A DNA stretch of 64,000 bases from Zygnema cylindricum (taxonomy: Eukaryota; Streptophyta; Zygnematophyceae; Zygnematales; Zygnemataceae), in the NCBI GenBank assembly GCA_037447655.1, contig JBBHKE010000967.1:62001-126000 (forward strand), given 5' to 3'. The position numbers and the translations under genes are program-made. The notes beneath the pieces are model-generated. The model made no database searches, was not told the origin of the DNA, and saw only the letters and a program-made list of their open reading frames with translations. Shown one piece after another: positions 1 to 64,000 of the stretch (the stretch's first letter is position 1; every line of letters starts with the position of its first letter).

Positions 1-3000
1 TGACACAAACTATTAACGCTAACAAGAATTATAACCTTAATTACACAAAGTGTTAGCAATAACAAGAATGGCTTTCTAACTTACACAAACTGTTAGCGAT
101 AGCAAAAATTGTTACCTAAATTACAGAAACAGTTAGCGATAACAAGAATTGTTATCTAAATTACACAAACATTTTGCAATTAGTGGAATTGTTATCTAAA
201 CTACACAAACTGTTAGCGCTAACAAAAATTGTTACCTAAATTACACAAACAATTAGCGATAACAAGAATTTTTACCTAAATTACACAAACAGTTATCGCT
301 AACAAGAATTGTTACCTAACTTACACAAACTGTTAGCTATAAAAGGAATTGTAACCTAACTGACACAAACTCTTATCGCTAACAAGAATTGTTATCTAAC
401 TTACACAAACTGTTAGCGATAACAATAATTGTTACTTTAATTACAGAAAAAATTAGCGATAACAAGAATTGTTACCTAAATTACACAAACTGTTAGCGAT
501 AACAGAAATTGTTACCTAAATTACACAAATTGTTAGCTATAAGAGGACTTGTTACCTAACTGACACAAACTGTTAGCTCTAACACGAATTGTTACCTAAG
601 CTAAACAAACTTTTAGTGATTACAGGAATTGTAACCTAAATTACACAAAGTGTTACCGATAACAAGAATTGTTTTCTAACTTACACAGATTGTTAAAGCT
701 AGAAGAATGGTTACCTAACTTACACAAACAGTTAGCGATAACAAGAATTGTTATCTTAATTACACAAACATTTTGCAATTAGTGGAATTGTTATCTAAAC
801 TACACAAACTGTTAGCGCTAACAAAGATTGTTACCTAAATTACACAAACAGTTAGCGCTAAAAAAAATTGTTACCTAACTTACACAAACTGTTTGCTATA
901 ACTAGAAATCTTACCTAACTGACACAAACTCTTATCGCTAACAGGAATTGTTATATAACTTACACAAACTGTTAGCGATAAAATAATTGTTACTTTAATA
1001 AAAGAAACAATTAGCGATAACACGAATTGTTACCTAAATTACACAAACTTTTTGCGATAACAGAAATTGTTGCCTTAATTACACAAACTGTTAGCTATAA
1101 GAGGAATTGTTACCTAACTGACAAAAACTGTTAGAGCGCTCTAACAGGAATTGTTATCTAACGTAAACCAACTGTTACCAATTACATGAATTGTAACCTA
1201 AATTACACAAAGTGTTAGCGATAGCAAGAATTGTTTTCTAACTTACAAAAATTGTTAGAGCTAGAAGACTGTTTATCTTACTTACACAAACAGTTAGCAA
1301 TAACAAGAATTCTAACCTAAATTACACAAACTGTTAGCGATAATAGGAGTTGTTATCTAAATTAAACAAACTTTTAGCGATACCAAGAATTGTACTCTAA
1401 ATTACCCAAACAGTTAGCAATAACAATAACTGTTATCTAAATTACACAAACTATTAGCGGTAACATGAGTTGTTATCTAACTCACACAAACTGTTAGGTA
1501 TAACAAAAATTGTTACCTTAATTACACAAATAATCAGTGATAACAAGAATTGTTACCTAAATTACACAAACAATTAGCGATAACAATAATTGTTACCTAA
1601 ATTACACAAACAGTTAGCGCTAAAACGAATTGTTACCTAAATTACAGAAACAATATGCGATATCAAAAATTGTTACCTAAATTACACAAATAGTTAAAGA
1701 TAACAAGAATATTTTTCTAAATTACACAAACTGTTTGCGATATTAAGAATTGTTACCTTAATTAGAGAAACAATTAGCGATAACAAGAATTGTTATCTCA
1801 CTTACACAAACTGTTACCGCTAATAAGAATGGTTACTTAACACAAACTTTAAGCGATAACAAGAATTGTAAACTAAATTACACTAGCAGTAAGTGATAAC
1901 ACGATATGTTACCTAAATTACAAAAACTGTTAGCGTAACAAGAATTGTTATCTAAACTACACAAATTGTTAGCGATAACAAGAATTGTTACCTAAATTAC
2001 ACAAACAATTAGCGATACCAAGAATTGTTACCTATATTACAGAAACAGTTAGCGATAACACGAACTCTAATCTAAAATACACAAACTGTTTGCGCTAACA
2101 TCAATCGTCATCTAACTTACACAAACAGTTAGCAATAACAAGAATTGTTACCTAAATTGCAGATACTGTTAGCGATAACAAAAATTGTTACCTAAATTAC
2201 ACAAATTGTTAGCGAAAACAAGAATTGTTACCAAAATTACACAAACAATTAGCGATAACAAAAATTGTTGCCTAAATTTCATAAATACTTAGCGCTAACA
2301 AGAATTGTTATCTAAATTACACAAACAATTAGTGATAACAAAAATTGTTTTCTTAATTACACAAACAATTAGCGATAACAGGAATTGTTACCTAAATTTC
2401 ACAAAATGTTAACGATAACTGGAATTGTGACCTAAATTACACAAATAGTTAGCGATAGCAATAGTTATTACCTAAATTACACAAACTGTTATCAATTACA
2501 GGAATTGTTTTCTAACTTACACAAACAGTTAGCGATAACAAGAATTGTTACCTATATTACACAAATCGTTAGCGATAATAAGAATTGTTACCTATATTAT
2601 ACAAACAGTTAGCGATATCAAGAATTGTTACCTAAATTACACAAACAGTTAGCAATAACAGGAATTGTTATCTTATTTACAAAAACAATTAGCGATAACA
2701 AGAGATGCTACCTAAATTACACAAACTTTTAGCCATAACAAGAATTGTTACTTAAATATCACAAACAATTAGCGATAACAAGAATTCTTATCTTAGTTAC
2801 ACAAACTGTTAGTGATAACTGGAATTGTAATCTAAATTACACAAACTGGTAGCGCTAACATGAATTGTCATCTAACTTACACAAACTGTTAACGATAACA
2901 AGAATTTTTACCTAAATACAAAAATTGTTCGCAATATCAAGAATTGTTACCTAACTTACACAAACAGTAAGCGATAACAAGAATTGTTACCTAAATTACA

Positions 3001-4665
3001 AAAAGATTTAGCGCTAACAAAAATTGTTATCTAAATTATAGAAAGAGTTAGCGCTAACAAGAATTGTTATCTAAATTACACAAACATTTAGCGATAACAA
3101 GAATTCTTACCTAAATTACACAAACAGTTAGCGATAATAGAAATTGTTATCAAAATAACACAAACTGTTAGGGATAACAAAAATTGTAGTCTAAATTACA
3201 CGATCTGTTAGCGCTAACATGAATTGTTATCTAACTTACAGAAACTGTTAGCGATAACAAGAATTTTTACCTAAATACAGAAATTGTTCGCAATATCAAG
3301 GATTGTTACCTAAATTACATAAACTGTTAGCGATAACAGGAATTGTTATCTAAATTACACAAACTGTTATTGATAACAAGAATTCTGACCTAACTTACAC
3401 AAACAGTTAGCAATAACAAGAATGGTTACCTAAATTACATAAATACTTAGCGCTAATAAGAATTGTTATCTAAATTACACAAACAATTAGTGATAACAAG
3501 AATTGTTTTCTTAATTACACAACTTATTAGCGATAACAGGAATTGTTACCTAAATTACACAAACTGTTAGCGATATCAAGAATTGTTACCTAAATTTCAC
3601 AAACAACTAACGTTAACAAGAATTGCTACCTAAATTACACAAAGAGTTAGCGACAATAAGAATTGTTACCTAAATTACAAAAACAATTAGCGCTAAAAGA
3701 AATTGTTACCTAAATTACACAAATTCTTAGCGAAAATAAAAAATGTAATCTTAAATACACAAACTGTTAGCGATAACAAGAATTGTTACCTAAATTACAA
3801 AAATATTAGCGATAATAAGAGATGTTACCTTAATTACAGAGGCTGTTAGCCATAACAAGAATTGTTACCTAAATATCATAAACAATTAGAGATAACAAGA
3901 TTTGTTACCTAAATTACACAAACAGTTAGCGCTAACAAGATTTGTTACCTAAATTAAACAAACAGTTAGCAATAACAAGAATTGTAACCTAAATTACATA
4001 AAGAGTAAGCGCTAACAGGAATTAATATCTAAAATACAAAAATTGTTTGCGCTAACAAAAATTGTTATCGTAGTTACACAAACTATTAGCGATAATTGGA
4101 ATTGTAATCTAAATTACACAAACTGTTAGAGCTAACATGAATTGTCATCTTACTTACACAAACTGTTATCAATAACAATAATTGTTACCTAACTTACACA
4201 AATTGTTAGCAATAACACCAATTGTTATCAAAATTACACAAACTGTTAGCGATAACAAGAATTGTTACCTAAATTACATAAAGAGTAAGCGCTAATAGGA
4301 ATTGTTATCTAAATTACACAAACTGTTAGCTATAACAAGAATGGTTCCCTAACTTACACAAACTGATAGCGATAAAAGGAAATTGTTATCTAAATTACAC
4401 AAACTGTTAGCGCTAAAATGAATTATAGTCTAAATTACACAAACTGTTAGCGCTAAAATGAATTGTTATCTAACTTAAACAAACTGTTAGCGATAACAAG
4501 AATTGTGACCTAATTTACACAAACAGTTAGTGATAATAGGAATTGTTATCTAAATTACACAAACTGTTAGCAATAACAAGAATTGTGACCTAACTTACAC
4601 AAAAAAGTAAGCAATAGTAAGAATGGTCACCTAACTTACACACACTGTTAGCGATAATAGGAATT
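1..4665. repeat. 40-bp satellite array, left block
   Basis: About 116 diverged tandem copies of a 40-bp unit fill this block from the first base. The unit reads approximately TTACACAAACTGTTAGCGAT followed by AACAAGAATTGTTACCTAAA. Each unit holds two short dyads, GTTA(N4)TAAC and AACAA(N3)TTGTT. Copies differ at scattered positions and some are 1 bp short. Blocks of variants recur at longer spacing, for example near 170 and 768, and near 2931 and 3290. I see no gene; the few short ORFs are chance readings of the repeat. A centromeric or heterochromatic satellite is plausible but not shown. Confidence 0.97.
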
Positions 4666-5530
4666 GTTGTTGTTCTGAGACAACTGCTGGCATTGAAGAT
4701 GAAGAAGATGCAGCAGTAGTCATCGTATAACAAATCAAAAGAGGAAGCTTCCACAAATACCGATGGCTGAACAGCAACTTTGACAGACTATTACTTTCAA
4801 AAAAACGCCCCAATGGTCCTGAAAATTTACCACATTGTAGATAACATAAAAAACAACACACACACATTATTTCAGTGAATTCTGCTCAAAGATTTGTGAG
4901 ATATGCAGAAATGAAATTACATAAAACTGAGTGTACAGTTTTCATATCATTTGTTCCTAATGAATAAAATTCACTAAGTCCTACTTCTATACATCGAAAC
5001 TACACTAAGCTGTACGGAGGCATTCCAGCCGTACATCTAACATTCTAACACAACAAATACTGTGAGTATACCTGTGTACTGAAGGTATGTCATAAACCAC
5101 ATTCTCAACACTAAACAACTAATTCACTACATACAAAATTTTGTTCTACCAAATATTTACACCGAAGTTCAGACAACGTAAAGTGATAGTGATCTAGTCT
5201 CGCCGATAGTGATCTAGTCACGCCTCGTCAGTATTTGTTGGCGCCGGCTGTCAACTGTCCGATTAGAGGATTTGGGACAGTAGAATTGACTTCACGAATT
5301 CCCGTGGTCCTGCCGAATTTCCGTACGTCCACAGAGGACATACTCACGCATTTCTCTCAAGTGACGACTTGTGTCCCAAGTGTGAATGAACCGCGAACTC
5401 CCAACTTTAGTGTCACACTAATTTTGGTAAGTACTGAACCGAACTCAACCAAAAATAACTTAAGTCTTGCACAGCTCTCTCTCCCTCACAACTGAGGCAT
5501 AGAGAGGACTAAAGCTTTCTTCAAAACAAC
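4666..5530. mobile_element. 865-bp TIR element inserted in the satellite, copy A
   Basis: This non-satellite block interrupts the array exactly within one unit. It is flanked on both sides by AATT (4662-4665 and 5531-5534), which is single in an uninterrupted unit, so a 4-bp target duplication is visible. The ends are short inverted repeats, GTTGTTGTTCTGA at the left and a right end whose complement begins GTTGTTTTGA. Related copies lie at 16855-17696 (complete) and 11273-11882 (truncated). The only ORFs are short and resemble nothing I know, so it looks non-autonomous. The ends do not fit a TG...CA LTR. The superfamily is unassigned. Confidence 0.85.
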
Positions 5531-8500
5531 AATTGTTACCTAAATTACACAAATTGTTAGCGATAACAAGAATTTTTACCTAAATTACACAAACAACTAA
5601 CGATAACAAGAATTGTTAGCTAAATTACAAAAACAGTTAGCGATCACAATAATTATTACCTAAATTACACAAACAGTTAGCACTAACATGAATTGTTATC
5701 TAACTTACACAAACAGTTAGAGCTAACAAGAATGGTTACCTAAATTACACAAACTGTTAGCGATAACAATAATTATTACCTAAGTTACACAAACATTTAG
5801 CGATAACAGGAATTGTTTCCTAAATTACACAAACTGTTAGCCATAACAAGAATTGTTAACTAAAGTACACAAACAATAAGCGATTACAAGAACTGTTACC
5901 TTAATTACACAAACATTTAGCGCTAACAGGAATTGTTATCTAACTTACACAATTTGTTAGCAATAACAAAAATTATTGCCTAAATTACACAAACAGTTAG
6001 CAATAACAAGAATTGTTTCCTAAATTACACAAACAATTAGCGCTAACATAAATTGTTATCTAACTTACACAAACTGTTAGAGCTAAAAAGAATGGTTACC
6101 TAACTTACACAAACTGTTAGCGATAACATGAATTGTTACCTAACTTACACAAACTGTTAGCGATAACAAGAATTGTTACCTAACTTACATAAACTGTTAG
6201 CGATAAGAAGAATTGTTACCTAAATGACACAAACTGTTAGCGATAACAAGAATGGTTACATAAATTACACAAATAATTAGCGATAACAAGAATTATTACC
6301 TAACTTACACAAACTCTTAGAGCTAATAAGAATGGTTACCTAACTTACACAAACTCTTAGCGATAACAAAAATTGTTATCTTATTTACACAATCTGTTAG
6401 CGCTAACAAGAATGGTTTCCTAACTTACACAAACTATTAGAGAAAACAAGAATTATTACCTATATTATACTAGTCGTTAGCGATAACAAGAATTGTTACC
6501 TAAAGTAAACAAACAGTTAGGAATAACAAGAATTGTTACCTAAATTACAGAAACAGTTAGCGATAATAATAATTGTTACCCAAATTACACAAACTGTTAT
6601 CGCTAACACGAATTGTTATCTAACTAACACAAATTGTTAGCGATAAAATGAAATGTTACCTAAATTACACAAACAATTAGTGATAATAAGATGTATGACG
6701 AAAATTTCACAATCAGTTAGCGATAACAAAAATTGTTACATAAAATACACAAACAGTTAGCGAACATAAGAATTGTTACTTTAATTACACAAACTGTTAG
6801 CGATAACTTGAATGGTTACCTAACTTACATAAATTGTTAGCGGTAACAGGAAATGTTACCTAAATTACACAAAGTGTCAGCGATACCATAATTGTTACCT
6901 AAATTACACAAATTGTTAGCGCTAAAAGGAATTGTTAACTAACTTACACAAACTGTTAGCGATAACAAGAATTGTTACCAAAATTACACAAACAGTTAGC
7001 GCTAACAGGATTTGTTATCTAACTTACACAAACTGTTAGCGATAACAAGAATTGTTACCTAAATTACTAAAAACAGTTAGCCATAAAGAGAATTGTTACC
7101 TAAATTACACAAACTGTTAGCGATAACAGGAATTGTTACCTAAATTACACAAACTTTTAGCGATAATAGGAATTGTTACCTAAATTACACAAACTGTTAG
7201 CGATAACTTGAATGGTTACCTAACTTACACAAACTGTTACCGCTAATAGGAAATGTTACCTAAATTACACAAACTGTTAGCGATAACAATAATTCTTACC
7301 TAAATTACACAAACTGTTAGCTCTAAAAAGAACTGTTATCTAACTTACAAAAACAGTTAGCAATCACAATAATTCTCACCTAAATTACACAAACAGTTAG
7401 CACTAACATGAATTGTTATCTAACTTACACAAACAGTTAGAGCTAACAAGAATGGTTACCTAACTAACACAAACTTTTAGTGATAACACGAATTGTTACC
7501 TAAATTACACAAACTGTTAGCCATCACAAGAATTGTTAACTAAATTACACAAACAATTAGCGATTACAAGAATTGTTACCTAATTACACAAACATTTAGC
7601 GCTAATAGGAATTGTTATCTAACTTACACAATTTTTTAGCGATAACAAAAATTGTTACCTTAATTACAGAAACAGTTAGCGATAACAATAATTGTTTCCT
7701 AAATTACACATACAGTTAGCGCTAATATGAATTGTAATCTAACTTTCACAAATTGTTAGAGCTAACAAGAATGGTTACCTAACTTACACAAACTGTTAGC
7801 GATAACATGAATTGTTACCTAACTTACACAACCGTTAGCGATAACAGGAATTGTTACCTAACTTACACAAACTGTTAGCAATAACAAGAATTGTTACCTA
7901 AATTACAGAAACAGTTAGCAATAACAATAATTGTTACCTAAATTACACAAACAGTTAACGATAACAAGAATTGTTTCCTAAATGACACAAACTGTTAGCG
8001 ATAACAAGAATGGTTACCTAAATTACACAAACTGTTAGCGATAACAGGAATTATTACCTAACTTACACAAACTCTTAGAGCTAATAAGAATGGTTACCGA
8101 TCTTACACAAACTCTTAGGGATACCAAGAATTGTTATCTTATTTACACAAACTGTTAGCGCTAACAATAATGGTTACCTAACTTACACAAACTATTAGAG
8201 AAAACAATAATTGTTACCTATATTATTCAAATCGTTAGCGATTACAAGAATTGTTACCTTAATTAAACAAATAGTTAGCAATAACAAGAATTGTTACCTA
8301 AATTAGAGAAACTTTTAGCGATAATAAGAATTGTTACCCAAATTACACCAACTGTTATCGCTAACATGAATTGTTATCCAACTAACACAAATTGTTAGCG
8401 ATAACAAGAATTGTTACCTAAATTACACAAACAATTAGTGATAACAAGATGTATGACCTAAATTTCACAAACAGTTAGCGATAACAAGAATTGTTACCTG

Positions 8501-9100
8501 AAATACACAATCAGCTAGCGATAACAAGAATTGTTACCTAAATTACACAAACTATTAGCGATAATTTGAATGGTTACCTAAAATACACAAACTGTTAGCG
8601 ATAACAAGAATTGTTACCAAAATTACACAAACTGTTAGCGCTAATAGGATTTTTTATCTAACTTACACAAACTGTTAGCGATAACAAGAATTGTTACCTA
8701 AATTACTAAAAACAGTTCGCGATAATAAGAATTGTTTCCTAAATTACACAAACTGTTAGCAATAACAAGAATTGTTACCTAAATTACACAAATTGTTAGC
8801 GATAATAGGAATTGTTACCTAAATGACACAAATTGTTAGCGATAATAGGAATTGTTACCTAACTTACTCAAACTGTTAGCGCTAACAGGAAATGTTACCT
8901 AAATTACACAAACTGTTAGCGATAATAATAATTGTTACCTAAATTACACAAACTGTTAGCCCTAAAAAGAATTGTTATCTAACTTAAACAAACTGCTAGC
9001 AATACCAAAAATTGTTACCTAAATTACACAAACAGTTAGCGATAACAAGAATTGTTACCTAAATTACAAAAACAGTTAGAGATAGCAAGAATTGTTACCC
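5531..9100. repeat. 40-bp satellite array, right block
   Basis: This is the continuation of the same 40-bp array, about 89 units. A long-range duplication is visible. Rare variants such as a unit containing GATGTATGAC recur near 6688 and 8445, and TATATTAT-containing units recur near 6462 and 8219. Both pairs are about 1757 bp apart, close to 44 units. The array stops at about 9100, four bases before the ATG of a decayed retroelement, with no LTR or transition sequence between them. Confidence 0.97.
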
Positions 9101-9104
9101 AAAA

Positions 9105-10665
9105 ATGCCGGGTATGGGGATTTTAGATTTTACCACGGTAGTCACCCGGACTCAAGAACTGGTAGATCTTTTGAAATCTTAGGGCCAGGCTACGACGGCG
9201 TCTGGACCCATCGTTGTAGATTAGGAGGCCTTAGAGGTGGAGAGGCAAATTTTATGGGAACATAAATTGAATCTTATTCAGAAAGCTTGGCGTAGGTCTA
9301 GTGGGATTTTCCGCGGGTCTGTTCTCACTTATCCAAGAGCGCCAACGTAGGAAACGACTCCCATTTCAGAAACTCAACCTGGAATTCCACCCTCAAAAAT
9401 TAGATGAGATCCACCTCTTCAGCGGGAAGGGGGGGGGATAACAAGACTAATGGGAAGGGGCTGGTTGCAAATCTACCTCGTGAACTTGCTCCTTCTCCTT
9501 GAGAAATGCCCACCTTTGTCTTGGTGGAGGTCTCCTCTACCGTGGATTCTTTGGTGGAATTACGACTGGACGAAAGGTTGCACTTTCATTTAAGACCGTC
9601 CACCCCTCCTCTCAAACCAACTTACCCACCATCTTTCCCTACAATACAGAAACTGCCTTCCGGTTTCGAAATTTACAAGACGGAGAAACAACTGCGGGAG
9701 AATGAATCACTAGAGAGAGAGAGAGATAGTGTAACCATGACTAGTTTGAGAAATAAGTGTCAGAACGCCCCAACGACGACACTCTAGGGACTCCTCTTTT
9801 ACAGGATTCACGCTGCGAGAGTGAGGAAACAGGAGGAAAGGAGCAAGAAAAATTGGAGGAACTAGATTCCTCATTTTCATCACCGAAAGCTTAACCTCTT
9901 TGTTCCAAGCCGATGGTCATGTGAGTAAGGCACCTCACGCCCTACGCCCTCACCCATGTCAAAACTTTGGCCTCATCCCACAATCACCAAGAAAAAATCC
10001 TCATTCAGGCATTGGGAGAGGAAATACACTCGGGAAGAGAAAAGGTCGCAAGGGCAAATCTGCCAAATGCCGTCTTTTTGTCCGCAGAACCAAAAACCCC
10101 TATGATGGATAAGGATTATAAGGCATTATCGGTAGCTCTAATTCTGAACCGGACCGGAAATTTCAAGCTTAACAAATACGGCGGGTATCAAGATGTAGTG
10201 GTCGACACCTGGGCGCTCCCAAACCTCAATACCATTTCGGCTTTATAGCAGATGCAAAAGGAACTCTGGCCAAAAATTTGCCCGAGCAGCATCTGCCTAA
10301 GTACGGTTAGCAGCAAAAGTCAGCCAGTTTATCGGATAATCAACGTCATAGAGATTGAAATTTCCGATATCGCAGGTCAACGAGTCTAAATTGAGCTTCC
10401 ATTCTTAGTGGTTGAAGGTACGCAATTTGAAATTTTGTTGGGTATGGCCACATGGATCCGGCTGAACTTGGGGTTAAATGTGTGGAAAGAGCAGTTAACC
10501 GTTCGGGACCCCAGTGATTCGGAAAGAACAAAGGTGGTGGTTCATTTGAATTTATGGAATCGGAGGAAGACTAATGTCCCTGTGTCTAGATGTTACCCAG
10601 TGTATGCAACCTCCTCTCTGACGCAACTTTTCGCTTGCTCCTCGGATATAGCGGAGGAGATTTAG
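9105..10665 (+). pseudogene. Decayed retroelement gag and retropepsin-like region
   Basis: A reading frame opens at ATG 9105 with a short stretch typical of a gag start (MPGMGILDFTTVVTRTQELV) and is soon broken by stops. After a hydrophilic linker (9506-9787) with frame changes, one frame can be followed from about 9838 to 10665 across several in-frame stops. It contains a retropepsin-like domain: VVVDTWALPNL near 10195 in place of the usual DTGA motif, and LPFLVVEGTQFEILLGM near 10395-10445, a typical C-terminal flap and helix of Ty3/gypsy proteases. The Gly-to-Trp change in the active-site triplet and the stops make it non-functional. No LTR, primer site or reverse transcriptase is seen next to it. 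A cytosine methyltransferase domain follows directly. Ty3/gypsy is the best fit, by inference. Confidence 0.6.
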
Positions 10666-10742
10666 CAATTCCCCATTTATAAGCGAGGGGAAGAGGAATA
10701 TCAGGAGAGGATATTAAAAATGGTGACACTTCGACAACGAGT

Positions 10743-11276
10743 GGATAGGACCTATTCACCTCTATTACCAAGAAACTTTTAAGCCTTCGGACAAAATCTT
10801 TGGAGATCCTATGTAAAGGTGACAAATTCAACCTACAAGTGGTGTCATTAACAATTCCAGATTCAAGATTCCGGATTCAATCTCTGTGTTCGGAAATCAG
10901 TTCTAATTTTAAAGCGGTTTTAAAAGTGGGATATAAGGTGGAAACCTATTCAGCTGTAGAAATCTCACCCGAGGCCCGAGCATTCAGCAAACACCGCCTA
11001 CACCAGCTCCACCAACTTTATCCTCACCAGCTTCTATTGTCCGCATTTTCAAAATATCACATAAGTCTTCCCTAGAATGTGGAGAACATCATGACACCTC
11101 ATCTAGCCAGTCTGGGAAGAGTGGATTTGGTAGTGGCAGGATTGCCTTGTCAAGGATACTCCCTTGCAAGATAAGGAAAGGGGCATAGAGACAGCAGAAG
11201 TAGAACATTTTTTCAGATGATTCAATTATTCTCATGGATACAGTAGCTCCAAAACACACCAGTGGGGTATGTGTTG
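10743..11276 (+). pseudogene. Truncated cytosine-C5 DNA methyltransferase domain, retroelement-associated
   Basis: One frame (third forward frame) reads as the N-terminal half of a C5-MTase fold, which methylates cytosine in DNA using S-adenosylmethionine. Motif I appears as SLCSEISSNFKAVLKVG near 10881, with the glycines of the usual SAM-binding loop degraded. Motif II follows (YSAVEISPEAR, acidic residue near 10959). A NVENI segment stands where the motif III DVRNI-type segment belongs. Motif IV is DLVVAGLPCQGYS, with the catalytic Cys codon at 11148-11150, and is followed by GKGHRDSRS and FFQMIQ. The frame is broken by TAG at 11073, TAA at 11172 and TAG at 11244, all one step from Gln codons. 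It ends at PVGYVL (11259-11276), just where the ENV motif should begin, at the edge of a repeat element. Motifs V-X are missing. The family call is confident; the clade is not. Confidence 0.78.
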
Positions 11277-11882
11277 TTTTGAGACAACTGGTGGCATTGA
11301 TGATGAAGAAGATGCAGCAGTAGTCATCGTATAACATATCAAAAGAGGAAGCTTCCACAAATACCGATAGATGAACAGCAACTTTGAGAGACTATAACTT
11401 TCAGAAAAACGCCCCAATGGTCCTGAAAATTTACCACAGTGTACATAACATACAAAGGAACACACACACAAATTTGAATGAATTCCGCTCACAAATCTGT
11501 GAGATATGCAGAAATGAAATTACATAAAATTGAGTGTACAGTTTTCATATCATTTGTTCCTAATGAATCAAATTCACTAAGTCCTACTTCTAAAAACCGA
11601 AACTACACTAAGCTGTACGGAGGCATTCCAGCCGTACATCTAACATTCTGACACAACAAATACTGTGATTTTACCTTTGTGCTGAAGGTTTGTCATAAAC
11701 CACATTCTTAACACTAAACAACTAATTCACTACATACAAAATTCTGTTCTACCAAATATTTACACCGAAGTTCAGACAACGTAAAGTGATAGTGATCTAG
11801 TCACGCCTTGTCAGTATTTGTTGGCGGGGGCTGTCAACCGTCCGATTAGAGGATTTGGCACCGTAGAATTAGCTTTCCCGAT
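11273..11882. mobile_element. Truncated copy B of the 865-bp TIR element
   Basis: It is colinear with 4666-5530 and 16855-17696 from the left end (GTTGTTTTGAGACAAC) through the CACTAAGTCCTACTTC and GTAAAGTGATAGTGATC blocks. Similarity is lost near 11865-11882, so roughly the last 250 bp are missing. Its left end falls inside the methyltransferase frame and terminates it. The right end is gone, so the target duplication cannot be checked. Confidence 0.85.
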
Positions 11883-12169
11883 TGGAGGGGGAAAGGAAGG
11901 GGGAGGGGATATCTTTTCGCCTTCCCATACATTCATTTCTATTTTTTGTCTGATTGTCTCCTATGTTTTGCATGCATGTCTACGGGAGGGCATTATCACC
12001 ATTATGGGAAGCATCCGTATTTGGTGGTTATTTGCAAAACTTCGATGAAAACTATTTCTGGCTATGGGCCCTTATCATGCGTTTCCCAAGCACGCTCGAC
12101 ATCCTCCCTGAATCTACAATCACGTTTTCACTCATGGCCTTTCCGGGAAGATTCTAGTACTCCTCTTTG
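11883..12169. other. Unassigned segment
   Basis: A GGGGGAAAGGAAGGGGG tract is followed by about 240 bp without recognisable coding similarity on either strand. It could be sequence that once continued the methyltransferase element, but I could not identify later methyltransferase motifs. Confidence 0.3.
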
Positions 12170-12377
12170 GACTTAAAACTGATTCTTATCTTCTTGGTGT
12201 ATTTGAAGGGATCAAATGACTTCCCTTTATCCATTACCACTAGGTTCTTAACTAGAATGACATCTTGTTTAGCTAAGTCATAGACTTTATATCCCTTGTC
12301 ATCCTCATCATATCCCACAAAATATCTTGGTTTCCCCTTAGCATCTAGGATCCGGTTTTTCCAATCTGTGTTCCAAA
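12170..12377 (-). pseudogene. Ty1/copia pol fragment (integrase C-terminal region)
   Basis: Read on the minus strand this encodes the segment after the copia integrase core. Recognisable pieces are KPRYFVGYDEDDKGYKVYDL and VILVKNLVVMD followed by DPFKYTKK. The same region occurs in the copia copies at 23987-24217 and 61400-61560. Only about 68 codons remain. It joins a Ty3/gypsy fragment directly at about 12377, so the junction is a recombination or deletion scar. Confidence 0.85.
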
Positions 12378-12936
12378 TATTGTCGAAAGATGGAATTCAT
12401 CAAATGCATAAAAGTTGCTAGTGCATTAGTCAACCTGAACAGCATAACTTAAAACTGAAAATGGCCGTATCGAGTTGTAAACGCTGTCTTTTCCACATCT
12501 TCCTCGGCAATTCTGATCTGATGATAACCGCTCCGCAAGTTTATCGTCGAAAAATATTTAGCTCCTGGTAAACCATCCCACAATTCGTCTATCCTCGGTT
12601 GAGGGTACACATTCTTCACCGTTAACTTGTTTAGCGCTCGGTAATCCACACACATTGGAAAACCTCCATCTTTCTTATACACGAAGAGGATGGGGCTCCA
12701 TACAGTGATTTGCTTGGTTCAATTGCCCCGACTTTGACCAACTCCGTAAATTGCTTTTTGAGTTTGTCTAATTTGGTGTAACTCATCTTGTACATCCGAT
12801 TAGCCGGGGGTATCGCTGCGGGCACAAGCTCTATCTTGTGGTCTACCTACCGCTTTGGAGGTAATCCTTCTAGGAGCTTCGGGGGAAAAACGTCAACTTA
12901 CTCCTCGAGAAGTTTTGTCACAACTTCGTGTAACTC
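12378..12936 (-). pseudogene. Ty3/gypsy reverse transcriptase fragment
   Basis: The minus strand reads a gypsy RT N-terminal half. It has [20 protein letters not shown], a frameshift near 12690, then [14 protein letters not shown] and [20 protein letters not shown]. It matches the RT of the gypsy element at 55.4-56.3 kb over its whole length, down to shared non-coding choices such as AAAGATGGAATTCAT. It lacks the FLDD catalytic motif and everything after it. It is joined to copia pol on one side and to a copia LTR on the other. Confidence 0.9.
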
Positions 12937-13761
12937 TGAGACCTCCATAAGTCCTCAGAGTGGACAGCTTCCAAGAAGCCTCTACGATAATCCTGACCCC
13001 TTTATGTTTAAGCAAAAATAACTGCCACCCTGGCAGACAAAAACTCTGACCAACTTCACCCCTATGAAGGCAAGACTCCCCTGAGTCGATAGCAAAAAGA
13101 ATCTCTGAATTTGCTCCCCTGAGCAGTAAGTTATGGAGGGTCAAAGTTGACCTTTTGTACAGAAGCTCTCTGGGAGAGGGGGTCCTATCTTCTAATTTTT
13201 CTAAGTCCTATCTCTCTCACAGACTCTATCTACTGATGTACGGAACCAATCAGAATTGATTTATGTACGCAAAAGTACAGCTGCCGGTGTACTTTATGTA
13301 CGGACATTGTACGACATGGCCAAAATGTCGACACATGTCAAATCCGGATTCGGTGCCATAATCTCCGGAGATTCCACAATCCAACGGAATTTCGCCATGC
13401 GTCATCCGATGTGGCGATGGCCACAAACCGCTGAAATCTTCCTCCGCGATCTCGGCGCTAATTCTGGCCGTCCGATTAAATTCGGCTTTAATCGTAGCCG
13501 TAATAAATACATGCGCAGTATTTGTTTCATTTACGAAACAAATGCGCGATACTGATTTTCGTCCGTACTATAAGTCGTACATTTATATTTTACTGGATCT
13601 ATGTATCCCGTAATTCATTTCAGTTAAATGGTTTGTCGCACGTATACATATTTAAATAACTATCAAACTATATACTACGTATCATTACTATTAGACTTAA
13701 CGGCTAAGGCTAACGGCTATATCTATCTGCCGGCCGGTAGGTACAAGGATCAAATCCTGCC
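12937..13761 (-). mobile_element. Copia-family LTR copy D, cut by an assembly gap
   Basis: It matches the LTRs at 20904-22095 and 25462-26634 (reverse complement) and is in minus orientation. Shared blocks are the GCAAAAAGAATC segment, the CTAAGTCC plus CTCTCTC block, paired GTAC-rich promoter-like sequences, the GTGGCGATGGCCACAAACCG block and the start of the tRNA-like module (13690-13761). The ATGTATC box and TTTCAGTTAAATGG also match. The far end is lost in the N gap. Confidence 0.75.
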
Positions 13762-13771
13762 NNNNNNNNNN
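13762..13771. other. Assembly gap (10 N)
   Basis: Ten unknown bases interrupt LTR copy D inside its tRNA-like T-arm. The true distance is unknown. Confidence 1.
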
Positions 13772-14005
13772 GGTGAATTTTGTGTAAAATATGCATGTGT
13801 GGACAGGCTAACTAAGCGCGAGTCATAAGCTTGAGAGAGGGAGGGGAGAGGAGAGAAGGAGAGAGTGGGGAGATAGGCGGACAAAAAAAAAAGTTTTGAA
13901 GAAAGGACGCAGGAAAGTGGATTTAGGTTGGAAGGTTCTACCGTACAGGTGACGTCACTCGTCATCAGAAGGAGTTACTTTCTTGGAAAATGTACGGACA
14001 GGAAG
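13772..14005. other. No gene seen
   Basis: It has a purine-rich stretch around 13830-13900 and otherwise unique sequence. I see no coding or structural signal. Confidence 0.4.
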
Positions 14006-14226
14006 TACACCGTGAATCGTTATGAGTGTTAAATTTTCTTTCGTCGCGTAAAACTTATTCTCTCCGTACACACTTGTCAGATTGTGGATCTGACGGTTAC
14101 GATTGAAAATTTATATTCTCGGCTTCCGATTGGCCGTCTGAAATTGAAAATCGGACAGGTGTGTACGTATAAAATGTGTTTTAAGTGGCGAAAAAAACGT
14201 CAGCGCTATTAGCAGTGCACGGTGTA
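14006..14226. mobile_element. 221-bp TIR MITE, copy 1
   Basis: The two ends are long imperfect inverted repeats. The left starts TACACCGTGAATCGTTATGA and the right, complemented, starts TACACCGTGCACTGCTAATA. Both continue through TTCGCCACTTAA-like and CACTTGTC-like blocks. A relative with the same ends and size sits at 49617-49830. There is no coding capacity. A target duplication is not clear. Confidence 0.75.
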
Positions 14227-14427
14227 GTGTACGATTGTACGGATCGTTAGTTTTCTCGCCCGTGGTGTGAACTGTGAAGGGTGTGAAGGTCGCCGTACAC
14301 AAAGGCGAAATGCGCCGTGACCTTCACACTTTGCAAAATACCGCCCGGGTACCTCTCATTTTTAGGGTTATATGTTTAGGGCTTTTTTAGTACAGCAAAT
14401 TGAGTCTCCCTATTAGTACAGATGTAT

Positions 14428-14545
14428 TTTTCGCCACTTCAAATATTATTTCTCGTGCACACGTGTTCGATTTTAGATCGGAGACCGCAATCGGAAGGTG
14501 AGAGAACCTGGCCTCACAATCGCAACCGTTGGATCAACATGACGC
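14428..14545. mobile_element. Partial MITE of the same family
   Basis: TTTTTCGCCACTTCAAAT, CGGAGACC and CAATCGCAACCGTTG blocks align with the middle of the 49617-49830 copy, without the terminal repeats. Confidence 0.5.
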
Positions 14546-14719
14546 CTAAGTTTGAACGGACTAAAGGGGTTTTAACTTTTAAGCGGCAAATTTAACAATC
14601 CGCACCAATAGCGATAAATGGTTTACCGTACGCATCCAACAAAACCACGCTATTAGTAAAAGCCAACCAGGCGAACGCAGAACCCATTCAGTAATTAGTT
14701 TCACATAAATTGTAAAATG

Positions 14720-15524
14720 TAGTGTTGTGTATTGGTAGCCATTTGCCGATAGTCGATATGCCCCTTTTTTTGGCTTACCCATAATCGATATATTGGCACG
14801 ATATATTGGTAGCAGCGTCAACGAGATGAAAAACAGATAAAGGTGAACTTCCATTGGAAGAAAAGTGGGGTTGTTTACTGGAAGTCGTACGATTTCGTAC
14901 AAATTCGTACCATTTTGTTTTTTTCGTCAGACGAAACATGACGAAGCATGTTTTCAGGATGGCTCCAATATTAAAGGCGTAAGTATCGACCGTTGGATGT
15001 CTCACTATTTTAGATTCGCGAAGCAATCGCGCACATCGTCCAGTGTGAAGAAACTCTCCTCGCGAGGAGAGTTTCCTAACACTGGACGATGTGCGCGATT
15101 GCTTACATCCAACGGTAGAATCTTACGCCTATTTTATTGGAATCATCTTGTTAACATGTTTCATCTGACAGAAAAAAAAAATTGGTACGAATTTGTACGA
15201 AATCGTACGGCTTCCAGTAAACAACCCCACTTTTCCTCTAATGGAGTAGAGGCCTAGTATCGAATTTTTATTGCGATAACACCGGTTTCAAAAACTATCG
15301 AAGATAACTCCGTAATCTGGTACGGAATGGATTGTGAAAAACAAAATCAAAAGTGTCCTCCCCCCTGGCGATCGCGACATCTCCGTACTCATTTTCTACA
15401 TTTTGTCCTTACAATAAATTCCGTACTATTCGTACGACTATATCGGTACCCCTCACCGTCTGATAACCGATAACAATCGGTATCAGTTTTATCGCGGTAA
15501 TTTTTTACCCGATACACAACACTA
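14720..15524. mobile_element. 805-bp hAT-like TIR element with 8-bp target duplication
   Basis: GTAAAATG occurs immediately outside both ends (14712-14719 and 15525-15532). The ends are inverted repeats: TAGTGTTGTGTATTGG at the left, and CCGATACACAACACTA at the right. Eight-bp duplications and TAGTGTTG-type termini are characteristic of hAT transposons. There is no transposase ORF, so it is non-autonomous. The subterminal parts are rich in TATCGATA-type motifs. A large foldback occupies the centre. Related sequence ending ACACAACACTA is at 35520-35728. Confidence 0.82.
14851..15244. repeat. 394-bp foldback palindrome
   Basis: The two halves are reverse complements of each other, with CCATTGGAAGAAAAGTGGGG at the left and its counterpart before 15244. 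The central 24 bp (15051-15074) are a perfect palindrome around CCTCGCGAGG, and the next blocks (TGCGCGATTG and ACACTGGACGATG) also pair. The arms diverge mainly at 14915-15000. It could be a nested MITE or the core of the surrounding hAT-like element. Confidence 0.85.
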
Positions 15525-15981
15525 GTAAAATGAGTGTGTAGACGAATGAGTGAGTAAAGTGAGTGATTAGAGCCAAGTGGCTCAAACTTATGTGAAAATG
15601 AACGAGGCTGTGAACACCTTTTGTCCCTTTTGTACACATTATATTAGTATGGTAGGGTCCCCACATAACCAAAACTTGTGAATGAAACTTCGGAATGAAA
15701 TGTTATATTTCAACGAAGATTTTGCATAGTACTTCTAGAGTGTTCATATGTCCAAAAACAAAGTCGTAACTTTGAAATGTGACGATTTTATTCGTTGTAC
15801 AACTTGTAACGATTGAAGACGACCACGAAACTTTCGAAAATTGGTGATGCTAACAAAACTAACGACGGTTGTAGACGTCAAATATTATGCGAAAAATATT
15901 TAACGATTTTCAAAAGCAAAATACTAACCTACGTGAAAACGAGCAAACACAAAAAGAGGTTGTTTAGAAAAGGCTCTCGTC
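15525..15981. other. No gene seen
   Basis: AT-rich unique sequence. I found no coding or repeat signal. Confidence 0.4.
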
Positions 15982-16555
15982 CATCAAGCGTTGTCAATAA
16001 TCTTACAAACACGTTTACGGGTAGTATTATATTGTTATTTTATCCATCAAGTCTTGCCAGAAAGGCAACTATCACCTATGTTTTTTATTCCGATTGATAC
16101 ATTGTATGTTCTCATTCAAACGCCGAGAATAGTCAAATATTTTAATTCCACAAAATTTGAATGTCATATTTGTACAAAACAGACAAAGTTTAAGATTTGT
16201 AGAAACGTACTAAATTTTAAGATCATCACGTGCGTACTTTATCACTATATGAATTTTGTTTTCTATGTTTTAACGCAACTTACTTTCCGCAAAGGTATAT
16301 GGACGGCAAAAAGAGCGTCAAAGGATATCTTCCGTCATATGTTTTTGCGTCGATGGGTAGATTTCAACCCACCCGGTCGAAGGAACATGGTTTTTGCCAA
16401 TTTTCCGGTTGTCATCGCTCTCCATCGTGGATTATATCTTTTATTTCCAAGTGTAACAATGTTATAAGACAAGTGTGTGACTAGTGATCTCATTGAAAAC
16501 AGTTGATGCACAAACCACAAATTGGATAGGATGAGCTTTGCTTCAAAAACAAAAA
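15982..16555. repeat. Diverged duplicate R1
   Basis: It is colinear with R2 (16809-16854 plus 17697-18222). Shared blocks include ATCAAGCGTT, GTGCGTACTTTAT, GGATATC and TGGATAGGA-type segments. It represents the uninterrupted version of the site where copy C of the 865-bp family inserted in R2. An ORF of 158 codons crosses it but has no recognisable homologue, and its counterpart in R2 is not open. Confidence 0.6.
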
Positions 16556-16808
16556 ATCGAACGTTGAAGTTGTCGCCCAAAAGTTTGTAGAATCTTTGAC
16601 AAATTTTCAGTAAATATTAAAAAAAAAAAAAAATACAGCCTAAAATAAAAATATATGTTTTGTAGTAAACAACCTTACTTTTTTCTTGGTGGAGCCCCAC
16701 CCTTACCAGACATAACAGAAGACTCCATAAGATAGAGAACTTAGAAACATATTTGTGTGTTCACTAAGACCTTTTAATGGAATAGAGGCATAAAGGGGCT
16801 ATTCTCGA
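16556..16808. other. Spacer between duplicates
   Basis: It contains an A14 run near 16619. No other signal is seen. Confidence 0.4.
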
Positions 16809-18222
16809 TCAAGCGTTTCCAATAATCGTACGAACACGTTTAGTGGGAGTAGTAGTTGTTGTTCTGAGAAAACTGCTGGCACTAAAGATGAAGAAGATGC
16901 AGCAGTAGTCATCGTAGAACAAATCAAAAGAGGAGGCTTCCGCAAATATCGATGGCTGAATAGCAACTTTGACAAGCTATAACTTTCACAAAAATGATCC
17001 AATGGTCCTGAAAATTTACCACAGTGTAGATAACATACAAAAAAACACCCACACATAATTTCAATGAATTCCGCTCACATATCTGTGAGATATGCAGAAA
17101 TGAAATTACATAGAACTGAGTGCACAGTTTTCATATCATTTGTTCCTAATGAATCAAAAATTCACTAAGTCCTACTTCTATACACCGAAACTACACTAAG
17201 CTGTACGGAGGCATTCCACAGACATCTAACATTCTAACACAAGAAATATTGGAGTATACCTTGGTAACAAGGTATGTCATAAACCACATTCTCAACACTA
17301 AACAAATAATTCACTACAAACAAAATTATGTTCTACCAAATATTTACACCGAAGTTCAAACAACGTAAAGTGATAGTGATCTAGTCACGCCTCGTCAGTA
17401 TTTGTTGGCGGCGGCTGTCAACTGTCCGATTAGAGGATTTAGCACCGTAAAACTGACTTCACGAATTCCCGTGGTCCTGCCGAATTTCCGTACGTCCACG
17501 GAGGACATACTCACGCATTTCTCTCAAATGACGACGCGTGTCCCAAGTGTGAATGGACCGTGAACTCCCAACTTCACTGTCACACAAATTTTGGTAAGTA
17601 CTGAACCGAACTCAACCAAAAATAACTTAAGTCTTGAACAGCTCTCTCTCCCTCACAGCTGAGGCATAGAGAGGACTAAAACTTTCTAAAAACAACAGTA
17701 GTTTGATCACTTCTCTATCATGTCGTACAAAGAATGTAACTATAGCCTACGTGCTTTATTGTGTGTGGCACCAGTGGTTCTAGTTCAGACGCAGAGAATA
17801 CTCAAAGATTTTAAAATCACATAAATTAAACTTATATTTGCACGGATGGACGAAATTTAACATTTGTAGGATGGTATTAAACTTTAAGATTCGTTTGTGC
17901 GTACTTTATTACTGTTCAAATCGTCCCATTATGTTCTAAACGCGAAGTCTTTCTCCCGAAGGTTAATGGATAGCAAAAAAAGTGTTATAGGATATCCTCA
18001 CGCTAAGATTTTTTTGTCAGCTGCGTTGGATTTGAATCCACCATTTCCGATTGCATATGGCCTTTGTCGATTGTAGGTATTTTTCGCAAATCAACGGTGG
18101 ATCATATATTTTATTTATAATTGTATCAATCGTACATGTCTACTGTAAGACTATTTTTTTCTTTGAAAACACATGAGGACACTATCAAAAAATTGGATAG
18201 AACGAGCGTTTGCATTGAAAAC
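16809..18222. repeat. Diverged duplicate R2, split by an insertion
   Basis: The left piece (16809-16854) and right piece (17697-18222) together match R1. The intervening 842 bp is a TIR element. The split point is flanked by AGTA on both sides. Confidence 0.6.
16855..17696. mobile_element. 842-bp TIR element, copy C
   Basis: It is full length relative to copy A, with the same GTTGTTGTTCTGAG start and AAAACAAC end. AGTA flanks both sides (16851-16854 and 17697-17700), giving a second independent 4-bp target duplication. Internal ORFs are short and unrelated to known proteins. Its two independent insertions show that the family has moved in this genome. Confidence 0.87.
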
Positions 18223-19984
18223 ACCCTTGGACGATCTTACCAGCGTTATCCAAAAGGTCCTAGAGGTAACAATGACCGTTGGATTGTACTTGGGTATTCA
18301 TCCACAAAGCACTCGCTCCTTTTGGTTTCGTAATTGACTACCGACCTCCAGAATGTTACTATATAATTTCACAATGTGTAGGATTTTTGCACGTGGCTGA
18401 TAAAGATACGTATCACGATATAATAAGGTAATAAATATCACATGTAACAAATGATGTGTGCCTCCAAACAAAGTGGACGTGAATACACCGAAATCCAATT
18501 GAAAATCAATGTCGAAATGTATTTATCTGTCACGCTTCTTTTAACAACGTTCCAACTTCGTGGTTTCTCGCGCAAATATTCATAATAAGTGTGATATAAG
18601 ACATGGTACCCAAGTACATGGTTTGCAAATGAAGATTTCAACATTTTACATTAAAATTGGTCAGGTTGTAAAATTTGTAACGATCTTTAGTTTTGAATAT
18701 TAGCTTACATGGAAGCACGCGGATTAGAATACGACAAAACAACTTGTTAACATGTAGTACACAATGGCAGTTTGTAAAAAAATTTTACAACTAGTAATGT
18801 TGATGGTAAAATCACAAAAGCCTCGTGAGTGAACTTCGACCTTAGCGTTAATGTTTTGTTGGTATTAAGACATTGAACCCGAAATAGAGTTTATAACAAT
18901 AATTGTTTATTAACACTAATAATTTTTTTTACACCATAAGCAATTGGCGGGGGACTAATTCATCGTATATGGTACAACATGAATCAGCTAATAGTGTTAA
19001 TAACATCCATACATCAATGCCCGTATTTTTTTAATAGTATGAGCCATTCACGTTGTATTTTGCTTCAAGAAACATTTAACTCGTTCCCTCAACGGAATGT
19101 GATATTACATAGAAAAACAAATGGTTATCTATTATTTCATCTATTTTATCTATTAATGTGAAAGTACCTTCAGATTAGACTTGTAATAGCAAGGGAAAAT
19201 CGCTTGATCTTGTTTGCACATGTTCAAACATCGACTGCGTGAACAAGAACTGTAACAGGGACTACAACCGCTAGATTATGGGATCGTTAAGAAAATTAGT
19301 GTTACCACTAGATTATGAGATCGTGAAGAAAACCAGTGTAACGTGTGGTAATTAGAGTTAATGTTTTGTTTGCTTAAGACCACAAAACTTAAAATAGAGT
19401 TAACAACATGATTTTATCTACTCTAATGATAGATATTCACATTCTCACCAATATCAATTCCTTCACATTAGTAGCGATTCAAATAGTCCGTTGTTGGTCA
19501 CCCAATGGCTAAATAATGCCAATAGATCTGGTCCTACCTACGTTTTCTGCTCAATAGACCACCGAATAAATTATGTTAGGCAAGTGGCGAAACAGCTGTG
19601 TGCGCAAGATAACAAATTCTTTAGTTTCACGAGATGTAACTTTTGGCATTGCATCTAACGCGTTCACACGATAGACGCCTACGATTAACCATAACGTGAA
19701 TACAACAAACCATTTTCCGTATGGTGGTATGGGAAGGGTCGGTGAGAAAGCTGTATGCACGCGTCGAGTCACCCAACCGTGTAACGCTCCTCGAGTTTAA
19801 TCGACATTTTAACGAAGGTCAAGCCTGTCATATGTGATGAATGTATCCAATATCGACATTTCTTTGGTTGACTTACGTATTTTTGTGGCCGCCATTGGCA
19901 CACAAAATTGGCAGTCTACCGAAAGCCCTTTATGATAAAATATGATTTCCTTTTTTCTTCAATAACAGTAGTCACTCTGATCCC
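18223..19984. other. No gene seen
   Basis: About 1.8 kb of AT-rich sequence. The ORFs are short with no recognisable similarity. A weak internal repeat occurs (GGATCGTTAAGAAAA and GAGATCGTGAAGAAAA near 19280-19330). Confidence 0.4.
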
Positions 19985-20870
19985 CAACAGATCTTACTTA
20001 CCTCACCTGTGTGAGGGCTTGACTCCCTTGGATCAAACGCAAAAGAAATCTACAAATTTGCTTAACGGAGCAGTTAACAATTTAAGGCCAAAGTAAGCCT
20101 TTTGTATAAAAGCTCACTAGGAGAGAGGCGGCTGCTTCAGATTTTCCTAAGTCCTAAATCCCCTCTCTAAACCCTATATTACTGTTTTACCTATCTAATC
20201 AAAATATTGTACAGTACAGAAAGGTACACAAGCCGTGGTACTTTCTATACGGTCAGTGTACGACATAGCCATAAAGCAAACGCTTGTCGCCTTCTTGCTC
20301 ATTTTGATATACTACGAGAATTCTGCAAATCAATGGGTGTGCACCACGTGTCATCTTGTGATGTGACGACCGAAAAACGCTAAAGTGGTCGTTCCCCGAT
20401 GTCGGTTTGCATGCAAGCCGTCCGATGTAGACCGACTTTAAATGTCACTCGTTCATACAAATGTGCGGTACATTTGTTTTTGTACGGAGTACCGTACATT
20501 CGGATCTATGTTACACTCTGTTCCTATACCCAGTTATATGATATATGGTACGTTTTCAACTTTAAGTATTTATCAAACCCTGCATACTTCAACGAACTTC
20601 TACGACTTACCAGTTAGAGCGACGGCTACGCTTAGCGTTGCCGGTCAAAGGTTCGAGTCCTGTCAGACTCAACTTTTTTTGTAAAAGTGACTTTGTCACT
20701 ATTTTTATCCCCTATCTTCCTACCTTCTTTTTCTTTAGCCATGGCTTCATCTTTCTCTCCTAAGTCTTCAGTGACTACAACAAGTGTGGGGACTTTAAGA
20801 GAGAGATTAAGCGTCAGGCTAATTTTTCTATATAACCCATCTTCTTTTCTAATTTAAGACCTAAAAAATG
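19985..20870 (-). mobile_element. Copia-family LTR copy E (solo or truncated)
   Basis: It shares the order of blocks with the LTR at 20904-22095: a GCTTGACTCCCTTGG-like segment, the GAGAGAGGCGGCTGC block, CTAAGTCCTAAATCCCCTCT, a GTACG-rich segment, a tRNA-like module and CAGCCATGGCTTCA. No coding sequence is attached. It lies head-to-tail against the next LTR with about 30 bp between them. Confidence 0.7.
20601..20680 (+). other. tRNA-like sequence in LTR copy E
   Basis: A D-arm-like CAGTTAGAGCG is followed by a hairpin-forming segment (CGGC...GCCG with ACGC/GCGT inside). A perfect Pol III B box, GGTTCGAGTCC (20650-20660), comes next, and 14 bp later a T7 run (20674-20680) of Pol III terminator type. 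The acceptor stem does not pair well and the anticodon arm is too long, so it is not a working tRNA gene. It lies antisense to the LTR. Confidence 0.5.
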
Positions 20871-20903
20871 TAATTCTATGGGGTCCATTCCCCCCCACAG
20901 AAT

Positions 20904-22095
20904 TCGCAGGTCTAAAGAAGCTAATCTAGGTAGTGCCGAATCCAAGTTTATATAAACCCAAATGATTGACCCTTTGACAATCAGAACCATATAACAACTT
21001 CACCCATGTGAAAGAAGACTTTCTGCGTACTCAGTTCCACCACAGAATGCAAAGATAGAATATGAGATTTGGACACATTCACCCACTTTGACTTTCCCTT
21101 AGAAATGCAGCTACCCAGGCAGGCAAAAACTCTGACCGACTACATCCCTGTGTAGCGTGGACTCCCTTGAGTCCGCAGCAAAAAGAATCACTGAAAATGG
21201 TCAACTGAATGAGTTGATAATAAATGGCAAAATTTGCATATTTATACAGATGCATTCTGGGAGAGAGGTGGCTACCTACCAAAATATTCTAAGTCCAAAA
21301 ACCCCTCTCTAAACCCTCTAACACTAAGGTACTAACCAATCGAATTATTGTAGAGGATATAAAGGTACAGGTGTCGGTGTACCTTTTGTACGACCATCGT
21401 AGGACATGGTAAAAAAGGCGACACATGCCATATTCGGACTCATTGCTATAATCCCCAGAGATGCCGCAAGCGAATGTGATCGTGCCACGTGTCAATTGAC
21501 GTGGCGATGACCGCAAACCGCCAAAAACATATTCCGCGATCTCGGCATCTATCGCGGTCGTTCGATCAAAACCGGCTTACAATTTTAGCCATCGAAAATT
21601 GATGCGCGGTATTTGTTTCGCTGTCGAAACAAATGCGCAGAATCCGTTTCGTCACCTACCGTGCTCCCTACTATATAAAACTGTATCTATGCACTACGTA
21701 TCTATTTCCAGTTAAACGAATTAGTGTACATGTAACTATTTATATATTTATCAAACCCTATATAACCTAGCACTAGTCCTAGACTTAACGGACAAAGCTA
21801 ACGGCTACACGTGACTTGACGGACGGTAGGTACCTAGAACAATTCCTGGGTCCGTCTAGTACCTTTTGGTAAATCTACCTAATTTACCCCCTGTTTTCTT
21901 TGGAAAGCTTAGGCAGCCATGGCTCAGCTCCCTATCCAACCTTCACTAACTATAACAAGTGTGGGGGCTTGGAGAGGGGAGTTAGAGGTAGAGTGCCTCA
22001 ACAAGTGTGGGGGCTTGGAGAGGGGAGTTAGAGGTAGAGTGCCTCTGCCTTTTTTCTATCCTAATACAGACCTGGGAAATACTCAAATATCAACA
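20904..22095 (-). mobile_element. 3' LTR and flank of copia element 2 (copy A of LTR family)
   Basis: Read on the minus strand it starts TGTTGATATTTGAGTATT just after the pol gene ends, so it is the downstream LTR. It matches the LTR at 25462 over about 1.1 kb. It has a tRNA-like module (about 21780-21860) and a local 46-bp tandem duplication at 21953-22046. A TATATAAAAC motif near 21673 and the paired GTAC-rich region resemble promoter sequence. The exact inner boundary of the LTR is uncertain. Confidence 0.8.
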
Positions 22096-22114
22096 AAAAA
22101 TACCTCATAAATTC

Positions 22115-25100
22115 CTAATTTCTACACTTTTTTTTTCTATCAACTTTTAATTTCACTCCACATTTATCTCTACAGAAATTTAATTTTGGAAAGGGAATAG
22201 GCTTTGTTATCATATCAGCTACCATCTCTTTGTCTGGCTTATATTCCAAACTAATCACCTTGTTCTCCACCATTTCTCTCACATCACTTAATCTTATATC
22301 CATATGTTTCGCCTTAAAGTGATGTTCTAGATTCTCTGCAATAGCTATTGCAAGCTGATTGTCACAAAATATTTTTTGTATCCCAACCTTCATAATACCA
22401 AGCTCTTGCAAAAATGACTTCACACATATCAGTTCTTTCACTGCTGAATAAGAGGCCATATACTCAACCTCCATGGTGGACTGAACAATCTCCTTTTGTT
22501 TCTTACTAATCCAACAGCAAGCACTATTTCCAACATACAATGCATACCTAGAAGTGCATCTCCTTATCAGAGCATCCCAAAGCTGGCATCACTCCATGTG
22601 ATGATATCAATATTATCCCCACCCAAATGCAACCACAAACCCGAGTTCCCACCAAGTATCTCAAGACTCTCTTGGCTGCCTCCCAATCTCTGTTTCTAGG
22701 ATCATTAAGACTCCCTCTCAGAATTCCAACTACCGCTGCATTATCACGCCTGGTGAAGTTCATAAAGTAAATCAGACTGCCTACAACCTGTCTATATCGA
22801 ATATCTCTCAAGAATACCTTCTCTTCTTCACTGATTTGATCATCTAAGATCACAATCTATTCCTCAAAGCTCCCCTCACTCTCTTTCTTCAATTCCATTG
22901 GAGTAGAGCAACTGTTGGCTTTCTCCATTTGGAATTTTTCCAACATATTTCTTATTGCCTCTTTTTGTGTTAATCTTATGATTCTTTTCCCCCTATCCCT
23001 TTCCATTTGAATTCGTAAGATATATTTAGCCTCTCCTAAGTCCTTCATTTCAAACCGCCCTTTTAAGTCTTTCTTCAACTTATTTATCTTTTCCAATGAC
23101 CGACTTAAAACCAGTAAATCATCAACATACACTACAATAAAAATAACACTTTCCTCGTCTTCAAATAAGTAAATTAAGTGATCTGAGCTAATCCTTATAT
23201 ATCCAAGCACGGTCAAAAATTCATCCAATTTCTTGTTCCATTGCCGTGGAGCCTCTTTCAGCCCATACAGTGATTTTAATAACCTGCATACCTTGTTTTC
23301 CTGACCCTTTTCCACAAACCCCTCTGGCTGCTTCATGAAGGTCTCCTCTTTTAGTTCTCTATTAAGGAAAGAAATTTTTATGTCCATCTGGTGAACCTCC
23401 ATGTCTTCCGCTGCTGCCAATCTTAGGAGAATTCTGATTGAGGGAAAACTCACAACTGAAGCAAAGGTCTCCTTATAGTCAATTCCCTGTTTTTTTGTGT
23501 ACCTTTTAGCCACTAGCTGAGCCTTATACCTCTCAATACTATTGTCCAGGTGATGTTTAAGTTTTAAAACCCACTTATATCCGATCGGTTTTTAGTCTAG
23601 CATGTATTTGCCTCCATAATGGAAGCCATCTCCTCATTAATAGCAATAATCTATCGTTTCTGCTCCAGAAAGTTCAGAGCTTCTTGATATGTCTGTGGCT
23701 CGCTTGGATGAGACACCTTTGTGACCTTGTTATTCATTTGCCTCTCTTATGCTCGTTTGTTGCTCGTTCGCCCTCCCTCAAATTCAGAAGCCAGTATTGA
23801 TGGCAATCTTGGGTTCGTTCTTTCCTTTAGTTCATCTCCCCTTTCGGTTGAATCTAGATGCCTTTTGATTTAATCCAGACGCTTTTCCTCTTCCTCTCCT
23901 TCCATTATGCATGTTTCAGTCTGAATCACATACTTAGAAAAATTTTCACCTTCATGGTGAACATCATTTGAAACCGTTTCCTCTACTCAAACATTTTTTG
24001 TAGGATCACCTCCTATGACAACCTCTTGCTTGTTTTCAAAACTAATTCTTACTGTTTTTGTATACTTAAATGGATCTATGGATTTCCTTTCATCCATTAC
24101 CACTAGGTGTTTCGTCAAGATTACATCTTTCTTCTCAAGGTCATACACTCTATATCCTTTTGTGTCATCATCATAGCCCAGAAGATGTCCTGGTCTCCCC
24201 TTGAGTCTAGTTTCCACTTTGACTTATCATTGTCTAAGGTAAAAACCTGACTACAAAAGACCTTCAGGTTGGATAAAATTGGTTTTTTGCGTGTCCTTCT
24301 TTCATACGGTGTTTTTTATTTTATAGCTGATGTTAGTACTCTATTTCTGAGATAATTGGCATAGTTTAAGGCCTTTGCCCAAAATATCCTTCCTATCTTT
24401 TTGTCATTCAACATGCATCTTGCACTCTCCCCTAAATTTTTGTCAGCCTTTCTGCAACACCATTTTGTTCCAGATTGTGGGGAACAATGTTTTGATGTTC
24501 AATCCCCTCTCCTTTCAAATATTCTTCAAACTGATTTGAGGTGTATTCTCCCCCATTATCACTTCGTATTCTCTTGATGGGGGTTCCATGTAACTTTTCA
24601 CTCCAGGCTTTATATTTTGTAAAACATATGGCTCCTTCTAACTTGTGTGTGATAAAGTAAACCTTTGAATACCTAGACCAGTCATCTGTCAATGTCATCA
24701 TATACCTCTTCCCTCCCAGTGCAGGCCCTCATATGTCATTGTGCACTAAATCTAGTATTTTAAGTCCCCTATAAGTGGCAGACTTTGGAAAAGGTAACTT
24801 GTGTATTTTGCCTTGAGAACATCCAATGCAATCTCCTAAGATTTCATCATTTCTAAAATGCAATCCCTTAATCACTCCCTTTTCCTTTATTTCTTTTAAT
24901 CTCTCCGTATGCACATACCCAAGTCTTTTGTGCCATATCATCATATCATTCATACAAGAATACATAAGTCCTTTCTTTGCATTGCTCAAAACCAGTCTGA
25001 ACATTCCTTGACTTCCTTTCACAGCTGTAAAATAAGTGCTACCCTCAAAGCTAGCTGTGAAGACACCTCTTTTAATGTTGGTTTCAAACCCTTTGTCATC

Positions 25101-25461
25101 TAGCCTAGAGTTAGATATAATGTTTTGGTTGAGTTGAGGTATAAAGAGCACATCTGTGAGGGTTACTATGTACACTTTCCCTTCTACCTGGACTTTGAGA
25201 TCGACTGATCCTACTAAGGAAGTAGTTACAACGCTACCGTCTCCATATTCTTTCTGAACAAATGGAATTATCATGAGACTCACAAACACTCTTCTCTCTA
25301 AACATGTGCATAGAGGCACCTGAATCAACGATCCATCCTTCCTCAGGTTGTCTCATACATCCAAAGGCACATTTTTTCCTTCTTGGATTTTTTGTATCGG
25401 TCTCCTTCTTCTCCAGCTATTCGGTGATCTCCTCACGCGGATCCTCCCTATGGTCGTCTTC
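22115..25461 (-). pseudogene. Ty1/copia polyprotein, element 2 (5' end lost)
   Basis: The minus strand carries the full copia order: protease, integrase, reverse transcriptase, RNase H. The protease triad DSG is at 25318-25326. GAG pre-integrase follows (HKRLGY...CIGC near 24840-24960). The integrase core has LTDDWSRY and RSDNGGEY, with the third acidic residue in NLEQNGVAE (24432-24701). The integrase tail spans 23987-24217. The RT (22857-23513) has LNREL, SLYGLKEAPRQW and VYVDDLLVLS. The RNase H is near 22115-22853, ending KPIPFPKLNF. Frameshifts and stops break it into at least six pieces. Gag is missing because element 3 is joined at 25462 in the opposite orientation. The 3' LTR follows directly. 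Confidence 0.92.
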
Positions 25462-26634
25462 TGCTGATATTTGAGTATTTTCTAGGTCTATTAGGATAGA
25501 AAAAAAACATTTGAGTATTTTCTAGGTCTATTAGGATAAAAAAAAAACAGAGGCAGTCTGCCTCTATTTCCCTTCTCCAAACCCCCACACTTGTCGTAGT
25601 CACTGAAAGCTGGATTGGGAGCTAGAGCCATGGCTGCCTAAGCTCACTAGAGAAGACATGGGTTGATTTAGGTAGATGTACCAAAAGGTACTTGACGGAC
25701 CCAGGTTTTTATCCTGGTACCTCTCGTCTGTCAAGTCACCCGTAGCCGTTAGCTTTTTTACGTTTAGTCTAAGACTAGTGCTAAGGTGTATTGGGTTTGA
25801 TATGTATATAAACATGTATCCGTAGGATTTTCCATTTAACTGGATTACGGTTTATTGGACATAGAAACAGTTGTATTATTAGTACAGGACGAAACAAATA
25901 GCACGGACATTTGTTTCGACGATCCGTATTAAATACTGATATCAATCGGACGACCGTTGTTAGCGCCGGCTTCGCGGAAAGGACAGTTTGGCAGTTTGCA
26001 AACTCCGCCACTCCATATGACACGTGGCAACATCATGCGGGTTTACGGATTCTCCGAAACAAAAGACAACAAATCTAGATTTGATAAATGTCATATAATG
26101 GCGACGTCGTACACTGTCTGTACAAAAAGTACACCGGCATCTGTACTTTATTGTACGCTACAGTCCTGTGATTGGTCATTACCTCAGTAATAAAGGGTTT
26201 AGAGAGGGGTTTAGGACTTAGAATATTTTGGGTAGGTAGCCGCCTCTCCAAGAGAGCATCTTGTATAATTGGCAAACTTTGGCCAGCCATAACCATCAAT
26301 TCAATTGACCATTTTCAGTGATTCTTTTTGCTGCGAACTCAAGGGAGTCCAAGCTACACATGTGTTTAGTTGGTCGGTGTTTTTGCCTGCTTGGGTGGCT
26401 GCATTTCTAAAAAAAAATCAAAGTGGGTGAATGTGTCCTAATCTCATATTCAAACTTTGCATTCTGTGGTAGAACTGAGCACACAGAAAGTTTTATTTCA
26501 CAGGGGTGATGGGGTTCTGATTGTCAAGGGGTCAATAATTGGGGTTAATACAAACTTGGAGTCCGCACTATCTAGACTAGCTTCTCTTGATCTGCTGATT
26601 ATTGGTGGCAAAGGAGCCCCTAGATTTTCAGGTT
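25462..26634 (+). mobile_element. 5' LTR and leader of copia element 3
   Basis: It starts TGCTGATATTTGAG and runs to the gag ATG. The first 45 bp are locally duplicated (25463-25552). The sequence is the reverse complement of 20904-22095, with the conserved CTTAG box near 26216, a CACGTGGCAACATCATG block and the tRNA-like module antisense at about 25690-25790 (T-arm at 25701-25717 pairs perfectly). Because element 2 lies on the other strand, the two LTRs form a 1-kb inverted pair around the element 2 pol gene. Confidence 0.82.
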
Positions 26635-28047
26635 ATGGGCCCACCATCTAGGGTGCCTATGTTCGATGGAACAGAATTCACTTATTGGGAGTTTAAAATG
26701 GAGGGATATCTTTTCGAGCAGCACTTATGGGGAATTGTTTCGAGACAAGTGAGATGTCCGCCACCTGGCTTTGGAGGAGCTCACTATAGAGAATCATCTG
26801 GGGATGCCCAGAATATCAACAGGAGTTCAGATGCAACGGAAGTTGAAGAGAAAAACCTTGCCGTGGAAGGGGAAATAGAGGAGAAGGATAAAGGGACGCC
26901 TATGGTGAGGGGAGCTAGGCTCTCGGCTACGGTTCCACTTGTGGGGGTTATAACTGAACCAAAAATTGAAGAAAATGACAGAAAAAATTGGGAATATAAA
27001 AACACTTTAGCAAAACATCTCATTCTTAGATATGTGTCTAAGTCTATAGCTATCACTCTTTTAAATATAACCAAGTCTTCGGAAATTTGGGAAACAGTAA
27101 TTCAGATTTATAAGAGTGAGACTATACAAAGGCAGCAGTTAGTAAAACAAGAAATAGAGGCATATGTTTATAAAGGCGTTAGCATGATAGGGTTTTGCAA
27201 TGATATTGTTGCGTTATATGCTGAGCTAGCTAGTGCGGGATACGTAAAATCCGAGGAGAGAAAGAATAATACACTAATCATGAAGCTCCCAGATGAGTAC
27301 GAAGACATAATTTACCGTATGCAAGGAATGGATGTCTCCTCATGGACTTCGAGCATTACCATGGGGATATTTCTTGTGAGGGAAAGCACTTTGGAGCTTC
27401 GTAGGGGAAGTGACAAGGTGACTCCATTTACAGCTGTTGGTGACTGGCGGAAGCGTGATGTGAGGACCGACGGTGACAAACGGAAGCGTGATGAGAGGAA
27501 GAAAGACAAAGGTAAACCTCATCAAAACTTTGGTGGAAAGAGAGGGAGAAGAAAAGAAAGGGGCTTTGAAAAAAAGGGTTTGCTTCTTTTGTAGAGAACC
27601 GGGTCACTATATGGAGGAGTGTCCTCGTTTGGAAGAACTTAGAAGTTAGAGTGTGAATGAGGAGGAAGAAGGGGAAAAGGAGAAAGTGGATGAAGAAATC
27701 TTGGAGCTTCTTCACATCGGTAGAATGGAGAAGAGAGAAAAGTACACACAAATTCCACGAAGGCAACAATGTGCTTTTGGAGGTATAAGGGAAGTAAAGA
27801 GAGAGGAGGTACTTGAGGTTGTCCAAGAGTGTAGAGTGTATGACTTAGAAATGAGAAAGTCAGATCTAGGATCCATAAGTGAAAACGGGAAAGATAAAAT
27901 TAATGAGGATAATTTCATAGATATTTTGGAAAACGAAAATTGGTCAAAAATGGAGACTTCAACGGATTCCGAGGAAAGGGGAGAAGTAAATCTAGAGGGG
28001 GCTCTAAAGGATAGGGGAGAAGGGAAATATTTAATGAAAGGTTTGGG
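26635..28047 (+). pseudogene. Copia gag, element 3, with zinc knuckle
   Basis: The likely start is ATG 26635 (MGPPSRVPMFDGTEFTYWEF), right after the leader; the same MGPP start occurs in element 4. Residues of the UBN2-type gag domain follow (about 26960-27330), then a Lys/Arg-rich stretch. After a frameshift near 27540-27577 a CCHC knuckle reads CFFCREPGHYMEEC (27578-27630). An in-frame stop at about 27648 follows, and then an acidic tail runs into the N gap. No pol sequence is present before the low-complexity tract, so the rest is in the gap or lost. Confidence 0.85.
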
Positions 28048-28057
28048 NNNNNNNNNN
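28048..28057. other. Assembly gap (10 N)
   Basis: It separates copia gag from a CT repeat. A larger stretch, including pol, may be collapsed here. Confidence 1.
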
Positions 28058-28105
28058 TCTCTCTCTCTCTCTTTCTTTCTCTCTCTCTCTCTCTCTGTCT
28101 CTTGT

Positions 28106-28166
<61 letters not shown>

Positions 28167-28620
28167 GCTTTGTCTATTTGCTATAATATGTCTCTCTATA
28201 TCTGTCTGTTTCTCTTTTTATTTCTCTTTGGCTCTCTTCGTCTCTTTGTCTTTGTTTCTCTCTATCTCTCTTTGTCTTTGTCTTTTTGACTTTATTTTTC
28301 TGACTCGTGTCTTTATGTCACGTTCCTCTTTGTCATGTGTCTGTGTCTCTATCTTTCTGTCTCATGTTTGTCTTTGTCTCGCTGTCCTTGACTTTTACTA
28401 TTCTCTATCTCTTTGTCTCAACTTCTCTCTGTCTCTCTCTTTTTGTTACACTCTTTGTTTCTCACTCGTATCTCTTTGTCATTTACCTATCTCTCTTTCA
28501 TTTACCTATCTCTCTTGTGTCTCTGTCTCTATCTCTTGTTTGTCTCTCTGTCCTATCTGTTTTGTTTGTTTTTTGTCTTGTCTGGCTGTCTTTGTCACGG
28601 GAAAAGAGTAAAAGAGGAAA
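28058..28620. repeat. Pyrimidine-rich tract, (CT)n core
   Basis: A near-pure CT microsatellite (28058-28165) grades into CTCT/TTTG-rich sequence. The long Ser/Leu-rich ORFs here are artefacts of the composition. Confidence 0.95.
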
Positions 28621-29290
28621 AGACTTTGCTTAAATATGTAAAAAAGTGTTTTTTTTAATAAATGATTAGGAAAATTTTATGGTTTGAGAATGAGGGTAAC
28701 GTGAGGCGCATAGATGAAAACCTATTATAAAAAAGGAAAATAGTTTTTTTTAATACGTTAAAAAGTGTTTTTTTTGAATTGTAAAAATGAGTGTGTAGTA
28801 ATATGAGGTTTGAAAATTGTAGTTTGAGAGTGAGGGATTTTTTCTAATATGAGAAAAAAAAGAAACGTGGAGAAAACGTGTCGACAAAAAAAAAGGAAAA
28901 GAGGTTTTTTTTATACGTAAAAAAGTGTTCTCTTTGATATGTAGATAAATATTTTCCTTAATACGAAAAAATGTGATTTCGTTCATATGTAAAAAACTGT
29001 TTTATTTAATATGTAAAAAAAAATCTGTAGTACAATATTTGGAGTAGTTTATGGTTATTTTGTGGTTTGAGAATGAGGGATTTTATGAAAATATCACAAA
29101 GGAGAACCATATGAAAGTAACCCTGTATATATAAAAAAAAACAGCTCTTTCTAACACGTTCGTTTTTTTTTTAGGTTAAAAAGAGATTTTTCTATAATAC
29201 GTGATTGGAAATATAGAATTTTTGTTTTTCGAGAAGTAGGGAGTTTATGTCTTGACGATGTGGATTTGAAAATGGAGGAAAATATAAAAA
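28621..29290. repeat. AT-rich degenerate repeat
   Basis: Phrases such as TACGTAAAAAAGTGTT and GTTTGAGAATGAGGGA recur every 30-250 bp with T-runs. It separates the pyrimidine and purine tracts. No gene is seen. Confidence 0.6.
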
Positions 29291-29703
29291 TAAAAAGATA
29301 GAATAAACGAAAAAAATAGTCAGTGAGAGCGACAGACAAACACAGACAGACAAAATGAAAGAGAGAGATAAAGACACAAAAGAGAGACAGGGTGACAGAT
29401 TGACACAAACAGCACACATATAGGCATAAAAAGAGAGAGATAAACGGAGACAAAAACAAAGAGAGAGATAGTGACAAAGACAGAGAGAGAGACAGAAACA
29501 AAGACAAATAAAGACAAAGATAGGGTAGAGACAAAAACATTTGACGGAGACAGGGAGAGACAAAGACATACAAAGACAGACACAGACAAAGAAAAAGACA
29601 AAAAAGAGAGAGGGCAAAAACAGATACATTTGACGAAGACAAAGAGAGACACAGATAGACAGAGACAAAGACGGAAAAAAACAAAGACAAATAGAGAGAC
29701 ACA

Positions 29704-29763
<60 letters not shown>

Positions 29764-30185
29764 AGATGGAGAGACAAAAAAGGAAGACGGAGAGGGCATA
29801 AAAGGAGACATAGAAAAAGAGACAAAGAGACAAAAGAGACAAAACAGAAACACAGAGACAAAGTCATCAGAACAAAATTACAACCCAGAATGAGGGGAGA
29901 CCCACAGACTGGGAAAGAGACAGGGACAAGACAGATAGAGACAGAGAGACATACAAAGTGAAAGACAAGGACAAAGACAAAAGCACACACACGCACAAAG
30001 ACAGCCATGCACAGAAATAAAGACAGAGAGACAAAGACATACAAAGACAGACACAGACAAAGACAAAGACAGAGAAAGAAAGAGAGAGGGCAAAAACAGA
30101 TACATTTGACGAAGACAGAGAGAGACACGAACAGACAGAGACAAAGACAGACAAAGACAAAGACAAATAGAGAGACACACAAAAA

Positions 30186-30256
<71 letters not shown>

Positions 30257-30625
30257 GAGAGAGAGACAAAAAAAGACACAGACACGCACAGAGACAGAGA
30301 TGGACAGAGACAAAGATAGAGAGAGACAAAAACAGAGAAACACAAAGACAAAGTCATACAAGAACAAATACAGCGAGACAGAGAGTGAGAGGGAGACCCA
30401 CAGACTGGGAAAGAGATAGGGACAGAGACAGATATAGATGGAGAGACATACACAGAGACAAAGAGAGACATACACAGAGACAAATAGAGATAAAGACAGA
30501 GACAGGCAAAAAGACAGACATAGGGAGAATCAAAGACGAAGAGACAAACATAGACAGAGACAAAGAACGAGAGAAACAGTGACAGAGATAGACAGAGAGA
30601 GACAGAGAGAGAGAGAAAACGAATA
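29291..30625. repeat. Purine-rich GACA/GAGA tract with about 0.48-kb duplication
   Basis: It is 1.3 kb of AGAGACA-type repeat with pure (GA)n cores at about 29710-29760 and 30190-30252. Two internal blocks are duplicated in order: CAAAGACATACAAAGACAGA (29561 and 30032) and AGACCCACAGACTGGG (29898 and 30394). The spacing is 471-496 bp. ORFs on either strand are composition artefacts. Confidence 0.92.
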
Positions 30626-30736
30626 AAAATTACATATTTCATTTTGATATTTTAAAAGTTTACATAATTCTTTGACTCTAGGTTTTAATTTTCCTAAGAT
30701 ACAAAGGTATTAAAAATAGTACCTTCCATAAACATC

Positions 30737-31955
30737 TGTTGAAATTAAAAGTTTTTTTATGTATTTTCTAGGTTTATTAATTGATCTAAAATGAGGAGGA
30801 AAAAGCAGATGCAGCCTGCTTCTAACTTCTCTCTCTAGCCCCCATACTTACCGTAGTCACTGAAGGTTGGGGAAAACGCTAGAGCCATGGCTACCTATGC
30901 TTTCTTTAGAGTGAGAAGGCAACCCTTTTGGTAAACTTACCAAAAAGGTTGACAGACCCAGGATTTGAACTTGGTACCTACCGTCCGTCGAAATGGCCCA
31001 GTGTCGTTACCATGTAGCCTAGCACTTGTGTCGAAGTATATAGGGTACAATAGCTACTCAAAGATGTGGAAATAGAGAAGTCCATTTAACTGACGAACGT
31101 ACCACAATCACATAAACATATTTAAATAGAATTACATCGAAAAGAACTGCTTGTATTTTAACTGCTATAAATTAAGGACGATATCAATTGAGCGGTGGAG
31201 GAAGAAGCCGGCATCACGGAATGGAAGATTTGGCGGTTTGTGGTCACAACTACACCGGGTGATACGTGGCAACATTACATTGGATAGCTGCATCTACGGG
31301 ATATACCATGGCAAACCCAGATATGGTAGGCGTCGCCTTCTTGGCCATGACGTAGAATGGTCGTACAAAAAGTACTCCGGGCCAAGTACCTTTTTGTACT
31401 ATACAGTGAATTGATTGGCTTCGTACTTCAGTTGTAGAGGGTTTAGAGAGGGGTTTAGGACTTAGCAAAATTAGAGGTAGCCGCCTCTCTCCTAGAGTAC
31501 TTATGTATAATAGGTCATCTTGACCATTGATAATTCACTGCTCAGGGGAGCAAATTTAATGAATCTTTTTGTAGTAGGCTCAGGGGAGTCTGCTAATTTC
31601 AGATCATGAAATTTGGTCAGTCTGTATTCTGTCAGGGTGTCAGTAATACTCACACAAAGATTAAGTGATGTCAAGGTGTCAGTAATACTTATACAAAAAC
31701 TAAATGATTGTGACTATCCTAGAGGCTTCTGGTAAGCTGCCTACTCTGAGTACCAATAGAGGTCTCAAAGTCACAACATCTTTTCAGAAATTTTACCCCT
31801 CTCCCAACCAAAAAAAAAAAAACAACATCTGAATAACATTATTTTATAATTTTTTTTCTTCGTAAACTAGTTATATTTGATTTTGATGTTGACCCGTAAA
31901 AAATCTAACATCTTCCCATGATTTTAGCATTTTAAGTCATTTCTTAGCTTTGACG
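30737..31955 (+). mobile_element. Copia-family LTR copy C
   Basis: It begins TGTTGAAATTAAAAG and has the TATTTTCTAGG, CTAGAGCCATGGCTACC, tRNA-like, GTGATACGTGGCAAC and GTTTAGAGAGGGGTTTAGGA blocks of the family in plus orientation. The part from about 31230 is duplicated in tandem downstream. The tRNA-like module lies antisense at 30951-31032, with a B-box-like GTTCAAATCC on the minus strand. Confidence 0.75.
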
Positions 31956-31956
31956 A

Positions 31957-32683
31957 TTTGGCGGTTTGTGGTCACAACCACACCGGGTGATACGTGGCAA
32001 CATTACATTGGATAGCTGCATCTACGGGACATACCATGGTGAACCCAGATATGGCAGACGTCGCCTTCTTGGCCATGACGTAGAATGGTCGTACAGAAAG
32101 TACTCCGGGCCAAGTACCTTTCTGTACTATACAGTGAATTGATTGGCTTCGTACTTTAGTAATAGAGGGTTTAGAGAGGGGTTTAGGACTTAGCAAAAGT
32201 AGAGGTAGCCGCCTCTCTCCCATATTACTTATGTATAAGAGGTCATCTTTGACCATTGATAATTCACTGCTCAGGGGAGCAAATTTAATGAATCTTTTTC
32301 TAGTAGGCTCAGGGGAGTCTGCTAATTTCAGATCGTGAAATTTGGTCAATCTGTATTCTGACAGGGTGTCAGTAATACCCATACAAAGATTAAGTGATGT
32401 TAGGGTGTCAGTAATACTTATACAAAGACTAAATGATTGTGACTATCCTAGAAGCTTCTGGTAAGCTGCCTACTCTGAGTACCAATGGAGGTCTCAAAGT
32501 CACAACATCTTTTCAGAAATTTTACCCCTCTCCCAACAAAAAAAAAAAAAAACAACACCTCAATAACATTATTTTATAATTTTTTTTTCTTCGTAAACTA
32601 GTTATATTTGATTTTGATGTTGACCCGTAAAAGATCTAACATCATCCCATGATTTTAGCATTTTAAGTCATTTCTTAGCTTTT
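31957..32683 (+). repeat. 727-bp tandem duplication of LTR 3' part and flank
   Basis: 31230-31956 and 31957-32683 match at nearly every base, from TTGGCGGTTTGTGGTCACAA to GTCATTTCTTAGCTTT. The unit joins LTR sequence to about 160 bp of flank, so it duplicated after the LTR inserted. High similarity suggests it is recent compared with the LTR decay. Confidence 0.9.
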
Positions 32684-32775
32684 CTAATTATAAAAATTCC
32701 TCAAAATAAAGTTCACGAAAAATTAGTGTTTTAGTATTCTTACAGTGATTGTAGTAATCGATGACATCACTTGAT

Positions 32776-33847
32776 TTACAATTCCGTCGAGTGTATTTTC
32801 GACCGATCCAAGAATTCTCGATGTAACCCATGTTGATCTTTGTTTGTTTCCTTCAACATTTCTTTAAGCTCTTTCACCAAATGTGAAGAGCCCTCTTTTC
32901 GAGCCTGGCATCCGTCTCGTTTGCGTTTCTTGGAGGTTATGATTTTCTCACTTTCGGTAAGAGACTGTGGCCCGATAACCTTTTTTTCATTCTTGTCATT
33001 TTTATCATTATTGACACCTCCGTCATTTCCATCGCCGTAGTTTTTTGAAAATCCCGTGCCCCCACTAGCACCCCCAATAGCACTTCGCCATTTAGGTTTC
33101 CTTCTAAAATTACTAAATCATCTTTCTTCTCCAAAGGTCCTACTAACTTTGACTTTGATGGTTCATCACCAGTGTCCCAAGTCACCTTTGGATTCACGAC
33201 ATACCTCATAGGTAACCATAAATCCATTTTGTCGAACAACGATTTTGGAAAAGTCCGTGGGAGCCCTTTGATTGTTCTTTTCTTTTGTTGCATGCCAAAA
33301 TACGATTGGGCACCATTTTACCTCTATAATCTCTTATCTTCTTGAAATAATTAGTAAGATTGTTCCAATTTTTTTCAAAATTATTCCACAGCCTATTGAC
33401 ACCGACGCCTTTCATTGCCTTTGCAATCTCTTCTCGTTTCTCAACACTGTTTCAAAAATTTTTTTTCTTACTAATCTCCGAACTTTGCATAAACTCTTGT
33501 ATCTTCACTTCATTCTGACATTCCATTTCGAACATGTCCGATGTTTCACTTCTGGTTTTAGGGTTTTGAATTTCATTTACCTCAAAACCTCCTCGGTTTC
33601 CCATGAGGTCATTGCAGTTTTTGGGACTCGTTTCATTCTGCGAAGATGAAAATCGTGTAGTAGTGGATAGCCGACTTCGGTTGGTATGGCTTGTGACGTT
33701 TTTTGGTGGTGGACTTTGGGAAGCAACCACAGAGCTAGAAGACATAGAAAGAGGAATTGTGCGTAGACCTTATGGACTACGGATTAAAAAATCCTCTATG
33801 TTCTTCGCATTTGGAACCCGTGGATTCCGCATCACGTTCCCCGACAT
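32776..33847 (-). pseudogene. Trihelix / Myb-SANT-like DNA-binding protein, broken
   Basis: The minus strand reads one protein of about 357 codons from ATG 33847 (MSGNVMRNPRVPNAKNIEDF) to a stop at 32776. An in-frame TAA interrupts near 33770 and a TGA near 33452. At least two frame changes lie between about 33300 and 32990. The middle (near 33290-33420) has MKGVGVNRLWNNFEKNW followed by NYFKKIRDYRGKM, the tryptophan-rich helical pattern of trihelix/SANT domains. A KRKR-rich segment and an amphipathic C-terminal helix (HLVKELKEMLKET) close it. Such proteins bind DNA as transcription factors, or act as partners of Harbinger-type transposases. It appears single-exon, which favours a retrocopy or transposon gene. 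Sequencing error cannot be excluded for each break. Confidence 0.55.
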
Positions 33848-34637
33848 GTTGCATACGAACTAAGCAAAAAACATGCAAAAAAAAATAGAAAAATAAATAA
33901 GAAATGATAAGAATTATGACATGTTAGGGCAATTTTTGACATATTGGGTAGGTTTGGACAAATTTTTATTGTGTTGGGTTTTTTTCATGAAAATTAAGGG
34001 TTTTTATATATATTTAAAGAGAGAGAGAGAGAGAGAGAAAGACACAAAGAGAGGAGGAGAGATAAGGAAAGAGGGAGAGAGGGAGAACAAAGAGACAGAG
34101 AGAGGGAGAGGGCAAGGATAGAACCCCAACTACATACATAAACAATCATATATAAACATACATATTATATATATGTATGTATATATATACACCCATCAAC
34201 ATTTAAAAAAATTTAACTCTCAAAAATGAATAACATGACAGTTGTTATTTATTATGAAGAAACTCTAAAATACCTTTCGCTGTCGCACAGAAATGCGATT
34301 TCGTTCTGCGTCTTCCTCCTCGCGGACAAATGCCCGATGTTTTTCCTACACCGGTTGTGTGAAATCCCGTGTGTTTGCTATAGAGGGCTTACGTCAAAGA
34401 AAGTTGAGAAAAGTTATGAGGGAGAAGCAAGGAGGCGCCTTGATCGAATTTGCTTTTGATGAAATGGCGTCCGTTGGTCGAGACCGCTCCACGGCCTCTA
34501 TACGAAAAAAAATGCACGGAAAACTATACGTACAGGATGTAAACGTGCAGTGGGTTTTTTTTTGAGGAAAATTTGTCAACAACCTTCGACACGTGTCAAT
34601 TTATATGCCTATTCGCTCACGTCATAGAACTTTATTT
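33848..34637. other. Intergenic, GA tract and unassigned ORF
   Basis: It includes an AT-rich stretch, a GAGA-rich tract (34019-34110) and a short ATATATGT repeat. A 90-codon ORF (34293-34565) has no similarity I recognise and no flanking gene signals, so I do not call it. Confidence 0.4.
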
Positions 34638-34661
34638 AAAATCACCTCGCGAGGTGATTTT
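34638..34661. repeat. Perfect 24-bp palindrome
   Basis: A hairpin centred on CCTCGCGAGG, the same core as the foldback at 15051-15074, with flanking CTTTAT/ATATAAAG that extends the stem. Confidence 0.8.
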
Positions 34662-34739
34662 ATATAAAGTTTGAAGATGAACTGGAAGGACGCGAAAGTG
34701 GGTCGAAACGCGCTAGAGGACAAACTGTATCGCGCTAGA

Positions 34740-35250
34740 CGACAAACTACAGTATAGTTAAAGTAACGCAACTTGTACAGTGTCCGTATATGTCCGTACT
34801 TTTTAGGGTTATATAAATGATTTTTAGGGTTTTAGAGTACATTTTCTTAAATTCCGTATATTCAGTATAACTGCCGCACACTTTTCATACATGTACTACG
34901 GTGGCGGTATTTTCCGTACTTGTTAGGCATATTAATTTTAGGGTTAAGCGGATACATTGCCGTACATTTTCGTATATTTCAGTACAATTGCGCTACATTT
35001 TTCGTGTATTTACGTGCAATGTTTGTACATATCCGTACTACTTAGGGTTATTATAAGGGGGGGTTTTAGGGTTTATAGGGTACACTGTCGTACGCTCCTA
35101 TATATTTCAGTACGGTTGACAAAGATGTGTCGTATTATTAGGCATGTAAAGTACACTTTCCGTATAGTTTCGTACATTTATGTTAGTTGTTCGTAATTTT
35201 AAAGATTTTTTAAGGATTTTGTAGTATTTCACTTTTCGTACATTTTCGTA
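34740..35250. repeat. CCGTACA-rich segment with telobox-like motifs
   Basis: TTTTAGGGTT-type motifs recur at least six times (for example near 34800, 34820, 34935, 35040, 35065) among repeated CCGTACATTTT phrases. It is a degenerate local repeat. Plant telomeres are TTTAGGG, but there is no tandem telomere array here. Confidence 0.5.
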
Positions 35251-35519
35251 CGTTTCCGTACAGGAAAATCTATACAAATTTTACGAAAAGTATGAAATCG
35301 ACGAATATTACGTAATTTTCACATAAAAGTCCAAATTCGTACGAATTAGACATTTATGGGCGTAACTAACAGTCAAAAGGACATTGAGGAAGGGTATGGG
35401 AGCGTGGAACCCAAGTAAAACCCCCTTAAACAATGAATAATCAAGGAAAAATCGCGATTTTCAACCGAAATCGGGGGGAAGGGGGTCCGCGGCGCGTCTG
35501 GGAATATGACGTACAGTTG

Positions 35520-35728
35520 AGTGTACTTGTCGTACATATATATGTACGGTCCGTACATATATCGCCGATATTTATCGATATCGGTGTTATCGCCGATAAA
35601 TACCGATAAATATCGGTTATTTATCGGCGATAACACCGATAGCGATATATCGTACCAATATATCGATTATCTGGTACCCGAAAAAAGGTCCATATCGGTT
35701 ATCGGCAAATCCTTACCGATACACAACA
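35520..35728. repeat. TATCGATA-rich fragment related to the hAT-like element
   Basis: Dense CGATA/TATCG dyads end in CCGATACACAACACTA, identical to the right terminus of 14720-15524. The opposite terminus is not found, so it is a truncated copy. Similar dyad-rich pieces are at 46990-47160 and 50500-50640. Confidence 0.6.
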
Positions 35729-35834
35729 CTATTATTTTCTCCCTCGTTTTGCAGCTATTATGGTCAGAAACGGTTAAACAGTTGGAGTTGTCGGCAAAAT
35801 TCAACGGTATTAGACTCTGTAGTTCAGTTCGGAC

Positions 35835-36351
35835 CATAGTTCAAAAGTAGGTGAAAGTAGGCCCATACAATATGCCTATTGTATGTAAAACATACAATAT
35901 GACCTTAAGACCCATATTGTATTGGTCGCAAAATGAAAAAAAATAGTAACAGGGTTGAGTTGCACATCGATCGATAGAGAATTAAACGGCATGTCTAAAT
36001 TTTGAAAAACATTCGGACAAAAAAAATAAAATCTGTGAGTTTTGAGGTATTTTTTATTTAAACCGTCAGATTTGGACGATCTGACGGTCGCTGATCAAAG
36101 TAGCGATGTAAGAAGATCACATGAAAAGCCCATAACACAACTCATCCTACGCTGTGTCAGTTCGCTGAAATTTCGTCCAGCGGCGTGCGTTGTTCTATGA
36201 TCACACGTCAGATTCGCGTCAGATTCGTACGTTCGTACAGGAGTGTGCACAAACGCACACACATACAGTATGCCTACTCTGCGCGAGTTTTGTGCCAAGT
36301 TTTGTGCGCCTACCAAAGGCCTACCATAAAAACGCCTACTTTTGAACTATG
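35835..36351. mobile_element. 517-bp TIR element with 8-bp target duplication, upstream of the WD40 gene
   Basis: The ends are perfect 17-bp inverted repeats, CATAGTTCAAAAGTAGG at the left and its complement at 36335-36351. GTTCGGAC lies directly outside each (35827-35834 and 36352-36359). An 8-bp duplication with CA-starting TIRs points to the hAT superfamily. No transposase is encoded. Its right end is 220 bp from the WD40 start codon, so it sits in or beside the promoter. Confidence 0.88.
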
Positions 36352-36359
36352 GTTCGGAC

Positions 36360-36571
36360 CAAAACGGGAGGCCGAGCTTTCATGGTGATCGGGTACGGTT
36401 CCCCGAATACCGTACGTGATTGTCGATTATAGTACGGCATCGGAAATCCGCCATTGCTATTATCGCATCCAGTAGGGAAGCGGAGGGAGAAATTACTCGT
36501 GAACTTTGCTTCCGTGGTTCGTCTCTTGGACAACTTTCTGCCTGCTCTCTCTACGTCTCTGTCCCTAGTAC
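36360..36571 (+). promoter_or_regulatory. Probable WD40 gene 5' flank / 5' UTR
   Basis: These 212 bp lie between the TIR element and the ATG. No clear TATA box is visible. The last 50 bp are CT-rich (CTGCCTGCTCTCTCTACGTC), typical of a plant 5' UTR. The exact start of transcription cannot be placed. Confidence 0.35.
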
Positions 36572-39500
36572 ATGGCATCCGATTCTGACGACGAGTTCTT
36601 CGAAGCTTCTCAGGATCTTCCTAGTGCTCAGACATCACCAAGCAGGTCTCCACTGCTTCAGCAATGGAAGGTAGCTCCTGGAAGTATCCAGGAAAGGAGG
36701 GAGAAGCTTTTGGAAGCTATGAGATTGCAGCAACAGGTGCGTACCAACTCTGACTTTTTAATAACTATGCACATCAGCATGAGCACTCCTCTGTTAGATG
36801 ATAGATACAATAGTTCTCAGACATGAAGTTTCTCATGTATCCGCTGTTAGGTTAATTTTAAGAGCGAAATCTCTTTCAATAATTGATTAGCTCTTACTCA
36901 TTATTTGAATCATTCTTAGACGATTGAAATATTAATTGGATTGTTTTAATTGTTTATGGACAAATAGAACATTGTTATTTCGTCTTCCCAATGGTAGTTG
37001 TGACTTTACAGTGTTACTTTCTTTTTTCTTTTTTGTATTACGATCATAACTTACTGAGTTGTTAGATAAGAATGTAGTGCTGAATTTTATTGGCATAAGT
37101 GGAAGCAACAGTAAATTTAAAAATCAAGAAATCAGTTGAGATGTCATTGAAATATGTATAAAAGGAAAAACGAGTGAAGTAATAAACAAGAAATAAGTCG
37201 AGATTCTATTGAAGTATGTCTATAAGGAAAAACTAGTTAAGTAAGAAACAAGAAATACGTAACTTATATGATTTGCCTGTTGCAGCTTCGAAGCTCAACA
37301 AGAGGCTCGTCTTTAATCGAATCCAGTGGGAGCCATTCCCATACTTCAAAAATTAGTGCTGCTGAACCAGATATTGTTAAAGAGACAGGAAACATGGTTG
37401 CAAGGCAGAAATGGCAGGAATGTTTCATGACTCATGAGGACAAAAGCGTTGAGAATCACAAGGGAAAGGAGGAAAGGAGTTTTCTTTTGGCAAGTGGTAT
37501 CCACGCTGGAGCACCTGAAAAACCCATCTCATCTGGATCGTGCATACCCTCCTTTCCGCAGATGACCGAAAGTGAGGTATCAGGAAGTTTTTCCGAGGCA
37601 AAGATTCCAGACATGCACATATTGGATCAAGTTCCTGCCGAGAATATTCTAACGGTACAAGCTGGTAGGAGAGGAGAAGGGGCAGCCACGGAGTTAGCCG
37701 GGCAGACGCCTTTAGCCATTGCAAGTCCTCCAGAGCCACAAGGACAAGGCCAACTGGTGTCTGAACACATGCCAAGTTTTGGTTTATGGAGAACAGAACT
37801 GCTTGAACTTGTGAAACCAAGTGTTCTTTTGCCAAATGCGGATGTCTTGCAACTCAGGGAGAATCCTGGCTTTGGGGACGACACTTGGAGCAAGAAGAGA
37901 ACAGAAGCTACAAATGGTTTGTTTAAAGATTTTGATGAAGATCAACGAAGCTTGTCAACTTCTCTTGAGGTAGCAAGTGCCCCACTGCATCCATCTTCAA
38001 ATTTACAACTCAAACACGTATCAGATTTTCACATAGAAGAGGAGAAGAAAGTATTAACGGAAGTAAACTCATCGTCAAATAAGCGGGTAGTAGCTATTTC
38101 TGAGACAGTGTTGCATCCATGGTCAAGAAAGGCAGGACAGCCCGAGATTGGACAAAGACGCCTGGTGTTTACACAGAATGGTGGGAGTGGGGTAGACGAG
38201 AGTGGAGAGAGTAGTGAAAGTCAATTGGTGCGCACTCCTGAAGACGAGAGTGAGACTTCAGAGGATGATTGGGGAAGTCCTGTTTTAGGATCTCTTGAGA
38301 CAGGAAATATAGCTTTGGTGCGTATGGATGAAAACGGTATCCAGGAGGGGTTGCCAGAAGAAGATAGTAAAAGTTCGTCAGTTTCTTGGTCAGACACCAT
38401 AGCACCTCAAATGGATGAGACAAAGTTGCACGATGGCAGTAAATTTGTTGAGGAAACAATTGCAGTGCAGGAAGTAGGTGATAACAACAGGATAAAACAT
38501 CCAAGCGGCAAGAGGGGCACGTGGGGAAGAGGAGGTAATGTTGTTGAGGAACATATGGACAGTAGCGAACTGAAAGAGTTGGTTATGAAGATAAAAGATT
38601 TGGATACAGGCAGAGAATTTATTTTGGATGACGTCATAGCTGGGAATGAAATGGTGGGAGGAGATCAGCAGCATATTCATACGGAAGTGAAGAATGAGCC
38701 TCGCGTACGAGAAGTGGGAACAGGAAGAGAATTTTCATACACAGAGTTTGAGGACACACTGGGCATTTCCCCGTTGACAAAAGAGCTGGCGAGGAGGCAG
38801 CGACAGGGAAAGGCAACGGATATTACTGGAGAAGAAACTCCAGAGGTTCATCTGAGGGGAGAGGACAGGCAACCTGGATGCACGCCCCAAGGAGAAGGAA
38901 AAGGAAAGAGGAGAGGGTGGTTGAAAACACTCAGGGGAAAAGGGACAGGCAGTAAACTTGGAATTGGTGGAGATAGTGGAGGAGGGCTTGCATCTGTAAA
39001 AGTTCACATCAACAAAAAAGGTCATAAGGAGCTATCAGACCTGCGACTAGGTCATGAAATTCATGGACATGAAGGCTACATTTCAGCTCTGGAGTTTAGC
39101 GCTGATGGAAGGTTCCTGGCCAGTGCAGGACAAGATGCCCTTGTGAAAATTTGGGAGGTTGTCAAACTGGGGGCAGTTCCAAATGAGAAAAGCACCTCCC
39201 CTAGATTAATCCGTGGAGGTGATGGGGCAAGGGAGCATTCTAAATGCACAAATGATTCTACTAGAGTTGCGCCAGCCTCGTCTCAAACTTTTGGAGAGAA
39301 AGATGAAATGCTGAAGGACTCGTATGACATTAGAGGGGTGCAAACTCCGGGAGCGAAAGGAGGGGGCCCTCGTTTGCCAAGAACTTTAAGTACCGAGGGA
39401 CAGGATCAAAGTGGAGATGAGTTTGGAGCGCGAATTTCTTCAGAGTCGGTGTCTCTGAATGGCTTATTCAATGCTGAGAGGGAGTCCACATTTCGATTGA

Positions 39501-42500
39501 AAGAGCAGGCCATTCGTTGTTGGGAGGGACATGACGCAGAAATACACGACCTCTCATGGTCTAAAGTAAAGCCATATGTACGTGATTGCAACTTGAAAGG
39601 CTATTTTTTCAGCGCAGGGTGCATGCTTTTGTTTTAATATCAGGGTCCATGTCTTTTGAGATAACCCTCAAGATTACCAACTTCAACTGGTTTAACGGAG
39701 AGAAAAATTGTTATGGCAGAAATTTGTGCTGTCGGCATCTTCAGACAAGACAGTTCGCCTATGGCATATGGATGTGGAGGGCTGCTTGCGTGTCTTCAAG
39801 CACAGTGATTGGGGTGAGTGAAGATGGACTGCTATTGTGAAGTTTCTGTACCTGGGGAAGAGCGAAAGGGCTGCGTATGATTTCTGGCTGCTTTAGTTCA
39901 TTGCAGAATATTACAAAACTTCTGCCAAGATGGTAAAGAGTAATATGTATATTTTAGTCTATTTCTTTCTGGTTGGGCATCCTCCTGGTGGGTTTAGACA
40001 ATTTTTAACACCTCTGACATATACACACTGATTTTGTACCGAGTCGCCCGGTTGAAATTCATCTTCCATTGTACTCCGACAATGACAATTTCCAGTGATT
40101 TATTCTAAAAGGACTTATTGAAGATTGTGTCAATTGTACAGTAATGCACATAGACAGCATATTCTTGCTGCAACTTAAAATATCCCATGTTTTATCATTC
40201 TTGCTGAACCTAGAGGTTAGTTTGCTTTGATGTCTCAATTTAATACGATGAAGGTTTTGAAAATCTAGGAGTTTTTGAGTTTCAACATTTATTGTTGCAA
40301 ACCAAACTTATGGTTGGGGACCACTTAAGGGTTTTCCCAACCAAGCAAGACTGTCAAATTTGCCTAACCAAACCCTGTAAACCACTTAACTTTGAAGTGT
40401 TTTAAATCAGAACTGCCAGCTTTGGATTTCGCATTTGGGAAAGCGAACCTGATATTCGTCTATGTATCAGTTTCTATATGTTTTGAGAATATATTGAACA
40501 CCTTCCAATCATTTCCATTGTGAACATTGTTTTTGGTTTTTCCATGATCTTTTTCCAAAGGAAGCATTTACAACGTCCATACAGATCTGAACAAGACATC
40601 AGAAGTCAATCTGTCTTTTTCTTCCTAGACCTGTCAACAAATCATACTCAAGGCCAATTTGCAATCACCAAACTGCTGCAAGACTACAACCTCATTTGCA
40701 TTGGGCTGGTTTAATTTTTAATTTCTCCCTACCAAAAGAGTCAAATAAACAACCGTATAAAAAGAATCGCAGAAATTGGCACCTCTCAATCTTTGTGTGT
40801 TGTGTGGATGTTGAGTCTCTCTATTTTGGGTGAAACTCCCTGCATATTAGCTTAAATCCGTACACCTGTATGTCCATTACTCTGTTGAACTCTTCGGTAC
40901 TGCATGGCAGTTCAGACCGGGTGCGGGTTGTACCCTCCAAAACACTTAACTTTAGGTATTGCTCAAATCGAACCAAAATGGTTCACACCGTTATGGCCAC
41001 TTTTCAAAAATAACTTCCTGGAAAACCATTGTTGTTCAATTTGAACCAAAATGGGGCTGAGTTTTAATTTTTGCCCATTAGTCTTAAAACACAAAATCAA
41101 GTCAAAGATGCTTGATGGGCTGTTGTTTCAGATGGTGTCTCAACTCCTTTTTTGTGACATTTGCTGACATTTTTTTTTGGCGATGCACTATATTTCATGA
41201 TAGAGCAGCATGCTGTTTTCTGGCAAACGATGGTGGACTATGATTATTAGTTTTTTGAGGTATTTTAGTTAATCTCTTGGAATGTTTTGGTATTGTGATG
41301 TTTTTTTGCAGTTACATGTGTCGACTTCAGTCCCAGCAATAAACGTCTTTTTGTGAGCGGTTCTTTGGACCAAAAAGTCCGTTTGTGGAGCCTCGCAGCA
41401 GCGGAGCATGCGGTGGAGGATTGGACTGATCTCAGAGAGTGGATAACTGCAGTGACATTCACATCTGACGGTCAGGTGAGTGAATGAGAGCTGAGAGAAT
41501 AAGAGTGGAGGGCGACATCGAGGATTTTTCTGCTACGCTATTCACCACTGTTTTTGCAGTAAGTTTATAGTTGTGTTGCCATTGCTAAACCACACCAATG
41601 TCAGTTCCAACGCTCCCAAATTAGTCATCGACACTAACTCATGTTCTGCTAAATAAATTAAAGTTAATACACAAAAATGACTTAGTTCATAATCAATATG
41701 GATCCCACTAATAGTGTTGGAAGTTTAGCAATAAGTAAAGTTGCACATCAGCAGTTATTTTCCGATAAATGATATGGGTATGTGTCTCTGATAAACGATG
41801 TATTGGTTCATTTTGTTTGCAATATACAACTGTAAGTATATTTCGTTGACGACTAATTGTACAGGTTCTGAGCTAGTACGACGCTCTTTTTACATGTCGT
41901 TGGGCATAACAGGTGACAATGTCATGGATATTCCCGTCCAATAGTTCCAGTGGTGTTTTCAGGCAAATAGAACTGTCGACTCAATGATATTTGCTTCAGA
42001 ACTAATATTTTGAACGTACAAAAGGGGCATAATCGTACTTTCCTTTTGGTACTGCCCTTTAAGTTCCATCCTTGCTTGTGGTTTATTGGCAGTGCATTTA
42101 TCGATATGTAAGAGAATTGCCATTTTGAAGTCGTTTTTGGCACTTATTGGTTTTGTCAAACCACTGATGCACACCTTTATCAGTGAAGTATTTGGAAGCA
42201 AAGTGAATGGTTTTCGAGGCCTAAACTCTGAGGCCTTGAATCAGGGAGACGAAGTGAGCTTGATGGGTTGCCCTAGGGTAGCCTCAGATTTTTAAATGGA
42301 TCAGTAAAAAGAATTGATAGGGAAAACTGTTAATCTCTGTTGGGTTAATAACACTATTTGGTTGTTCCTTTTTTTGACCTAAAACCATAGAAAACATGAA
42401 ATAGTGGAAAATAACACTATGCAAAGGAACGACCAGCATATTTCATGTCACTCAACGTTAGTAACCAGTATTATCTATTCTAATTTTTGCACCTTCACTT

Positions 42501-45048
42501 GAATCTTTTACTTTAAATAGTAATGAACAGTTTTGTAGTACATTTTTGGACGTGGTCCATTCTGTAAAGGCATCAAGATGTGTGAGTTTCTCTCTCATTG
42601 AAGTGAGCTTCAAATGGTTTTTAATAAATTTATTCTGGCGCATCATGTGAACTAGACTGTTGAGCTTCAACTACTTCTGGCAGAGAAGCTCAAAAAAAAG
42701 AACGAAGGCAGAGTCCAAAGTTTTATTTTTTCTGCTTTTTTTCTTTTTTCTGGTACAAATTGCTAACAGATGGCTTATTCACACCTAGGTCAGGTAGGAA
42801 GAAAAGAAACTCTCCGGTACATAAATGGTCCAGTTCTAGAACTGGTAAAATCTGGAAAATTATGATTGTACAAGAAAAATCCACAAGAATTTATTACCGT
42901 GACAGCTGATCGTGCATCATGCAAAATTTATACAGCAATATAAGCAAGGCACTTTGACACAAATAATATTACTTTTTGAACAATTTGGTTACAATCTGGT
43001 CCAATTTGTGCATTTTCCATCTGTCGTTTACTGAGGGGTGTGGTTTAAGTGAGACGCATGGAATTCAAAAATTCTATTTGAATCCAAATTGAAATTCAAT
43101 GTCAACATTGCAAATGAGGAAATTTTAGAAGTCCTATCGTTCACTTCATTCAGCAGTAGAAAATAATTTTGAATCAACCTATATTTCATCCCAGGACCAA
43201 GAAGAAAAACCATAATGTCGGACATGGCACACCAATCAGATACACCATTACCGCTGTTGTCGTGGAATAATGTTTGTAGAGTTATAACAGGTTAAATGTA
43301 CTCCACAGAAACTGATAATTGTACTCAGATTGCTGATTTCACCTTGAATGTCATTACATAGACTTTGGTCATAAATAGTGTGGGTCACGTTCATGTTGCT
43401 GAATATTTCACTTCATCATAGGTAGTAAAATGTGTCTCAGTGGATATTGCAATGTCTGATTTTCTCTTTTTTCCATTTTTGGGTATCCTATCTTTTTCAG
43501 GGTGTCGTTGTTGGGTCCCATAAAGGCTCATGTCGTTTCTACGATGTTGTAGGTGAGTTCAACCATTCATTCTTTCTTTTTTTCTTTCTATTCTGTTCTT
43601 CTGTGTTGGAGGTGTGGCTTATTTACCAATATCCCTTGTCATGTAATTGCTGCTTGTAGTTTGTTACTGTAGAAACTGATGGTGGTTTTTCTTAATGCAG
43701 ACCGGAAATTGAGACTCCGGGACATGATGGAGATAAAAAATGGACGTGGAAAGAAGGGTGTGGGCATCACAAGAATACAGGTGAGAGTGACTTGGTACAT
43801 TTTCTTTCGCATATAGGGTAAAGGAATAAAGTAAGGTACTCTAGATAAGCCACAGGAGAATCCGTCCTAATCTTCTGGGCAGGTGGCTGAATACAGAAAC
43901 CGTGGCTAAAGATTGTTATCTGATTGCGTGATTTCTGTATGTTTTTTATGAAAAACTCTCTGTGTTTGTTACGTAGTTGAATGCAGTAAGATTTCAATAC
44001 TCGAGAGCCATGCAGTGTAGTGGAAAAGATGGGTTCATCTCTTGTCCATATTATCTGGGAGGAAAGACTAGAGAGCTTCTCTCTTTAATGAGTATGTTTG
44101 TGGTTGTGATATTCTGATTATGTAGTGCTTGCCGGGTACTTCGACAAAGGTGTTGGTTACAACCAGTGATTCACGTATTCGAATTTATGATGGGACAAAT
44201 CTCACCTGCAAATATAAAGGTGAGTTTTCGAGTTTGCCAGGTGATGCAAAACCATGAAAAACAAAGTTTGATGAACTGGACTCAGCAAATATCAAAAGTT
44301 TCAACTATGTGGTGTTAAGGAGTTGTATGGTTCACAGAGTCTGACCATTATCAATTTTGTCGTTTGAGATTTGATTTGAGTCGACTTTTTGTACTCGTAT
44401 TATCCATGCGTGTGAAAGTCACGATTCTCATTGGATATGTTCGTAGGTCGTAACATTGCTTTGTTTGCCCCCAGAAATCTCTGAAATATTTCCTTGGTTT
44501 TGAGGTTCCCTTGTGTGACTAATTCGCCTTTGTAGAATGCAGAATTCTCTCAATCTCTTTGGAACCTTGAAGTGAAATTTATGGGAAGTGTTGCAGGTTA
44601 TAAGAATACCCAGGGCCAAATGGCAGCAAGTTTAAGTAAAGGGGGCTGTCACATAGTGTGCGCTAGTGAGGACTCCAATGTGTATGTGTGGAGTACAGAG
44701 CCCGCTTTGTCGTCAACCACGTATTCCTCGTTTCGCAAGGATAAATCGCAGCAGTACGAGTACTTCCTGTCCGAAAACGCTATTGTTGCAGTTTTTTGGC
44801 CGGGTCCTTCGCTTGAGGAAGGTATGAATAATGATTCATCTTTGACTTCTGATGAGACAGGTGGGAATCGTTTAGAAGTCGATAATGAGAGACTGAATGA
44901 GGCGAGTCACGGAGACATGGGAGGGACAGGGGGTCTAACAGGACAATATTTTGAAAATCCCGGCCTTGCGGACGCAGTGATTGTTACAGGAAGTCGTGAG
45001 GGTGAAATAAGGACCTATCAGAATTTTTCTGCAAAAACAGCTCCGTAG
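36572..45048 (+). CDS. WDR44-like WD40 repeat protein, 8 exons, about 1126 aa
   Basis: The exons are 36572-36736, 37286-39565, 39720-39813, 41312-41475, 43501-43552, 43701-43780, 44126-44219 and 44597-45048. All junctions are GT-AG, and the phases join to 1126 codons. The N-terminus has an acidic DSDDEFFEASQD segment resembling an FFAT motif, the ER-VAP docking signal known in animal WDR44. A long disordered acidic region follows. Then come the plant-family linkers DLDTGREF (about residue 493) and GTGREFSYTEFEDTLGISPL (about 532), and a basic GWLKTL stretch. The WD40 propeller starts at about residue 645 (HEIHGHEGYISALEF, LASAGQDALVKIWEV). It continues in WEGHDAEIHDLSWSK, SASSDKTVRLWHMD, VSGSLDQKVRLWSL and CASEDSNVYVWS. 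A 110-residue insert separates blades 1 and 2. Animal WDR44 binds Rab11 in membrane traffic; the plant role is less certain. Exon 2 alone holds two thirds of the protein. No disruptions are seen. Confidence 0.92.
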
Positions 45049-45056
45049 TTGTGCAT

Positions 45057-45062
45057 AATAAA
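45057..45062 (+). terminator. Polyadenylation signal candidate
   Basis: AATAAA starts nine bases after the WD40 stop codon. This is close for a plant 3' UTR, so a later site may be the main one. Confidence 0.4.
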
Positions 45063-47591
45063 AAGTTGTGAAAAAGAGACGCAAGAAACAATTTCATCGA
45101 GATTTTGGTGAGATTCCTTTATTACTATGGCGAAGCTGAAAATGTTTCGGTACTGGATCTATTTTAGTATGTAAAATTATGTTGTATGGAAAAGAGGAAT
45201 GAAAAGCATTCCTCCATTACCTCTCTGTTACTGCGATGACACTATTTGTGGTGCATGTTTCACCCTTTGGCTCCACAACTTTTGGTGCAATCCATTGGTA
45301 GCGAGATAGAGGAAGCAAGAGAGGCAGAGAGAAGATGGGAGCAGGGGGAAGGAGAAAGAAAGGGGAAGAAAGGTTTTGCGGGAGGGAGGGAGGGAGGGAG
45401 GGAGGGAAGGAGGGAAGGGAGGGAAGGGAGGGAGGGGGGTGCTCATGGAAATTCTGGGGACCCTCATTATGCACGAACCCTTACAGACAAATTAAGCGCG
45501 TCTTCATTAGGAACCATCAATAGAGAAGAGCCCCCCATTTTTTCTATGGATTATTAGACAATTGGTATGGTATCTTGGAAAATTTCATGATACTTAATCC
45601 AAAAACCAAGTAACTGTGGTGAATTACTTTGTAATGTCCAAAAAAGGCATGTCCTCCGGTCGCCGTCTGATTGACACAAATTTTGATGAACATATTTGGA
45701 TTTCGAAAAAGATGGAGGACTAAAAGATTTTTGTGTCGGTTTCCTCTTCTTATCCTTGAGCACTGCTCGGTTTTAATTAAGGTTTACAACACACTGTGAA
45801 TTGCTATTAATGTCAGTAACACTATCCTGTCCGGGACTGTCTGAATAGTCTTCTTAGTATTTTTTTTTTTGCTTAGCACAAAACATTTTTGTAGTTCACA
45901 ATCGCCCACGTCATTTGAACAGAACATAGAATTGTTAACCATCTAATACAAATCAATGAATACATTATCCAGATTAATTCTTTATCCAATTTAAATGCTG
46001 ATTATTTCTTAAAGCTAATAGTGAATCATTGTAATGTTGTGAACAAAAAGATTTTGCCCTGAAACCCTGAAAACCTGAAGAAAAGCCTAAAATGACATGG
46101 AATGCCGATGGAAGAAATGCAACGACAAAAGCTAGAAGCAAACTTGAGCCAACAGCTGCCGCTCCGGTTTGTGCCATCTTCATAGAGTTTTCAAGCAGAG
46201 TAGGGGGGGATGAGGAGAAGGAGAGGAAGAGGGAGAGGGAAAGGGAGAGGGAGGTTTTATGCATGCAACACCTCTATCTCTCAGGTGAGGCACCTTTTCA
46301 ATTTTGGGGAACTTTTGTGGGCAATTGGGGAACTTATATGTTATATTGGTGTTGCATACCGTACCAAATTTCATCCGGTATACGGCGGTTCAGTTTTAAC
46401 TGAATACCGAAGACCGGGAGGCGATGTTTTGTTCCATATTTCAGCCCGAATTATTTTTTTCCTTTTTCGAGGTTTTGAATGCTCACAGGTCGATATCTTA
46501 TGAATCCACGGCTACCTAGTTTCTAATCTTACGGTTTTGATGTTTTCTACTTGTACTTATAGCTCTTTGCTTACAGTCCTTTCAGTCTTGTACCTTTCCC
46601 ATATTTTTTGATTAAAAATAATTACGTATGTGCCAAAACATTTGAAACTCGTATGCCTCAAAACAATCGCATTTTTGCCATGACAGTGAATCGAACATTC
46701 AATGGTCAGGTTAGCTCTAAAAGGAAAATGGTTTATACTCCAATGTCCAATATATCGTCAGTATGTTTTCTTCTGCCATAGTGAGGAAAGACTGGTAACC
46801 TGTCGTAACTCCGTACCTGAAACCGTGGGTACAGCCGGGCTTATTTTCCCTCTTTTTTTTAGTTTTTGTTTGTATTTTCTTCTACACTTAATTGCGGAAC
46901 AATTATATTTTCGTCGATCATGTAAATTGATTTTAATCCAGAACGATATATCACGATTTCGCTATGTCGTACTATTGAGAAGTCCATAAGACTTTTTTTA
47001 TCCACTTCGCTGACGGATATCGATATCGCCATATAATCACCGATAATCGACCGGTATTTTTTTGAACTTCACGTATTTTAGATGTTCGGAACTTACGTCT
47101 ATATTGTTGATATGGTTATATCGATATCACTATATCGCTATTATCTGCGATATTCTGTATTGATTCCAGATATCGAATATCGAGACCTCTAAAAACTGTA
47201 CAAATTGACTACTGACAAAACTTATTCGATTTTTATCAGTTATTATTGTTATTATTGAGGAACTTCTTATGTGGGTAATGGGGGGACTTATTACATGTGA
47301 AATCGAGGATCTTGTTACATGAATAATTGACGAACTCATCGGTCCTCTCGGAAAAAAAGAGAGGGAAGGAAGAGGAGGGGAAACTTTCCTTTTTTTCTTT
47401 TTTTTTTTCTCATTCAAAATCGCACGAATACGGTTTTATGGAATCCACAGGATTTTTTGCGAGCTGGAGATATTTATACCCCTTTGGACGCTATTGGACA
47501 ATTTGCTCAATCGGTATCTCTCGCTGACATGAGAACTCTTGTCAAAAATATAACTCAATGGTTGGAGGCTCTTTAAAAAAAGACCTTCAGA
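45063..47591. other. Intergenic, purine tracts
   Basis: It contains a GGGA/GGAAGG tract (45371-45436), a GAGAGG tract (46200-46255) and a TATCGATA-rich piece (46990-47160). ORFs over the tracts are composition artefacts. No gene is recognised. Confidence 0.5.
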
Positions 47592-47780
47592 TAACTATTT
47601 GGAGGGAGAAAAGCTTTTACAAAAACTATTTGGAGGAGGAAAACTTTTTCAAGAACTATTCGGAAGGAGAAAAACTTTTATGCGAACTATATGGAAGGAG
47701 AAAATTTTTACAATAACTATTTGGAGGAAAAAAACATTTACAAGAACCATTTGGTGCGACAAAAACCTAAAAAAATAATT
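47592..47780. repeat. 30-31-bp minisatellite, six copies
   Basis: A unit of the form AACTATTTGGAGGGAGAAAA plus CTTTTACAAG repeats at about 47592, 47624, 47654, 47684, 47715 and 47745, with point changes. Confidence 0.85.
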
Positions 47781-49616
47781 TTTTGGAGGGAGATTGACAG
47801 TGTAATTAGGTGTCACAAGTGGGGAAGGAAAGAAAGGAACATTGGCAATTGTTTATAAATATCATACGAATACCATTTTTTTTTATATTGCTGTTAAGAA
47901 TGTTAAATGCAGGGTCTCAAACATAGGTCTAAATAGTATGGATAAAGACAAAATTTTAGCTTATGTAGTCGTTTGGTCCAATTTTTGCCAATAGTTAGAC
48001 GGATGAGTTGGTAAGATTAACAATTTCACGATATTTTCTCTGTTGTATGTAAGACGCGGGAAAATCTCTAGCTCCAATCAAAACTTTTTTGTCTTTTTCC
48101 CCGGTGTGTTTTTTGTCTTTTTTCTCTGTTGGTTTCTATTGCAGTGTCTTTCTTTGTTTGGTTTGTTTTATTTTATGTGGGGTTTTTGAGGCTTGTTTAG
48201 GTTTTTCCTTTCTTTTTTTGTCATGTACTCCGATAATTCTCTATCGTTGTTTTTTGATAATCCTTTGTTATTATAAAGTTGTTGTGATTATTATAAAGTT
48301 ATTATAAAGTTACATGAAAGTTATTAGTTATTAACCAAATGTTACATGTGTGCATGTATATATTGCCTTTATATATTTACCGGTTGGAAAAGAAAAAACA
48401 GGCCAGAAGAGAGGGAGAGTGAGAGAGAGAGAGAGAAGGGAAAGGGAGACGGAGAGGGAGGGGGAGGGAGAGGGAGAGGGAGAGGGGGAAGATTTTCCTG
48501 ATCTAGCAGATGTTGATACACCAGCTGAACTAAAGAGAAAGTTGATAAGTAACTATGGTTTTTAAGGTTTTTTTAAGAAGTAGAAGCGAAGTGTACACTC
48601 AGTTGAGGGCTCGTTACCAATCAGCTAGAGAACATAATAATATTCAAGAAATCTTGGGAGGTCTCGGAGACTCTTGAGGCTATGCACAAGTAGTTTGGCA
48701 TTACAGTTGGGATAAAGATCGGAAAGATCGAGATGAGTAGAATACATCAAGATGGTACATATATAGAGAGACATACATGTCACATTATCATGTATTGTTA
48801 TACCAATATGCTAACAAAAGGTGACTCGGTTGGTTCTAATCTGTATAGAGACCAAGATTACTATGTTGTTACTTTCCTTTATTCTCTCTCGTCTTCCCCC
48901 CCTCTCTCCCTCTTCTCCTATTTACCTCTCCTCCCGTTTCCCTTTCTCATTTTCTCTCTCTCTCTCTTTCTCTCTCTATCTCTTTTTCCCTCTCACTCTC
49001 TCTCTCTATCGCTCCCCTTCCTCCTTCCTTCTCTCCGTCCCTCCGTTGGTTCTAATCTCTATATAGAGACCAATATCACTATGCTGTTATTGTCAGTCCT
49101 TATAAAATAAAAGAGCCAGGTTTTTTTTTCTTATACATCTAAAATAAAAGCACATACCTATGGGATAAATCATAATGATCAAACCGCATGGAAAAGGAAT
49201 GAATTGTAGAAATGTTGTCGAGAGACGAGTTCAACATGAAGGTAAATTGCTCAACATAAAATGGACGCAAAAAAATATTTGCACTTGAATCAAATAGTGG
49301 GAGATAAAACAACAAAAATAAAAACCCCGACTCTGTTAAAAAGTGCGATGGCAAACCATCTGAGTCCAATCAACACAACAACCATGGCATTAATAACATC
49401 AAGAAGCACTTTATTGTAGAGTGCAAAAAGCAACTACAATAAAGAGCGCAACAAAGTAGATAGAAGCAAAAATCATTTTTTTTAAGGAAAAGGCAAAGAG
49501 ACACAAGGTTCCCCTGCCATGATGCCAGCATACACCAAAAAAGTTAAATCCTACCAATGGTTGGTCGACACGTGGAGTATCCTCATATGTGCTTTAAATG
49601 AGACTGGTTCCCAAAT
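47781..49616. other. Intergenic with GA and CT tracts
   Basis: There is a GAGAGG-rich tract (48398-48490) and a CT-rich tract (about 48890-49040). A diverged direct repeat, GTTGGTTCTAATCT...ATAGAGACCAA, flanks the CT tract (48828 and 49045). The 23 codons at 48490-48562 (FPDLADVDTPAELKRKLISN) look protein-like but stand alone. No gene is called. Confidence 0.5.
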
Positions 49617-49830
49617 TACACCGCTCATCGTTATTAGTGTTAAAGTTTTTTTCGCCACTTAAATCATCTTTTCCACGTGTACACTTGTCGGATTGTCAAT
49701 CGGAGACCACCAATAGGAAGGCGGGAATCTTGCCTTCCAATAGCAACCGTCAAATCGACAACCCGACAAGTGTGCACGGAGAAAATATGTTTTAACAAAA
49801 AAAATAACACTAATAACGATTAGCGGTGTA
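49617..49830. mobile_element. 214-bp TIR MITE, copy 2
   Basis: The termini are TACACCGCTCATCGTTATTA at the left and, complemented, TACACCGCTAATCGTTATTA at the right, near-identical over about 34 bp. Pairing continues into CACTTGTCGG and CCGACAAGTG. It is the same family as 14006-14226. No coding capacity. A target duplication is not clear. Confidence 0.85.
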
Positions 49831-49877
49831 CTTTCCTATCTCTCCTACCCTAATGTTCATGAGCTAGGGGCATAAGG

Positions 49878-50390
49878 GAATAGGAAAGGGGGGAGGGAGG
49901 GAGAGGGAGGGAGGGAGGGAGGGAGGAAGAGAAGGAGGGGGACGGGGAGGGGAAGGGGGAGAGGGTGGGGGAGAGGGAGGGGGAGAGGGAGGGGGAGAGG
50001 GAGAAGGAAAGAGGGGGGGGGGAGAGGAGGGGGAGGGGGAGGGGGAGAGGAGGGGGAAGGGGATGGGGAGGGGGAGAGGGAGGGGGAGAGGGAGAGGGAG
50101 GGTGAGGGGGAGGGGGAGGGGGAAGGGGAGAGGGTGAGAAGGAGAGGGAGGGGGGGAGGGGGAGGAAAAGGTGGAGAGGGAGAGGGAGGAGAAAGGGGAG
50201 AGGGAGAGGGGGAGAGGGAGAGGGGGAGAGGGAGAGAGAGAGGGAGAAGGTGAGGAGGGAGAGGAAAAAGGTGAGGAGGGAGAGGGAGAAGGGGATAGGG
50301 AGAGAGAGGGAGAGGGAGAGGGAGAGGAAGGGGGAGAGGGCGAGGGGAGGTGGAGGGGGAAGGGGAGGGAGAGAGAGATGGAGAGGGAGT
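49878..50390. repeat. 500-bp purine (GGGAGA)n tract
   Basis: An almost unbroken G/A strand of GGGGGAG and GAGGGA units. The Pro/Ser ORFs on the minus strand are artefacts. Such mirror-rich purine tracts can form triplex or G-rich structures. Confidence 0.95.
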
Positions 50391-50813
50391 CCGCCCTAGT
50401 ACAGGCTCCGCAGCACTTAACATACAAAAAATCCGTACTTTATAAAACCAAAATTACAAGACTGGAACAGTACAGCTGTACGGTCAACTCCACACAGTTA
50501 TCGCGATAATATTTTATCGCCATAATTTCTTTTCGTATTTTATCTTATGAAACCGATATATCGATTATCCGTGTATTAAAAATTGGATCGTATCGTATCA
50601 CCAACTACTCTACAGTATCGATACACTATTCTACTAAAAACATGTGGTCGACAGTTGCGTTGAACGGACGGTAGGGATCCAATAAGATGTGAGGGCCGAT
50701 GTCGGATCACACGTGTAGTAATGTTTGGACTCCGTACTGTACTTTGGAATCTCCATGTGAAACGGAATTCGTAACAGAATGGATATAAGCAACGGGACCG
50801 AATTCCCATAGAA

Positions 50814-50827
50814 ATTTATAATATAAA
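50814..50827 (+). promoter_or_regulatory. TATA-like element, possible original CASP promoter
   Basis: TTTATAATATAAAC is followed by a CT-rich start-like segment. It lies 255 bp before the left end of the 12-kb retroelement that separates it from the CASP coding exons. The assignment is inference from position. Confidence 0.3.
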
Positions 50828-51086
50828 CCTTGGCGTCTTCACTCTACAGTCGACAATCCCTTGTTTGGCTTGCAGGAAGGTGTTTACAAAAGTTTATGCT
50901 AAAGTTTTTACAAAAGTTTGTGCTAAATTTTTTACAAGGAAAGGCCCTTGTGTTACGAGAGTGGTACCATTTTGTCAGTCTAATGCTGGAAAAGAAAATC
51001 TCCTTTCGTACCTTTATTTAGTTTGTTGAAGCATTCTGAAAGGGCTTCTTAAAATTAAGTTCTGGATTTGGTTATATTGCGAGTGT

Positions 51087-51917
51087 TGTAACAGGATTTC
51101 CTACCTCTCTGAAAATCCCATTACTACAAACAATTTCAACCACACATTCCACACATTGTAAAATACACATCCACATTGGAAAACACTCACATAAGGATAA
51201 ACTTTAAATTAGAAGAAGCTTCTGTCCACATAACATTAGCTTGGTCTCTTGCCCTCGTGGCTCAACCCTTCAAATTAAAGTGTTTCCTCTACTCTCCACT
51301 CTTAATAATTATATCTCTTAACTACTAAAACACTATTTAGTTAGTAAGAGATTTCAATGCAAAAATGCCTTTTCTCCAATTTGGTATTAATCGCTTACCT
51401 GGGCCAATCATTGATCAGCAAAGACTCAGACTGACCAATGCAAAAACGTGCGAAATCTCTTACTAACTACTTAGCACTTTATTAACCAATCAAACGTTAC
51501 GTTTCACTACGTAACATTTACGTGCAAAAGTGCGCGCCAAACGAAACGCGACTTCGCACGATCGTGCGTAACAAATTTCGCACGCGAAACTTCCAACGAA
51601 ATTCCCTTAAGTAAAAGTGACGTTTCGTACAAAAATTTGTACGAAACGAACCACCGTGCATACTAAACGTTTCGTTAGAACTTTATGAAACGTACACGCG
51701 TAATTTTGGTACTAATTTGACCCTTAACCCGTTTCAATGATACCCACTTGTTATTAAGACCACAGGCTATCACCTAAATACACCCATCGCTATAACTTTT
51801 AAAATATAACTCCAAATAGCGTGATTCTTTCGCGGACGTCTACCAAATTTAGTACTCTATAATCATAATACCTAAATACCCCTTTATAAACAAGTTCGAT
51901 CCGCTATTGCTGTTACA
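51087..51917 (-). mobile_element. 3' LTR of gypsy element G1
   Basis: The 831-bp LTR, read on the minus strand, starts TGTAACAGCAATAGCGG right after the polypurine tract and ends with CTGTTACA before AGTGT. A TATAAAGGGG motif lies about 30 bp in. 51555-51917 is nearly identical to 62879-63240. A small inverted repeat (about 51322-51365 with 51437-51482) folds its distal part. Confidence 0.72.
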
Positions 51918-51932
51918 TCATCCCCTCCTTAT
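51918..51932 (-). promoter_or_regulatory. Polypurine tract of G1
   Basis: On the minus strand AAGGAGGGGATGA lies directly before the LTR TGTAACAG start. This is the expected plus-strand primer position. Confidence 0.75.
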
Positions 51933-51965
51933 TTTTAACTGACCTCAATTAAACACCTTTAATTC

Positions 51966-52345
51966 TCAAGACGGGACTTCTATATTATTATCCCTCCAAT
52001 ACCTCTGTAAAAACTCAGAATTTTTATCCTCTAAAGTCAACTCATCCTCAGGCCTTCCTAGATAATGCACTTGCCAGAATATAGTATCACCAACCTTGAA
52101 CCGTTGACCAACCCAATCTATTACCCATATGTGGACTTCAGGTTCTATAATCATTGAGGGATCCAATTCCAATTCTCTTTCAGTTGGTCGAAGTTTCGCT
52201 GGTTTCAATTGGCTGATGTGTATCACTGGATGAATTTTTGTTGAAGGCGGGAAGTCCAATTTGGCAGCAACTAACGATATCATCTCGATTACAGTAAATG
52301 GTCCAATGTACTTAGGGGCAAATTTCCCCGTAGGATCCGATTGTT
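51966..52345 (-). pseudogene. Ty3/gypsy pol C-terminal fragment (G1)
   Basis: The minus strand encodes the end of a gypsy integrase: KYIGPF-like sequence, then KLDFPPSTKIHPVIHISQLK, the conserved post-core motif. FWQVHYLGRPEDELTLED follows, resembling a degenerate chromodomain-type tail, and then a stop. It ends 35 bp before the polypurine tract. Upstream sequence is lost at about 52345. Confidence 0.85.
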
Positions 52346-53689
52346 GTTGTTCTTTGGTCTAAAATAGACCGCAGAAGCCACCCAAACTATCATGCAAAAA
52401 GCTAAGCGAAGCTAAGCCAATGAACAATCATTTGAAATGCATCCTCCATTTAACATACATGCATACACAGATGCAATAAACAACAACTAGGGTTTCATGG
52501 AATAATCAACATAAATAAACCCTATGACAACATCTAAGGTTTGATGGCATAATCGACATAAACAAACCCTTGGACTAATGCATAAACAATGCATATCAAA
52601 CATATATAAAATAACATAAATAAATAATAACAAACAAATGCATCACACATAAACAAAAAGTATAATCAAAGTATAATCAAATAATCATTATATCATTTAA
52701 AGTGCATGACTTAATCGGCAACCCTAAAAGTCTACATCTTCGGTCCCTACTTTTCATGCTAAGCATTGATGATTTTCCTAATGAAGCTCAAATCTATATA
52801 TACACTTGCGAGCTGTCAACGAATCACTAAGTGTCAAAATAACCAACATACATTACGTAAATGTCATCAAGTCCTATTTAACCATAATAGACCATCACTA
52901 AGAATAAATTAATCGTAAGCGTACACCTGAAAGTCAAGCAATCGTAAGCGTACACTTGTCTGCAAAGTACGACACTGCATACACACAAATTAAAATACCG
53001 AAACCCTAAATGATCACCTAAATAGAAACTGTAATAATCAACATTAATATATTAATTCACGTAAGAGAAGACAATGTTGTTTCAAATATTTACACCGACG
53101 CGTCCGCAAAGTACGCGTCATAAGCGACAACTTGCTTAGTCACTTGCAGATAAATCCACGTAGTGAACCGACATCGCATATGTACGGTCCACTTAATAAC
53201 ACGTCATCAAACAATACAATCCCTTGGAAATATCGGCGGACGTCGTCCGCCCTCCACGTGTAACTCGAATCACTTGCCGAAATAACCCGTACCATCCAAA
53301 TCCTGTCCGTACCGAAATCACGTACTTCGTCATAAATGTCACGTGCCAAATTTGAAGTGCACCTGTCAAAATACGACGCTCCGTACCGGCGGCGTCACAT
53401 TTAATAAATGCGGTCTGTCGCATTATATTTCGTATGGCCGGCGTATTTTTCAAATCCTTCGAATATTTCAAATCGAATCGCGAAGCGATCCGCCGTCCAT
53501 TTCTATTTAACATTCCGTAATTTTTCGTACGCTTCTTTGCGTCACTCAATTTGTACTTTACGTCACTTTAAATTCATTTTGCATCTACCCCAAACCCGTA
53601 AATCCATTCGTACCACCACATTACTTTCAGTATTTACGTACGCACGCAAACATGCGCACGCACGTACGAAACTGAATCTTCAAAAAACA
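52346..53689. other. Unassigned AT-rich segment inside G1
   Basis: No coding similarity. 53090-53690 is rich in CGTAC motifs and may be the rest of an LTR joined to 53690-53853, but no second copy is in the window to prove it. Confidence 0.4.
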
Positions 53690-53853
53690 ACACTAAGCTG
53701 CGTTGCTCTGCTGCGCCACTAAGTAGCTATGTTGCTAAGCTGCTATACTATTATGTTGCGCTGGTCTGGAATCGCAGCTGCGCTGCTTTGATATCGCAAC
53801 CATAGCACCCTAGTTGCTAACTACTTAGTACCCAACTCTGTAACCCTGTTATA
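53690..53853 (-). mobile_element. Gypsy LTR fragment paired with 57930-58440
   Basis: About 160 bp match 58260-58440, including TATGTTGCGCTGGTCTGGAA and the CTCTGTAACCCTGTTA end. The homology stops at 53690 while the other LTR continues, so these are not a simple LTR pair. Confidence 0.75.
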
Positions 53854-53896
53854 GTGCCTCTCACAAGGGCTTCAACGTCCCGCTGAACCTTCTGTC

Positions 53897-55062
53897 TTAA
53901 GGAAAATGCAGCTGCCGGAGTATACTGTACCTCTTTTCGTGGTACTTCTCAAATTCTTGTCGCAGGGTGTCGAGTTGGTTTTGGAGCTGCTCACATCGAG
54001 TCTCCAGCAACGCAATATGATGGTCTATCGCTGCTAAACGTCTCCGAATGATTCGCTCCCGCACTTGTTTCTCCCCCTCTTCTGGTACAGCCTCGGGACC
54101 CTCGGGTTGCGGCGGAATGGCCTTCGGTGCAGGCTCCGTTGGTGCCGGAATATGGGGCGATTCGGGTTCTGGAAGTTGTTGTGCCTCTTCCGCCTCCTCT
54201 TCAGCCAGTTCCCACCTAGGTACCTTCCTTAGCTTGAAGGACGCATGTTTCTTGGCTGCTCAGGCCCGCTGCAAAACGTTCTTTCTGGCAAGCTTGAGTG
54301 CCCGTACTTCGGGGGTGACCTGTGCCCGAGCAATGATGTCATGGAGGCGAACATCCTATGGGTGATAACGCCGGAGTTACCCGGGAACATCAACCCTGTA
54401 CTGGTAGTTATCCTCAACTACTTCCACAAACGGTAGGACATGGGGGTTTAGCTGCACATAACTCTTATGGTTGTTCCTGAGGTCCTTTGTTCTCATAAAA
54501 TTCTAGGTCGGGTGTGACGGTACGCTGGCGGGGATAAAGATAGGGTCCCCAGGTTTTCTCGTACGCCACTCCTCGGGCCACTCCTTGGGAACCCAATACA
54601 AGCGCTTCGCGAAGCTGAAGGCGAGATCCGGATGCTGTGTGTCGGCAGGAAGTGGGAAGAGATAGTTGGGAATTTCCTCTCCCTGTTCACTCTCCTCGGC
54701 CGTCTCCCTTTGGTTTTCTCGAAGGAGAAACACCTCGTCTCCACTAGGGTATTCTGCTTCCGCTTTCTCTTCCGCTCTTTCGGAGGACTGCTTGTCTGCT
54801 GTACTCCCCTTGTTGGGGTCTCTCATCACCTCCAGATCCGAGGTGCGCTCCTCAATTGGCGGAGGCGTTGGTTCTCGTTCTGGTTCCTTCCCCTTCGAGT
54901 GCTCATGATCCTCCTTATACTCCTGATCCTCTTCCCAGGTTGGGGTGTATTCGGGGTCCTGTGAGTTTTCTGACCCCTCCCCTCCACTGGTTTCTGCTGG
55001 ACCAGCCTCGCTACTGGCGCTTTATTCTGGTTCCGGCTCCGCAGGTCTGAAAAAACGTCATC
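53897..55062 (-). pseudogene. Acidic/coiled-coil accessory ORF of a gypsy element
   Basis: One minus-strand frame can be followed for about 385 codons between the RNase H remnant and the LTR, across in-frame stops (near 55038, 54505, 54384, 54363 and 54259). It has an acidic Glu/Pro-rich N-terminal part (EYTPTWEEDQEYKEDHEH). A central KRLYWVPKEWPEEW follows, then a Lys-rich segment, a Pro-rich linker (PEPESPHIPAPTEPAPKAI) and a C-terminal coiled coil (ALLETRCEQLQNQLDTLRQE). It does not resemble integrase or any gag, and I do not recognise it. Position before the 3' LTR suggests an extra retroelement protein. Confidence 0.55.
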
Positions 55063-55064
55063 CA

Positions 55065-57895
55065 TCGCACTTGTTTCTTGGACAACTTCCGTTGTGTTTC
55101 TAGGTACTGTAGGGCGTGGTGATCCGTGATGACCATGATCCGCTTCCCTTGAACGTAACACTTCCAAACCTCCAGGGCATTGATGATAGCGATTGTCTCC
55201 TTCTCATGGGTGGCCTTCTCATGGTTCAACTCCGATGCCTTTAGTTTTCGACTGTCGTAGGCAATGGGTTGAAGACCTTTTCCTTGATCTTACATAAAGA
55301 TCGCTCCAATAGCCGTATCGCTGGCGTCGGTGATTATCATTCAAGTTAAGTTTGGGTTGGGGACAGCTAACACAGGGGCGGTAACCAACCGCTCCTTTAG
55401 CTTGATAAAGGCTGCCCCTTGCGCCGATTTCCAATCTTAGGGCACGTCGTTATTGAGCAACTCCGTGAGTGGTGCAACGAATTTGTGAAACCCTCGACAA
55501 AACGTCGATAGTAGGAGCATAATCCTAGAAAGCTCCGTAACTCCGTAATATTCGTCGGCTGCGGCCACTCCTTTATTGCCCTTGTTTTGTTCGGATCCAC
55601 TGCGATTCCGTCCCGACTCACCACATGGCCCAGAAAATCAATTTTCTCCTTGAAGAAGTCACATTTGCATCTCTTTGCGTACAACTTATTTTCCCGAAGG
55701 ACTTGTAGGACCGTCTGTAGATGCTTTATATGATCATCTAGCGTTTGGCTATACACCAAGACATCGTCTAGGAATACGATTACAAACGCGTACAAATATT
55801 GCCGAAAGATGGAATTCATTAAATGCATAAAAGTTATCGGTGAGTTAGTCAACCCGAACGGTATTACTCGAAACTGGAAATGACCATACCGAGTTCTTAA
55901 ACGCGGTCTTTTCCACATCTTCCTCGGCAATTCTAATCTGGTGGTAGCCGCTCCGTAAGTCTATCTTCGAAAAATAATTAGCACCTCGAAGTCGATCCAA
56001 TAATTCGTCTATCCTAGGTAAAGGGTACGCATTCTTCACCGTTAATTTGTTTAGCGCTCGGTAGTCTATACACATACGGAAACCTCCATCTTTCTTGTTT
56101 ACGAAAAGAACGGGGGCTCCATATGGTGACTTGCTCGGTTCCATTGCTCCGGCTTCGACCAACTCTGCGAGTTGCTTTTTGAGTTCGTCCAACTCGGTGT
56201 AACTCATCTTGTACATCCGATTAGCCGGGGGTACGGCTCCGGGAACAAGCTCTATCTTATGGTCTACTTCGAGCTTCGGAGGTAGTCTTTCAGGGAGCTT
56301 CGGGGGAAATACATCTGCTTACTCCTCGAGAAGTTTTGTCACGACTTCCGGGGCCTCTTCCAAAGTCTTTCGAGTGTCGTCACTTTCTTTTGAGTCGAAG
56401 TCGGGGTCCTTTTTCTTCCATTCTTCCGCGATCTCCTCCTTCGCCTCCTCCATTGGCTGGACGACCGTCATACCAATCGTTTCCCCTTTCTTGAGTGCCC
56501 TCTTAAGCTATAAGGCCGAAAGTAGGCGTCCCTCTTCCGCTCCCTTACCAGCCGCTCCCGCTTTTACCTCAAACTCTTCTTCACCTTTCTTCACTCTCAT
56601 GTCACCACTTCGCGAATCGATCGTCGGATTCCATTTTTGCAGCCACGGTTTCCCCAGGATTACTTCATGGTCCCCAAGAGGTAATACATGAAGCGTGTCA
56701 TACCATCAGAATTTCCTAATTTCGACGCGTAACCTCGGAGTACGATGGGTAATCGATAAGGAACTTCCGTCGGCCAATTATACCGACTAATGATCCTTTA
56801 GCACTACGAGAGGAAGATTCAACCTTTTCACCGTCGCCTCGTTGATGAATTTCCCCGATGCTCCGGAGTCCACCATGAAGTTAGTTGCGTTCACTCCGGT
56901 TTGACCCCAAAATTTTTAAGGGTCTCCTTCTTCTCCGGCTAACCTCATAACGTTAAGAGTTCCCTTTTTGGGACCTTTCCGTTTTGGACATTCTCGAGCC
57001 ATATGATCTGGGGAACCGCATTGGAAGCATAGGGCCATTTTGCCTCCTCCGCTGAAGCTCCTCGAGGGAATAAGTCATTGGTCTTGGTCTTTGTAGGTTT
57101 CTTCTTTCTCCGCAGGACGTTGACCACTTCCTTATCCTCGTCAATTGCTCTGAGCTCCATGGGGGTTGGACCATCGTCTCGTTGACTTCCTCCGCCGCTG
57201 CTTGACCCATAATGATTAGGTCTTTGGAGGTTGAAGTCAACCGAATTGGTCCGCTCCGCAAATTATTTGATTGTCGAGAAGTTAAGAGTCGTGCTTTCCC
57301 AAGCAAACCATTGTTCCACATCCCTACGAAAAGAGGATTTAAGCCCCTTCACGTAGCGATCCACGGCTTCATCCTCCGTCATCGTGGGTATTTGAACTTT
57401 GCACTCTAAGAACCGCTGCGTAAACTCCAACACTGAGGTTCGTTGCTTCAGCACTGCGATCTTATCTCTTGCCGCCTTCACCGTATTGACGAGCTGCCAA
57501 GCGTCACGGAGGAATTGAATGAAGAGAGCCCAAACGGTCGGTACCTCATCATTCTCCACCATTCTCCTCCACCATGCCCCCGCTGCCCCTTTAAGAAGAC
57601 CACCCTCATAGTGAATCTTCTCACGATCCGATAGGCTAGGAAAATTCTCGAGATAGTTCGCAACGGAGAATAGCCATGTGTCAAGGTTCTTGTGTCTTAC
57701 ACGGTCAAACTCGTCGGGAAGTCTCAATTTCGGTCTCCTGAAGTATCTCTCTATGCCTCCATGAGGACGCTCCCCAAGACGAGACTCCAAGGCTGCGACG
57801 GTGTTGCTCAGCTGCGCGTTCTGTAATCTAACGCTTTCTAACTCCCTGAGAACTTGCGCTAACATTTCTGTAGTGGATACGCCGTGTTCGTCCAT
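55065..57895 (-). pseudogene. Ty3/gypsy gag-pol (gag, zinc knuckle, protease, RT, RNase H); integrase absent
   Basis: The gag starts at ATG 57895 (MDEHGVSTTEMLAQVLRELE) with a coiled coil and a retrotransposon gag domain (AWWRRMVEN). A frameshift precedes a CCHC knuckle CFQCGSPDHMARECPK (about 56985-57033). The protease has MVDSGASGKFIN (near 56850). The RT has [19 protein letters not shown], a frameshift near 55890, then FLDDVLVYS (near 55760) and [10 protein letters not shown]. RNase H ends at KLSKKQVRWMTF, where sequence switches at about 55065 to an unrelated ORF. No integrase follows, so the element could not insert by itself. It shares its RT with the fragment at 12378-12936. Confidence 0.92.
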
Positions 57896-57915
57896 GCTGT
57901 CGAGTCACGAGAAAT

Positions 57916-57927
57916 CGCTCTGATACC
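57916..57927 (-). promoter_or_regulatory. Primer binding site (initiator Met tRNA)
   Basis: On the minus strand TGGTATCAGAGC, the standard plant initiator-Met-tRNA complement, lies two bases after the LTR end and 20 bp before the gag ATG. Confidence 0.93.
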
Positions 57928-57929
57928 AG

Positions 57930-58440
57930 TGAAAAAGGGGACGATAGCGCGCCACAGCACGCCACAATGCACAGCGGAAAACACGAAGGATCTTCCCGTA
58001 GCAACAGTAGGAGCACACAGCACTGACAGACAAAGTTGCGCTTTATTACTTGGAAGAGAGTACAAGATTGTGCTCGCTGCGTAGGTCTATTCGAAGAGTG
58101 TCTTATCCACTAAGCCTATCTGACTATTTAAACTAGCTAGCTGCTAGTCAACCTATTAGTGTACAACTGTACACGTGGACTTTCACGGTCAACTGAGACA
58201 AATCCCCAAAATATATTCTAGAACAATACCGTTATATCTACATTCCGCGGCGTTGTTATACTGCTAAGTTGCGTTGCTCTGCTACGCTGCTATGCTGCTA
58301 CGCCACTAAGTAGTCAAGCTGCTAAGCTCCTATACTGTTATGTTGCGCTGGTCTGGAATCGCAGCTGCGCTACTCTGATATCGCTACCATAGCAGCCTAG
58401 TTGCTAACTACTAAGTACCTTACTCTGTAACCCTGTTACA
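57930..58440 (-). mobile_element. 5' LTR of the chimeric gypsy element
   Basis: Read on the minus strand, 511 bp run from TGTAACAGGG to CCCCTTTTTCA just before the primer site. It contains a TTTAAAC/TATTTAAA region near 58130. The flank outside is CCATG. Confidence 0.85.
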
Positions 58441-58445
58441 CCATG

Positions 58446-59102
58446 GGAGTGTTACAATTATTTGCCTTTTCCATCTAGAACTTCTCAAGCATATTACCTA
58501 TTGCTTCCTTTTGAGTAAGTCTGATAACCTTTTTCCCTCGTCTTTCTCCATTTAGATTCCCAAAATAAACCTTGCCTCCCCTAAATCCTTCATATCAAAT
58601 CTGCTTATAAGATCTTTCTTTAACTTATTGATCTTTTCCAAAGACTTACTTAACACCAGTAGATCATCCACATGAATTGTAATGAAAATCACACCTTTCT
58701 CATCTTTAAACGTAAAGATAGAATGGTCAGAGATGATCCAAATATATTGTAGACCGGTGAGAAATTATTCAAGTTTCTTTTTCCACTGTCGAGAGCCAGC
58801 TTAAGTCTATATAAGGACTTTATGAGCCTATAGACTTTGCTCTCTTCCCCATTCTCCACGAATCCCTCTAGTTGCCACATGAAGATTTCTTCCTCTAACT
58901 CACGATAAAGAAATGTGGTCTTAATATCCATCTAATGAATTTCCATGTTTTCAGCTGCTGCTACATTGACGAGAATCTTTAGTGATGGGAACCAAACAAT
59001 TGGAGCAAAAATCTTTGCATAGTCAATCCCCTCTTTTTGGGTAAACCACTTTGCTACCAAACGAGGGTTATATCTCTCACTGGTATTATTATGATTCAGT
59101 TT
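58446..59102 (-). pseudogene. Ty1/copia RT fragment
   Basis: The minus strand reads copia RT: a GIDYAK start near 59030, MDIKTTFLYRELEEEIF, EGFVENGEESKVYRLIKSLY, then, after frameshifts, the VDDLLVL region and QKEAIGN-like sequence. It is broken several times. It aligns with RT of elements 2 and 4 and is cut at both ends by other elements. Confidence 0.85.
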
Positions 59103-59141
59103 TGTTGAAAAAAGTATTTTATATCTTGTCTCTATTTTTTA

Positions 59142-59184
<43 letters not shown>

Positions 59185-59943
59185 AAAACAAAATGAAAGA
59201 CAGGCCATGGCTGACCCGCTTTTTAGAAGGTGCACACTAAACTAGAGTGGCATTTAACCAAAATTATGTTTTCTGCTGGAATTGAACCTGCGGCCTATAG
59301 ATTATGTATAGCCGGATGCCTTTATCATTAAGGCACTACGAAACGATGAATATATTACATTTAAACGTGAATCTGAATTGTGTAAATTTAATTGATCAGA
59401 CAGCCTTCGTTGCAGCCGCCAACCGAAATGCGCTTTTGGCGGCCTTTCGAAATATCTCCACGCAATGCCACGTGGCGTCACACTATTTGGATACAACAGA
59501 AGATGGGAGGAGAAACCATGGCTCCTGATTTGACTGGCGTCACCTTCAAGGCCATGTTGTACAATGGTTCTACAATAAATACATCGGCAACTATACCTTT
59601 TGTACTATATAGGGTTCTTATTGGACTAGGGTTTAGTAATAGGTAGTTGAGAGTAGGCAGACTAGGACTTAGTAATATTTGAGGCGCCTCTCTCCAAGTG
59701 ACCTTCTATATAAATAGGCTCTGTTTGGCCAACCATAACTAATTGCTCAGGGAGCAAATTCATTAATTCTTTTTTCGTTGGACTCAGGGGAGTCTTGTCC
59801 TCACAAGGGTGAGGCTGGTCAAAGTCATTGCCTACCAGGGTGGCTATTATTATCAGGGAAACCAAAGTGGGTTGATGTTATCCTAATGGCTACTTGTGAA
59901 TTGTGCATTCTATGGGGCAACGGAGCTCACAAAATTAGAGATT
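59103..59943 (+). mobile_element. 5' LTR and leader of copia element 4 (LTR copy F)
   Basis: It starts TGTTGAAAAAAGTATTTT and has a (GA)n run (59146-59180), GGCCATGGCTGACCC, the tRNA-like module, CACGTGGCGTCAC, a GTACTATATAGGG TATA-like motif and the GGACTTAGTAATATTTGAGG block. It ends at the gag ATG in TTATGGGCCCACCA, like element 3. Confidence 0.75.
59268..59344 (-). other. tRNA-like sequence in LTR copy F
   Basis: The 77-nt minus-strand sequence folds partly as a tRNA. The acceptor ends GTTTCGT and AGAAAAC pair at five of seven positions. The D-arm TGCCT/AGGCA is perfect. A long middle hairpin (CTATA/TATAG, loop CATAATC) follows, and the T-arm GCAGG/CCAGC has one mismatch and a TTCAATT loop. 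The B-box-like GGTTCAATTCC is intact. The middle arm is longer than an anticodon arm, and U33 is absent. Confidence 0.5.
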
Positions 59944-62597
59944 ATGGGCCCACCACGTACGGTGGCCATAAAAGATATTTCAGGCGTTATCTATAAGGGA
60001 AAAAGAGGAGGACAACCCAATGAACATGAAATGGGAGCTTCAAAGACGGACGTTTTTCACTTTTGCAGAACATCGGGACATTACATTGTTGATTGCACCT
60101 AATTGGAAGAATTAAGTATGAAATACGGGAAGGTGAACAGCAACAAAGAGGAGATAGAGGAGCTTCTCCACAATAAAAAATGAGATAATAAGGTGGAAAT
60201 ACCAATAAAGCAAAAATGAGCATTAGGAGGTTTGAAAGAACCCTCGGAGGAAGGGTTGATCATCGATTCGGGAGCATATATTCATATGAGCAAAGACAAA
60301 AGGTGGTTTACAAAGTTGAGGAAGATCCGCGCTGTTGAGAAAAAATTTGGGGATGGTAGAGTTGTTACTACAAACCTTGTAGGATCAATGGATCTAAAGG
60401 TCATAGTTGAAGGGAAAGTCTCCATTGTCACTCTTTTAGATTTGCTATGTATACCTGAGCTTAGCAAATATCTGATCTCTACAGTTGTCTTAGATAAGAA
60501 AGATTTCGTCACGATAACTAAGAAAGGAAGGTTCACTGTTAGTTTTGATGGTGAGGTATATTTCGTAGTTGAAAAAGGTAGCCAATGAATGTTTAGAATT
60601 GTACTTTGCAATTAAAAGAAAGGTTCCCTGTGCTCTTGTGTAAGTGATATTATGTTGTGGCATAAGAGACTTGGACATGTGCATCTGGATAGATTAAAAG
60701 AAATAAAGACCAAAGGAATAGTGGATGGGATAAAGTTTGAGGAATCTGAAATGGTAGATGATTGTAGTGGTTGTGCACAACGCAAGATCCATAGACTTTC
60801 TTTCCCAAAGATTGCCATTTATAAAAGAGAGAAGGTCTTAGAGCTTCTATACACAAATGTGTGGGGAACGGCGAGATATCTCTCACACGGAGGGAAAAGG
60901 TATATGTTGACCATCACCGATGACTGGTCTAGATATACTAAGGTATACTTCATTAATCATAAGTCAGAAGTGTTGCAGTACTTTAAGGAATATAAAGTTT
61001 GGAGTGAGAAACTTCATGAGACCTCCATAAAAGAAGTAAGAAGCAATAATGGGGGGAGTACACCTCAAATGAGTTTAAAGAGTTTTTAATAAACAAAGGA
61101 ATTCATCAACAAAAAACTGTTCCCGATAATTCGGAGCAAAATGGAGTAGCCGAAAGACTAAATAAAACACTTGGTGATATGTCAACGAGTATGCTAACTG
61201 ATAAGAGGATGGGCTTCCGGTTTTGGGCGGAAGTTATGAATTATGCAAACTTCATCAAAAATAGGGTTCTAACTTGAGCTAATAAAAATGAAACTCCATA
61301 TGAGAGGTGGACTGGAAGAAAACTAGAATTATCTAGTTTGAGAGTGTTTGGAAGTCAAGTGTTTAGCTTTGATAATGACAAAACAAAGTGGAAGTTAGAA
61401 GCAAGATGAAAGCCTGGATACTTGGTCAGATATGATGAAGATAGCAAAGGATAGCGAGTGTATGATAAAAAGAAAAAGGATATATTCTTAGCCAAACACA
61501 TTGTAGTTATGGATGAAGTAAAATCCATAGATCCGTTTAAATACACCAAAGAATTTAAAATCAGGATAGTCCCGGATCTGGATTTTAATCCTTACCTTGA
61601 ACTAATTCAAGAAGCACACAAGGAAGGAATTGAATTTTTAGGAAATTCAGATGACAAGAAAGTGGAGGAGACGCATGAGGCTCCACTTCAAACTGAAACT
61701 TAAGAAGAACCACAGTCGACGGATAGGGGAGATGAAGTTGTACCCAAACAGAATCTGAGGATGCCCTCAATATCAGCATAAGAATATTAGAGGGAGGACG
61801 GAGAAGCAACAAACGTATTCAAGAGAGAATGGCCAACAGTAAGTTAACCAAGCTGTCCCATCCGGAAGAACCTAAAACATATTTGAGAGCCATAATTAGC
61901 TTGGAATGGGATGGATGGAAAACAACTATTAATGAAGAAATGAATTCCATAATAGAGGCAAACACATAGGAGTTAGTAGATTGTCCTGCGAATAGAAAGC
62001 CAATCGGTTGTAAATGGGTTTTTAAACTATAATTGAACCCAGATAATTCTATAGAAAGGTACAAGGCTAGATTGGTAGCAAAGGGATACACTCAAAAGGA
62101 GGGAATTGATTATAAAGAGACCTTAGCACTGGTAGTCTGGTTTCCCTCAATTAGAATCCTTCTAAGTATAGCTGCAGCGGAAGGCATAGAAATACATCAA
62201 ATGGACATAAAACCTGCATTTCTAAATGGTGAACTATAAGAAGAAATTTTCAGGAAACAACGGAGGGATTTGTAGAGGAGGGAGAAGAAAGCAAGGTGTG
62301 CAGGTTGATTAAATCACTATACAGGTTGAAAGAAGCGCCCTGACAATGGAACATAAAATTGTATGAGTTCCTTACTGGTCTAGGTTACATACCAATCAGC
62401 TCATATCACTCGATTTATCTTTTTGAAGATGAAAATGGTGCAATTTTCATCGCAGTGTATGTGGATGATTTGCTTGTTTTGAGTAAATCTATTGAGAAAA
62501 TAAATCAACTAAAAATAAGTTTGAGTAGTCGATTTGATATGAAAGACCTAGGAGAAGCTAAGTACATTTTAGGAATACAAATACAAAGGGATAGAGA
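59944..62597 (+). pseudogene. Ty1/copia element 4: gag remnant, protease, integrase, RT
   Basis: ATG 59944 begins MGPPRTVAIKDIS and then jumps to the end of gag, so most of gag is deleted. The knuckle FHFCRTSGHYIVDC has lost its first Cys. The protease follows (IIDSGAYIHMS near 60260). GAG pre-integrase is MLWHKRLGHVHLDRLKE (60652). The integrase has ITDDWSRY but RSNNGG in place of RSDNGG, so the second catalytic Asp is lost. After a frameshift near 61050 come EQNGVAERLNKT and the integrase tail. The RT (62033 on) has [13 protein letters not shown] and VYVDDLLVLSKS. It ends at the N gap, so RNase H is missing. Many in-frame stops are present. Confidence 0.92.
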
Positions 62598-62607
62598 NNN
62601 NNNNNNN
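62598..62607. other. Assembly gap (10 N)
   Basis: It truncates copia element 4 within the RT and may hide the junction with the gypsy LTR. Confidence 1.
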
Positions 62608-62878
62608 AACCTCAATATAAAATTTTCAATATCGCTACCCACTTAAATCCACTATCGGATCCCAGAATTATTGTTCACCCATAGTAACTTTGCCCAATTC
62701 CCAGTTTAATCATGGTTTTAATGCGCACATGCAAAGTATTTCAGATTGCTTTGCAAATCATACGTGCCACCAAGCAAAGCATGTTTAAAATCATGCTTTG
62801 CAGTGAAAATGAATTCCCTTAAAGCAACCTTCAAAGCGCACGCTTTAAACAATGCGTGCTAGCACGCTTCAGCGCAAT
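62608..62878. other. Unassigned segment next to LTR remnant
   Basis: It is rich in AAAGCA/GCTTTG motifs. It does not match the corresponding part of the LTR at 51087-51554. No gene is seen. Confidence 0.4.
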
Positions 62879-63240
62879 CGCACGATCGTGCGTAACAAAT
62901 TTCGCACGCGAAACTTCCAACGAAATTCCCTTAAGTAAAAGTGACGTTTCGTACTAAAATTTGTACGAAACGAACCACCGTGCATACTAAACGTTTCGTT
63001 AGACTTTATGAAACGTACACGCGTAATTTTGGTACTAATTTGACCCTTAACCCGTTTCAATGATACCCACTTGTTATTAAGACCCCACGCTATCACCTAA
63101 ATACACCCATCGCTATAACTTTTAAAATATAACTCCAAATAGCGTGATTCTTTCGCGGACGTCTACCAAATTTAGTACTCTATAATCATAATACCTAAAT
63201 ACCCCTTTATAAATAATTTCGATCCGCTATTGCTGTTACA
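62879..63240 (-). mobile_element. 5' LTR remnant of G1
   Basis: It is nearly identical to 51555-51917, differing at a handful of positions, and ends in CTGTTACA followed by AGTGT. Its outer end faces the CASP start codon 44 bp away. Confidence 0.8.
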
Positions 63241-63283
63241 AGTGTATATTTGTATTGCGAGTGGATTTTTACTGAACTGAAAC

Positions 63284-64000
63284 ATGGACGGAACAAAAGA
63301 TTTCGCTGCTATTCTTGGTGGACATGAAATACTAAAAAGAACTAGCTTAGAAGCTTCTACTGGCGCTTCTTCACCTATAGGTGTTGTTGTAGCTTACTGG
63401 AGAGGTATACTATGGATTGTTACACTAGATTATTAGTTCTGGACAGGTGTCATGGAGTGATTTTGGATTGCAGTATCCTTTTTTTTCCTTTACTGACTCA
63501 TTGCTTGCATCAATATAGTCCATTCAAACCTTCTAAAAAATTGTTTTAATGTGTGAAAAGGTATGAAAACGCTATGTGTGGTTACGCGGAAAAAAATATG
63601 ATACACATGTAGTACATGATCACCAGATATAATGCTTTTACGTATTTTCGCACTTTTGAATTATGTTTTAAAAGAAGGGGATAAGAGTTGCAGATGATCA
63701 TACTCGCTGCATTTAAAAAAAATAAATTCCTAAACCCGTCTTAAATTGTTAGCAACCATTTTTTTGCCACACAGAATTTGATTTGGAGAATGCGAGAGTC
63801 CGTTTGGATGACCAAGGCTTGAAGATTGTTGAAAATCAGAAATCCAATACCAAAAATCGTCAAAAGTTGGCACATCTCACAAGAGGCAAGTATAGATGAC
63901 GGGAGAAGATGTGTTTGTATTTGTATTTCTATTTCTATTTCAATCTTATCGGAGTGGAATAATCGGTAATATTTTTTTTTGCATATTTTTGATTGTAGGC
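63284..64000 (+). CDS. CASP: CASP (Golgi coiled-coil, cut-like) homologue, first two exons
   Basis: Exon 1 is 63284-63404 (ATG to GAG|GTATAC) and encodes MDGTKDFAAILGGHEILKRT through VVVAYWR. Exon 2 starts at 63775 after CACACAG and reads EFDLENARVRLDDQGLKIVE followed by NQKSNTKNRQKLAHLTR. This is the conserved N-terminus of plant and animal CASP, a Golgi membrane tethering protein with long coiled coils and a C-terminal anchor. The exon 2 donor is ambiguous: GC (AGAG|GCAAGT, 63886) or GT (63890). An acceptor AG at 63997-63998 may open exon 3. The rest of the protein lies beyond the window. The exons look intact. Upstream, a 12-kb retroelement starts 44 bp before the ATG. Confidence 0.85.

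Follow-up and report, generated by a model that had tools for sequence, protein, structure and literature searches.

Within the window, meaning the whole analyzed stretch of 64,000 nucleotides from Zygnema cylindricum, one frame had been described as carrying a cytosine-C5 DNA methyltransferase (MTase) domain directly after a retropepsin-like domain. The question raised by this locus was whether the enzyme belongs to a retroelement and, if so, to what kind of element and in what state. The segment from 9099 to 11271 is very probably the remnant of a Ty3/gypsy-type retrotransposon, decayed and truncated at its 5' end, in which Pol opens with a Dnmt3-class cytosine MTase. In this copy, a gag-position open reading frame (ORF) was followed by the protease, an in-frame TAG, and the MTase (Table 1). 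The start of the fragment, placed at 9105 in the preliminary description, was revised to ~9099, within the region matching the gag-position ORF of relatives.

Table 1. Features of the MTase-bearing fragment and its surroundings (window positions)
Feature	Position	Strand	Remarks
Solo LTR, same Copia family, inside satellite	4668..5531	+	5-bp duplication ATTGT
40-bp satellite array, 5' border of fragment	5525..9103	+	
Gag-position ORF remnant	9099..9619	+	Two overlapping matches, 9099-9431 and 9407-9619
Decayed retropepsin (protease) ORF	9835..10662	+	70% identity with L013:3477-4313 across 276 aa
In-frame TAG, then CAATTC, at protease/MTase border	10663..10665	+	Candidate readthrough stop; invariant in 15/15 family-A-type loci
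Pol start, decayed Dnmt3-class C5 MTase	10666..11271	+	Motifs I to V; PF00145; cut before motif VI
Copia-element LTR, 5' part (3' part missing)	11272..11868 (end approximate)	+	90% identical to LTR 4668-5531
Solo LTR, same Copia family	16857..17697	+	5-bp duplication GTAGT

Identity and class of the methyltransferase

The occurrence of C5-MTase motifs in order, as first described, was confirmed by Pfam, by probes, and by shuffled controls. A translated comparison with C5-MTase profiles gave 26.6 bits with the Pfam model DNA_methylase (cut-off, 22), and the NCBIfam model dcm matched with an E value of 3.6e-9 (36.7 bits, under the model cut-off of 100.65). Of five MTase probes taken from the sequences of DNMT3A and HhaI, four scored higher in one and the same frame than anywhere else in the ~127,800 window positions, and their order there was the right one; the fifth, covering HhaI motifs I-II, scored best elsewhere in the window than in the MTase frame. 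With either of these MTases, the tblastn score of the fragment was not reached by any of 1000 dinucleotide shuffles. The MTase frame contained 3 stops, against a shuffle mean of 6.1, and 106 of 2000 shuffles had counts as low. The motifs had also been called correctly spaced, which was corrected for motifs II and III, the linker between them being longer than that of DNMT3A (tblastn gap of 16 residues). The last residues of PVGYVL are translated from a Copia LTR; the MTase letters stop at 11271.

The class was read from two relatives in the same genome, L013 and L009. The L013 MTase matched DNMT3A in the PDB with an E value of 1.8e-14 over 216 residues, and DNMT3A, 3B, or 3C constituted the top 29 of its 48 rows; HhaI, a bacterial MTase, and DRM ranked below them, and none of the 48 rows was named DNMT1 or CMT. 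The L009 MTase matched DNMT3A with an E value of 1.5e-10, and DNMT3 constituted the top 29 of 40 rows. By this ranking of PDB matches, the MTase is assigned to the Dnmt3 class. Structure prediction for the window MTase and protease gave pLDDT values of 34 and 43, with no Foldseek match at E<=0.001. In IMG/VR, neither the window MTase nor the protease retrieved a relative, and the MTase alignment retrieved two distant loci (best segments 29% and 42% identical). The scan of prokaryote genomes found no relative, and the protein database search with the window MTase gave 79 candidates, 0 of them at E<=10.

Parts and decay of the window fragment

The retropepsin-like domain reported before the MTase was borne out through a relative. 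The window protease itself had no match in Pfam or the PDB, and its identity was settled because the L013 counterpart (E value of 9e-117) has an intact DTGA motif; that counterpart scored 22.3 bits with Asp_protease_2, just under the cut-off of 24.3. In a probe-pair test devised after the protease had been seen, the site ranked second among distinct window places. The protease frame at 9820-10745 contained 5 stops, against a shuffle mean of 11.4, with only 10 of 2000 shuffles as low, and two stretches upstream had ordinary stop counts (1550/2000 and 273/2000 shuffles as low).

The label gag was given by position, the relatives' ORFs at that place being without a Pfam match. By tblastn, the gag-position remnant matched ORF 1-1530 of L012 (42% over 117 aa with an E value of 1e-19, and 40% over 73 aa) and ORF 636-2783 of L013 (45% over 73 aa). 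The window MTase was 64% identical to L013 Pol over 164 aa (10785-11276) and 51% identical over 35 aa (10666-10770). The piece was thus colinear at the gag position, protease, and Pol start with the L012/L013 group, here termed family A (the L009 group is termed family B; both labels are coined here), and a tree placed it next to family A, in a group that also contained L023 and L025. Decay had been noted from the start and was corroborated in the MTase by three further stops and by one frameshift, located between ~10770 and ~10785, but the TAG at the protease border proved to be a family feature rather than decay. This copy is inactive, having lost its 5' end and acquired the extra stops and the frameshift, and a Copia LTR replaces everything past MTase motif V.

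The satellite at the 5' border consists of 40-bp units occupying 1-4668 and 5525-9103 (~206 copies, 77-81% matches), and the two blocks are split by a solo Copia LTR. At the other border, the LTR starts exactly where the MTase letters end, either as an insertion in the MTase or as sequence joined to it; the loss of its 3' part leaves no target duplication to compare. No RT follows the window MTase because this LTR cuts the element at 11272. The truncation before RT that had been described therefore stood, RT being absent at this place, and its cause was identified as an unrelated Copia LTR. Full-length LTRs of this family measured 841-864 bp in the window. Genome-wide, the LTR gave at least 41 rows (40 of 1874 candidates scored), including two pairs ~5 kb apart. 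The interior of one pair (L029) contained Pol_BBD, GAG-pre-integrase, rve, and then RVT_2, which is the Copia order, and contained no MTase.

Other features were observed elsewhere in the window. A gypsy element on the minus strand at 54500-57904 was better preserved, containing gag (Retrotrans_gag), protease, and RT and showing no MTase match; the MTase-bearing fragment did not match this element by tblastn, and its RT shared 84% identity with an RT piece at 12374-12927. On the plus strand at 37241-45048, open frames resembling exons matched WD40 (37.8 bits, and 17.6 bits under the cut-off) and probably represent a host gene with long introns. A 364-bp repeat with two copies 98% identical (51554-51917 and 62878-63240) looked far younger than most window repeats, and a head-to-tail duplication of ~730 bp with 95% identity was found at 31224-31951 and 31952-32682.

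Relatives in the same genome

The 352.8-Mb assembly (2689 contigs) was searched for further copies. All 123 scored candidates matched PF00145 (782 candidates at first look), and five of the matches lay in open frames of >1500 aa. With 40 of 942 candidates scored, the DNA of 9104-11271 matched itself and at least 42 further rows; of the 43 rows listed, 40 were >=600 bp, identity was 69-81% with the window's own row excepted, and the longest matches ran from ~9612 to ~11269. A protein search with the L013 MTase found at least 109 places and one second piece (109 of 1929 candidates scored), and the true number of MTase places is probably larger. Among the matches listed, 59 of the 109 MTase places were followed on their strand by an RT row at a distance of 469-691 bp, and 59 of 150 RT rows had an MTase place upstream (73 of 150 when 16 hand-picked PF00145 places were added); since this pairing was scored among the matches listed, a missing partner in other rows means little. 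The longest open frame around an RT match listed was 5743 aa (G000:C961:71851-72375).

The preliminary description had linked the MTase to a retroelement by adjacency and shared strand. This link was substantiated, in that protease and MTase recurred colinearly at many places and the MTase lay in frames that also encode RT and integrase. The order gag, protease, MTase, RT, and integrase, which had been suggested for a genome check, was present among the relatives, e.g., in the L009 frame. Two options had been offered, a gag-protease-MTase order and an MTase placed before RT, and the second was correct.

These copies and the Copia interior bear on two other readings of the fragment. The LTR at 11272 begins exactly at the MTase end and on the same strand, as it would if it were the 3' LTR of the MTase element itself and the MTase were the last domain. 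We consider this extremely improbable and dropped it: LTRs of this family are those of a Copia element with RVT_2, the LTR was absent from the fetched MTase loci, and the MTase breaks before motif VI, with RT coming next in the relatives. That a host Dnmt3 pseudogene merely adjoins a retroelement relic might be argued from the window alone, which shows no RT, and from the presence of host DNMT3 genes in plants outside angiosperms, according to passages in PMC6453930. This can hardly be the case, however, as protease and MTase recur together and colinear at many genomic places and the MTase is found in open frames together with RT and integrase; genomic copies with protease, MTase, RT, and integrase refuted the pseudogene reading, and it was rejected. 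The fragment is thus best read as part of a gypsy-type element.

Domain organization of the two families

Eight 10-kb stretches were fetched, chosen for long frames; most of the fetched loci except L009 carried at least one break. The domain order by Pfam was (Gag)-PR-MTase-RT-RNaseH-integrase-PHD. In L009, a single frame of 2395 aa contained a zinc knuckle (449-464; 16.6 bits, under the cut-off), MTase (942-1078), RT (1496-1647), RNase H (1739-1841), an integrase zinc domain (1962-2015), rve (2035-2128), and a PHD finger (2338-2382); Pfam listed no protease in L009. The L009 order was spread over two or three frames in L010, L011, L015, and L016. L012 and L013 had MTase-RT-RNaseH-integrase-PHD with a weak PHD (21.5 and 17.5 bits, under the Pfam cut-off), and L014 had MTase to rve, its frame ending there. 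Protease scored 17-22 bits, under the cut-off of 24.3, in L010, L011, L013, L015, and L016.

The PHD finger exceeded the Pfam cut-off in L009, L010, L011, L015, and L016 and matched PHF12 with an E value of 3.6e-17. All eight zinc ligands of the C4HC3 pattern were invariant in 6 of 6 aligned copies from both families. In the relatives, Pfam gave no chromodomain behind the integrase at E<=0.01, the PHD finger standing at that place, and listed no phage integrase or tyrosine recombinase; an rve integrase was present.

Identity between families A and B was ~42% in the MTase, 51-56% in RT, 53-57% in the integrase, and 31-34% in the PHD finger; family B is a second, deeply diverged lineage. Motif IV read PCQ in L001, L002, L003, L008, L012, L013, and the window and ECQ (Glu-Cys for Pro-Cys) in L005, L009, L010, L011, L014, L015, and L016, where the rest of the domain is under purifying selection; the pattern used for this survey missed L004 and two decayed copies.

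The repeats of L009 were arranged as A (~931 bp), coding region, B (~243 bp), A, and B, with the A pair 100% identical over 920 bp, the B pair 99.6% identical, and TTGG flanking the unit. The same layout was found in L015 (A, ~1388 bp; B, 190 bp; flanks, AAGG) and L016 (A, ~1475 bp; B, 192 bp; flanks, CCCT). Hence, A-coding-B-A-B with 4-bp target duplications of the integrase type was present in 3 of 3 copies checked, all of family B. In L014, the long repeats at 4-786 and 8148-8931 were inverted relative to each other, in contrast to the direct repeats of L009, L015, and L016; they were 97% identical to each other and 77% identical to the L009 repeat.

Conserved TAG and catalytic capacity

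In family A, an in-frame TAG separated the protease and MTase frames in 14 of 14 distinct spanning loci found by BLAST, including the window, and L003 made 15 of 15; L006 and L017, which repeat L013 and the window, and L024, which does not span the border, were left out of this count. The TAG was followed by CAATT in 14 of the 15 loci and by TAATT in L019. Across 81 codons compared, it was the sole codon invariant in 15/15, the average codon matching L013 in 7/15; the CAA and TTC codons after it matched in 14/15, as did one other codon. The segments for this 81-codon comparison were chosen with a TAG-containing pattern, and the BLAST set (14/14) was not so chosen. Family B was without the TAG: L009, L010, and L011 were open across the border, and the stop of L016 there was TAA. 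The context UAG-CAA-UU resembles the leaky stop context UAG-CAR-YYA. Judged from this conservation, the invariant TAG looks like a site of programmed readthrough.

In selection estimates, dN/dS for L012-L013 was 0.16 in the MTase, 0.08 in RT, 0.09 in the integrase, and 0.24 in the PHD finger; for L015-L016, with few changes, it was 0.15 in RT, 0.36 in the integrase, and 0.27 in the PHD finger. Among family-B MTase pairs, L009-L010 gave 0.32 on almost no changes, and in the five other pairs dS was saturated and dN was 0.114-0.166. As far as these ratios indicate, the MTase is under purifying selection. The CpG observed/expected ratio lay between 0.89 and 0.94 for five copies of family B and between 0.62 and 0.63 for L012 and L013; it was 0.79 for the window with the satellite excluded and 0.51 for a Copia element without MTase. 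In these ratios, no consistent scar of self-methylation was found. The window MTase stretch contained 8 CpGs against 22.8 expected (P of 0.007 relative to the rate of the window). Counts this low were, however, present in 10% of 515 window stretches, and the depletion was not taken as evidence.

Two functional interpretations were weighed against these data. The TAG may be an ordinary decay product or inherited mutation rather than a functional leaky stop, as some of the 15 loci are close kin (L001, L002, L008, L012, and L013 are 93-95% identical) and family B works without a stop there. We consider this unlikely, since the stop is the one codon of 81 that never varies at a site where the average codon is kept in about half of the loci, the two codons after it are nearly as constant, and the context resembles a leaky one. 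A somewhat unlikely interpretation is that the MTase of these elements no longer methylates DNA and serves as a binding or structural domain or acts on RNA. ECQ at the catalytic motif of family B and the inconsistent CpG depletion point in this direction, as does the Klebsormidium nitens domain, which gave no methylation in yeast, a result that its authors call inconclusive (PMC5890265). On the other side, family A retains PCQ and ENV, and the MTase dN/dS is 0.16.

Proposed mechanism

A Ty3/gypsy-type family very probably captured a Dnmt3-class cytosine methyltransferase as its first Pol domain. The main product would be Gag-PR, and occasional readthrough of the UAG in family A would yield a long Gag-PR-MTase-RT-IN-PHD protein. 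The MTase would travel with RT and could methylate new cDNA or the fresh insertion, and the PHD finger may tether the integration complex to histone tails. We tentatively suggest that such elements might be mobile writer-plus-reader units, in which Dnmt3 and a histone-reading PHD finger are joined in one Pol, UAG readthrough sets the dose in family A, and de novo DNA methylation would be both supplied and directed by every insertion itself; the Glu-Cys enzyme of family B may be modified or noncatalytic. The elements are old, because silent sites are saturated between family-B copies, and partly recent, because the 920-bp repeat pair of L009 is 100% identical. The PHD finger and the conserved TAG offer testable handles on why a retrotransposon carries an enzyme usually used to silence it.

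Comparison with known systems

Chromoviruses are Ty3/gypsy elements with a chromodomain behind the integrase. The elements described here likewise carry a chromatin-reading domain at that place, but it is a PHD finger, and they carry an MTase as well. DNMT3A, 3B, and 3C, as PDB chains, are the best-matching MTase class, but the enzyme here lies within a retrotransposon Pol and has a longer linker between motifs II and III. A limited literature search met no description of a gypsy element with both a PHD finger and an MTase.

MTase-bearing gypsy elements have been described previously from one alga, and here they are numerous (at least 109 MTase places). According to the report of KnitGypsy-Dnmt3 from K. 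nitens (de Mendoza et al. 2018; PMC5890265), that element encodes a Dnmt3-class MTase within the ORF of a gypsy-type Pol, its MTase is under purifying selection (Ka/Ks < 0.2), and its repeats are A-coding-B-A-B as given in the Fig. 4 legend, a pattern called DIRS-like. Passages in a 2025 survey (PMC12344493) also mention DNMT3 in retrotransposons. The report on K. nitens also names SymbioDIRS-Dnmt3 and SymbioLINE-Dnmt of Symbiodinium as retrotransposons with cytosine MTases, those of the DIRS elements being of the Dnmt3 class (PMC5890265); in contrast to these elements, of which the former has a tyrosine recombinase and the latter is a LINE, the Z. cylindricum elements encode an integrase of the DDE type (rve) and are flanked by target duplications of 4 bp.

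The likeness to KnitGypsy-Dnmt3, as its published text presents it, extends to the Dnmt3-class MTase inside the Pol ORF (in L013 and L009, by PDB ranking), to the gypsy-type Pol with RT, RNase H, and an rve integrase behind RT (seen in relatives, the window copy being cut earlier), to the A-coding-B-A-B repeats (3/3 family-B copies checked), and to purifying selection on the MTase (L012-L013). The differences, compared with the text of that paper rather than the domain order of its figure, are the PHD finger behind the integrase and the family-A TAG before the MTase; neither a PHD finger nor readthrough was found in the main text of PMC5890265, and their absence from print is not claimed. The copies listed here are also far more numerous, and they include a second lineage with ECQ. 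The window feature is accordingly classed as a decayed member of a KnitGypsy-Dnmt3-like family, a kind already known, which is present here as a variant that has additional features.
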